A DNA stretch of 44,791 nucleotides from Bacteroidia bacterium (GTDB lineage Bacteria; Bacteroidota; Bacteroidia; UKL13-3): contig JALONK010000025.1 of NCBI GenBank assembly GCA_025454975.1, forward strand, positions 1-44,791, in the 5' to 3' direction. The notes beneath the pieces are model-generated. The model saw nothing but the letters and a program-made list of their open reading frames with translations. It did no database searches and was not told the origin of the DNA. Shown here one piece after another: positions 1 to 44,791 of the stretch; positions within the stretch are counted from its first letter, which is position 1, and each line of letters begins with the position of its first letter. The translations under genes were made by a program, and so were the position numbers.

Positions 1-134
1 ATATATGTTATGATGAAAAATATTTGTTTGAATGGATTGAATAATACCGCTCCTACGGAGCTTAATAAATCGTGCGTTCAAAAGTTCTATGATGATTTTT
101 CTCCTACGGAGCTTATATTTTTCGTTATTGAAAC

Positions 135-206
135 CAAATAGACCAATTGGTTTGTCAACATTATGAGATAACCGAAAAAGAAATAAAAATTGTGGAAGGG
201 AAATGA
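135..206 (+). pseudogene. Restriction-methylase-like C-terminal fossil, copy A
   Basis: In frame, 135-206 encodes a 23-residue tail with the motif ITEKEIKIVEG and then a stop. It matches the other two copies (236-358 and 489-617). One base is missing just upstream (GAAACC against GAAAACC in the others), so the preceding residues are in another frame. From memory, the pattern hydrophobic-DQLV, YEIT, EEIKIVEG resembles the extreme C-terminus of Eco57I/PglX-type DNA methylases. No other part of such a gene is present. Confidence 0.5.
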
Positions 207-235
207 ATGCAGCCCCGTGGGGGCTTATATTCTTC

Positions 236-358
236 GCTATTGAAAACCAAATATACCAATTGGTTTGTCAATATTATGAGATAACCGAAGAAGAAATAAA
301 AATTATAGAAGGTGAATTAATTCAGCCCCGTAGGGGCAAAATCAAAATAGAAAAATAA
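236..358 (+). pseudogene. Restriction-methylase-like C-terminal fossil, copy B
   Basis: The frame from 236 to 358 reads AIENQIYQLV, then YEITEEEIKIIEG, runs through a GCCCC-type palindrome at 325-337 and stops at 356-358. The frame stays open upstream to an ATG at 203, so a 51-codon ORF spans two palindromes, but there is no reason to think it is expressed. Similarity to methylase C-termini is recalled, not searched. The palindrome downstream at 378-390 and the RAYT-like start at 404 follow in the same order as in copy C. Confidence 0.5.
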
Positions 359-403
359 AATAACCAACAACCAATAAGCTCCGTAGGAGCGAAATACAAA
401 ATA

Positions 404-457
404 ATGGCAAACACGAATACCCAAATTTATTTACACGTTGTATTTTCATTTCTATAA
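404..457 (+). pseudogene. RAYT transposase start fragment 1
   Basis: The 17-codon reading frame begins MANTNTQIYLHVVF and stops at 455-457. This resembles the N-terminus of REP-associated tyrosine transposases of Bacteroidota, which commonly begin with MANT-type sequence followed by a hydrophobic strand ending VFAV or VFSV. It starts 13 bases after a palindrome (378-390), the usual arrangement for a RAYT gene beside its REP. The HUH motif and catalytic tyrosine are absent, so it is only a fossil start. Confidence 0.6.
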
Positions 458-488
458 TGATTTTGCTCCTACGGAGCTTATATTTTTC

Positions 489-617
489 GCTATTGAAAAC
501 CAAGTAGACCAATTGTTAAACCAACTTTATGAGATAACCAAAGAAGAAATAAAAATTGTGGAAGGTAAATTAATGCAGCCCCATAGGGGCAACATCAAAA
601 TAGAAAAAATAAAATAA
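489..617 (+). pseudogene. Restriction-methylase-like C-terminal fossil, copy C
   Basis: The frame 489-617 reads AIENQVDQLLNQLYEIT, then KEEIKIVEG, passes through the palindrome at 578-590 and stops at 615-617. It is the copy closest to what I recall of the methylase tail. Together with 632-644 (palindrome) and 657 (RAYT-like start) it repeats the unit at 236-457, so both look like duplicates of one ancestral junction: methylase end, two palindromes, transposase start. Confidence 0.5.
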
Positions 618-656
618 CCAATAACCAATAAGCTCCGTAGGAGCGAAATACAAATA

Positions 657-797
657 ATGGCAAACACGAATACCCCAATTTATTTACAGATTGTATTTTC
701 AGTCGAAATAGAGAATGTATCTGCTAACACTAGTAGCTGTTGCCCAACTCCATTTTTAAAAATAACACTCTCTTTTGAAACCTTGACTATTTGTTAA
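657..797 (+). pseudogene. RAYT transposase start fragment 2
   Basis: The frame from ATG 657 begins MANTNTPIYLQIVFSVEIEN, matching the RAYT N-terminus better and longer than the copy at 404. After about residue 20 the sequence no longer resembles the family and it stops at 795-797 (46 codons). It follows the palindrome at 632-644 by 12 bases. Full-length RAYTs are much longer and carry an HUH motif, so this is a truncated remnant. Confidence 0.6.
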
Positions 798-1038
798 ACT
801 AAATTTATGATTCTAAATTAGATAATTTACAACAACAAAATGTTGAGCGAGGCACATTTGTAGTGCGAACTGTTATTATCTAAAGATGCTTACCCATACC
901 CTTAATGTTTAATGATGCTTTAACATAATCATCTTTCATTAATACATACACCACAACAACAGTGCTGATTCATGGTTTTATTAATTAAGGATTTTTGTAC
1001 CAAGAGATATTTAAATGTTCAAGGTTTCATTTTTGAAA

Positions 1039-1779
1039 TTACCAACTACCACCACTTCCGCCGCCGCCAAAACTACCACCACCAAAACCACCAAATCCTC
1101 CGCCACCGCCGCCACCCGACGAAAAACCACCGCTGCCGAATGTACCACCCCAAAATACCGGTCCGTCAAATCCGCGGCGACTTCCCATTCCTCGTCCGCC
1201 ACCTCTACTGATTAAAATAATTATAATGATGATGATGATTACAACAATGATTCCTTTTGGAAATTTTCCTCCTAAAGGTTTTTCCCCCGTATTGGTATAT
1301 TCACCGGCTGCTGCCGATATAAATACATCAATACCCTGGTTTAATCCTTCATAAAAACGTTTGTCTTTGAATGCAGGATTCATAATGTCGGTTCTCACCC
1401 TACGCGTTAAAGCATCCGGTATTGCACCTTCTAGTCCATACCCAACTTGAATTTGGATTTTTCTATCAGCAATCGCTACATAAATCAATAAACCATTATT
1501 TTTATTTTTAGAACCAATTCCCCATTGTTCGGCAAGTTGTTGACTGTATCGGAATGCATCATCTCCTTCTAAACTATTTTCAATAACAATGGCAAATTGG
1601 TTCGAGGTAGAATCAGAATAGGCGGTAAGTTTATCGCTTAAAGCTTGCTCTTCTTCCGGTGTTAGTATATTCGCAAAGTCATTTACCAGTTTGTTGGTAT
1701 TTTTAGGAATATCCTTGCCCTTCACTTGTATAATGGGAGAAAAAACTCCCAGAAGCACGATTAAAATCCAGTTTTTCAT
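1039..1779 (-). CDS. Secreted TPM-domain protein with Gly-rich tail
   Basis: A 246-residue protein of the TPM (DUF477, YgcG-like) family. It has an N-terminal signal segment (MKNWILIVLLGVFSP), a TPM domain from about 25 to 150 (VNDFANILTPEEEQAL near its start, VGYGLEGAIPDALTRR inside), one transmembrane helix containing an unbroken run of isoleucines, and a C-terminal tail of Gly, Ser and Phe ending GGSW, typical of the family. The frame extends to a TTG at 1794, but I chose the ATG at 1779: it lies just after the upstream stop, follows a GGAG-like site, and starts a normal signal peptide. It is last in the lemA-TPM-TPM cluster. The molecular role of the family is not settled; a phosphatase activity was reported for a plant relative. 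Confidence 0.9.
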   Translation of the reverse strand: MKNWILIVLLGVFSPIIQVKGKDIPKNTNKLVNDFANILTPEEEQALSDKLTAYSDSTSNQFAIVIENSLEGDDAFRYSQQLAEQWGIGSKNKNNGLLIYVAIADRKIQIQVGYGLEGAIPDALTRRVRTDIMNPAFKDKRFYEGLNQGIDVFISAAAGEYTNTGEKPLGGKFPKGIIVVIIIIIIIILISRGGGRGMGSRRGFDGPVFWGGTFGSGGFSSGGGGGGGFGGFGGGSFGGGGSGGSW

Positions 1780-1780
1780 C

Positions 1781-2218
1781 TTATTGGTCTCCAAATGATA
1801 GGGAATTAGGCAATTCGTTGAGGTCGTTACTTTGGTAAGGGAAATGAACTTTTAATTTTTCGCCTGCATCAAGTATGGCTTGTATTAAGCCTTTAGCATA
1901 TTCACCTTTTTTAAAATAAGCAGCCATCATTTCCTTTTCAGTATCCCAAAAATATTGGGTTACTTTATTATGTATTCCTTCATCGCCAATAATGGCAAAT
2001 TTTTTAGAAGCATAAGCTATATAAAATAAAACAGCGTTTCGTTGTTCGGTTTGCTGCATGCCCAAACGATTGAAAGTAGCTAAAGCTGTTTCATAAACAT
2101 CACCTTCACATGTAGATTCAATATGAACCCTGATTTCACCGGAGGTGGCTAATTCAGCTTGTTTAATAGCCTCAATTATTGATTCCTGCTCTTTAGCATT
2201 AAAAAAAGTTTCCGGCAT
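1781..2218 (-). CDS. Cytoplasmic TPM-domain protein
   Basis: A 145-residue protein that is almost entirely one TPM domain (SGEIRVHIES, NAVLFYIAYASKKFAIIGDEGI, then FKKGEYAKGLIQAILDAGEKL). It has no signal peptide or membrane helix, so it should be cytoplasmic, unlike the following TPM gene. The start is an ATG at 2218. The stop is 1 base from the chosen start of the downstream gene, so the two are probably cotranslated. The lemA, small TPM, large TPM order is widely conserved in Bacteroidota. The function is unknown beyond a presumed role with LemA at the envelope. Confidence 0.88.
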   Translation of the reverse strand: MPETFFNAKEQESIIEAIKQAELATSGEIRVHIESTCEGDVYETALATFNRLGMQQTEQRNAVLFYIAYASKKFAIIGDEGIHNKVTQYFWDTEKEMMAAYFKKGEYAKGLIQAILDAGEKLKVHFPYQSNDLNELPNSLSFGDQ

Positions 2219-2253
2219 TGAATGTCTATTTTAAAAAATGTAGTAAAATATAA

Positions 2254-2282
2254 TGGCTGCACCCTTTAAAAAAGTGCAGCCA
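2254..2282 (-). terminator. Hairpin between lemA and the TPM genes
   Basis: A perfect 9-bp stem (TGGCTGCAC at 2254-2262, GTGCAGCCA at 2274-2282) with an 11-base loop lies in the 86-base gap. On the minus strand it is followed by an A/T-rich stretch (ATTATATTTTA) rather than a clean U-run. It could attenuate transcription after lemA or stabilise the lemA mRNA end. Confidence 0.5.
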
Positions 2283-2304
2283 CATCTTTTAAATGTTCTT
2301 GGTT

Positions 2305-2898
2305 TTATTCGAATTTAACTTCAGGTGCTTTTTCAGCTCCTTTATCAGCTTCAAAATAGCCTTTTTTCTCGAATCCAAACATTTTACTGTAAATCACCTG
2401 TGGAAATACACGGATGTATGAATTATAATCCTTTACAATGTCATTAAATTTTTGACGCTCAACCGTAATTCTGTTTTCAGATGATTCTAATTGTACAGTT
2501 AAATCACGAAAAGCTTCGGTTGATTTTAGTTGCGGATATTGCTCGGCAACCACCATTAAACGACCTAATGCTTGTGATAACTCACCTTGAGAAGCTTGAA
2601 ATTTTTGAATTTGTTCAGGCGATAATTTACTGGCATCAACTTTTATAGAAGTGGCATTGGCACGTGCTTGAATTACACTTTCTAATGTTTTTTGCTCGAA
2701 ATTGGCCGAACCCTTAACCGTGTTTACTAAATTAGGAATGAGGTCAGATCTCCGTTGGTAAACATTTTCAACCTGCGCCCAAGCTGCTGATGCTGCCTCT
2801 TCTTTCTTACTCATGGTGTTGAATGAACTGCATCCGTTAAAAAATAACAAGACAACCAATGCTAAAATACCTAATAATACAATTGTTCCTTTTTTCAT
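2305..2898 (-). CDS. lemA: LemA family protein
   Basis: A 197-residue LemA protein. An N-terminal hydrophobic segment (about 4-22, GTIVLLGILALVVLLFF) ends in NGCSS, so it is either a membrane anchor or a lipoprotein signal. The rest is the helical LemA domain with family hallmarks: AWAQVENVYQRRSDLIPNLV, then SQGELSQALGRLMVVAEQYP, then IVKDYNSYIRVFP. The ORF can be extended upstream to 2955, but the ATG at 2898 gives the usual length and a proper anchor. It is first in a cluster with two TPM-domain genes and divergent from a glycosyltransferase. Its biochemical function is unknown. Confidence 0.93.
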   Translation of the reverse strand: MKKGTIVLLGILALVVLLFFNGCSSFNTMSKKEEAASAAWAQVENVYQRRSDLIPNLVNTVKGSANFEQKTLESVIQARANATSIKVDASKLSPEQIQKFQASQGELSQALGRLMVVAEQYPQLKSTEAFRDLTVQLESSENRITVERQKFNDIVKDYNSYIRVFPQVIYSKMFGFEKKGYFEADKGAEKAPEVKFE

Positions 2899-2987
2899 GT
2901 GTAGGATATAAATTTTTGATGACCCGAAGCAATATACAAAAAACTTACCAATCAAAGGATACTGACAAAAATGCCGATGTGGTGAAT

Positions 2988-2995
2988 TAATTTTG
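2988..2995 (+). promoter_or_regulatory. -7 box of the GT9 gene
   Basis: TAATTTTG fits the Bacteroidota -7 consensus TAnnTTTG. No TTTG is seen at the -33 distance. It places transcription start near 3001, with the ATG at 3038 downstream, which argues against the alternative TTG start at 2993. Confidence 0.4.
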
Positions 2996-3037
2996 GTGAT
3001 ATTACGCCCGAATTTTATTATTGCCTATATTATACGT

Positions 3038-4108
3038 ATGATATTTAAAGCAGATTGTAGATTTTTTAAAGGTCATATTCCATGCAAACCTCACAAGGAA
3101 AATGGATACCATTGTGAAGATTGTCCGGTATATGAACCTGTCAGTAAACGCATTTTAATTATTAAACTTGGCGCAATTGGCGACGTGATACGCACTACGC
3201 CATTGGTGGTGAAGTATAAAAACTTGTATCCGGGTTGCAAAATTACTTGGTTAACCTGGACACCCGATATATTACCTTCGTCGCAGGTTGATGAGATTTT
3301 GAAGTGGGATTATAATGCAATTCTATATGCACAACAAGCCAAATGGGATATTGCCATTAACCTCGACAAAGAAAAAGAAGCCGGTGCATTGTTGAACATG
3401 GTTAATGCCAAAGAAAAATTCGGTTTTGTGCTAAAGGATAATGAAATACAACCTTATAATGATTTAGCCTTACACAAATTTTCTACTGGATTGTTCGATG
3501 ATGTAAGCAAGGCTAATACCAAAAGTTATTTACAGGAAATCTTTGAAATTTGCGGTTTTAACCACCAAGATGAACCTTATTTGATGGATACACATCAGGA
3601 AAAAGGCTATCGGTGGAACTTACCGACAGGTAAAAAAATTATCGGTATGAATACCGGCTGTGGTGGTCGTTGGACAACCCGTTTGTGGAGTATTGACAAG
3701 TGGGTAGAACTTGTTAAATTAGTTCAACAAAATAATCCTGATGCTACAGTGTTGTTACTAGGAGGTGAAGCCGAACACCAACGTAATACTGAAATTCAAC
3801 AACGCAGTGGCGCACTTTATTTAGGATATTTCAGTTTAAATGAATTTATTAATTTGGTAAATCAATGCGAGTTGGTGGTTACACAAGTTACCATGGGCAT
3901 GCATATTACCTTGGCTTTAGGTAAGAAGATTGTGCTGATGAATAATATCTTCAATCCGCATGAATTTGATTTATTCGGTAAAGGAGAGATTGTAAGTCCG
4001 GATAAAACTTGTAAATGTTTTTACCGAGGAAGTTGTGTGGATGGGATAAGTTGTATGGAGCAACTTTCAGCCGAAAAAGTTCATCAAGCAATTCAACGTC
4101 ATGTTTAA
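3038..4108 (+). CDS. GT9-family glycosyltransferase (heptosyltransferase-like)
   Basis: A 356-residue glycosyltransferase of family 9, the ADP-heptose:LPS heptosyltransferase type. After a Cys-rich lead (DCRFFKG, PCKPHK, YHCEDC) comes the N-terminal Rossmann start RILIIKLGAIGDVIRTTPLV, where the family has a catalytic Asp. The C-terminal half has IIGMNTGCGGRWTTRLWS, VLLLGGEAEH and the VTQVTMGMHITLALGKKIV nucleotide-sugar region. A second Cys-rich patch (CKCFYRGSCVDGISC) closes the protein. The frame reaches a TTG at 2993; I chose ATG 3038 because it starts the recognisable Cys-rich lead and leaves room for a promoter. It overlaps the next gene by 8 bases. It may act on surface glycan; hldD at 13122 could supply ADP-heptose, but the acceptor is unknown. 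Confidence 0.88.
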   Translation: MIFKADCRFFKGHIPCKPHKENGYHCEDCPVYEPVSKRILIIKLGAIGDVIRTTPLVVKYKNLYPGCKITWLTWTPDILPSSQVDEILKWDYNAILYAQQAKWDIAINLDKEKEAGALLNMVNAKEKFGFVLKDNEIQPYNDLALHKFSTGLFDDVSKANTKSYLQEIFEICGFNHQDEPYLMDTHQEKGYRWNLPTGKKIIGMNTGCGGRWTTRLWSIDKWVELVKLVQQNNPDATVLLLGGEAEHQRNTEIQQRSGALYLGYFSLNEFINLVNQCELVVTQVTMGMHITLALGKKIVLMNNIFNPHEFDLFGKGEIVSPDKTCKCFYRGSCVDGISCMEQLSAEKVHQAIQRHV

Positions 4109-4688
4109 TTTGATTAAGCCATCTAATATTACCAAGATACTGCTGTTTACAACAGCTTTTATGTTTGTTTCTTGTGTGAAAATTTCGGTGGGGTACTTTG
4201 AAGTGAAGCCTTATGCACAGGTGAAATCAAATAAATTAAACGAAACCTTATATATCAAATTTAGTTCGAGGGTTGCCGATCAATCATCACAGCAACAGCA
4301 AGGATTTGATTTTCAAGTTAGCCAATTCCATAAAAGCATGTTGTATGCCTCGCAACAAGTGTATGGTGATTTATTTAACGAAGTGAAATTATATTCACCG
4401 GGTGACGCAGGTTTTATTTTAGAATATCAATTAATGGAGTCTGCTTGGGAGTTAAAGGAAGAAAAAGAAATGTTTATGGGGTCGCAAACCACTTTCTCGG
4501 ATGTGTGGTGTACCATTAAATACGCTTCCAGTTTTTATCGGAACGACATGTTGTTGACACAAGCCACAGGCACAGCCATTATAAAACAGCATAAAGCAAA
4601 AATCAGTAAGCCTGAATTGGTATTTCAAGAGGCAGTTAAAACTGCTTTAGCTGAAATGGCACAGGTATATTTTAATCACCTTCAATAA
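4101..4688 (+). CDS. Predicted lipoprotein of unknown function
   Basis: A 195-residue protein I do not recognise. The N-terminus is a signal sequence ending in MFVSC with Cys25 as a likely lipidation site. The mature part has alternating strands and helices and ends in a helix (VFQEAVKTALAEMAQVYFNHL), reminiscent of small outer-membrane lipoproteins such as YajG-like proteins, but this is only a shape resemblance. It starts inside the end of the glycosyltransferase gene (8-base overlap) and is followed after 7 bases by a serine hydrolase gene, so the three are likely one transcript. Confidence 0.75.
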   Translation: MFNLIKPSNITKILLFTTAFMFVSCVKISVGYFEVKPYAQVKSNKLNETLYIKFSSRVADQSSQQQQGFDFQVSQFHKSMLYASQQVYGDLFNEVKLYSPGDAGFILEYQLMESAWELKEEKEMFMGSQTTFSDVWCTIKYASSFYRNDMLLTQATGTAIIKQHKAKISKPELVFQEAVKTALAEMAQVYFNHLQ

Positions 4689-4695
4689 TCAGGTT

Positions 4696-5904
4696 ATGCC
4701 TAAATTTAAACTTTTTACCGGCGCCGTATTTATGTTGCTGTTGTTAACGCAATGCCATGTTGGAAGATTTTTTTATTGGAATTTTGCAGACATTAATGAT
4801 CATAAAAAATTTCCTGCTCGTCAAATCAATAAATCAACAGCGCCTTTTCATTTTAAACAAGCAATTGCTCCTTCTTTATTTAAAATACCTTCTGCAATTA
4901 ATTATAAGGGGGATGACATTGACTTCAACTCATTTTTAAAAAAGACAGAAACTTTAGGGTTTTTAATAATCAAAAATGATTCGATAGTATATGAGTATTA
5001 TGCGCCGCAGAAAGATGATCAAATGATAGTTCCTTCCTTTTCAGTAGCTAAATCAGTTGTATCAATTTTGTTAGGCATTGCCATAGATGAAGGATATGTT
5101 AAAAGTGTTAAAGAGCCAATTACGAATTACCTTACCGATCTTGATAGGGAAAAGTTTGGTAAGATTACCATAGAGGATGTATTAAACATGCGAAGTGGAA
5201 TTGATTTTAATGAAAGTTATTTTAATCCGTTGGGTGATGTTGCTAAATATTATTATGGCACCAACTTGAAAAAATATATTGCCAAACAAGGTATAAAAAA
5301 AGAGCCGGATAGTGCCTTTCAATACATTAGTTTAAATACACAGTTACTTGGATTTATAGTTGAACGGGCTACCGGAAAAAAATTAGACGAATACTTACAA
5401 CAAAAATTATGGCAACCCATGGGTATGGAGTATGATGCCAGTTGGAGTATTGATAGCAAACGAAACGGGAATATTAAAGCGTTTTGTTGCCTCAATGCCC
5501 GTATGAGAGATTTCGCAAAATTTGGTCGTTTATATTTAAACAAAGGAAACTGGAATGGACAGCAATTGGTTTCAACTACTTGGGTTGAACAATCCATAAA
5601 GCCTGAACCAAAAAATAACTTTATCTATAGTTATCAATGGTGGCATACACGAACCTATACCAATCAAGCAGATACCTTATCCAATGGCTTTATGTATAAG
5701 CCGATAAACTATAATAAAAAAGCTAATGACAGAAAACCCTTAAATGAAGCGATTTATCCTAATATGGATTTTTATGCAGAAGGTATACTAGGTCAATACG
5801 TTTATGTTTTCCCTGAGAAAAATATCATCATTGTTCGTTTAGGTAAAAATTACAACTTTCAATCGTGGCCTAGGTTGTTTCATGCAATAGCTAAAGCTAA
5901 TTGA
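4696..5904 (+). CDS. Serine hydrolase, beta-lactamase-like lipoprotein
   Basis: A 402-residue protein of the serine beta-lactamase / penicillin-binding superfamily (class C fold). The lipoprotein signal ends LLLLTQC (Cys20). The catalytic SxxK motif is S116-V-A-K119 (PSFSVAKSVVSILLGIAIDEG). The second motif region is Y210-I-S-L-N, where the family usually has Y-x-N. The third motif, usually H/KxG, is probably the segment around GILGQYVYV near the end and is not canonical. The family includes D-amino-acid esterases, peptidases and other hydrolases; nothing here singles out a substrate. The TGA stop directly abuts the stop of the convergent barrel gene with no base between. Confidence 0.88.
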   Translation: MPKFKLFTGAVFMLLLLTQCHVGRFFYWNFADINDHKKFPARQINKSTAPFHFKQAIAPSLFKIPSAINYKGDDIDFNSFLKKTETLGFLIIKNDSIVYEYYAPQKDDQMIVPSFSVAKSVVSILLGIAIDEGYVKSVKEPITNYLTDLDREKFGKITIEDVLNMRSGIDFNESYFNPLGDVAKYYYGTNLKKYIAKQGIKKEPDSAFQYISLNTQLLGFIVERATGKKLDEYLQQKLWQPMGMEYDASWSIDSKRNGNIKAFCCLNARMRDFAKFGRLYLNKGNWNGQQLVSTTWVEQSIKPEPKNNFIYSYQWWHTRTYTNQADTLSNGFMYKPINYNKKANDRKPLNEAIYPNMDFYAEGILGQYVYVFPEKNIIIVRLGKNYNFQSWPRLFHAIAKAN

Positions 5905-8900
5905 TTAAAATAAATACCTGGCCTCCATTCTACCAATATGCACGGTGTCTTGGTTATCGGCATTTCTGCCATCATAGTTAATGGTAATTTGTAAGCTCTT
6001 TCCAATGCGTTGTTGGTAATTCACATTCCAAACCCTATTGGCTCCGGGTACTAATCCTTGCAAAATGTCGTATCCTAACTGACTTTGTGCATTACCATTA
6101 AATCGTATTTCGTAATAGCTAAACTTACCATTTAATACGCCTTGTTTAGCAACACTATATCTTAATTCGGTACCAAATTCGTTTGTAGTGCTAAATTGAT
6201 TACCTAATGCAGGAGCATTTTGTGCTTCAAAATAACTGTATAAAAATGTAATCCGCATTTGCGTAGATAACTGATAAATCACTTTCGGCTTATATTCTAT
6301 GAAGGTGTAATTAAAATTATTCTCTGAAAAAAAATCACTGGTTAACATTCGCACACCGGTGTTAATACCACCATTTATACTCCATATTGCATTAATGTTC
6401 CACCTTAAGTTTAACTGTTGTTCTGTTTTATTACGTGCATCAAAACCATTGGTTAAAAATATTTTGCTACGTTGGTTTTGATAAGTTAAATCGCCTCCAA
6501 AGGTTGGATTACTTCTGTTAAAAAATAAAGTATTTCTAAATACCGCATTTATGGTAATTAAGGAAGTATCATTAATATTAATCGTGAATGGATTTAAAAA
6601 ATCAAAGGTTTCCAAACGTGTTGTTTTTCTGTCGGTTTTAAAAGCTGTTTGATTGGTAAATTTACTTATGATTTTTCTTATACCTTTTTTATTATTCCAA
6701 ACCATTGCAGGATTAATTAATAAGGTTTGATTAAACTGATTGAGATGAGTTCCGATAAACGAATTGGTTGGCAAAAAAATTCTGATATAATTTGCTTGAG
6801 GTCTTTCAGCTGCCCCGGCAGGTAAAAATTCATTTAATTGTTGTATCCCATCATTATTAAAATCTTTCCAAACATATTGTCCTTGTCCAACTAATACTTC
6901 CACATATTGAAAATCTCTTCTCAGTTCTTGTCCCGAACCTATTTGATAATAAGTGTTAGCTGTGAATACCCTTTTTATAAAATGATAATCGTATTCAATT
7001 CTAGATAATAGTGTTCTTTCCGGTTGTGCTTTAATAATACCTGTGTCTTTTATATTAAAAGTACGCATGGTAAACCCTGCTGATAATCGGTTCCCATTTT
7101 TTTGCAGATGTTCGGCCGATGTAATTAAATTACGTCCAATAGTTGAAGTATTCAGTTCATTGTTTTTTGGTAAAAAGTCAGTGCGTTCTTGGTATTCCAT
7201 TTTAAACTTTGTTCGCGAGGTATCGTTATTTTTTACGAACGCTCCATATTGAATATACCCAAAACTTCCGCTTAGCAGGGTGTCTTGGTTGCGAAGAAAT
7301 GAACTTTGTTCCTGTTCAACTTTTAAACCGGCTAAAAAGCGATACAATTGTCGGTTTAACTCTATTTTATAGCGATTTACTTCACTTCGTTGTTCTTGAA
7401 TATTATTCGTTGTTCTTAGTAATTCTCCATCTCCTGAAATTTGGTATTTACCGCTTGTGAAAACAAATCCTGCTTGTTGTTGTGTACCGGTAAATGCCGA
7501 AGCGCGGTTATACCAACCCAACTGGTAATACAATTGTCCGTTTTTATAATGTTGAATAGCGGTTTTTAATGATGTGATATATTCTTTAAACCCGGTATCT
7601 ACAGGTACATTCGTGTTTGTTAACAAACGATTCCAATTTCTGTCGAACTCAACAGGCCGGTACCTTTCAATAAACCTGAAGTTGGCTTCGGTAAATTCAA
7701 ATTGAATTTCATTTTTCATTTGCCAAACTTTTATGTTACCATTTTTTAAAAGAGGTAACTGATATAACACTCCGGCTTTTATGGCAAATCCGCCATCATT
7801 TGCTTTATCTGTTGTAGCAAATGTGTTTTTATCTGTTATACTTCTAGCCAGTTCTAGTTGAATAGTTGTATTTTTAATGGCTGTAATTTCGGTTCCGATA
7901 CTTAGCATTTGGTTTCGTTTTGGACTAACCAATTGAATCACCGGTTCATGGTCGCCTTGAGGCACTCCATCTACCGGTGGTATCCAAATAAATACCCTTC
8001 CGTTAGCCGATGTATTACCTAGTTTATAATTACCTCTATTAGCTCCCACCAAACTAAATCTTACTTCATAAAAAATACTGTCGTTACCTTTTACAGGTGC
8101 ATGTACATATATGTTGTTAAATCCTAACGAATCAATTTTTCGGTATAAAATTCTTCGCGCATCAAACGTAGTTAACACTTCACTATTAATAAAAGCATCT
8201 TGCAGGTTATCACCAACAGCAGCTAAAATGCGCTTTGCCGAATCAGATAAATTTTGCAGGAATGGTTGATTTTTATTGTCTTGTTCGGTAAAATAGTTTA
8301 CCCTGATTTGATAACCTTTTTGTTCATAAATACTGTTTAGGTGAAATACACTTCTGGCATAATTTCTATCACTAAATTGAAATTCAACAACAATGCGGCT
8401 ATACTGTGTGATGGGTCGTCTTGGCATGAATGTAATTTCGCCGGTATTATAGTCAATCACATAATCGTTTTGTTCGCCACGTACCAATTTTTGTCCATCA
8501 ATATATACCGCTTCTGTACCCGAAATCACAATAATAAAAAGTTCCCCATTCGGTCCGCTTAACCTATAAGGTCCTTGATTTCCTTCAATACCATTAATAA
8601 TGTTTCTTGTAAAACGTCCGCGACTTAAAGCACCTTCTCCATTTATTTTTAACTTACCGTTTTTGCCAATGGGTGTTATTGTGTTTACTTGTGCTCCTCT
8701 TGATTTTTTATAATAATTCAAAAAGTAACTTCCTTCCGGTTTATTCATTTCAAAATCGCCAACTATTAATGTGGTATTTTTTTTACTTAACTGAATAAAT
8801 ACACGGTCAAAATCTTGCAGTTGTTGTGTATTACCTTCGGGTTGTATAGGGTTATTATCATCACTAATGGCTGCAACCACATCAATGTCGTTATTAATGG

Positions 8901-9396
8901 TTCCTGATAATTGAAGGTTTAAATTGGCATTTAATACTACATCCTGATTATTTCCAAAACCTAATCCTCGGCTAATTGAACCATTCATTTTAAGTCCATT
9001 GTCGGTAAATAAATTAAATCGGTTTTGAGATTTATCAGCACTATATCCTTGATCATATCTTATTCCTGAAACTTTAGGGATGATTAATGATTTAGGTTTT
9101 TTGGCGTAGGGAATATGTAATGGAATGCTCAGTTTATTATAGGTTACCAAAATGCTATCAGATCTATTAATAGATGTAAACAAGAGGTAACCGGTAAAAT
9201 AATTCATTTTAAAATCAATACCTTCTATTAATATTTTATTGTTCGTTTTCACTTGGATTAGTGGTTGAACTATGGTCATGGTATCAATTAAAATACTGTC
9301 ACCAACGTTTACAAACCAACGGTTATAATTGGATGATTGACTGTATGCCATCAAACACATAAAACTGAATGCAAAGGCAATCAGTAATGATTTCAT
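5905..9396 (-). CDS. Giant predicted outer-membrane beta-barrel protein
   Basis: A 1163-residue exported protein. A signal peptide (about 1-19, ending AYSQ) is followed by a region with IEGIDFKMNYFTGYLLF, then segments rich in strands, and a second copy of that motif type near 310-345 (DYVIDYNTGEITF). The C-terminal half has many alternating-residue strands and ends MEARYLF, a terminal Phe as in BAM-assembled barrels. No plug or TonB box typical of SusC proteins is visible. I recall similar large proteins as conserved but uncharacterised in Bacteroidota. Its ATG overlaps the stop of the kinase gene by 4 bases (ATGA), so translation is coupled to the kinase. Confidence 0.75.
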   Translation of the reverse strand: MKSLLIAFAFSFMCLMAYSQSSNYNRWFVNVGDSILIDTMTIVQPLIQVKTNNKILIEGIDFKMNYFTGYLLFTSINRSDSILVTYNKLSIPLHIPYAKKPKSLIIPKVSGIRYDQGYSADKSQNRFNLFTDNGLKMNGSISRGLGFGNNQDVVLNANLNLQLSGTINNDIDVVAAISDDNNPIQPEGNTQQLQDFDRVFIQLSKKNTTLIVGDFEMNKPEGSYFLNYYKKSRGAQVNTITPIGKNGKLKINGEGALSRGRFTRNIINGIEGNQGPYRLSGPNGELFIIVISGTEAVYIDGQKLVRGEQNDYVIDYNTGEITFMPRRPITQYSRIVVEFQFSDRNYARSVFHLNSIYEQKGYQIRVNYFTEQDNKNQPFLQNLSDSAKRILAAVGDNLQDAFINSEVLTTFDARRILYRKIDSLGFNNIYVHAPVKGNDSIFYEVRFSLVGANRGNYKLGNTSANGRVFIWIPPVDGVPQGDHEPVIQLVSPKRNQMLSIGTEITAIKNTTIQLELARSITDKNTFATTDKANDGGFAIKAGVLYQLPLLKNGNIKVWQMKNEIQFEFTEANFRFIERYRPVEFDRNWNRLLTNTNVPVDTGFKEYITSLKTAIQHYKNGQLYYQLGWYNRASAFTGTQQQAGFVFTSGKYQISGDGELLRTTNNIQEQRSEVNRYKIELNRQLYRFLAGLKVEQEQSSFLRNQDTLLSGSFGYIQYGAFVKNNDTSRTKFKMEYQERTDFLPKNNELNTSTIGRNLITSAEHLQKNGNRLSAGFTMRTFNIKDTGIIKAQPERTLLSRIEYDYHFIKRVFTANTYYQIGSGQELRRDFQYVEVLVGQGQYVWKDFNNDGIQQLNEFLPAGAAERPQANYIRIFLPTNSFIGTHLNQFNQTLLINPAMVWNNKKGIRKIISKFTNQTAFKTDRKTTRLETFDFLNPFTININDTSLITINAVFRNTLFFNRSNPTFGGDLTYQNQRSKIFLTNGFDARNKTEQQLNLRWNINAIWSINGGINTGVRMLTSDFFSENNFNYTFIEYKPKVIYQLSTQMRITFLYSYFEAQNAPALGNQFSTTNEFGTELRYSVAKQGVLNGKFSYYEIRFNGNAQSQLGYDILQGLVPGANRVWNVNYQQRIGKSLQITINYDGRNADNQDTVHIGRMEARYLF

Positions 9397-12300
9397 GAAG
9401 GATTTATTTTAGGTAATGAAATACAAAATTCGGTGCCTTCACCTTCTTTGGTAACAAATGTTATAGTACCTCCGCCGCTTTCAATCATATTTTTTACGAT
9501 TGGCAGTCCTAGGCCCATACCCGATATTTTAGTACTAAAATATGGTACGAATATTTTATCTGTTTGTTCTTGAGTCATCCCTGTACCGTTATCACTAACG
9601 TAAACACGGATGAAATCATTGCCTTCAACCACTTCAATTTTTATTACACCGGTTTCATTATCGGGTATTGCCTGTATGGCATTTTTTATGAGGTTAGAAA
9701 CAGCTCGGTTAAAATAACCAGGGTCGAATTGAATATACGACTCGTGGTGACATTTAAGTATTATTTGGTTAGAAGTACCTTGAGAATATAAATCAACTAA
9801 TTGTGACAATGTTTTTTTTACATCAATTAATTCATAACTGGGAGCAGGCATTTTAGCAAACGACGAAAATTCATTTGCCAATTCACTTAGTACATCAATT
9901 TGAGCAATCAATAATTCAGAAGTTCGTTTGATTTTATCACCAATGTTTTGATCATTATTTGCGAACGCACGCTGCAAGTGCTGAATGCTAAGTTTCATTG
10001 GTGTAAGTGGATTTTTTATTTCATGTGCTATTTGACGGGCAATTTCGCGCCAAGCACCTTGTCGTTCAGTTTCGGCTAATTTTCTGGCACTTTCATCCAA
10101 TTGTAAAATCATACTATTATACTGCTTAACCAATTCGCCTATTTCATCATCACGTTGCCATAAAATAGGTTCGTTTAATTGGCCTAAGGTTGTTTTTGAT
10201 AAACGTTGTTGAATTAAGGTTAACGGGAAGGATATGTTTCTCGAAACCCAATAAGCAATCATCACAATGATGATAAACAATAACACATATAAGTTTATAA
10301 ATCCAATAACAACTGAAGATATTTCACTTAATAAATCAACTTGTTTACTGAAATATGGTAATTGTAAATAGCCTGATACTTCATTTCTTGAATTAAACAC
10401 CGGTGCATAAGCTGCTTGAAACAGTAAGGAACCTATTTTTTCATTCTGACTATACTGAGATTCTCTTAATTGATGTAAATGAAAGTAGGCAAGGGGATGC
10501 ATTTTTATTGAAATGATATGTTCGTCATATAACTTATCAATACTGCTGGCTACCACTTCTCCTTTTGCATTATACAAGGTTATATCGGTATCATAAAAAT
10601 CTGCTATTTGGTTTATAAAAGCTTCTACTTCTGCCGGCGAAAATTGCTCGCGTGTGGTGATGCGCTCGTTTTCAACATTGATAACAATGTTTCTTAACTT
10701 TTTAATCAACCTGTCGGTTTGCCTCACATTATATTTATCTATGGTAAACTTAATAGTAAAATAAGAGCTGAATACTAAGGTTGTAAATACGATAAAAACA
10801 ATAGATGCTTGAATTCGTGTTCTGATTAATATGATGGTGTTTTCTTCCATCAATAACAGTTTTAATAAGTTTTTTCGTATCCAATTCACTAAAGGATTTT
10901 CAACAATAGCCAATCGTTTAATGCCTTGTGCATTTAAGAGCATAAACAACACCAATATAAGGATTAATAAAACTGTACAACAGGTGAAAATAAAGGAAAA
11001 TAGCCCAATTACTTGACTAATACTATTAGCAGGTTTACTCACCACAACAGTTAATGGCTGGTAGTCGGTATATAACAAATGAGTAAATCCATTCTCTTCA
11101 AAAAAACGAAAATCGTGGTCGGTTTCACCCCAAATATTAATTATACTGTAGGCGTAATCACCACTTTGGTAAACCAATTTTTTATCTTTATAAACTGCAT
11201 AAGAATATTCGCTGATGCGCGGACGAATAGCGGTATTTCCTTCAACTAAAATTTCATCAAATCTGTTTTCATTTTGAATTAACTTAGGCTTAAGTAAAAC
11301 AAATAAATAACCAATGCGTTGCTTACCGGTTCTGATAATATATTTTCCTATATACCCTTTAATATTTCCTGAACTTTGCATGTATCTGAACGAACCTGCA
11401 AATGATTCGCTTCTTTGCTGTTCGTAAATTGCATTAGCTTGACGAAAAGTGAGTTCGTTTTTTTCTTTGAAATGATTACCTGCGGTATCATAATCCAACA
11501 GTTGTACATCAAACTTACTTAGGTAACCCGTAAAATATAATTGTCGAATTTGCTTTTCAAATTGGGGTTTAATGATAAAAGGACTTTGGAAATATTCATT
11601 TATATAATCATCCTGTTTCAGTTTTTTATCAATTCTACGAAGAAAATAATCGTTGGTAATATCAGTTTGTGAAATTTGTTTCACTGCAAATAGTTTTCGG
11701 TTATCTTTTTCTCTCACGTTTTGCCAATGCCAAATGCTGATGGCGCTGTAGGTAGATATAATTACAATAACAAAGAAATACTGTTGAAAGCGGTTTAGTC
11801 TTGGTGTGATTAGTTTAAATGCAACAAAGGTGAGAATCAAAATCATAACCGACCAGTACCTCAAAATGTCGTGTTCAAAGATCTTGTTGGCTATTAATAA
11901 ATAAACTAAAGCTAGTATAGTACTTATGGCTACTATTAGCTGTTTCTTTTGTTTGGATGATAAAATGGCACGCGTAAAGTTACGGGCGATAAAATACACC
12001 ACCAATAATTGAATGATACAAACAGCAATAGCAAAATAGGTGAAAATATTAATGGAATAAATTTGGTTAATATCGAATGAAATTTGAGAATCAATTGTTA
12101 AACTTTTTATGGAACTAAACACTGCATTTCCCGCAAACAAACTTAAAAATCCATATAAAATAAGTTCGGCAATACTGCTATTTCCCTTTTTTATCCTTGG
12201 ATGGTTTTTACGGCTTTCAAGTAAAATGAAATACCATAATACAATAGCACTGTCTACCAATAAATCTCCTAAGCTTGGAAACCAAATTGAAGATGCATAA

Positions 12301-13115
12301 ACACCTGCACTAAATAATTTATTACTGTAAATAAAGTGAGGGATATTATAAAACGTATTTATCCAACGCACCCAAACAAAAATGGCAAAAAACAAGGTGG
12401 TAGTTAATACAGGATAATTTCTAATGTAATAACGTATTAATACATGGGCAAGCAATAAAGCATAAAACAATAAGGCAAACATTACCCATTGCAGTATGCG
12501 AGCAGTAATTTTATTAGTGCTAAAAATTTGTACTGAGCATAAATAACTTCCATCTACCGACTGAATATCTATGTACTTATCATTAATACGTTTATTAACT
12601 ATGATAGCATCTTGAAGAAACTGTAGTTCGCTGTTAAATACATGTTGAAGGTATTGATTTCGGTAGGCGAAATTGTTTTTTAGTTTATAAATGAAGTCAT
12701 ATTGAAATGAACCACGCTTGTTACGATATACTATATACCACCCATTATCTCCTTTTATACAAGCGTGTCTAGTATTTGATTTTAATTTTAGTTGTTTAAG
12801 ATCAACTTCATTGGTGCTCCAAAATAGCAGGGTGTCATTTTTAGTGATAAATACATTAGCGTTTTCTTCGTGCAATTTTTTATAAATGGCATTCCAATTT
12901 CTATTGATATTGTTGGTGTCATTCAGTAAATCTGATTGAATAAGTTCAATAAAAGCAAGTTCTTTCGCCCTTACAACATCTTGCACTTGTTGATAGGCAA
13001 GTTTTAATTGCGTTGTAGAGTTACGAATGGTTTTTTGCTCATAGAAGCTTAACACCATTAACGCAAGGCATCCGGTGGCAAATAAAATCCAATATAATTT
13101 TATGCCTTTTTTCAA
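9393..13115 (-). CDS. Very large membrane sensor histidine kinase (NtrY-like)
   Basis: A 1240-residue histidine kinase. An N-terminal helix (about 8-25) and an extracytoplasmic stretch to about 205 are followed by a bundle of roughly eight membrane helices (about 207-460), a second extracytoplasmic part, and further helices near 720, 790 and 950. Next come a HAMP domain (VSRNISFPLTLIQQRL, QRDDEIGELVKQYNSM) and HisKA with phospho-acceptor His1031 in IAHEIKNPLTPMKLSIQHL, the pattern of NtrY kinases. The ATPase domain has the N box NLIKNAIQA (Asn1145), DNGTGM (Asp1175) and GMGLGLPIV. No cognate regulator lies beside it. It follows hldD by 6 bases and overlaps the barrel gene by 4, which points to an envelope-related signal. 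The eight-helix sensor module is not one I recognise. Confidence 0.9.
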   Translation of the reverse strand: MKKGIKLYWILFATGCLALMVLSFYEQKTIRNSTTQLKLAYQQVQDVVRAKELAFIELIQSDLLNDTNNINRNWNAIYKKLHEENANVFITKNDTLLFWSTNEVDLKQLKLKSNTRHACIKGDNGWYIVYRNKRGSFQYDFIYKLKNNFAYRNQYLQHVFNSELQFLQDAIIVNKRINDKYIDIQSVDGSYLCSVQIFSTNKITARILQWVMFALLFYALLLAHVLIRYYIRNYPVLTTTLFFAIFVWVRWINTFYNIPHFIYSNKLFSAGVYASSIWFPSLGDLLVDSAIVLWYFILLESRKNHPRIKKGNSSIAELILYGFLSLFAGNAVFSSIKSLTIDSQISFDINQIYSINIFTYFAIAVCIIQLLVVYFIARNFTRAILSSKQKKQLIVAISTILALVYLLIANKIFEHDILRYWSVMILILTFVAFKLITPRLNRFQQYFFVIVIISTYSAISIWHWQNVREKDNRKLFAVKQISQTDITNDYFLRRIDKKLKQDDYINEYFQSPFIIKPQFEKQIRQLYFTGYLSKFDVQLLDYDTAGNHFKEKNELTFRQANAIYEQQRSESFAGSFRYMQSSGNIKGYIGKYIIRTGKQRIGYLFVLLKPKLIQNENRFDEILVEGNTAIRPRISEYSYAVYKDKKLVYQSGDYAYSIINIWGETDHDFRFFEENGFTHLLYTDYQPLTVVVSKPANSISQVIGLFSFIFTCCTVLLILILVLFMLLNAQGIKRLAIVENPLVNWIRKNLLKLLLMEENTIILIRTRIQASIVFIVFTTLVFSSYFTIKFTIDKYNVRQTDRLIKKLRNIVINVENERITTREQFSPAEVEAFINQIADFYDTDITLYNAKGEVVASSIDKLYDEHIISIKMHPLAYFHLHQLRESQYSQNEKIGSLLFQAAYAPVFNSRNEVSGYLQLPYFSKQVDLLSEISSVVIGFINLYVLLFIIIVMIAYWVSRNISFPLTLIQQRLSKTTLGQLNEPILWQRDDEIGELVKQYNSMILQLDESARKLAETERQGAWREIARQIAHEIKNPLTPMKLSIQHLQRAFANNDQNIGDKIKRTSELLIAQIDVLSELANEFSSFAKMPAPSYELIDVKKTLSQLVDLYSQGTSNQIILKCHHESYIQFDPGYFNRAVSNLIKNAIQAIPDNETGVIKIEVVEGNDFIRVYVSDNGTGMTQEQTDKIFVPYFSTKISGMGLGLPIVKNMIESGGGTITFVTKEGEGTEFCISLPKINPS

Positions 13116-13121
13116 AATACC

Positions 13122-14087
13122 TTAATAATAGAGTTTAGGCACTAAATAATGGTTTACATAATCATGCACACCACTTTCTAAATCATAAAATGGTTGGTTA
13201 TAACCAATACTTTTAAGTTTAGTCATGTTGGCTTGGGTATAATATTGATATTTATCCCTAATATCTTCGGGGGTATCAATAAATTTGATGTTAACCGGCA
13301 AATTTAAAGCATTAAAAATGGCCTCAGCAAGGTGATTAAACGTACGGGCTGTGCCTGAACCTAAATTATAAATACCGCTATCGGTTCGTTGTTCCAATAA
13401 ATACAAACAGACATTAACTACATCCTTTACATATATAAAATCACGAAGTTGTCCACCATCAATATAATCGGGGTGATGAGAGCGGAACAAGGTTACCACA
13501 CCCTCTTTTTGTATTTGGTTGAAGGCATGTAATACTACACTTGCCATTCTTTTCTTATGATATTCATTAGGGCCATATACATTGAAGAATTTTAAACCTG
13601 CCCAGAAATATGGCTTACGTTCTTGTTCTAAAGCCCAGATATCGAAATTGTTTTTTGACTTTCCATAGGAATTTAGTGGCTGCAGTTTTTTACAAAGGTT
13701 ATGGTCATCGTCATACCCAAACTCGCCGTTACCGTAAGTAGCTGCCGATGATGCATACACAAGAGGTAATCCGTAAGCTACACTTTTTTCCCATAGCATT
13801 TTTGAATAGTCTACATTTAACTCTTTTAAAAGGGCTTCATCTTTTTCAGTAGTATCGGTGCGAGCACCAATATGAAAAATAAACTGAACCAATCGGTGGT
13901 TATTGTCTAACCAATCGGCAAGTGCTTTGCGGTTAACCTTGTCTGTAAAGGTTTTATTGAGTAGGTTATTTTCCCTTTCAGCTAAACCAAAATCGTCAAC
14001 CAAAACTAAATCACGATATCCGGCTGCATTTAAACCTGCTACCAAACAACTTCCGATAAAACCCTCGGCGCCTGTAATTACAATCAT
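13122..14087 (-). CDS. hldD: ADP-L-glycero-D-manno-heptose 6-epimerase
   Basis: A 321-residue short-chain dehydrogenase-type epimerase that makes ADP-L-glycero-D-manno-heptose for lipopolysaccharide or related glycans. It has the NADP loop GAEGFIG (6-12), the FHIGARTDTTE segment characteristic of HldD, the Ser113/Ser114 region (YASSAATYGNG), the catalytic Y141-x-x-x-K145, and KFFNVYGPNEYHKKRMASV. The frame extends to a GTG at 14126, but ATG 14087 starts exactly at the Rossmann strand and gives normal length. It is first in a minus-strand unit with the large sensor kinase and the giant barrel. The GT9 enzyme at 3038 is a plausible user of its product. Confidence 0.93.
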   Translation of the reverse strand: MIVITGAEGFIGSCLVAGLNAAGYRDLVLVDDFGLAERENNLLNKTFTDKVNRKALADWLDNNHRLVQFIFHIGARTDTTEKDEALLKELNVDYSKMLWEKSVAYGLPLVYASSAATYGNGEFGYDDDHNLCKKLQPLNSYGKSKNNFDIWALEQERKPYFWAGLKFFNVYGPNEYHKKRMASVVLHAFNQIQKEGVVTLFRSHHPDYIDGGQLRDFIYVKDVVNVCLYLLEQRTDSGIYNLGSGTARTFNHLAEAIFNALNLPVNIKFIDTPEDIRDKYQYYTQANMTKLKSIGYNQPFYDLESGVHDYVNHYLVPKLYY

Positions 14088-14107
14088 GTCTTTATTACAA
14101 ATTCGTT

Positions 14108-14115
14108 CAAAAATA
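14108..14115 (-). promoter_or_regulatory. -7 box of the hldD unit
   Basis: On the minus strand this reads TATTTTTG, a match to TAnnTTTG, 20 bases before the hldD ATG. The -33 position shows no clean TTTG (nearest is TTTC). The box supports the 14087 start and a start of transcription just inside the GTG-to-ATG stretch. Confidence 0.4.
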
Positions 14116-14210
14116 GGTATAAACACTTAGAAACACACATATTTGGAGGGGCAATGTTCAAACATTTGTAAATAAAGCCCTTGCATTAGGTTGATTCAAG
14201 TGTTTTTTTA

Positions 14211-14242
14211 TTTGTAGCAACCATAAACCCTTTTTATATTTG
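14211..14242 (+). promoter_or_regulatory. Promoter of queD
   Basis: A TTTG -33 element (14211-14214) and a TATATTTG -7 element (14235-14242) are separated by 20 bases, a full match to the Bacteroidota promoter consensus. The -7 box ends 22 bases before the ATG at 14265. Confidence 0.7.
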
Positions 14243-14264
14243 CGGCTTATTTTAACGCTTGCTC

Positions 14265-14687
14265 ATGCAAAAAAGCAAAACTGTTTATATTACACGTAAG
14301 GTTCATTTTAATGCCGCACATAAGCTATACAATCCCGCGTGGAGCGAGGAAGAGAACGAGGCTTTTTTTGGGAAATGCGCCAATAAGTACTATCATGGAC
14401 ATAATTTTGACATGTATGTAACCATTAAAGGTGTTGCAGATGAAAACACCGGAATGGTTATGGATTTAAAACAATTGAAAAAAATTATCAATACTTATGT
14501 GGTAGATAAGCTTGATCATAGGAATATCAACCATGACGTTGACTTTATGAAAAATAAAATGGCAAGTATTGAGAATTTAGTGGTGGCCATTTGGGAACAA
14601 TTAGAACCTCACATCACCGAGGGGAAATTACATGCGATTAAGCTTTATGAAACTGAACGACAATTTGTAGAGTACTTCGGAGAGTAA
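14265..14687 (+). CDS. queD: 6-carboxytetrahydropterin synthase (QueD/PTPS family)
   Basis: A 140-residue member of the 6-pyruvoyl-tetrahydropterin synthase family. The zinc ligands are visible as His19 (FNAAHKL) and His44/His46 (YYHGHN), with the catalytic Cys38 in GKCAN, then KLDHRNIN (Asp84, His85) and the terminal ETERQFVEYFG with the substrate-binding Glu. In bacteria this usually catalyses the QueD step of queuosine/7-deazaguanine synthesis; a pterin role cannot be excluded from sequence. No queC, queE or queF is nearby. A TTG in frame at 14259 is less likely than the ATG at 14265. A well-formed promoter lies just upstream. Confidence 0.9.
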   Translation: MQKSKTVYITRKVHFNAAHKLYNPAWSEEENEAFFGKCANKYYHGHNFDMYVTIKGVADENTGMVMDLKQLKKIINTYVVDKLDHRNINHDVDFMKNKMASIENLVVAIWEQLEPHITEGKLHAIKLYETERQFVEYFGE

Positions 14688-14714
14688 GGCGTTTACACTT
14701 TTTTAAGTACAATA

Positions 14715-14745
14715 TTTGTGCAGCGGTTTATTTCCTTTATATTTG
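14715..14745 (+). promoter_or_regulatory. Promoter of the lipoprotein gene at 14774
   Basis: TTTG at 14715-14718 and TATATTTG at 14738-14745, 19 bases apart, match the Bacteroidota consensus. The -7 box is identical to that of queD. The box ends 28 bases before the ATG. Confidence 0.7.
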
Positions 14746-14773
14746 AGCATCATCTGTTATTAGAGTATCCCTT

Positions 14774-15394
14774 ATGAATCAACTTAAAACAAGCATAGGA
14801 ATTTTATCTATTCTATTGATTTCAGCCTGTTCTTCAACTACAAATGTATATGATTATTATATACGCAATGTAGTAGAAAGCCATCAAACAGGCCAACTAT
14901 CAACAGGCTCTACCAAATTGTTATTTCGTAAAATCGAAAATCCAAGTAAAGCTCAACTGGAATTGGTTTATTTTAAAAATGATACCAATAAAGTATTGGT
15001 GTTTGGTTCGCACAAAGTAGTTAAGTCGTTTTACCTACAAGATAGCGTGTATTACTTTGATGTAACTGATTTATATAATAAGGTTCGGGGCGACGACTTT
15101 ATCAGACAAATGGGTAATTTAAATATTTTCTTTACCCATGTTCCTGCTGCTGCCATCGAAAAGTTTTTAGCTGATTGGCCAAGCATCAAACAAAGTTATA
15201 CCATGCTTAAGCCGATGAAGGAAACTACGGAAGAAATAACTTATGCCATCGCATACGATGTTATGGTAAGTTTTAGTAAAACTCAATTAGGCCAAAAACC
15301 AGATAAAGCAGTATTGTGGATTGGCAAGCGAAAGCATGAAATTAATACAGATGAATTAATAGCTGTCTTTACTGCTTTTCAGGCACTTAAATAA
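14774..15394 (+). CDS. Predicted lipoprotein of unknown function
   Basis: A 206-residue protein with a clear lipoprotein signal: MNQLKTSIGILSILLISAC with Cys19 followed by SS. The mature part starts with an extended region and contains mixed strands and helices (LELVYFKNDTNKVLVFG, FYLQDSVYYFDVTDLYNKV). I do not recognise a domain. It has its own consensus promoter and is followed by a strong terminator, so it appears to be a single-gene unit between queD and fabD. Confidence 0.8.
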   Translation: MNQLKTSIGILSILLISACSSTTNVYDYYIRNVVESHQTGQLSTGSTKLLFRKIENPSKAQLELVYFKNDTNKVLVFGSHKVVKSFYLQDSVYYFDVTDLYNKVRGDDFIRQMGNLNIFFTHVPAAAIEKFLADWPSIKQSYTMLKPMKETTEEITYAIAYDVMVSFSKTQLGQKPDKAVLWIGKRKHEINTDELIAVFTAFQALK

Positions 15395-15420
15395 TTTTAA
15401 TCTTTATTTAAAATACCGGT

Positions 15421-15453
15421 TAACCTGAGGTGAATAACTCAGGTTATTTTTTT
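15421..15453 (+). terminator. Rho-independent terminator
   Basis: A perfect 9-bp stem TAACCTGAG / CTCAGGTTA (15421-15429 and 15438-15446) with an 8-base loop is followed by seven T residues. It ends the lipoprotein unit and separates it from fabD. Confidence 0.85.
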
Positions 15454-15499
15454 ATAAATAGTTTTATTAATTGCATCATTATAATTTTTACCTACGCAA

Positions 15500-16378
15500 A
15501 TGAAAGCATATATTTTTCCGGGTCAAGGTTCCCAGTTTATTGGAATGGGTAAAGACCTTTATGAACAAAATAATACAGCTCGCGAATTATTCGAGCAGGC
15601 CAATACAATTTTAGGTTTCCGTATTACTGATATTATGTTTAATGGCACTGATGAAGAATTAAAACAAACCAAAGTTACTCAGCCTGCCATTTTTCTTCAT
15701 TCCGTTGTTAAAGCCATAATAGCCGGAGATGCATTTAAACCGGATATGGTGGCCGGACATTCATTAGGAGAGTTTAGTGCCTTGGTTGCCAACAAAACTC
15801 TAACGTTTGAAGATGGATTAAAACTGGTATTTAAACGCGCAATGGCTATGCAAAAAGCCTGCGAACTTACCCCTTCAACTATGGCCGCAGTATTAGGATT
15901 GGAAGATGCAAAAGTTGAAGAAATATGCGCCTCGATTACTCAAGAAATTGTGGTTGCCGCCAATTATAATTGTCCCGGTCAACTTGTAATATCGGGTTCA
16001 AAAGCCGGAGTTGATTTGGCATGTGAAGCATTAAAAGCTGCCGGAGCTAAACGCGCTTTAGTTTTGCCTGTGGGGGGCGCATTTCACTCTCCATTAATGG
16101 AGCCGGCTCGGGTTGAGTTGGAATCAGCCATTCATGCTACCGCCTTTAATTCACCTATTTGTCCTGTTTACCAAAATGTAACTGCCGCTGCTGTTATTAG
16201 TGTTGAAGCAATAAAGGATAATTTAATTGCTCAGTTAACCGCCCCTGTGCGTTGGACACAAAGTGTTCAGGCCATGGTAGCCGATGGTGCCAAGCAATTT
16301 GTAGAATGTGGCCCCGGTAATGTATTACAAGGATTAGTTAAAAAGATTTCTAAAGAAAGTGAAACAAGCGCATTGTAA
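15500..16378 (+). CDS. fabD: Malonyl-CoA:ACP transacylase
   Basis: A 292-residue FabD that loads malonate onto acyl carrier protein for fatty-acid synthesis. Visible motifs are the N-terminal FPGQGSQFIGMGKDL, the nucleophile elbow GHSLGE with Ser88, the QPAIFLHS segment, and GGAFHSPLM with catalytic His196. Length is normal for the family. Translation starts at ATG 15500, directly at the first beta strand. It stands apart from other fab genes here, with terminators on both sides, so it is probably transcribed alone. Confidence 0.96.
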   Translation: MKAYIFPGQGSQFIGMGKDLYEQNNTARELFEQANTILGFRITDIMFNGTDEELKQTKVTQPAIFLHSVVKAIIAGDAFKPDMVAGHSLGEFSALVANKTLTFEDGLKLVFKRAMAMQKACELTPSTMAAVLGLEDAKVEEICASITQEIVVAANYNCPGQLVISGSKAGVDLACEALKAAGAKRALVLPVGGAFHSPLMEPARVELESAIHATAFNSPICPVYQNVTAAAVISVEAIKDNLIAQLTAPVRWTQSVQAMVADGAKQFVECGPGNVLQGLVKKISKESETSAL

Positions 16379-16416
16379 CAGCTTGTTGTTACTTTTGTCT
16401 TAATCATACAAGATAC

Positions 16417-16450
16417 ATGCGGTGTAGGATTAATCTACTCCGCATTTTTT
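16417..16450 (+). terminator. Rho-independent terminator of fabD
   Basis: ATGCGG (16417-16422) pairs with CCGCAT (16440-16445), and inside it GTAG pairs with CTAC across one T-T mismatch, with a 7-base loop. A T-run starts within the 3' arm and continues to 16451. It lies between fabD and the convergent DUF2339 gene; there is no A-run on the other side to make it clearly bidirectional. Confidence 0.8.
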
Positions 16451-16474
16451 TATCACCACATATTATTTTTCTAA

Positions 16475-18817
16475 TCATTCCGTGTCTGTTTTATCAGTAA
16501 ATATTGATTTGTATTTGTTGTATAAAAAGGAAATTACCAGTAATAATATGCCAACTATTATAAAGGTTATTGTTTTTTCAATGCTCTCGGTTCCCGATAA
16601 GTCATAAAGAAATAACTTAATTAATGTTGCAGCAAACAAGGCTATACCATAAATGCGAAGCGCAGCCTTTCGTTGCCATAAGCCAATACTTATCAATATT
16701 AATGCATACACTGCAAATAAAATGGTAACTGCCAGTTTATATTTTTGTGTAGATGCAAGCATATCCATCCAATGTATTAATTCACTTGTACTAACCCATA
16801 ATATGGTGGTATATACAAAAATATCGAAATAGGTTAAATAGGATTCTTCCTTAAAATATGTATGGATATGTTTGTATAAGGTAAAAACTAATCCGACTAA
16901 ACTTAACAAACTAATGTATCTGATAAATATATGAAACCAGCTTGTAGGATAATTTTCATATACAGGATTTAAATAACTTACTCTTAACTCGCTTAAGGCA
17001 TACAAGCCTGTTAACAAGAAGATGATGATGATAAATGAACTCAAATAAACGTACACCTTTCCCAGTTGTTTGTTTTTAACAAAACGAAGATTTATAAGGC
17101 CTAAAGTAGTTGAAAATATCATGGTGTAAATAAGGTTCCAAGCCTGTTTGAATTGTTTTAAATCCAGGTTTTGGATGTAGCTTTCTTCACCAATTTCTTT
17201 ATTTATTATGAGTAGCGTTGATTCTTTAGCCAATTGATTCCAATAATTACTTATTTCTAATAACACAGGGAAATAAATACTTAAGACGAACAGGGCTGGA
17301 ATTCCATAATCAATAATTGTTTGCAAATCCTTATTAAAAGAAATATAAGCAGAATTTGGAAGTTTATTATTCATGTAATTAATCCATCCGAAACCAACAC
17401 CAACCAATAAAGCCGAAAGAAAATAAATATTAAATATCGGTGTTATTTTAGTTTCCGGTTGCCCTACAACATAATTATCATAAACGCTGAGCCAATCTAG
17501 CGCCTGACTAATAAATGCTAACAACATAATTACATAAGCAATCCATTCGTAAAATGCAGTTTGTTTTGTTCTGCCAATCCAAAATAATATGGCTGCTTCG
17601 CCAATCCATAATAAAGTAACCCAATTGGCATCAAATTGAACAGGAATGGTAATGGTTACAAACGTTAGTGCTAATCCTGAAACCAAGTGCATCAGGTTTT
17701 TATCGGCTACCTGTAAACGTCGAAGAATTAAGCCTAAACAAAGGTGTACAATGGCATTAAAAAGGGTAAAGGCTCCTGTTAAATTATAATTTGACCATGT
17801 TTCATTTTTTAAAATAAAATAGCCAATGGCATAATAGGTGAATGCATTTGTAATTACCGATAGAATATCTGCTTTTTTAAACATTTCCTTTTGAAGCAGC
17901 TTATAGGCAATTGATTGAATATAAAATATCACAAAAAATAGGGTGGCAAAAATATTTGCAAGGGCAGGGTGGTTGTTGTAGTTATTATTATCAATTATCC
18001 ATATAATAAATATTAACCAAGTAATAAGGAAGGAACTGTAGTACAAATTTTTCCAGTATTTTTTAATGGCAATTGCCAATATTCCGATATTAATGATGGT
18101 GATATATATAAATAATATAATAGCCTGTCCCGAACCTGTGCTTAACAGTAATGGAATGGCATAACCACCTACAAGTCCGAAATGCGCAATAATTTGCCTA
18201 TTATAACTAATAGCACTTATCACAGCAAAAACTGTGAGGGCTAACATCATCACAAAAGCAAATACCTGAGGGAGCAGTTTTAAATTATCGTATGCCTGAT
18301 AAGTTAGAAAATATAAAATGGCCAAAGCTCCACTTACTAAAACAGCACTATAAGTATGGTAATATTTTTTTAGTTTTATGCCAATCAATAATAAGGTAAC
18401 TCCAAACGCATATCCTAAAATAATTCGAGTAATTGGTGTTATTAGGTTATGGTCAATAGCATAATTTGCGCCTATGGCAACACCTATAACTGTGATTACT
18501 ATTCCAATTTTACTCATTAAGTTACCGCCAATAAATGCCTCACTAAGCGGCGATTTAATAGGTTGTTTTAACGGTTGTTCAACTGTTTTTATAGCTATCG
18601 GTTCAGGTTTCGAAACAGGCTGTGTAACCGGTTCAACCGGAATGGAAGTGTTGGTTTGAAGGGTTACACTTTTATCTTGTTGATTTAATGTTTCGTTTTT
18701 TAATGAAGCCAGTTCAATTTCCAATAATTTAATTTGTGCCTGAAATTGTTTTTGTTGATGATATAGATTGTTGAGCTTAGCTTCAAGTGATAATATACGC
18801 TCGGTATAATTCGACAT
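16475..18817 (-). CDS. DUF2339 polytopic membrane protein
   Basis: A 780-residue integral membrane protein. Residues 1 to about 42 form a coiled coil (LEAKLNNLYHQQKQFQAQIK), followed by a Pro/Gln/Val-rich linker to about 95. Then comes the DUF2339 hallmark GGNLMSKIGIVITVIGVAIG with NYAIDHNLITPITRIILGY, and a long series of some twenty hydrophobic helices to the end. The family is widespread and of unknown function. It is convergent with fabD. The ATG at 18817 is the natural start before the coiled coil. Confidence 0.88.
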   Translation of the reverse strand: MSNYTERILSLEAKLNNLYHQQKQFQAQIKLLEIELASLKNETLNQQDKSVTLQTNTSIPVEPVTQPVSKPEPIAIKTVEQPLKQPIKSPLSEAFIGGNLMSKIGIVITVIGVAIGANYAIDHNLITPITRIILGYAFGVTLLLIGIKLKKYYHTYSAVLVSGALAILYFLTYQAYDNLKLLPQVFAFVMMLALTVFAVISAISYNRQIIAHFGLVGGYAIPLLLSTGSGQAIILFIYITIINIGILAIAIKKYWKNLYYSSFLITWLIFIIWIIDNNNYNNHPALANIFATLFFVIFYIQSIAYKLLQKEMFKKADILSVITNAFTYYAIGYFILKNETWSNYNLTGAFTLFNAIVHLCLGLILRRLQVADKNLMHLVSGLALTFVTITIPVQFDANWVTLLWIGEAAILFWIGRTKQTAFYEWIAYVIMLLAFISQALDWLSVYDNYVVGQPETKITPIFNIYFLSALLVGVGFGWINYMNNKLPNSAYISFNKDLQTIIDYGIPALFVLSIYFPVLLEISNYWNQLAKESTLLIINKEIGEESYIQNLDLKQFKQAWNLIYTMIFSTTLGLINLRFVKNKQLGKVYVYLSSFIIIIFLLTGLYALSELRVSYLNPVYENYPTSWFHIFIRYISLLSLVGLVFTLYKHIHTYFKEESYLTYFDIFVYTTILWVSTSELIHWMDMLASTQKYKLAVTILFAVYALILISIGLWQRKAALRIYGIALFAATLIKLFLYDLSGTESIEKTITFIIVGILLLVISFLYNKYKSIFTDKTDTE

Positions 18818-18915
18818 ACGGTTTGGCTTAGTTTGTTTTTAAAGGTATGAGATTTTCAGTAGAAATTAAAACAGATTTTATGTTCTTTTATTAAGGGATT
18901 ACCTAATGAAGTAAG

Positions 18916-19182
18916 CTATTCATCTACAATTTTGGTGAGTATTATAATATTTTGCTTAACCCTTAAGCTAAAAAAGTAAGGAGTCACGTTAATAAATGGA
19001 AAAACAAACTCATCAATAACCAACAAACTGTTTCCTTGTCGTGTAATTATTTGGAAATCATAAATCATTTGTCGGCCATTCGCCGATTTAACATAAACAA
19101 TACCTGATTTCCTGAAGGTATAAATACGATTTTTCTCTTTATGATGCCAACTGCCTATTAAATTTTCAGGGTACACTTTCAT
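18916..19182 (-). CDS. Small hypothetical protein
   Basis: An 88-residue protein with no signal peptide or membrane helix. It begins MKVYPENLIGSWHHKEKNRIYTF and continues as alternating short beta strands (SGIVYVKSANGRQMIYDFQI, SLLVIDEFVFPFINV). The opening 'GSW...YTF' resembles the start of lipocalin-like or copper-resistance-type small barrels, but it is too short to assign. It is separated by about 98 bases from the DUF2339 gene and divergent from the T9SS cargo gene. Confidence 0.65.
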   Translation of the reverse strand: MKVYPENLIGSWHHKEKNRIYTFRKSGIVYVKSANGRQMIYDFQIITRQGNSLLVIDEFVFPFINVTPYFFSLRVKQNIIILTKIVDE

Positions 19183-19319
19183 GCTACCAAATTACGCATT
19201 GCCTATATGTTATTTTGCTATATAATTTAGCATTCTAACTTAATCTTCAAATTGCGTTCTCATAACCTTTAATTATCCTTTATTTACAATTACTTAATGA
19301 TAAAAATGCAGATAATACT

Positions 19320-19327
19320 TAGATTTG
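19320..19327 (+). promoter_or_regulatory. -7 box of the T9SS cargo gene
   Basis: TAGATTTG matches TAnnTTTG and ends 19 bases before the ATG at 19347. No exact TTTG occurs at the -33 distance (the sequence there is TTAA-like). Confidence 0.5.
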
Positions 19328-19346
19328 CGCCCGTAATTAAAAAACA

Positions 19347-20780
19347 ATGAAAAAATTATTACTTGGAATTTGTGCTGTTGCACTGTTTTTAAATGTAAAT
19401 GCCCAAACGGTAACTGAAGTTTATGTGCCTCAGTTTATGGGAAGTAAAACTGCCGCTAGTGTCAATAATGCGAGGGTATATTTTCCCGTTTGTATTAGAA
19501 TTGATGGCTTGCAGCCAAACGTAACTTACACAATAAGGTTATCTTTAGGACTAACTACTGATGCAAATACTAGTTTTGGAGCCGGTAATATCTGGTCGGG
19601 TAGTGCTATGGGTTCAACTAATCCTACCTTTACTACTAACGGTGCCGGGAGCACAGGGAATATTTGGTTTTACTTTCAACCAACCGGTAATTCAACAAGA
19701 TTTGGCGGTGGGGCAGTGCACAACATAAGAGTTGGATGGGCTATACCTCCTGCAAGTGTGTCATCAGCTCCAACTTACATAGGTACTAAAACAATTACGG
19801 CTTTAGATATTGCTAATACAGCACTTACTCCTGCCACAACAGATGATGGTGCTTTTTTAATTGGTCAGGCAGATACGTTTGCTTCAGGTAGTATTGTTCT
19901 ATTATATAACAATGTTGCTGGAACAGGTGATCCAATATCCATAAGCAGAATCAGACGTAATGTAGTGAACCAAATTTCTAATTCAGAGTTACCTGGTGCT
20001 GTAGACAGTATATTACGCCATGACACCTTATCTATTAAAGGACAATATGCAGCCGTAATTCCAATTGGTGCTAATAATGCAAACGGTATCAGAAGAATAG
20101 AAACAAGAGATACCTTGGGTAATTTAATAGATGTAGTTACTGATGCAGATGGAATATGGCCAAGTGGAGGAAATACCACAACTGTGTTAAGAAGAGGAAT
20201 TGTTAGAATTACAAATACAGATGCACCACTACCTGTTAGGTACAAATTTTTTACTGCATCGGCAACTGCCTATGGAGCATCATTAAAATGGAGTACAGCA
20301 TCAGAAAAAAATAACCGAGGATTTGAAGTGCAACGCAGTGTTAATGGTTCACGTTATGTAAATATAGGTTTTGTAACCGGTGCAGGTAACAGCAACCGAG
20401 TTAGTACTTACAGTTTCAATGATTTTGAGTCGGTTTCAGGAAATGTTTGCTACCGCTTAAAACAAGTTGATTTTGATGGTAAAACTGAATTGTCAAAGGT
20501 TATTTGTGTTGCGCATGCAACCGAACCTACTCAACAAGTTATAACTTCACCAAATCCATTTAACGAGAATTTAAATATTACTTACTACAGCAATAAAGAA
20601 GCTGATGTTACGGTTCAGGTATTCGATATGTTAGGTAAGGTTCATGTAAATGAATTACGTAATGCTAATAAAGGTAATAACCAATACCATATTAATACTG
20701 AAGCATTACCTAATGGAATTTATTTCGTTCGTATAACTAATGGTACTGAAATAACCACACAACGTATTATCAAAAAATAA
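19347..20780 (+). CDS. Secreted protein with T9SS type A sorting domain
   Basis: A 477-residue exported protein. A Sec signal (MKKLLLGICAVALFLNVNAQ) is followed by an N-terminal beta-rich domain of unknown family to about 290. Next is a fibronectin-like linker module typical of Bacteroidota surface proteins (LPVRYKFFTASATA, LKWSTASEKNNRGFEVQRS). The C-terminal sorting domain has SPNPFNENLNI, VQVFDMLGKV and LPNGIYFVRIT, ending TQRIIKK. Such tails direct export through the type IX secretion system and often anchoring at the cell surface. No enzyme motif is seen in the N-terminal domain. It has its own -7 box and a terminator, so it is monocistronic. Confidence 0.9.
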   Translation: MKKLLLGICAVALFLNVNAQTVTEVYVPQFMGSKTAASVNNARVYFPVCIRIDGLQPNVTYTIRLSLGLTTDANTSFGAGNIWSGSAMGSTNPTFTTNGAGSTGNIWFYFQPTGNSTRFGGGAVHNIRVGWAIPPASVSSAPTYIGTKTITALDIANTALTPATTDDGAFLIGQADTFASGSIVLLYNNVAGTGDPISISRIRRNVVNQISNSELPGAVDSILRHDTLSIKGQYAAVIPIGANNANGIRRIETRDTLGNLIDVVTDADGIWPSGGNTTTVLRRGIVRITNTDAPLPVRYKFFTASATAYGASLKWSTASEKNNRGFEVQRSVNGSRYVNIGFVTGAGNSNRVSTYSFNDFESVSGNVCYRLKQVDFDGKTELSKVICVAHATEPTQQVITSPNPFNENLNITYYSNKEADVTVQVFDMLGKVHVNELRNANKGNNQYHINTEALPNGIYFVRITNGTEITTQRIIKK

Positions 20781-20802
20781 CCCATAAATTATAATTATTA
20801 AG

Positions 20803-20835
20803 AAAGCTGCTGCGTAATACGTGGCAGCTTTTTTT
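20803..20835 (+). terminator. Rho-independent terminator
   Basis: AAAGCTGC (20803-20810) pairs perfectly with GCAGCTTT (20824-20831), and the T-run continues to 20835. It lies 22 bases after the stop of the T9SS cargo gene. Confidence 0.85.
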
Positions 20836-20904
20836 ATGAGGATATATTTATTATATTTAAAGGATAATTGTTTTGTTTATGAGCCGTAGTATTTAAATTG
20901 CTGT

Positions 20905-21780
20905 ATGATTTATGTGGCTATATTGTTAAATGCATCTGCCGGCGGTGGAAAATCAATAGCTTGTTGTAAACAATATGAACAATATTTACGTAAATATAAA
21001 ATACCTTATGAGGTATTTGTTAATGATTGGCCATTAACCTTCGATAAATTTAACAGAATAGCTGTTTTAGGTGGCGATGGAACTATTAATCGAGCAGTTA
21101 ATACCTATCATTCAAATCCATTACCAATGGCTATCATTCCTTGTGGTACAGGTAATGATGTGGCCAACCTTTTTTTAGGTAAATTAACACAAGACGAATA
21201 CTTTAAAATAAGCTTAAGTGATAATGTTGTATATGTTGATGCAGCTACTTGCAACCATAAATGGTTTATCAACGGAGTAGGTATTGGGTTTGATGGTTGG
21301 GTGGTAAAAAGGTTATTGGCTAAAAAATTATTTTCAGGCAAAATGGCCTACTATACAACAGTGATTGGACTGTTGTTTTTTTATCGTGAGCACGAAGTAC
21401 ATATAACCTATCAGACAACACATGCCGAAAAATCTTTTTCCATGCCACTGTTTATGTTGAGTGCAGCTAATGGAAAAACTTATGGTGGTGGATTTAACGT
21501 TGCGCCCTTTGCTGATTATACCGATGGATTATTAGAATGTATATCCATTAATAAAATAGGGTTGTTTAAACGGTTTAAATATCTTCCTGTTATTGAGTAC
21601 GGAAGGCATTTAAATTCACCTTTGCCTTTTATACAATACGATAGGATTACCCGATTGAACGTTTCTTCATCAAACATATTAACTGCACACCTAGACGGGG
21701 AGTTAATGGAGGATAATAATTTTGAAATACAAATTTATCCTAAACATTTTCCGGTGGTTATTCCTGCTTCACTTCAATAA
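20905..21780 (+). CDS. Diacylglycerol kinase-family lipid kinase
   Basis: A 291-residue protein of the DagK/YegS/BmrU lipid kinase family, which phosphorylates diacylglycerol or related lipids. It has the ATP-site motif GGDGT (56-60, in AVLGGDGTINRAV), then IIPCGTGNDVANLF, the GVGIGFDGWVV segment, and C-terminal AHLDGELM. All family signatures are present and the length is typical. The exact lipid substrate is not readable from sequence. It precedes the asparaginase gene by 62 bases on the same strand. Confidence 0.92.
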   Translation: MIYVAILLNASAGGGKSIACCKQYEQYLRKYKIPYEVFVNDWPLTFDKFNRIAVLGGDGTINRAVNTYHSNPLPMAIIPCGTGNDVANLFLGKLTQDEYFKISLSDNVVYVDAATCNHKWFINGVGIGFDGWVVKRLLAKKLFSGKMAYYTTVIGLLFFYREHEVHITYQTTHAEKSFSMPLFMLSAANGKTYGGGFNVAPFADYTDGLLECISINKIGLFKRFKYLPVIEYGRHLNSPLPFIQYDRITRLNVSSSNILTAHLDGELMEDNNFEIQIYPKHFPVVIPASLQ

Positions 21781-21829
21781 ATTTTATTGGTATATAATGC
21801 ACGGTACATCAAAACTGCCTTTGGTTGAT

Positions 21830-21837
21830 TACCTTTG
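21830..21837 (+). promoter_or_regulatory. Possible -7 box just before the asparaginase gene
   Basis: TACCTTTG matches TAnnTTTG and ends only 5 bases before the ATG at 21843, so a transcript from it would be nearly leaderless. There is no -33 TTTG, so this is weak. Confidence 0.25.
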
Positions 21838-21842
21838 TGTGT

Positions 21843-22886
21843 ATGACTGAACATCAAAATCCGATTTTAGTAGAAATATACAGGGGAGGAGTGTTAGAGA
21901 GTTTTCATCGTGGAGTAGTTTGTATTGTTGATAGCAAAGGCCAAGTTGTTTATTCTGCAGGAAACCACATGCAGATATGTTACCCAAGAAGTGCCATGAA
22001 GTTGTTGCAGGTACTACCATTATTGATGGAAAATGTACATCAGCATTATTCACTTACTTTAGAAGAAATTGCGGTGATGTGCGGTTCTCATAATGCTGAA
22101 CCTGAACATGTAGATGCAGTAAACAGTATATTACATAAAATAGGATTGGGGCAAGAAGCGTTGTTATGCGGTGCACAAATGCCAAGCGATAAAAATCAAT
22201 CAACTGCTCTTATCAAGGCAGGACTTTCACCTCAGGCCATACATAACAATTGCAGCGGCAAACATGCCGGTATGTTGGCATTGTGTGTACATAAAGGGTG
22301 GTCAACACACGATTATTTATTGCCCGAACATCCACTACAACAATATATTCTTCGTATTTGTTCCACTTTGTATGAATATTCGTCGGATGATATGACTATT
22401 GCATTAGATGGTTGCAGTGCTCCAATAGTAAGTGTACCAGTATATCATCAGGCCTTAGCATTTAAAAGTTTGGCTAATCCAACAACTTTACCTACTGTTT
22501 ATACAGAGGCCATTTCTTTAATGTGGGAAGCAATTAGTAAGTATCCATTTATGGTTGCCGGTACTAAACGCTATTGCACCGATTTAATGAAGATTACTGC
22601 ACCTGACATCATAGGCAAAACAGGAGCAGAAGGAGTTTTTTGTATGGCCATTGCTTCTAAAGGGTGGGGGATATGTATTAAAATTGATGATGGGAAGATG
22701 CTTCCTCAATATCATGTGGCACAAGCCATTGTTGAAGCTATAAACGTGTTTTCACCTCAACAGTTACAGCCATTGCAACAGTATTTACGCACTGAAATAA
22801 AAAATTTTAACAAATGGGTTACGGGCGAAATTAAGGTAAATGATCAGTTTATGTTCAACTTATCTCAAGCTTGCGCATCATCATGA
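21843..22886 (+). CDS. Asparaginase II-family protein (Rhizobium type)
   Basis: A 347-residue member of the Asparaginase_II family (PF06089 type), which hydrolyses L-asparagine to aspartate and ammonia and is unrelated to E. coli AnsA/AnsB. Family signatures include VEIYRGGVLES, the YPRSAMKLLQVLPLL region with the conserved Ser-x-x-Lys, VMCGSHNAEPEHVD, the NNCSGKHAGMLAL segment, and DGCSAP. The frame reaches a TTG at 21825; ATG 21843 matches the family start. The stop is followed after one base by the end of the convergent propeller gene. Confidence 0.9.
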   Translation: MTEHQNPILVEIYRGGVLESFHRGVVCIVDSKGQVVYSAGNHMQICYPRSAMKLLQVLPLLMENVHQHYSLTLEEIAVMCGSHNAEPEHVDAVNSILHKIGLGQEALLCGAQMPSDKNQSTALIKAGLSPQAIHNNCSGKHAGMLALCVHKGWSTHDYLLPEHPLQQYILRICSTLYEYSSDDMTIALDGCSAPIVSVPVYHQALAFKSLANPTTLPTVYTEAISLMWEAISKYPFMVAGTKRYCTDLMKITAPDIIGKTGAEGVFCMAIASKGWGICIKIDDGKMLPQYHVAQAIVEAINVFSPQQLQPLQQYLRTEIKNFNKWVTGEIKVNDQFMFNLSQACASS

Positions 22887-22887
22887 T

Positions 22888-23976
22888 TTATAGTTTTAAA
22901 ATTGCCATTCTACCTTTGTTTCCTGCTAATATGCATACACTACTTTGGGGCGATTTTCCTATGGTGTTAAATCCTTTAAAATAGGTGGCAATAGGTATGA
23001 ACACCGGTCCGATAAAACTACTGCGCATGCCTAATACTTGAGTTGCGGCAGTTCCGGTACATACAATCATAGGTTGTTTTAAAAAGTCGGTGCCAAACGC
23101 AGCTACGGCCGATTTATAAAAACCCTTTGTTGAGGGTTGAGCAACCCAACAATGTTTTTTGTTGTAACGAATCGTAAATACATCATCATTCAAAGTTGAT
23201 GTATCATTTACATAATCGCCACCACTGATGATGGCCTCACCTTTACGTGGAGTTAATGCTATACTAAAAGCACCGGATGAGTTGGAAGAAGCAAAGGGCA
23301 AAGTTAACACCAGTTGTTTTCCGGTTTTTATGTTTACATGAATGGCTCTTGAAGCTAATCCACCGGTAACCAAAAAAAATGATTTTTTGTTTATCCATTT
23401 TACACAAGTTCCACTTGCTGCAAATGCTGCTTCTCCGGGCAATGCTGAAATTTTAAGTGAGGTAGAAATATTTTTCCAAGTGTTACCACTATCAATGGTA
23501 AGCATTATTGTAAAATAGCCATCAACGGGGTCGCCAACTAAAATTCCTTGTTTAGGATTTAAAAAATCAATAGCATCAAAAAAATAAGCCGAGTCGGGTT
23601 TATTTACAACAGTTTTCCAATGCTTGCCTCCGTCGGTTGTTCGGATAACAACAGCAGGAAATCCGCTACTCATGGCTATAGCCGATTGGCTTGACCAAGC
23701 GTGAATATCTCTGAAGTCGAGTTGTTCATATCCGGTTACACGATGTATTTCAATATTTTTTTCACCATTAACCGTATTGGCAATACAACCTTTGCGACCG
23801 CTTATCCAAAACACTGAATCATTAACTACGCTTACACCTCTAAAGCTCATTTGAGAAAATGCAACACCGGAATAATTCTTTATCTCGTTCGAGTCGATAA
23901 GAGTTAGTTTTACTGTTTGTGCTGCTATTGGTTTAACAATAAATAAAAGTATACAACATAGTGATATAACCTTCAT
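22888..23976 (-). CDS. Exported BNR/Ycf48-like beta-propeller protein
   Basis: A 362-residue exported protein with a signal peptide ending IAAQ (about residue 20). The mature part has repeated propeller blades with Asp-box-like sequence: RTTDGGKHWKTV and TIDSGNTWKNIS, interspersed with strands such as VFWISGRKGCI and GILVGDPVDGYF. This resembles Ycf48-like or sialidase-type propellers, often labelled 'oxidoreductase' in Bacteroidota without evidence. No catalytic residues can be identified. It is the last gene of the LpoB unit, 9 bases after the YciO gene. Confidence 0.8.
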   Translation of the reverse strand: MKVISLCCILLFIVKPIAAQTVKLTLIDSNEIKNYSGVAFSQMSFRGVSVVNDSVFWISGRKGCIANTVNGEKNIEIHRVTGYEQLDFRDIHAWSSQSAIAMSSGFPAVVIRTTDGGKHWKTVVNKPDSAYFFDAIDFLNPKQGILVGDPVDGYFTIMLTIDSGNTWKNISTSLKISALPGEAAFAASGTCVKWINKKSFFLVTGGLASRAIHVNIKTGKQLVLTLPFASSNSSGAFSIALTPRKGEAIISGGDYVNDTSTLNDDVFTIRYNKKHCWVAQPSTKGFYKSAVAAFGTDFLKQPMIVCTGTAATQVLGMRSSFIGPVFIPIATYFKGFNTIGKSPQSSVCILAGNKGRMAILKL

Positions 23977-23985
23977 AAATAGGTA

Positions 23986-24606
23986 TTACAATTGTTCTTC
24001 AAAAATTCCCTTCCCTTGTCTTATCAAGGTAATTTCGTCGCCTGCGCAATCAATAATAGTAGAAGGGATATTACCGCCTGTACCACCATCTACTACAACA
24101 TCAACTAAATGTTCAAATTTTTGATGGATTTCGTAAGGATCGGTCATGTAGGTTAAGATTTCATCATCATGATGAATGGTAGTAACTAATAATGGCAATC
24201 CGGTTTCTTTAATTAAGGTTTGAGCAATAACGTTATCAGGCACGCGTATACCAATAGTTTTTTTATTGCCACTAAAATACTTAAGCACATTATTGTTTGC
24301 TTTTAGAATAAATGTAAATGGTCCGGGTAAATTATTTTTCAATAAACGAAAAACCGGACGATCAATATGAGAAGTAAATTCCGACAGGTTGGATAAATCA
24401 GAACAAAGCAAAGAGAAGTTTACTTTTTCAAGTTTTTTACCGGAAATACGAGCCATACGCTCCATGCCTTTTTTGCTATTCAACATGCATGCCATGGCAT
24501 AAATGGTATCAGTAGGGATTATAATTACTGCATCTTTACGAAGCAAATCAACGATTTGTTTAATCGTTCTTGGGTTTGGATTTTTAGGATGTACCTCTGA
24601 TAGCAT
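23986..24606 (-). CDS. yciO: YciO-type Sua5/YrdC protein
   Basis: A 206-residue single-domain member of the Sua5/YrdC/YciO family, whose TsaC/Sua5 members make threonylcarbamoyl-AMP for the t6A modification of tRNA. It has PTDTIYAMAC (31-40), the NFSLLCSDLSNLS segment, IGIRVPDN and VDGGTGGNIPSTIIDC. The pattern, including the 'HPKNP' opening and the TTIHHDD stretch in place of SAN, matches E. coli YciO as I remember it rather than TsaC. YciO proteins are reported as poor replacements for TsaC, so a t6A role is uncertain. It follows the COG3014-like gene by 20 bases. Confidence 0.88.
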   Translation of the reverse strand: MLSEVHPKNPNPRTIKQIVDLLRKDAVIIIPTDTIYAMACMLNSKKGMERMARISGKKLEKVNFSLLCSDLSNLSEFTSHIDRPVFRLLKNNLPGPFTFILKANNNVLKYFSGNKKTIGIRVPDNVIAQTLIKETGLPLLVTTIHHDDEILTYMTDPYEIHQKFEHLVDVVVDGGTGGNIPSTIIDCAGDEITLIRQGKGIFEEQL

Positions 24607-24626
24607 AATATCAAAGGTACTAAAAA

Positions 24627-26003
24627 CTAATTGGTGTATCCGTTAAAATATGGTGATTGAAATACTTTAACCACCATTTCGCCATTATTGATGGTAACCG
24701 GTACACTAAAATTTATATTAGTAGTATTGAATGTAACACGATGTGTTCCCGGCGGAAGTTCAATTCGGGTGTATGAGATATGATAAGGTAAAGTTTGCCA
24801 ATTGCGCGTGTCGGCTTTTTCGCTAAGTGCGCCCCATATACTCATGGCAGCACCAAGTCCCTCATCTTTTGATCGAGCAGCAGCAATCGCTAATTGTTTT
24901 AAAGCTGCACGCAGCAAAGCCTCGCTTAATTCTTTCAACATTCTGTCTTGAAGGCTTACACGGGCGATTTTATCAATATCCTGAGCTAAGAAGAAGTTTC
25001 TTTTTATCCCTAAACTATCAATTTGTAATTCGGCGGAAGTAAAAAGTGGCAAACGTGATGTATACTTAGGAAAAGCTACCCTTAAAATTTTAAGTGCGGC
25101 GATTCCATTGGCGTCGTTACCTGCGTAATAAGGAAAATTTAAACCTAAATCATGATTTACAAAGTTAACATAACCATTACCGGCCGGGGTAATTGAAAAG
25201 TTGATGCTCCATTCACTTTTAACCGGTCCAAAACCATTATTCCAAAATGCAACCAGGGCCGACTGTTTAGGAGATGGATTATAACCATCTAAATTAAAAC
25301 GTTTGCGATACTCCTTTGCTTCCTGAGTAAACCCTGTAAATTGTGCAGTACGAACTAAGTCATACTTCAATTGCTCAGGCATTGGAATATTTAAGTTCTT
25401 GCTATATTCTTGTTCATAAATGTCGTAAGCATTTTTATAAGCTACATAAGCGGCATTATATTCTTTTAAATTTTCATATACTACACCGGATAGTATATGA
25501 ACTAAAGCATCGTTTTTATATTTATTTTTTTCTTTAAAATAATCGTTATTGTATTGCAGTTTAAGTAGCATACGTTTACATTCTACCAAAGCCTCATCTT
25601 TCATGTTTAGCTGAAGATAATTTAAGGCAGTATAATAATGTATCATTATGCGTTCGAAGCTTTCGCCTTCATAGCGGGTAATCATGGGATTTGATAAAAA
25701 AGATGCCGCTTCAGAGGCATAATTTTTTCTGAAATCCTCTACATAATAGTCGGCTTTTAAGAATGCATCATTACTTTCTTTTGGGCTACCTTTCATAAAT
25801 AACAAGGTGCCTTTGTTGCAGTAATACAGTAATTGATTACGATTTGATTTTTTGAATGCCTTGTTATCCATTGCCGCCAAGGCTTCATCAAAGTTCAAAT
25901 TATAGGTAGCTGCCATCATTTCTTCGCTGCGCTGATAAAAAGTTGCACAGCCGGAAATAAATAGCAGCATCACTGCAATCGTAACAAGCCTATAATAATT
26001 CAT
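24627..26003 (-). CDS. COG3014-like TPR lipoprotein
   Basis: A 458-residue lipoprotein (MNYYRLVTIAVMLLFISGC, Cys19). The mature part begins with TPR-like helical pairs (LNFDEALAAMDNK, YYCNKGTLLFMKGSPKESNDAF, HYYTALNYLQLNMKDEALVECKRML) to about 240, and ends with a beta-rich domain (IELPPGTHRVTFNT). It resembles the COG3014 family, which in gamma-proteobacteria is found beside lpoB. Here too it lies next to an LpoB-like gene (21-base gap), which supports both assignments and suggests a shared role in peptidoglycan or envelope assembly. The molecular function is unknown. Confidence 0.75.
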   Translation of the reverse strand: MNYYRLVTIAVMLLFISGCATFYQRSEEMMAATYNLNFDEALAAMDNKAFKKSNRNQLLYYCNKGTLLFMKGSPKESNDAFLKADYYVEDFRKNYASEAASFLSNPMITRYEGESFERIMIHYYTALNYLQLNMKDEALVECKRMLLKLQYNNDYFKEKNKYKNDALVHILSGVVYENLKEYNAAYVAYKNAYDIYEQEYSKNLNIPMPEQLKYDLVRTAQFTGFTQEAKEYRKRFNLDGYNPSPKQSALVAFWNNGFGPVKSEWSINFSITPAGNGYVNFVNHDLGLNFPYYAGNDANGIAALKILRVAFPKYTSRLPLFTSAELQIDSLGIKRNFFLAQDIDKIARVSLQDRMLKELSEALLRAALKQLAIAAARSKDEGLGAAMSIWGALSEKADTRNWQTLPYHISYTRIELPPGTHRVTFNTTNINFSVPVTINNGEMVVKVFQSPYFNGYTN

Positions 26004-26024
26004 GATTGGTATGTATGTAAGAGC

Positions 26025-26615
26025 TTAGTTTCTTACAGCCTTTTTAATCTTTTTATTACCAATCCATACTTTTTCGTTGGTTTCTAAATCAGTTAATTCC
26101 AAATCAACTTGATAAAAAATTGTTCTTTGGTTTTTATAACTATCAACAATAGAGCTTATAACTCCTGTAATCATAAAATCGGCTCCTTTTTCTTTGCCCC
26201 ATCTTTTGCGGGTATCTTCGCTTGAGAATGTTTGTTGCTCATTACGTTCTTCACGCACTTGGTTACGGTCTTCACCTGATTGAACAATGGATATAGTACC
26301 TGAATTGATGCAAGCTCGTTCAAGATCTTTAATAAAGGTTACCGGGTCAATTTGTTCTGAGGTACGGTTTTTAATATTTCCAACGATTAGTACAGGTTTA
26401 CGTCCATATTTTTGTTCGAAGTTGGTTCTCCAAGCTCCGCTTAATATATCGGTTATCATTTCATTGGCCACTAATCTCGAATCACTATCGTTCCACCTTC
26501 CACTTAAATCAGTTTGTTGAGCGGGGTCAATTCGTTGTACTTTTCTGTTTCCGGAGCAAGATTCGAATACAAGCAGGCTAAATAAAACTGGTACAGTAAG
26601 GACTAATTTTTTCAT
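26025..26615 (-). CDS. LpoB-like lipoprotein
   Basis: A 196-residue lipoprotein (signal ending LLVFESC, Cys20) of the LpoB/COG3417 type. In E. coli LpoB activates the bifunctional penicillin-binding protein PBP1b from the outer membrane. The matching features are the short linker with VQRIDPAQQTDLSGRWNDSD, then SRLVANEMI, IVGNIKNRTSEQIDP, ADFMITGVISSIVD and the terminal LTDLETNEKVWIGNKKIKK. No PBP gene is in the window. It heads a minus-strand unit of four genes (to 22888) after a terminator. Whether Bacteroidota PBPs respond to it is not known to me. Confidence 0.85.
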   Translation of the reverse strand: MKKLVLTVPVLFSLLVFESCSGNRKVQRIDPAQQTDLSGRWNDSDSRLVANEMITDILSGAWRTNFEQKYGRKPVLIVGNIKNRTSEQIDPVTFIKDLERACINSGTISIVQSGEDRNQVREERNEQQTFSSEDTRKRWGKEKGADFMITGVISSIVDSYKNQRTIFYQVDLELTDLETNEKVWIGNKKIKKAVRN

Positions 26616-26653
26616 GATTGATGTTGTTTTGATGCATTATGCAAATGCTGTTC

Positions 26654-26684
26654 CAAAAAATAATTGGTTCGAATATAAAACAAA
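26654..26684 (-). promoter_or_regulatory. Possible promoter of the LpoB unit
   Basis: On the minus strand TTTG (26681-26684) is followed after 18 bases by TATTTTTTG (26654-26662), a near match to TAnnTTTG with one extra base. It lies just past the azurin-gene terminator and upstream of the ATG at 26615, where a promoter is needed. Confidence 0.35.
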
Positions 26685-26703
26685 AAAGGGGCTGTTAGCC
26701 CCT
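26682..26703 (-). terminator. Rho-independent terminator of the azurin-like gene
   Basis: On the minus strand GGGGCT, a 3-base loop and AGCCCC are followed by six T residues (the A-run at 26682-26687). It ends the azurin-like gene 20 bases after its stop. Confidence 0.85.
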
Positions 26704-26723
26704 ATCCTGTTTATAAAAAAAGT

Positions 26724-27206
26724 TTATTCTACAATTAAAGTGCCTTGCATTTTTGTCCAATGCCCCGGGTAGGTGCAAATAAAGCTGTAGTTACCGGCTT
26801 CAGGCGCTGTGAATTCAACACTAACGGTTTGGCCCGGACCTGCAACCCCTGAGCCTGCAATTACATTAGCATTATCAGGATTAAAATAATTTTTATCCTT
26901 TAAGTTAATGCCTTCCATGGCTACTTCCTTTTCTGAACCTTGTTTCACAATTACAATGTTATGCAACATTGAAGCATCGGAAGCGGCATTACTTAAGTTA
27001 ATTTTCACTTTAGCTCCGGCACTTACCTTAAGTTCTTTGGTGTCAAACATCATATCAGCCATAGTGTTACCAACACCATTAACGGTGAATTCAAAACTTT
27101 TAGCAGTTGATTGCTCAGTTCCTGTTTCACTCTTTTTTTCTGTACTTCCACCGCCGCATGCAACAAGCAATAAAGCCGGAATAGCCATTAATAATACTTT
27201 TTTCAT
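26724..27206 (-). CDS. Azurin/plastocyanin-like copper lipoprotein
   Basis: A 160-residue type I copper protein with a lipoprotein signal (Cys17 in LLLVACGGG) and a short Ser/Glu/Thr-rich linker. The copper ligands can be read directly: His82 (SMLHN), Cys144, His149 and Met153 in the loop FICTYPGHWTKM, the azurin order. Azurin-like proteins carry single electrons; here it would be tethered to the periplasmic face of a membrane. The partner is unknown; no cytochrome or denitrification gene is near. It follows the AsmA-family gene by 48 bases and has a strong terminator. Confidence 0.92.
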   Translation of the reverse strand: MKKVLLMAIPALLLVACGGGSTEKKSETGTEQSTAKSFEFTVNGVGNTMADMMFDTKELKVSAGAKVKINLSNAASDASMLHNIVIVKQGSEKEVAMEGINLKDKNYFNPDNANVIAGSGVAGPGQTVSVEFTAPEAGNYSFICTYPGHWTKMQGTLIVE

Positions 27207-27254
27207 TTTTATAAGTTTAGATAAAATACTAACACTATTTCATAAAAAAAGGTT

Positions 27255-29954
27255 TTAGCGGAAAATTCCTTTCAGTTTCTTTTTAGCTTCCTCTTCAAGG
27301 GCTTTTTTCTGTTTTTCTTTTTCTTCTTGTGCTTTACGTTCTAGTTCTTTTTTCTGTTTTTCAGCTTCGGCTTTTGCCTTATCGCTTTCCTCTTTTAGGC
27401 GTTGTTTCGCTTTTTCACTTTCTTCCTTTAGTTTAGCCTCAGCTTTTACCATTTCTTCTTTTGCCTTTGCTTCTAAAGCCTTTTTTTGTTTATCTAATTC
27501 ATCCAGGGCTTGTTGTTTGAGGTTGGTAGCCTCGTTTTTCGCAAGTGCCGCTAAGTTTGTGGTGATTTTCGGTTCGCTAAAGGTTCCATTAATACCTAAT
27601 GCAAGGTTAACGGTGGATGATGTAGATAGATTTGTTCCGGTTTGTTTATTTAGTTGTCCGAGTGCTTGTTGAAGGCCAGCATTAACAGCACCTAAGGATG
27701 CGGTTGGTATCGCAGTAGTTCCTTTGTAATCTATTGTTTGGTCAATTCCTGTTGTTCCTGATAGATTTAAACTTTGTCCGCCTGCGTTAACCGTAAAAGG
27801 TTGAGTGGTAATTTTACCATTTTCAACTGCAAATTGGATATTAACGTTTTTTAAACCTACACTTTTATATTTATCATTTTTTAAGGTGGATGCCAGTAGA
27901 TCAAATAGTTTAACATTAGTTATTGCGGCATCAGGAATTATTAGGTTTCCGGTGGCATATACTTGATTTAATATTGGGTTAAGGTGCTTATCTGTTGGAG
28001 CCTTCATACTAAAAGATGTAGAAAATTTACCTTCCATATTTTCGGCTATTGGAGCTAGGTTTTTAATGGTATTAAAAGTATTAAATGCGGTTTTGAAATC
28101 AAGATTTTTAATATCTAAATCAAGTGCAATAGTAGGTTTCAAAAGATTAGAAGTTTCATACGTACAATTCATATTAAACAATGCACCTAAGGCTTCCATA
28201 CCTACTTGTTTTAACATTAATTTTTGATCCGCAATTTGCACAGTACCTTTAAACTGCTTAATGTCTAAATTTGTGTATTGAATATTGTTGATTTTGCTGT
28301 TAAGTGTGAAGTTAATATTAGCAGGAATTTCAGGGGCAATAATTGTTGCTGTATCAGTTGAAGACGCAGTAGTTGTGGTGTCGGGTGCACCAATCAAACT
28401 ATTTAAATCTAAATTATTAGAACTAAAGTTCAATTTCCCTTGAATTACACCTTTCCCAAACATATAGGCAAAAAAGTTACCCAATTCCCCATTCATTTTC
28501 ATGTCGGATTTACCTATTGTTGCATCAAAATTATTAAGCGAAACCAGACGTGGGGTAAATGAAAGTTTAGCGTCGTATACTTTAATTCCATCAGTTAGTT
28601 CAGGAGATTTAAAACTTAACTGTTGCATAACCAATTCGCCTGATGCATTAAATGCTTCATAGTTTTGTTTTTCAAGCGTAGATACAGTTCCTTTAGCTTT
28701 AATATCAGAAGTTATTAAACCACTTAATTGGATTCCATCCTCCATTGGTACAATTTTCCCTATATGGTCTAAATTAATTCTTCCCAATAAAGTAGCGTCC
28801 ATAAATGGGTCGTTCATTAAATTGTTTGCCAATAAGGTAGCTTCAAACGCATCACCGCCAACATTTGCGTGCAACTTGCTCAGGTTAATTTCAGTGCTAT
28901 TTAATTGTCCATCCTTATTGTTTACACCTAATTTTACTTGTACATCTTTAACAGCCATTGGAAGATTTGGATAACTGAACATAGCATTATTAATTTCTAC
29001 ATTTAAAGCAAATGCCGGTAGCGATTGTTCATTATATGTACCTTTTGCAAAACCATTAAACCCAAGGGTTCCTGCTGTTTTTACCTGTTCAAAATCTTTT
29101 TGATAAATTCCGGGAATCAAGGATAGGAAGTCTTTAAATGTAGCTTTTGCTGCATTGTATTTAATATCCATGTCAATATCATTACCTTTTAATTGAATAA
29201 ACCCTTCAAAAGCAAATTTCAAGGCATTTAACCCAATTTCATTATCCTTAAACGTAAACAATTGTTGCTTCATGTCCATATCAATATCAGCTTTTATTTG
29301 GGTGTTCACTTTATTAATAAAGGTAATGCCCCCCATTTTATACTGTAATGATTGAACACTGCTAATAATATTTAACATAAATTCATCCTGACTGAAGTCG
29401 CCACTCATGTTATAATTAAATTGTTCTAGTTTGGTAAATATGCCACTTACCTTATCGTCATAAACAATATTGGCATTATTGATTGTAAGCCGTTTTAATT
29501 TTAGATGAAAAGATGTGGAGGCTGTATCGGTAGTGGTAGTGGTGGTATCAACCGAAGGTTTGGTGATATTCCAATTAGCTGTACCATTGGCAAGCATGAG
29601 GGCGTGAATTCGAGCATCATCTAAGGTTATACTTCTGATGTCAAATGTTTCACCTTTAATCACACTCATGATGTCGAGCGATACAGATAGTTTTTTCCAA
29701 CTAATCAAAGTATCACCTTCAAAGTCATTAACACCGGCAACGTACACATCTTTAAGTGCAACGCCTAAGTTGGGAAAACTACGGATAATGCTGATTTCAA
29801 TATCAGGGTTATATCCGATTTTAGCATTTAAGTTTTTGTTGATTTCATTGTTAATACCGGCAATGATTTTATCCTTAAACAGGAAAGGCACAGCAACAAT
29901 AATCAATAACAATAAGCCAATAATGGATGCAGTAACAATCAAGAAACGTTTCAT
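27255..29954 (-). CDS. AsmA-family protein with a charged C-terminal helix
   Basis: An 899-residue AsmA-like protein. An N-terminal membrane anchor (FLIVTASIIGLLLLIIVAVPFLF) is followed by the AsmA N-terminal signature (ISIIRSFPNLGVALKDVYV) and a long series of beta strands to about 800, with Thr-rich linkers near 140 and 540. The AsmA C-terminal region has DLLASTLKNDKY and the repeated 'LNLSGTTGIDQTIDYKG' type. The last roughly 85 residues are a Lys/Glu/Ala-rich helix. AsmA-family proteins are thought to help lipids cross the periplasm and affect outer-membrane assembly. It is followed by the azurin-like gene. Confidence 0.88.
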   Translation of the reverse strand: MKRFLIVTASIIGLLLLIIVAVPFLFKDKIIAGINNEINKNLNAKIGYNPDIEISIIRSFPNLGVALKDVYVAGVNDFEGDTLISWKKLSVSLDIMSVIKGETFDIRSITLDDARIHALMLANGTANWNITKPSVDTTTTTTDTASTSFHLKLKRLTINNANIVYDDKVSGIFTKLEQFNYNMSGDFSQDEFMLNIISSVQSLQYKMGGITFINKVNTQIKADIDMDMKQQLFTFKDNEIGLNALKFAFEGFIQLKGNDIDMDIKYNAAKATFKDFLSLIPGIYQKDFEQVKTAGTLGFNGFAKGTYNEQSLPAFALNVEINNAMFSYPNLPMAVKDVQVKLGVNNKDGQLNSTEINLSKLHANVGGDAFEATLLANNLMNDPFMDATLLGRINLDHIGKIVPMEDGIQLSGLITSDIKAKGTVSTLEKQNYEAFNASGELVMQQLSFKSPELTDGIKVYDAKLSFTPRLVSLNNFDATIGKSDMKMNGELGNFFAYMFGKGVIQGKLNFSSNNLDLNSLIGAPDTTTTASSTDTATIIAPEIPANINFTLNSKINNIQYTNLDIKQFKGTVQIADQKLMLKQVGMEALGALFNMNCTYETSNLLKPTIALDLDIKNLDFKTAFNTFNTIKNLAPIAENMEGKFSTSFSMKAPTDKHLNPILNQVYATGNLIIPDAAITNVKLFDLLASTLKNDKYKSVGLKNVNIQFAVENGKITTQPFTVNAGGQSLNLSGTTGIDQTIDYKGTTAIPTASLGAVNAGLQQALGQLNKQTGTNLSTSSTVNLALGINGTFSEPKITTNLAALAKNEATNLKQQALDELDKQKKALEAKAKEEMVKAEAKLKEESEKAKQRLKEESDKAKAEAEKQKKELERKAQEEKEKQKKALEEEAKKKLKGIFR

Positions 29955-29959
29955 AGTTT

Positions 29960-29990
29960 CAAAGTTATAAGTATTTAATTAATAGTGAAA
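29960..29990 (-). promoter_or_regulatory. Possible promoter of the AsmA-family gene
   Basis: On the minus strand TAACTTTG (29960-29967) fits TAnnTTTG, with a weak TTTC 19 bases upstream (29987-29990). The box ends 5 bases before the ATG at 29954, so the transcript would be almost leaderless. Confidence 0.35.
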
Positions 29991-30003
29991 TGAATTGAAA
30001 GTA

Positions 30004-30396
30004 TTAAGCAGGTAAATTTTTTATGATACCGGCCACTACTTCCGAGGTAAAAGGTTTATTTAAGAAGGATTTTATGCTTGGATACTTTTGAGCTCTTAAT
30101 CTATCTATATCATTTGATGAGGAGGTAAGAAACATGCAATGAAATAATTTTTTAGTTTTAGCGGGCAACGCTTCAAATTCATCCATAAATTGAAAACCAT
30201 TCATAACCGGCATTTGTATATCCACAAGCATAATTACTTTTTGTTTCGGCTTGTATGTTTTAATAAAAGCCAAAGCGTCGGTTCCGCTTTGGAATTGATG
30301 GATATCGCCGTGTTCAATATGGCTCATTTCAATTGCTTTGAATGCCACTAAAAGGTCAATTTTATTATCATCAATTATTATAAAGTGATATGCCAT
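30004..30396 (-). CDS. Single-domain response regulator
   Basis: A 130-residue stand-alone receiver domain (CheY-like). It has the acidic pair Asp9/Asp10, the phospho-acceptor Asp59 in LVDIQMP, Thr91/Ser92 and Lys114 in LNKPF. There is no output domain. It is the last gene of the ThiF operon; its ATG overlaps the stop of the REC-kinase gene by one base (TAATG), so translation is coupled. It may be a phosphate sink, a relay to a kinase or an allosteric partner. Confidence 0.93.
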   Translation of the reverse strand: MAYHFIIIDDNKIDLLVAFKAIEMSHIEHGDIHQFQSGTDALAFIKTYKPKQKVIMLVDIQMPVMNGFQFMDEFEALPAKTKKLFHCMFLTSSSNDIDRLRAQKYPSIKSFLNKPFTSEVVAGIIKNLPA

Positions 30397-31496
30397 TATT
30401 TACAAGGTAGATTTACAGTAAAAGTACTTCCTGAATTAAGTTTTGATTCTACATTTATTTTTCCTCCAAGGGTGGTTACAATTTCTTTAACATTATATAA
30501 TCCAAATCCGCTTCCACTAACTTCAGTTGTTGCACGGAAGAATAGTTCAAATATATTTTGTAAATATTCATCAGGAATGCCCATACCGTTATCTTTCACG
30601 TGGATGATTAAGTTTTCATCAATTACACGCATTTGCACATCAACATATTTATTTACTTCACCTGCACGTTGGTATTTCAGTGCATTAGAAACTAAATTAT
30701 TAATAACTACTTTCAATTTTGTAACATCAGTACGGAAAAATTCGGTAGTGTTTTCGCAGTTAATGGTAAGGCTTATATTTTGTTGGTGACAGGTAATGCC
30801 GTGTATGGATAATAATTCAGATTTTAGGTCTTCCAGGTTTACAGGTTCAATTTTTAATTCGCCTCTGTTATTGCGATAATAAACATGCATGTTTTCGATA
30901 AACTCATTTAAATGAACTGCCGCTTTTTCAATGAGTTCGAGCATTAAGGATACATTTTTTTGATTTTTGTCAGGACTATTATTCACAATATTTATGGCAC
31001 CCATAATACTCATTAAAGGACCTTTTAAATCGTGTGAAACGCTATATGCAAAACCATCTAATGCATTATATGCTCGAGTAAGTTCAGTAACCTTTGATTC
31101 CAGTTGGTGTGATTGGGTATAATATCTATAGGCCTCTTCTATTGAACTTCTAATCTCAGCTTCGTTCCAAGGTTTATTAATATAACGAAATACATGACCG
31201 AGGTTGATGGCTTTTATTACAGACTCAATATCTGTGTATCCGGTAACTAAAATTCGGATGGGTTTTGGATGTTTTTTTAGGATAGATGAAAAAAACTCAA
31301 CACCTGTTTTTCCCGGCATCCTTTGGTCGCACAATATCAAATCAACTTCATTTTGTTCAAGCCAAGTTTCTGCTTCCGATGCTGACTGGGCTACTGTTAT
31401 ATCATAATCAAACCTAAATGCGGCTTTGAACGCATGAAGGTTATTGATTTCATCATCAACAAAAAGAATACGTATTTTTTTTAATGGGTTACTCAT
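30396..31496 (-). CDS. Receiver-histidine kinase fusion
   Basis: A 366-residue cytoplasmic protein with an N-terminal receiver domain and a C-terminal histidine kinase. The receiver has Asp57 (CDQRMP), Thr85 and Lys108 in NKPW, the RpfG/HupR-like type. The kinase has His155 in SHDLKGPLMS, Asn271 in NNLVSNALK, DNGMG (Asp302) and SGSGFGLYNV. There is no membrane segment. The order REC then HK suggests the receiver controls the kinase, so it can act downstream of the membrane kinase encoded one base upstream. The receiver closely resembles the one at 35599. Confidence 0.93.
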   Translation of the reverse strand: MSNPLKKIRILFVDDEINNLHAFKAAFRFDYDITVAQSASEAETWLEQNEVDLILCDQRMPGKTGVEFFSSILKKHPKPIRILVTGYTDIESVIKAINLGHVFRYINKPWNEAEIRSSIEEAYRYYTQSHQLESKVTELTRAYNALDGFAYSVSHDLKGPLMSIMGAINIVNNSPDKNQKNVSLMLELIEKAAVHLNEFIENMHVYYRNNRGELKIEPVNLEDLKSELLSIHGITCHQQNISLTINCENTTEFFRTDVTKLKVVINNLVSNALKYQRAGEVNKYVDVQMRVIDENLIIHVKDNGMGIPDEYLQNIFELFFRATTEVSGSGFGLYNVKEIVTTLGGKINVESKLNSGSTFTVNLPCK

Positions 31497-31497
31497 C

Positions 31498-33633
31498 TTA
31501 TCTTTTCTTAGGTATGGTTATGGTAAATGTTGTTCCTTCACCAATGGCTGTTTTCACTGTAATATTTCCATGATGTTTTTTAATGGTGTTGTACACAATT
31601 GATAAACCAAGACCGGTACCTTCTCCAACCGGTTTGGTGGTGAAGAATGGTTCAAATAATTTGTTTTTAGTAGTTTCGCTCATTCCGGTTCCATTATCTC
31701 CGATTTCAATTATAATAGAATCAGTTGACTCCTGCGTTGTAATTTTAACCAAGCCCCCTTCTTCCTCGTTAAATCGTTGTTTTACGGCATAAATAGCATT
31801 ACTGATAAGGTTTAAAAATACCTGATTCAATTTCCCGGGGTAACATTCAACCAATGGAATATTACCATAATTTCGTTGTACTTCAATTTTATTGTTCAAC
31901 TGATTATTTATAATAATTATGGTTGATTCTAAACCTTCATTTACATCTGCCAATTTAATATCGTCTTCATCCACACGAGAAAATATACGTAAGCCTTTTA
32001 CAATTTCAGCGGTTCTGGATGATCCTTCATGAATACCTTTCAATAAATAATTGATTTCAGTTTTAAGGTAATCATAATCAATTTCCTTTTTTAATTGCTC
32101 AATTTCATCAAGGTTTAACTTTCCATCTTTAGCTAATGCCTCAGTTTTTTCTTGTAAATGATACAGTTCATGTATATCGCGCTGCAAAGGTTTAACATTA
32201 GATGTTACAAAGTTAATAGGGTTATTAATTTCATGTGCAATTCCTGCAGTTAATTGACCTAAAGATGCCATTTTTTCTGATTCAACCAACTGTGTTTGTG
32301 CTTGTTTTAAATCAGCCAACGCTACTGTTAAACTTTCATTGGAAGATATGAGTTCTTTCGTACGTTCTTTCACTTTTTGTTCTAATAACACATTTTGTTC
32401 ACGGGTAATCTTAGCATTTTCCTGCGCAACCATCAACGCTTCTGCCTGTGCAATATCTTTATCTTTTTTTAGAGAGTTAATTTTATCAGCAAGTGCAAAC
32501 GAAAGTAAGGTTACTTCTAATGCCGAACCATATAATAAGATATACCTTGTGAAATCATTATAAGGTACAACCCCGTAATCTTTAAGAACAAATACGATTA
32601 CACTTGCAAGGAATAATGACCAAGCTATCAAGAAAAATCGAGCAGAACGATTTCCTTTGGTAGAAATAAATGCTGCGATTATTAATACAATGATGGAGCC
32701 TAATCCTGCATTAATATTAATAAGTGTATAGCTCAGTTGAAACCATTTGAAAGGTAATACAGAAATTGCTAAAATATCAATACCAACAAAGGCGATTAGA
32801 ATATAATTAACTTTACCAATGTATTTTCTTGTTTCAATAAAGGTTATAAAAAATAGTAAGGTAAAGATTCCGGACGCAGCTCCAAATATGTAAAGTGAAT
32901 ATACTTTTAACCAGCTAAACTGTGCGGGTAAATACCTGTTAAAGAATCCATGTAAGGTAATTTGGGTTAATGCCACAAACAGAATAAACAAAACATATAT
33001 CAGGTAACTTTTTTCTTTTGTATTAACATAAATAAACAAGTTATACAAAAACATAACCAGCATAATGCCTAAGTAAAAATAAACAGCATTATCTCTTTTT
33101 GTATTTTTGATTTTGATATTTTCAAATGTTGTTATTTCAATGGGTATTAATAGTTGTTCGCCCGACTTAACCCTTAGATAAACTGTGCTGTTACTATGTT
33201 TCGGTAACAAGGTGAAAACATAATTTTGATCCGGATAGTTTCTAAGTTCAACCGGCTGTGTTTCGTCAATTCTAATGCTGTCGAATCCTAACCCATTTGG
33301 TGTGTATAAGGTAATGTTATCAATTGTAGGATTTGAAATTTGAAGTGCAAGTGGTTCTTTTATCGAATCCTTAATATTTATTTTTACAAATAGCGGGTAT
33401 CGGCTCCCTTCTTGGCTTATTACTTTATTTTCGTTCTCAATCTTTATGTTACAAGATTGTTTTATAGCTTGTTGAAAGTATCTTACATCAGGGTTAATTT
33501 CACACACTTCAACTGTATAATTTATGGCATCTCGACGTTGTGCATTGGCTTTATTATCAAAAGCAAGAAGCCACAAACAACATAACAGGTTAAATAAAAC
33601 TAAGTTTCTGCGTGTGCTTTTTAATATTATCAT
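31498..33633 (-). CDS. 7TMR-DISM sensor histidine kinase
   Basis: A 711-residue membrane kinase. A signal peptide is followed by an extracellular 7TMR-DISMED2-type beta domain (about 35-175), then seven helices (about 185-385; [18 protein letters not shown] is the first), a coiled coil (about 390-450) and the kinase core. His467 lies in [13 protein letters not shown], the N box in [11 protein letters not shown] (Asn612), DNGTGM (Asp646) and [12 protein letters not shown]. 7TMR-DISM proteins are thought to sense small extracellular ligands, often carbohydrates. The ATG lies 44 bases inside the GNAT-like gene, and the next gene starts 1 base after its stop. Confidence 0.92.
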
Positions 33634-34399
33634 ATTGACTTTGGGAGGTTTTTATCGTATCTGCTAAGCTCCAACTTGATAAGTTTGGAATTCTTGTTTC
33701 GTAGTGAATTTCGATTTCTTTTTTTCTTAATACTTCTGTTTTTACAATGTCGGGGTTATTTCGTAATGTTTGAATTGCTTTTTTATCATCTTCTTCTGCG
33801 AGTTCCAGTTTGTTAACATCTTTGAGAATCATAGAGGTGGCTACCAAATCTAATTTAGGATAATAAAAAGTACCAACATTACCTACGCTCGTTTCAATTT
33901 CGTATCCTACTTGTTGGGCCATACTAACAGTATATGGTGCACATAATGCAAAGAGTGACTGTAAACCAATTTGACTTGAAATTGCTACTGCTGCCCGAGT
34001 TAAAAAAATACTACCAATTCCATATCCTGCAATCTCACGTGAATTCCATAATCCACAAATTTCTCCGGTACCATGTAAAGCGTATTTTTTTACCAAAGCA
34101 TAGATGCGTTCATCTAATGCTGCAGTTGCCTCCTCAATAGGCAAAAATTGGGAGCCACCTGAAACGTGAACTCTAGCTCCTCCATAAACAACTGATTTAT
34201 CAAGCGATTCAACAATCAATACAAACGCAGCAGGATTATTCATCCATTCATGTTTAGATGAAGTGACCTTTGTTATACCGATACTTGTTAATACCCTTGT
34301 ATGTCCTTCAATAAATAACTCGCATGAATGCTGATCATCAACAGCACGAAAAGCTCTGAGTCGAACAACAGGTTTGTCTTTATTTAGTTCGGTAGTCAT
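33590..34399 (-). CDS. GNAT-fold, autoinducer-synthase-like protein
   Basis: A 269-residue cytoplasmic protein. The central part looks like a GNAT acyltransferase of the LuxI/FeeM-like kind: VVRLRAFRAVDD at the start, FVLIVESLDKSVVYGGARVHV (strand pair), GEICGLWNSREIAGYGIGS (113-130, conserved acid then the acyl-CoA loop) and helix IFLTRAAVAISSQIGLQSLFAL, then MAQQVGYEIETSVG. These follow the order of N-acyl amino acid and acyl-homoserine-lactone synthases, but with no clear motif identity. The last 70 residues are charged and helical. Its ATG overlaps the ThiF stop by one base. The function is inferred from shape only. Confidence 0.65.
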   Translation of the reverse strand: MTTELNKDKPVVRLRAFRAVDDQHSCELFIEGHTRVLTSIGITKVTSSKHEWMNNPAAFVLIVESLDKSVVYGGARVHVSGGSQFLPIEEATAALDERIYALVKKYALHGTGEICGLWNSREIAGYGIGSIFLTRAAVAISSQIGLQSLFALCAPYTVSMAQQVGYEIETSVGNVGTFYYPKLDLVATSMILKDVNKLELAEEDDKKAIQTLRNNPDIVKTEVLRKKEIEIHYETRIPNLSSWSLADTIKTSQSQYDNIKKHTQKLSFI

Positions 34400-35499
34400 T
34401 ATTTTATCAACTCAAGTGTGTCTATATAAAATCTTCCCGAGGGTAATGGTTGATCAAGTAATATTCTTCTACAGCAATCAGTGCAAGTACCTGCACCCAA
34501 CATTACCGATGATGCCAACTGTGGCCATGTAGTAATGCTTTTGCCAATTTCCATCATCGAATCTTTTAAACGGTCCGAAGTTTCTTTAAAGTTAACTAGT
34601 TTAAGTATAGTTTCTATGCGCTGTTCCGGAGTGAATTGTTCACACAAGTATATCTCTTCTTCCGAAAGCAGACCATGCATTATTGGTCTCTTTGGCTCTA
34701 AATCGAAACGTTCGATGTCAATCATACCCCTATCATTGGTGTCCATAACTACTGGAATTTTTAATTCCTTGGCTTTAACCCTACTTTTTAACTTTATTGA
34801 TAATCCGTCACAAACTTCAACTAACAAATCTAATTTGTGAAAAAAGTTATCCAAGTTATCTGTGGTTAGTCCATTTTCAAATACTTCTACCTCAATATAT
34901 GGGTCAATTTCAGCAATCTCTCTTGCTGCTAAAATAACTTTATGAGTTCCTAAATGTTGGATACCTGCCCTTAGTCTATTTAAGTTACTAAGTTCAAGCT
35001 GGTCAAAATCCGCAATTTTTATTTTACCACAAAGCCTTTCCATTACTAATGTTATGGCTACTGACTGACCAACTGATAACCCTACTACACCAATGCATTT
35101 TGTACTTAACTTTTCTTGCTCATCTTTGGTAATTTTAAGTTTGTTTCTATTTGTTCTTACTTCAATAAACTCATCTTCTTTTAACGTGTGCACTAAGGTT
35201 TGCAACCAGGGATAATAAATCCAGTTACCATAGAAGTCGGTTTGGCGACCTTCCAACTTTTCAACTACCTTACTAATTAAGGCTTGTTCATCGAGCCTTA
35301 ACGATGGAAAACGACATTTGATTAACTCCCTTATCTGAAGAGTTATTGTGTCTTGTACACGTATGTGTCTATTTTTTTGTAAATATCCTCTAAATAGCTT
35401 TAAATCGGCATCTGTATTGACGTTGAAGATTAATGGTTCAATTGCTTTCTGGTTATTATCTTCATCATACTCCACAAAATAGTCAAGTGATGTTTTCAT
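34399..35499 (-). CDS. ThiF/E1-like adenylating protein (Rv1355c-like)
   Basis: A 366-residue protein. An N-terminal helical region (about 1-130) is followed by a ThiF/MoeB/E1-type Rossmann domain: glycine loop GVVGLSVGQS (137-146), ADFDQLELSNLNR (Asp164, Asp166, Asn174, Arg175), Lys187 in GTHKVILA, and Asp231 in VEVCDGL. These residues bind and adenylate a C-terminal carboxylate with ATP. The wording LSVGQSVAITLVMERLCG and RFDLEPKRPIMHGLL matches, from memory, the Rv1355c/MoeY-like branch, whose members often carry a nitroreductase domain that is missing here. There is no CxxC zinc pair or E1 catalytic Cys in the usual place, but Cys339, Cys342 and Cys343 lie near the end. It is the first gene of the operon. 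Confidence 0.85.
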   Translation of the reverse strand: MKTSLDYFVEYDEDNNQKAIEPLIFNVNTDADLKLFRGYLQKNRHIRVQDTITLQIRELIKCRFPSLRLDEQALISKVVEKLEGRQTDFYGNWIYYPWLQTLVHTLKEDEFIEVRTNRNKLKITKDEQEKLSTKCIGVVGLSVGQSVAITLVMERLCGKIKIADFDQLELSNLNRLRAGIQHLGTHKVILAAREIAEIDPYIEVEVFENGLTTDNLDNFFHKLDLLVEVCDGLSIKLKSRVKAKELKIPVVMDTNDRGMIDIERFDLEPKRPIMHGLLSEEEIYLCEQFTPEQRIETILKLVNFKETSDRLKDSMMEIGKSITTWPQLASSVMLGAGTCTDCCRRILLDQPLPSGRFYIDTLELIK

Positions 35500-35598
35500 C
35501 TATTTTTGTAATTTTTAAGAATTAATTTAACTTCGATACGGTTTAACAATAATACGATAAAATTTTAGATACTCCCATACCCAAAATTTACAATTGCT

Positions 35599-36072
35599 GT
35601 GACAGAAACTAAAGAAAAAATTAAAGTAATTTATGTAGATGATGAGGAAAATAATTTATTCTCCTTCAAGGCTACTTTTCGCATGAAATATGAGGTGCAT
35701 ACAGCCATTAGCGCATCTGATGCGATTACGTTATTAGACCAACATCCTGATATTGCCATCATCATAACTGATCAACGCATGCCGAACATGACAGGTGTTG
35801 AGTTTCTGGCTTCTATCATTGATAAACATTCGCTTCCAATGCGTATTTTGTTAACCGGATACACTGATATTAATGCGCTAATAGAAGCAGTAAATTTGGG
35901 TAAAATTCATTACTACCTGAGCAAGCCTTGGAGTGAAGAAGAGTTAGACAAAACTATACAAGAAGCTTATGTTCAGTATAAAAAACGAATAGAGGAAATT
36001 GAACTAACCGATAAATTATCTCGTAGCAACGATCAGTTGGAGTTTTTACTTCGTCAAAAATTATTATCTTAA
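35599..36072 (+). CDS. Single-domain response regulator, RpfG-type receiver
   Basis: A 157-residue receiver domain with a short C-terminal coiled helix (IEEIELTDKLSRSNDQLEFL). It has Asp58 in TDQRMP, Thr86 and Lys109 in LSKPW. It is divergent from the ThiF operon across 99 bases and is clearly paralogous to the receiver of the REC-kinase in that operon (shared FVDDE/YVDDE, KATFR/KAAFR, DQRMP, GVEF, LTGYTDI and KPW). The only plausible start is a GTG at 35599. No DNA-binding or enzymatic output follows. The stop overlaps the convergent Smr gene by 4 bases. Confidence 0.92.
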   Translation: MTETKEKIKVIYVDDEENNLFSFKATFRMKYEVHTAISASDAITLLDQHPDIAIIITDQRMPNMTGVEFLASIIDKHSLPMRILLTGYTDINALIEAVNLGKIHYYLSKPWSEEELDKTIQEAYVQYKKRIEEIELTDKLSRSNDQLEFLLRQKLLS

Positions 36073-37013
36073 TTAAATTGTATTATACTGGCTCCACCGC
36101 CATACAACAAAGCATCTGCATCTAAGCAGGATTCAATAACATTTCGATTTTCTTTGCAGTATTGTCGTACCTTGTTTTTAAGGTATTGGTTACCTACTCC
36201 ATGAATTACTATTAGTTGTTTTTTGTGTTTTACAACCGCAGCTTGAACCGCTTGGTCTAAACATTTTAACTGATGCTCTAGTATTTCACTCGCTTTTAAC
36301 CAGGTATAGTTTTGTTTTAGTTTATCTATGTGCAGGTCGATTTCGCCACTATTAATCCATTGCTCCAATAAATATTCAGGCTTGAGTTGTGGTGCTGATG
36401 CATGCTCAGAAAAATCTTTTTGTTTAAGCAATGCTAACTGTTTACTCTGTACCTCATCATCAATCCTGAAACTATAGGCTTGTTTGCCCAAAAAGTAACA
36501 TTGTTTAAATCCGGCATGAAAAACTTTTGCTTGAAACTTTAATTTTTTATGTACTAAAACAGGTGCTTCAAAATTGTCTTTTATACCGGTTATAATAAAT
36601 CCAAATTCAGGCCATTGGTTAAATTCACTTAACTTGAATTTACCCAGTTCGATGCTTTGTTCTTGTTCAACAAAATGATGCTTGATAAACATATTGTTTA
36701 AAAACAGATTGATGCTTGCGTAGTCAGTTTCACTGTTATGAAACCATAAGGTTAAACCATCATCTGAGGTACGCTCAAAAGCAAGGTGGTAACCACTGTG
36801 TACTTTTACAAATTTTGGCTTCTCGGTAACTTGCGGCTGATTTGGTTTAACAGGTGGTTCCGACTCTATTTTTACAATTTCGGATAGTAAAACAGGGATT
36901 TCAAAATCATCTTCTATTGTAACTCCTGCGGTATTACCATGTATTGACGTGACTACCCCTTGCATATTTTCATTAACAAAGCGCACGTTGTCTCCAAGTT
37001 TTGTTTTACTCAT
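36069..37013 (-). CDS. DUF2027/Smr-domain protein
   Basis: A 314-residue cytoplasmic protein. An N-terminal small beta domain (KLGDNVRFVNENMQGVVTSI) and a central DUF2027 region (about 75-215) precede a C-terminal Smr domain (about 225-314) with the marker EIDLHID and IHGVGNQYLKNKVRQY. Smr domains in MutS2-type and other proteins are nucleic-acid nucleases or binding modules; the DUF2027-Smr combination is common in Bacteroidota and uncharacterised as far as I recall. It overlaps the upstream gene by 4 bases (ATGA) and is convergent with the REC gene. Confidence 0.88.
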   Translation of the reverse strand: MSKTKLGDNVRFVNENMQGVVTSIHGNTAGVTIEDDFEIPVLLSEIVKIESEPPVKPNQPQVTEKPKFVKVHSGYHLAFERTSDDGLTLWFHNSETDYASINLFLNNMFIKHHFVEQEQSIELGKFKLSEFNQWPEFGFIITGIKDNFEAPVLVHKKLKFQAKVFHAGFKQCYFLGKQAYSFRIDDEVQSKQLALLKQKDFSEHASAPQLKPEYLLEQWINSGEIDLHIDKLKQNYTWLKASEILEHQLKCLDQAVQAAVVKHKKQLIVIHGVGNQYLKNKVRQYCKENRNVIESCLDADALLYGGGASIIQFN

Positions 37014-37735
37014 TTAGGTAAGGATGTTACTAATATTTCCTTTAGCTTTTCTCCAAATAAAGCCAAATATTTTGTTTCAATGTCGCTGATGGTATTTTCT
37101 CCCGATGCTTCTATGGTTATGGTTTCTGCCAATAACAATTTTCCATCTACTCCCCATACATTATAATGTAAAATGTAAGTTCTTTTATAGTCTTGTTTCA
37201 ACCATTCAATACTGTTTTTATTAGAGGTGTTTATTTCGAACTGTGTTATATACACAAAATAATCCGCCTGGTGTTTTTTTGCTAATTCTGTTAATAGGGG
37301 AGGGCTGGCGATTTCTGCTACCATTGTGGATGAATCACTGGTATAAATTTGTTGCTTTTTATCCTTCTTTTTAAATAATCCGCTACCAAATCTTTTTTTA
37401 CTTTGAATAGCAGTGCTCACATAATATTGAGTAGCAGCATAAATTTTCTTCAAGTCTTCTTCTCCGTTTAAACTTGTAGCATTAACCAGGCTTACCACAT
37501 CAAATGATGAAAGCAATTTATGATATACATGGCTTTCAGTTTTGGTGCGAATTACATGTCGCACCCTCTGTTCCGACAGCTTGCTAAATCTTGAAATATC
37601 TTGATCAGCATCACTGAAGTACATCATAGGTGCATAAGGAATTAAAATGATTTTTTTAGCGGATGCCTTGGTACTGTCTTGCTGAGCTAACAATACATTT
37701 GATAAGAACAGAAAAGCCCAAATGATTTTTTTCAT
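37010..37735 (-). CDS. Exported protein of unknown function
   Basis: A 241-residue protein with a Sec signal (MKKIIWAFLFLSNVLLAQQ). The mature part is mixed alpha/beta (KKIILIPYAPMMYFSDADQD, QADYFVYITQFEIN, YILHYNVWGVDGKLLLAETI). I do not recognise a family. Its placement, 3 bases after rseP and overlapping the Smr gene by 4, shows it belongs to the same transcript. Residues 28-50 and the late ADYFVYITQFEIN strand resemble lipoprotein-like domains that handle surface structures, but this is only an impression. Confidence 0.75.
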   Translation of the reverse strand: MKKIIWAFLFLSNVLLAQQDSTKASAKKIILIPYAPMMYFSDADQDISRFSKLSEQRVRHVIRTKTESHVYHKLLSSFDVVSLVNATSLNGEEDLKKIYAATQYYVSTAIQSKKRFGSGLFKKKDKKQQIYTSDSSTMVAEIASPPLLTELAKKHQADYFVYITQFEINTSNKNSIEWLKQDYKRTYILHYNVWGVDGKLLLAETITIEASGENTISDIETKYLALFGEKLKEILVTSLPK

Positions 37736-37738
37736 TAA

Positions 37739-39064
37739 TTATTTTATAAACAGACCTACCAAGTCATTACCAAAAATTAATACCATTAAGGTAAGTAATA
37801 TCACCATTCCAACTGTTTGAATTCTTTCCATTGCCTTCGTACTAATTGGCTTCCCGGTAATCATTTCTAGCAGTAACAACACTACATGACCGCCATCTAA
37901 TGCAGGGATTGGGAGAATATTCATAAAAGCAAGTCCCAAGGAAATTAGTGCAGTAAACAACCAGAAACGACTCCAAATCCATTCTCCTCCATAAAATTTA
38001 GCTATTCCGATCGGACCTTGTACTGCTTTGTTGGCAGGAATATCACCACTGAAAATTTTACCCCAACCTTTCACCTGAACAACAATTGTTTCTACTGCTT
38101 TTTCTAAGCCTTTAGGAAATGATTCAACTAAACCATAAGCAATTGAATCATACGCCAGTTCCATAGGTTTAGGAGCCACACCTATTTTTCCATCCGAACC
38201 TACATCAATAGGTAGCGTAAGGGTATCGTTGTTTCTTAAGATTTTAAAGTTTGCACGGTTACCTTTTTTCTCTTTAAGTATGGCTTGAAACTCATCAAAA
38301 AATTTAACAGGCGTGCTATCCACTGCTAAAAATAAATCTCCTTTTTTAATTCCACCTTTTTCTGCCGGATATCCACTCATAGTTTCATCAACAGTAAATG
38401 TAAAACGAGGAACAATAAACTCACTTTTAGCAGAAGAAGTAAACTTTTTAGTAAAATCTTTAGGCAAGGTTATTGAAGTATCGGTTTCATTCCTTTTGAT
38501 TTGATAAGTAACTTGTTCGCCCAATATTTCATCACTTCCCAATGCCTCTTCAACATATTTAATTTCTTTACCATTTACACTTACAAGTTTATCTCCCGCT
38601 TTAAATCCAGCTTCTTTGGCAATTTCAGAAGGTACAACGCCATAAATTAAACTACTGTTTAGGGTAAATTTTTCTCCATAAAAATAGGTAATCATGGCAA
38701 AAATGATGATACCGGTGATAACATTCATTACTACACCACCAATCATTACAATCAAGCGCTGCCAGGCCGGTTTGCTTCTAAACTCCCAAGGTTCGGCAGG
38801 TTTAGCCATTTGCTCGGTATCCATACTTTCATCAATCATACCGGCAATTTTTACATATCCACCTAGTGGTAGCCATCCAATGCCATATTCAGTCTCACCC
38901 CATTTAAATGAAACCAATTTTTTACCCCATGCATCAAAAAAGAGGTAAAATTTTTCTACTTTAATTCCAAAGGCGCGTGCTGCCCAAAAATGCCCAAGTT
39001 CGTGAATGATTACCAATATGGAAATACCGGTAATTAATTGGGCGGCCATTATCAATCCTTGCAT
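37739..39064 (-). CDS. rseP: RseP-type site-2 intramembrane metalloprotease
   Basis: A 441-residue M50 protease that cleaves membrane-bound substrates within the bilayer, classically anti-sigma factors. The zinc motif HELGH is at 21-25 in the first helix. The third zinc ligand is in NILPIPALDGGH (Asp390). Two PDZ domains lie between (AKEAGFKAGDKLVSVNGKEI and GYPAEKGGIKKGDLFLAVD). The start MQGLIMAAQ is the family start. Its position after dxr, as in many bacteria, supports orthology. No sigma/anti-sigma pair is in the window, so the substrate is unknown. Confidence 0.95.
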   Translation of the reverse strand: MQGLIMAAQLITGISILVIIHELGHFWAARAFGIKVEKFYLFFDAWGKKLVSFKWGETEYGIGWLPLGGYVKIAGMIDESMDTEQMAKPAEPWEFRSKPAWQRLIVMIGGVVMNVITGIIIFAMITYFYGEKFTLNSSLIYGVVPSEIAKEAGFKAGDKLVSVNGKEIKYVEEALGSDEILGEQVTYQIKRNETDTSITLPKDFTKKFTSSAKSEFIVPRFTFTVDETMSGYPAEKGGIKKGDLFLAVDSTPVKFFDEFQAILKEKKGNRANFKILRNNDTLTLPIDVGSDGKIGVAPKPMELAYDSIAYGLVESFPKGLEKAVETIVVQVKGWGKIFSGDIPANKAVQGPIGIAKFYGGEWIWSRFWLFTALISLGLAFMNILPIPALDGGHVVLLLLEMITGKPISTKAMERIQTVGMVILLTLMVLIFGNDLVGLFIK

Positions 39065-39116
39065 GCTCGTATATTTCTTTCTTTTTGTTTAAATAATTAG
39101 TGCAAATTAAGTCAAT

Positions 39117-40277
39117 TTATCCGTTAACCAATTCAATTGCTTTGCTTCTTGTTTCTTTATCCGTTTCTATATAATCAGATAGGGTTGGATTTGGAATAAA
39201 GGTGACCTGTTGCATGCATTTTTCATTAAGTTCGGCAATTTCAAGAAAACCTATTTTATCATGCAGAAATGCTTCAACAGCTACCTCATTAGCTGCGTTC
39301 AAAATACATGCCATATTCCCGCCTTTATTTAATGCTTCATAAGCTAAGGCCAAATTTCTAAACGTTTCTATATCCGGTTGTTCAAACGTAAGTTGATTAA
39401 TTTGTTCGAAACTCATTCTTGGCAACGAGGTGCTTTTACGTTCAGGATAAAAGAATGCATAATGAATAGGAAGTTTCATATCCGGTAAACCCATTTGGGC
39501 CTTCATACTGCTATCCTTGAATTGAACCATACTATGAATAATGCTTTGTGGATGAACCACTGTTTTTATTTGTTCTGGTTGTAAGCCAAACAACCATTTG
39601 GCTTCAATCACTTCTAACCCTTTATTCATTAATGTGGCAGAATCAATTGTTATTTTTGCTCCCATGCTCCAGTTAGGATGTTTAAGTGCTTGAGCTTTAG
39701 TAACGGCCGACAACTCGTCTCTTTTTCTACCCCTAAATGGTCCGCCACTTGCCGTTAATATGATGTGCTCAATGGCTGTTAAATCTTCTCCTACTAAACA
39801 TTGAAAAATTGCTGAGTGTTCTGAATCAACCGGTATAATTTCAACTTGATGTTGATTACATAACTCAGTGATTAAGGCACCGGCAACTACCAAAGTTTCC
39901 TTATTTGCCAGTGCAATTCGTTTTTTATTTTCAATAGCCTTGATGGTTGGCAGTAATCCACTATATCCAACCATAGCAGTTAAAACGGTATCAGCAGAAG
40001 TAATCTCCATTAAGTCTTGGATTGATTTACTGCCAGTAAATACTTTTATGTCTTCTTTTGAAAGGGCACCTTTAACTTTAGCATATTGGCCTTCATCAAC
40101 AATAACTACATGATTAGGCTTAAACTCTAATGCTTGTTTAATTAATAAATCAGCATTTGAATGGGCTGTTAATACTTCTACTTGAAGCAAATCTTTTTGT
40201 TCTCTAATTACATCTAACGCTTGTGTTCCAATAGAACCTGTGCTTCCAAGTATGGCAATTTTTTTTGGTGCATTCAT
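39117..40277 (-). CDS. dxr: 1-deoxy-D-xylulose-5-phosphate reductoisomerase
   Basis: A 386-residue Dxr (IspC), which makes 2-C-methyl-D-erythritol 4-phosphate in the non-mevalonate isoprenoid pathway. It has the NADPH loop IAILGSTGSIG, ANKETLVVAGAL, the metal-binding VDSEHSAIFQCL, the TASGGPFR loop, and ATLMNKGLEVIEAKWLF with the conserved Glu. Length and spacing are typical. It lies 52 bases before rseP in the same direction, a common neighbourhood. Confidence 0.97.
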   Translation of the reverse strand: MNAPKKIAILGSTGSIGTQALDVIREQKDLLQVEVLTAHSNADLLIKQALEFKPNHVVIVDEGQYAKVKGALSKEDIKVFTGSKSIQDLMEITSADTVLTAMVGYSGLLPTIKAIENKKRIALANKETLVVAGALITELCNQHQVEIIPVDSEHSAIFQCLVGEDLTAIEHIILTASGGPFRGRKRDELSAVTKAQALKHPNWSMGAKITIDSATLMNKGLEVIEAKWLFGLQPEQIKTVVHPQSIIHSMVQFKDSSMKAQMGLPDMKLPIHYAFFYPERKSTSLPRMSFEQINQLTFEQPDIETFRNLALAYEALNKGGNMACILNAANEVAVEAFLHDKIGFLEIAELNEKCMQQVTFIPNPTLSDYIETDKETRSKAIELVNG

Positions 40278-40348
40278 TTATTTGTGCCGGTTTGTATGAT
40301 AATAACAAATAAACCTGTTATTAATACTTTGGTTTTTAATCTAATCTA

Positions 40349-41845
40349 TTAATGTTGCAATCCTAGTTGGTTTGCAATTTTCCTGTCGTTACTTAAGCGA
40401 GGCAACTTATTCTGTCCACCAAGTTTTCCTTCCTTTTTCATATATTCAATAAAGCCATCTTTTTTAACCTCTGTTATTTTTACGGGTCTTAAAATTTTAC
40501 CGACAATTAAATCTTTATAATAAACATTTTTTTGTTGTAAAGCTTCATCTATCGCTAATTCAAATGCTTCTATATTATCAGGTTTTTTCTCAAATTCAAT
40601 AAACCATTCATGATAAGGTAATCCTCCTTCGGGTGGGTTTACCTGGGGTGCCACTGTAAATTCTGTAACTTTTACCTCAAATGTTTTAGATGCTTGTAAT
40701 ATGGCTTGCTCTACCTCTTCTCCTATGACATGTTCACCGAATGCTGAAATAAAATGTTTTATTCGACCGGTAACCAAAATACGATAAGGATTTTTACTGA
40801 TAAACTTAACTGTATCACCAATACTATACCCAAATAATCCTGCATTGGTATTTAAAATAATAGCATAGTTTTTATTCAGTTCAACATCCTTTAATGTTAA
40901 ACGAGTTGGATTTTCGTTAAAATATTCTTCAGTTGGAATAAACTCATAAAACATCCCATTATTGGTTAGCAATAGCAGTCCGGTTTCCGTTTGTGAATCT
41001 TGATAAGCAATAAATCCTTCACTTGCCGGATAAGTTTCAATTGTATCCATGCGTTTCCCAATGCTTGATTCAAGTTTTTTTCGATATGGTTCAAAATTTA
41101 CGCCTCCATAAACAAACAAACTAAAATGAGGGAATATCTCTTTAATCGTTTTTCCACCTGATTTTTCTTGAAGCTTATCAAAGTACATTTGCACCCATGG
41201 TGGAATTCCGCTTATCAATGTCATCGGTTGATTATAGGTTTCCTCTACAATTTGATCAACCTTTTGTTCCCAATCCTCAATACAATTGGTATTGTATGAA
41301 GGCATCTGGTTTTTTCTGAGGTAACCCGGTACATGATGGTTAACTATTCCACTTAATCTTCCAGTTAATACACCTGCGGTTTTACTTAAGGTTGGACTTC
41401 CGGAAAGAAAAATTAGTTTTCCATCTACAAAATCCGCATTGCCGGTTTCAGCAATGTAACATAACAGCGCATTACGAGCTGAGTTAATATGATAAGGTAT
41501 TGATGCTTTAGTAATTGGTATATATTTAACGCCGGAAGTAGTTCCACTGGTTTTAGCAAAATAAAGCGGTTTTCCGGGCCACAATATATTTTCTTCACCT
41601 TGCACCATACGGTCAAAATATGGTTTAAGCCCTTCGTAATCTCGAATAGGAATCAGGCGCTTAAAATCTTGGTAGTTTTTGATTTCAGCAAAATGGTGGT
41701 TCTTTCCGAATACTGTATTTTTTGCTTCATCAACCAAATTCATCAACCAATTAAGTTGATGTACTTCTGCCAACTGCGCATCACGTTTCACCTGTTTTGA
41801 AATGTATTTTGCAAATGGTTTTGCTAAGATTGATTTTATGCCCAT
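40349..41845 (-). CDS. GH3-family adenylating enzyme
   Basis: A 498-residue protein of the GH3 (auxin-responsive promoter) family, acyl-adenylating enzymes that in plants conjugate amino acids to hormone carboxylates. The ATP loop is FAKTSGTTSGVKYIP near residue 100, and the adenylation region continues with YGGVNFEPY and YPASEGFIAYQD (about 270). The C-terminal domain starts near LVTGRIKHFISAFGEHVIGEEVEQAI. This bacterial form is common in Bacteroidota; the substrate is unknown. It sits 71 bases before dxr and 47 bases after the MuiA-like gene. Confidence 0.92.
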   Translation of the reverse strand: MGIKSILAKPFAKYISKQVKRDAQLAEVHQLNWLMNLVDEAKNTVFGKNHHFAEIKNYQDFKRLIPIRDYEGLKPYFDRMVQGEENILWPGKPLYFAKTSGTTSGVKYIPITKASIPYHINSARNALLCYIAETGNADFVDGKLIFLSGSPTLSKTAGVLTGRLSGIVNHHVPGYLRKNQMPSYNTNCIEDWEQKVDQIVEETYNQPMTLISGIPPWVQMYFDKLQEKSGGKTIKEIFPHFSLFVYGGVNFEPYRKKLESSIGKRMDTIETYPASEGFIAYQDSQTETGLLLLTNNGMFYEFIPTEEYFNENPTRLTLKDVELNKNYAIILNTNAGLFGYSIGDTVKFISKNPYRILVTGRIKHFISAFGEHVIGEEVEQAILQASKTFEVKVTEFTVAPQVNPPEGGLPYHEWFIEFEKKPDNIEAFELAIDEALQQKNVYYKDLIVGKILRPVKITEVKKDGFIEYMKKEGKLGGQNKLPRLSNDRKIANQLGLQH

Positions 41846-41892
41846 GTATCAGTTGTTAACTTATGATATATCCTAACCAAAGTATGTAAGTC

Positions 41893-43524
41893 TTAATTAT
41901 TTTCGTTCGAAAGAATTTTATCTTTCGGATGCCTAACTTCATAACTGAATTTTACAGTTTGAGTTTTTTCTGGTTCTAGGGTTAATATCCAAGTTATATT
42001 ACCGGATGCTTCATTATAAACTCCACTTCCAAATTGAATGGCCCTCACCTCAATCTCTTTATTTGTGCTAACCGGAATTTGATCTTCTAAAACTAAAATG
42101 ATTGTTTCTTTTCTGGTATTGCGAACATTAATCTCCCAGGTATTTGTGTACCTTATTTGAGAACCACTAATATTTTTACTACTGAAATCTTTAAGTTTTA
42201 CCCGTTGAATATGAATGCGCTTATCCCTTCCTAAAGAAATGATAATAGAGTCGGCTGTTGTTCCGTTAATAAAAGTTTTTCCGGTAAAGGTTCCATCAAA
42301 ATAAATAAAGGCTTCTCCGCTCATTTGGTTTATTAAATCATTACCCGAAACCTTAGCAGTAACAAATGCATCTTTATCTAATTTAGGTACTGCACCATAT
42401 CCATAAACTGCGGGTAAGTTTTGCGTGGTTAAATCAACCTGATGGGCATTGTTATCGGAAGGAATAGTATACGCTGAGGTAATATTAAATTCAACATTTA
42501 CCGCCGAATTATTTATAACATTTGCATTTCCTGAAACATTTAATTGTTTATCATCCTCTTTTCGACCGGCTGCAGGCGCTGCATCAAATCGTTGATAGGA
42601 GTCGTAAGAAACGGTAGATTGTTTAATTGCATCATTAAAAAATAAATACTGCGGGGTTAGTTCAGGTTTGGTTCCACCTTCGTTAGGGTTGGTGGTACTA
42701 AGTTTTAACACTACATTTTCCCAATTTTCTCCTGTATTTTGTGTGATAAATGCACGGCTTACCAGTTGAAGTTGACTTTTAGTATCCTTCACCCTAATAT
42801 CATAAAATGGAGTCCATGATGTGTTGCTTACTAAATAGCTCCACTCCAATTTGGCAGCATTTACGGGTTGAATGGCCTTAACGGTAATAACAATTTCAAT
42901 GGAACTCCCTAAACCTTGTATATATTGATCAAGTTGTTGTTTAAAGGATTGCTTAATTGCCGATAAGCGCTGTTCTTGTTGTTGAACTTTTAACAAATCT
43001 TCACCAATCTCTTGAATACGTTTCCTAAATAAAGTTAAGGCATCTTCAAGGTCTTCTATTTTTACTCCTGAGTTTTCTCCACCAATATGTTTATTCGCAA
43101 GCAAAACCTCTTTTTCTCCGGTCATTGCTTCCTTTTTTATGGCTAATAAAGCCAGTTGATGATTCAAAGCGGCGAGAGTATCTTCAACAGCAACTATATA
43201 AGTTGGTTTTTCTTTTAATTGAAGTGAAGTATTTCGTTGTGATACTGATAAAATATTTAAGCTAACATCTGCTTTTGCTTGAATGCTATTCAGGTTGATA
43301 TACGGTGAAACTTTTTCGAATACTAAATGAGTAACGCCGGCACCAACACTTACCTTGGCTGTTCTGGTAACCTGTGCTTGATTTATAAAAACTGTAACAT
43401 GCGAAATGGTAGAAGGAATGCGAAGTTCTTTCTCTATACCTTGTGCCATAACATCGCTACCTAACAGCAGCATTGTACTATAAGCAAAAAGTATCAGCCT
43501 GAAATTATAACGGAATATTGCCAT
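41893..43524 (-). CDS. MuiA-family protein (DUF4139)
   Basis: A 543-residue exported protein with a signal ending DVMAQ. The N-terminal DUF4140-type strand domain (IPSTISHVTVFINQAQVTRTA) is followed by a coiled coil (about 110-210) and the DUF4139 barrel-like region (LEWSYLVSNTSWTPFYDIRV, IRYTNTWEINVRNTRKE). The family name comes from a mucoidy inhibitor A homologue; the biochemical function is unknown. The ATG at 43524 lies 20 bases inside the end of the carboxylase gene, and a start further in would cut into the signal peptide, so the overlap is probably genuine. Confidence 0.88.
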   Translation of the reverse strand: MAIFRYNFRLILFAYSTMLLLGSDVMAQGIEKELRIPSTISHVTVFINQAQVTRTAKVSVGAGVTHLVFEKVSPYINLNSIQAKADVSLNILSVSQRNTSLQLKEKPTYIVAVEDTLAALNHQLALLAIKKEAMTGEKEVLLANKHIGGENSGVKIEDLEDALTLFRKRIQEIGEDLLKVQQQEQRLSAIKQSFKQQLDQYIQGLGSSIEIVITVKAIQPVNAAKLEWSYLVSNTSWTPFYDIRVKDTKSQLQLVSRAFITQNTGENWENVVLKLSTTNPNEGGTKPELTPQYLFFNDAIKQSTVSYDSYQRFDAAPAAGRKEDDKQLNVSGNANVINNSAVNVEFNITSAYTIPSDNNAHQVDLTTQNLPAVYGYGAVPKLDKDAFVTAKVSGNDLINQMSGEAFIYFDGTFTGKTFINGTTADSIIISLGRDKRIHIQRVKLKDFSSKNISGSQIRYTNTWEINVRNTRKETIILVLEDQIPVSTNKEIEVRAIQFGSGVYNEASGNITWILTLEPEKTQTVKFSYEVRHPKDKILSNENN

Positions 43525-44791
43525 GTTTTTTACGTGGTAAATTGGTTACTTTATTTTCTAACATTTGAAATGCTTTTATCACCTTCAAACGGGTTTCTTC
43601 CGGGAATATTACTTCATCAATAAATCCGCGTTCAGCAGCACGATATGGGTTTGCGAATAAAGTAGCATATTCTTTTTCTTTTTTTGCTAATTCTGCTTCA
43701 TGATCGGTTGCTGCATCTATTTCTTTTTTAAATATTATTTCGGCTGCACCTTTTGCTCCCATTACTGCGATTTCTGCTGTTGGCCATGCAAAATTAATAT
43801 CGCATCCTATGTGTTTACTGTTCATCACATCATACGCACCTCCATAGGCTTTGCGGGTAATTACAGTAACTCGTGGAACAGTTGCCTCACAAAATGCATA
43901 TAAGAGTTTAGCACCATTTGTAATAATTGCATTCCATTCTTGGTCGGTTCCCGGTAAAAAGCCGGGTACATCTTCAAATACCAACAATGGAATATTAAAA
44001 GCATCACAAAAACGAACAAATCTTGCACCTTTTTGTGATGCATGAATATCTAAACAACCTGCCAATTGTGATGGTTGGTTTCCAACAATCCCAATACTTT
44101 TTCCTGCTAATCGTGCAAACCCTACAACAATGTTTTCAGCAAAATTTTTATGAACTTCATAAAAGCTGCCTTCATCAGCGATTTGTTCAATTACTTCCCG
44201 CATATCATACGGTTGGTTTGGATTCTCCGGTACAATATTTTTTAATCCTTCTCGCAATTCAGTACCTTTTTCATAATTGATTGAAGGTGCTTTTTCTTCG
44301 CAGTTTTGAGGAATATAACTTAAAAGTTTTTTTAATTGTTGTATGGCATCTATTTCGTTGGCAGCAGTGAAATGTGCAACTCCGCTTTTGGTTGAATGCA
44401 CTGAAGCGCCTCCAAGTTCGTGTTACCGTTTTTACCACATTTGGACCGGTAACAAACATATACGAGGTGTTTTCAACCATCATAATAAAATCTGTAATAG
44501 CAGGACTATAAACAGCACCTCCTGCACAAGGTCCCATAATTACAGATAATTGCGGAATCACGCCACTGGCTAGGGTATTTCTATAAAAAATATCAGCATA
44601 ACCACCTAAGGATACTACACCTTCCTGAATACGAGCTCCTCCGCTGTCATTCAATCCAATTACTGGAGCACCATTTTTCATCGCCAAATCCATTACGCGG
44701 CATATCTTTTCTGCATGCGCTTCAGCTAAAGATCCTCCCATTACGGTGAAGTCCTGTGAGAAAACATATACCAATCTGCCGTTGATGGTGC
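43505..44791 (-). pseudogene. Acyl-CoA carboxylase beta subunit, frameshifted, partial
   Basis: Two frames together encode the carboxyltransferase (beta) subunit of a propionyl/methylmalonyl-type acyl-CoA carboxylase. The first part (44791 down to about 44402, gene cut by the window end) has [38 protein letters not shown] and [13 protein letters not shown]. The second part (44401-43505) has [49 protein letters not shown] and ends KKHGNIPL. At the junction the family reads about [20 protein letters not shown]; here VT is followed out of frame by [11 protein letters not shown]. Seven codons less one base, about 20 bases, are missing, which breaks the frame. Either a real mutation or an assembly error is possible. 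The function is clear; the disruption is an inference. Confidence 0.85.

Follow-up and report, generated by a model that had tools for sequence, protein, structure and literature searches.

The genome of a Bacteroidia bacterium (UKL13-3 lineage; assembly GCA_025454975.1) carries a set of six genes that encode an adenylating enzyme, an acyltransferase-like protein, a membrane sensor kinase and three receiver domains, raising the question of whether these genes together produce and detect a small molecule. A preliminary description of the window (i.e., the whole stretch of 44,791 nucleotides analysed here) had proposed that the first two proteins make or modify an acyl- or aminoacyl-type molecule and that the kinase senses it. 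When the open reading frame (ORF) coordinates were re-read, all six ORFs, the divergent receiver gene among them, were found where that description had placed them (Table 1), as were one-base TAATG overlaps at 34399 (ThiF/GNAT-like) and 30396 (REC-HK/REC1), a 44-base overlap between the GNAT-like and 7TMR-DISM kinase genes (33590-33633), and a one-base gap at 31497 between the kinase and REC-HK genes. ORFs on the opposite strand (29638-29970, 30385-30789, and 34481-34840) were rejected as shadow ORFs. A Bacteroidota-type promoter (TTG-N17-21-TAnnTTTG) was not matched in the divergent region upstream of the operon, nor upstream of the operon in any of 35 loci. Pfam domains in the set are ThiF, 7TMR-DISMED2, 7TMR-DISM_7TM, HisKA, HATPase_c, and three receiver domains; the domain search found no DNA-binding domain in the set, in agreement with the earlier reading that it encodes no DNA-binding output.

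Table 1. Features of the six-gene set, with positions in the window.
Feature	Position	Strand	Evidence
ThiF-fold adenylating cyclase (oxzB/trzS-like cyclase half, without flavin-oxidase half)	34399..35499	-	NCBIfam, Pfam, alignment
GNAT-fold acyltransferase, predicted N-acyl amino-acid synthase (signal synthase)	33590..34399	-	AF2 model, structure comparison, alignment
7TMR-DISM sensor histidine kinase, predicted receptor	31498..33633	-	Pfam, AF2 model, alignment
REC-HK, REC-HisKA-HATPase hybrid (relay kinase)	30396..31496	-	Pfam, alignment
REC1, stand-alone CheY-like receiver	30004..30396	-	Pfam Response_reg 9.9e-11
Divergent stand-alone (orphan) receiver	35599..36072	+	Pfam Response_reg 7.9e-18
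99-bp divergent promoter region (ThiF gene/orphan receiver gene)	35500..35598	.	sequence

The ThiF protein matches Pfam ThiF (1.9e-20) and NCBIfam PRK07877 "Rv1355c family" (448 bits, E 3.9e-134, profile positions 4-339 of 722), as compared to 72 bits for the next-best ThiF family, which bears out the ATP-dependent adenylating fold noted previously. The score lies below the curated whole-protein cut-off of PRK07877 (476) since the protein lacks half of the model; relatives in which this cassette encodes a full-length ThiF-FDO exceed the cut-off (737 bits). ATP-site residues are conserved, and D164, D166, N172, N174, R175, K187, and C230-D231 are invariant across Bacteroidota and TrzS-type proteins of actinobacteria. 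Judged by sequence, the window protein thus belongs to the Rv1355c/TrzS family and represents its cyclase half; characterised members of this family convert N-acyl amino acids to oxazolones by ring closure, and TrzS itself has been shown to cyclise N-acyl-Trp in an ATP-dependent manner, with TrzA as its GNAT-like partner (PMC12856293). Since the ThiF protein belongs to this family, the putative "acyl- or aminoacyl-type molecule" can be specified, with support, as an oxazolone formed by cyclisation of an N-acyl amino acid. A role of ThiF in ubiquitin-like conjugation was rejected because the partner genes are absent; no ubiquitin-like protein, E2, or JAB peptidase was found in the six genes and three scanned flanking genes, and none recurs across related loci.

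The GNAT-like protein has no match in Pfam or NCBIfam, the Pfam LuxI/FeeM family matched neither this protein nor any of its 44 homologues, and a PDB sequence search with the GNAT profile gave no match. Its AlphaFold (AF2) model (pLDDT 91) has a GNAT fold of the FeeM/AHL-synthase type, so that the FeeM/LuxI-type hit suggested as a check in the preliminary description was obtained by structure; the structures closest to the GNAT-like model (VIA) are FeeM (2g0b, Z 16.1), BjaI (5w8g, Z 15.7), and LasI (1ro5, Z 15.0). While fold and catalytic-core position are shared with these enzymes (Z 15-16), sequence identity is only 9-12%. FeeM is an N-acyl amino-acid synthase and BjaI is an acyl-homoserine-lactone synthase; these two proteins are also the homologues reported for the oxazolone enzyme TyzA (PMC10404671). 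A GEICGLWN motif is invariant in the alignment of 44 homologues. A profile-profile comparison (hhalign) with actinobacterial TrzA-like proteins was not significant (E 0.016, probability 3%), and in an hmmsearch among TrzS-linked actinobacterial neighbours, a tiny set, two TrzA-like proteins ranked first with E about 0.2. From the model, we predict that the GNAT-like protein is an N-acyl amino-acid synthase; together, this fold and the Rv1355c/TrzS family match support the proposal that the first two proteins make or modify an acyl- or aminoacyl-type molecule.

Comparison of 53 well-flanked loci suggests what the ThiF position contributes. ThiF is present in 44 of these loci and a methyltransferase takes its place in eight, and the two never occur together; occupants of the position in relatives include a ThiF-flavin-oxidase fusion, ThiF alone (the type found in the window), a SAM methyltransferase, and an ICMT-type carboxyl methyltransferase. 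One locus (L182) has no tailoring enzyme at all and another (L059) has none in the gap. Exchange between methyltransferase and ThiF requires four changes on the synthase tree, in which the starred branches force at least two. The class I (SAM) and ICMT-type methyltransferases are unrelated to ThiF, and this range of occupants suggests that the position serves to mask the carboxylate of an N-acyl amino acid. An Acg-like flavin oxidase is present in 33 of the 53 loci, and ThiF is fused to it in most relatives. By contrast, the window locus encodes no flavin-dependent oxidase, either as part of the cyclase or beside it, and the best match elsewhere in this 98%-complete genome reached only E 0.06; with no detectable matching oxidase, a saturated oxazolone would therefore be expected. 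The window locus hence matches only the first two steps of the oxazolone pathway and is not a full member. Neither this absence nor the exchange of ThiF for other enzymes figured in the preliminary description. With TrzAS and TyzACB of Mycobacterium tuberculosis and OxzAB of Pseudoalteromonas rubra it shares a GNAT-fold acyltransferase beside a ThiF-type cyclase of the Rv1355c (TrzS) family, which in most relatives is fused to the same oxidase; it differs from these systems in the missing oxidase and in an acyltransferase dissimilar in sequence to TrzA-like proteins, and the new set differs in having a dedicated kinase and receivers and in that methyltransferases can replace ThiF.

The receptor and phosphorelay of the preliminary description were recovered by Pfam as a DISMED2 ectodomain (6.7e-13), a 7TMR-DISM_7TM domain (7e-45), HisKA and HATPase_c domains, and the three receivers. 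An AF2 model of kinase residues 1-390 had a pLDDT of 90, and the structure closest to the ectodomain is the RetS periplasmic domain (3jyb). The kinase thus shares the DISMED2 ectodomain and 7TM-DISM with RetS and other 7TMR-DISM kinases but differs in being encoded in an operon with its own putative ligand synthase. The 7TM part also showed a weak Foldseek likeness to Wntless/GPCRs, which was given no weight. The Asp and Lys residues of the receivers and the His residues of the kinases are all in place and show essentially no variation among 42-61 homologues; H467 of the kinase is invariant in 61 homologues, and D57 and H155 of REC-HK are invariant in 57. The divergent receiver, described as paralogous in the preliminary description, has its best match within its own genome in the receiver of REC-HK (47%). 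No conserved output gene recurred across families in the flanks of related loci; flanking genes that do recur reflect genus-level synteny.

Synthase and kinase are encoded together and co-inherited. In a sample of 296 Bacteroidota genomes, 12 carried the synthase, and a search for this kinase type (E<=1e-100) picked out the same 12 and no others, with the kinase gene lying within 3.3 kb of the synthase gene each time; the kinase occurred without the synthase in none of the other 284 genomes, a count that hinges on the E<=1e-100 threshold, and in this sample the subfamily thus differs from other 7TMR-DISM kinases in being found only with a synthase. Among the 53 well-flanked loci, kinase, REC-HK, and orphan receiver were each present in 52 and REC1 in 36, and the kinase adjoined the synthase in 39 of 40 further genomes picked by profile search. 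Two genomes (loci L082 and L211) carry synthase and ThiF without the kinase, indicating that it is the kinase that needs the synthase and not vice versa. Overall, the synthase profile detected 76 of 395 Bacteroidia genomes, roughly a fifth, in 44 of 196 genera, and the conserved synteny anticipated previously extends, far beyond chance, across many Bacteroidota families.

On these data, we judge the chances about even that the locus is a module for production and detection of an acyl signal, in which an oxazolone or N-acyl amino ester is read by the neighbouring 7TMR-DISM kinase. The GNAT-fold enzyme would move an acyl group from acyl-CoA (or acyl-ACP) onto the amino group of an amino acid, and the ThiF-fold enzyme would use ATP to adenylate the free carboxylate, after which cyclisation by the same enzyme would give a saturated N-acyl oxazolone (azlactone). 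In most relatives, desaturation of the ring by a flavin oxidase fused to ThiF would follow, whereas in some a methyltransferase in the ThiF position would probably yield a methyl ester. Either way, the product would be an acyl amino acid derivative that is both neutral and lipophilic and that bears comparison with an acyl-homoserine lactone. The kinase may sense it at the ectodomain or in the 7TM bundle and phosphorylate the two stand-alone receivers and the REC-HK receiver, which would pass the signal to an output encoded elsewhere. The synthesis half of this module is well supported by homology; N-acylation, ATP-dependent cyclisation, and desaturation have been demonstrated for the homologues OxzAB, TyzACB, and TrzAS. 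From synteny and co-occurrence in the 296-genome sample we infer that the kinase senses the product; the exact product at the window locus and the output are likewise proposed by inference. Known oxazolones occur mainly in cells rather than supernatants and are readily hydrolysed (PMC12856293), which makes them awkward as a diffusible signal.

A different arrangement, which we consider possible though on balance unlikely, is that the two-component genes control or gate biosynthesis, with the kinase responding to an external cue, for instance stress on the membrane or from antibiotics or a compound made by a competitor, while the oxazolone serves as an effector lipid or antimicrobial. Two-component genes beside biosynthetic clusters often are regulators, and a synthase-sensor co-evolution signal was absent, as distances of synthase and sensor (ectodomain or 7TM) were uncorrelated beyond the rest of the cassette (partial Mantel -0.07 and 0.06, n.s.); antibiotic induction of oxazolones in proteobacteria and antimicrobial activity of N-acyl tyrosines (PMC12856293) are also consistent with such a role. 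However, a cassette without a transcription factor allows no direct local control of the operon, and the product-defining enzymes (ThiF, ThiF-FDO, methyltransferases) swap freely while the kinase stays. It is improbable, in our assessment, that the ThiF/GNAT pair makes something other than an N-acyl oxazolone, in which case ThiF would adenylate the carboxylate of a protein, a peptide, or a siderophore precursor, which the GNAT would acylate. ThiF/E1 folds do activate many carboxylates (PMC10404671), the flavin-oxidase half and a sequence match of the synthase to TrzA are missing here, and in Stieleria N-acyl dehydrotyrosines are made with a ThiF gene and no oxazolone was observed (PMC12479983); the specific Rv1355c/TrzS assignment, the ThiF-FDO relatives passing the family cut-off, the FeeM/AHL-synthase-like fold, and the lack of ubiquitin-like protein, E2, and peptidase genes in the set nevertheless argue against it. 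That the genes are fortuitous neighbours of unrelated function held together by descent is very improbable and already disfavoured by co-occurrence: although the wider neighbourhood is also conserved within single genera (e.g., the Algoriphagus set), many families have the cassette, set between different flanking genes, its members show correlated presence and absence in a patchy distribution, and membership is kept where order is rearranged, as in Sphingobacteriaceae, where the orphan receiver has moved to the 3' end.

Taking the module as one for signal production and detection, LuxM-LuxN, AinS-AinR, and CqsA-CqsS, which are synthase/sensor-kinase quorum-sensing pairs, offer a close parallel, as in them a small acyl-type signal synthase is encoded beside a membrane histidine kinase whose output enters a phosphorelay; the window locus differs in synthase fold or family, in sensor type (7TMR-DISM), and in its predicted product (oxazolone versus AHL or alpha-hydroxyketone), with sensing being putative. 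We found no earlier description of the module in the literature searched. Somewhat more tentatively, we suggest widespread cell-cell signalling in Bacteroidota in which an interchangeable carboxylate-masking enzyme makes the signal, an N-acyl oxazolone in some lineages and an N-acyl amino-acid methyl ester in others, and a dedicated 7TMR-DISM kinase perceives it. That the masking step can be filled by either a cyclase or a methyltransferase suggests that a chemical rule defines the receptor's target. The authors who characterised bacterial oxazolones describe the physiological role of these compounds as "a major unresolved question" and remark on their resemblance to acyl-homoserine lactones (PMC12856293); the module joins a pathway of the oxazolone type to a dedicated kinase, its putative receptor, across the genomes and genera counted above. 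If our reading is true, Bacteroidota would gain an acyl-type autoinducer system, equivalent to AHL quorum sensing but built from other parts, and oxazolones, an orphan compound class, would gain a testable physiological role; culturable genera with the module, Mucilaginibacter, Parapedobacter, and Algoriphagus among them, allow the signalling idea to be tested directly. Of the relay proteins, REC-HK acquires a PAS domain in some relatives, and the orphan receiver has a C-terminal tail (NeQLEFLLRQkLLS) that is conserved in 60 homologues.

The five coupled minus-strand genes and the divergent receiver gene are arranged as the preliminary description had proposed. Neighbouring genes share a single base (TAATG) at 34399 and again at 30396, and 44 bases at 33590-33633; one pair is separated by the single base 31497. 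Pfam domains at the locus comprise ThiF, 7TMR-DISMED2, 7TMR-DISM_7TM, two HisKA/HATPase_c sets and three receivers; no DNA-binding output is encoded in the gene set, and the GNAT-like protein has no family match in Pfam or NCBIfam. The closest own-genome match of the divergent (orphan) receiver is the REC-HK receiver (47%). Since the relay residues (receiver Asp and Lys, kinase His) are kept in all examined homologues, with one exception at D9 of the small receiver (D-to-E in 4 of 42), the phosphorelay should be active.

Cassette genes and other located features
Sequence	Positions	Strand	Feature
Window	30004-30396	-	REC (last, small receiver)
Window	30396-31496	-	REC-HK
Window	31498-33633	-	7TMR-DISM histidine kinase
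Window	33590-34399	-	GNAT-like protein (synthase)
Window	34399-35499	-	ThiF protein
Window	35599-36072	+	Divergent REC (orphan receiver)
Window	5905-13115		1163-aa protein, 1240-aa histidine kinase
Window	27255-29954		AsmA-like 899-aa protein
L007 (G126)	824-1465		ICMT-family carboxyl methyltransferase
L108 (NZ_CP109497.1)	5179-8093		Acyltransferase-like/ThiF fusion, then beta-ketoacyl-ACP synthase III gene
L210 (G639:C55)	6526-7976		Two tandem synthase paralogues

A single GTDB genome scan, queried with the GNAT-like protein, identified 72 loci, all in Bacteroidota; among the 53 with sufficient flanking DNA, the kinase, REC-HK and orphan receiver genes were each present at 52, the ThiF gene at 44 and the last receiver at 36. 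A second, independent set of 296 Bacteroidota genomes contained the synthase in 12 cases; a kinase of the cassette type (defined at E<=1e-100) was present in exactly those 12 and in none of the 284 synthase-less genomes (Fisher 1e-21, relatedness ignored; the 12 span 10 genera). All 12 pairs were on one contig and at most 3.3 kb apart, with ThiF beside the synthase in 11 genomes and the orphan receiver in 10. By profile search, 76 of 395 Bacteroidia genomes (44 of 196 genera) carried the synthase, and the kinase adjoined it in 39 of the 40 examined with flanks, L211 being the exception. The conserved synteny in other Bacteroidota that had been anticipated is thus evident, and we regard it as virtually certain that the module is real. 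Sphingobacteriaceae keep the members in a changed order, with GNAT first and the orphan receiver convergent at the 3' end.

A generic ThiF identity was rejected, as the ThiF protein matches the N-terminal half of NCBIfam model PRK07877 (Rv1355c family) at 448 bits and the next ThiF family at 72. The Rv1355c protein itself is TrzS: work from 2025 showed that its ThiF half cyclises N-acyl-tryptophan with ATP and that its flavin-oxidase half then desaturates the ring with O2, yielding N-acyl tryptazolone, an oxazolone; TrzA, its partner, is the N-acyltransferase (PMC12856293). Nucleotide-site residues, including D231, which is probably equivalent to the D217 assayed in TrzS, are the same throughout, from the window protein to TrzS-type proteins of actinobacteria, and the ThiF protein is probably a cyclase giving an oxazolone. 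The flavin-oxidase half is absent from it, and no good match was found in the remaining genome (98% complete); because TrzS cyclises before desaturating, the expected product is a saturated oxazolone. The locus resembles the first two steps of the known N-acyl oxazolone pathways (OxzAB, TyzACB and TrzAS), but is not counted as a full member, since their defining flavin oxidase was looked for and not found.

A model of the GNAT-like protein built on 44 homologues had a pLDDT of 91, and the FeeM/LuxI-type match that had been sought emerged as structural likeness: the nearest solved structures were FeeM (Z 16.1) and BjaI (Z 15.7), with LasI close behind and other GNAT proteins scoring almost equally over shorter lengths. 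FeeM is an N-acyl amino-acid synthase and BjaI a CoA-dependent AHL synthase. These two are also the structures reported to be nearest to TyzA, whose N-acyltransferase activity in the tyrazolone pathway has been demonstrated (PMC10404671). At the sequence level the resemblance to TrzA-like proteins was not significant, so it is the fold, the gene position and the partner that support this link; an N-acyl amino-acid synthase is the highly probable identity. In a Streptomyces plasmid protein (L108), an Rv1355c-type ThiF domain (46% identity to the window ThiF) is joined to an acyltransferase-like domain weakly similar to FeeM, an independent coupling of the two activities; the next gene encodes a beta-ketoacyl-ACP synthase III.

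At 10 of the 72 loci a class I SAM methyltransferase, distantly related to UbiE, the carboxyl methyltransferase BioC and LahSB, replaces ThiF, and the two never occurred together among the compared loci. One genome carries an ICMT-family protein in this slot (Pfam E 1.5e-19, NCBIfam 98 bits); ICMT enzymes methylate the carboxylate of a lipidated cysteine. Such a gene lies between synthase and kinase at L007 and likewise at L212. On the synthase tree, exchange of ThiF and methyltransferase requires 4 changes, at least 2 forced by starred branches, and repeated loss or splitting off of the flavin-oxidase half accounts for 10. Occupation of one slot by three unrelated families suggests a single role, and the simplest that fits is to mask an N-acyl amino acid at its free carboxylate: ring closure or methyl esterification would make it neutral and lipophilic, comparable to an acyl-homoserine lactone. 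Locus L182 (G306:C3), with synthase, kinase and receivers, has neither ThiF nor methyltransferase and may yield just the plain N-acyl amino acid.

That the kinase senses the product of these enzymes has, in our estimate, an even chance of being correct; the chief alternative is a kinase that instead regulates or gates the making of an effector lipid. The ectodomain model has a RetS-like DISMED2 fold over seven helices, either of which could hold the ligand site. Synthase and sensor distances showed no correlation beyond that of the remaining cassette, which speaks neither for nor against ligand-receptor pairing. The enzymes can stand alone, as at L211 and in Pedobacter Leaf216 (synthase and ThiF, no kinase), and the kinase alone was never seen among the compared loci and genomes. 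The open-access literature searched contained no account of an oxazolone-type module with a kinase, although earlier mention elsewhere is possible; the only signalling genes that the oxazolone papers note beside trzAS are c-di-GMP genes (PMC12856293). Outside Bacteroidota, Rhodococcus plasmids (L111, L115) likewise place oxazolone genes beside signalling genes, combining GGDEF, TrzA-like and Rv1355c-type genes. No flanking neighbour of the compared loci recurred across families as an output gene; the strongly conserved C-terminal tail of the orphan receiver (NeQLEFLLRQkLLS) is a candidate contact for an output partner.

Cassette variants include two tandem synthases between ThiF-FDO (ThiF fused to flavin oxidase) and kinase at L210, which could make two products for a single sensor; two tandem divergent orphan receivers at L213 (G586:C3); another kinase type, REC-PAS-HisKA_3, at the REC-HK place (L176, L181, L187, L192); and a PAS domain gained in REC-HK elsewhere (e.g., L204, L209). 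Elsewhere in the window, a protein without any Pfam match directly precedes a histidine kinase whose first thousand residues also match nothing in Pfam. Downstream of the cassette, and adjoining it in the nearest relative (L015) too, is an AsmA-like gene whose product has a long, charged, Lys/Glu-rich C-terminal helix.
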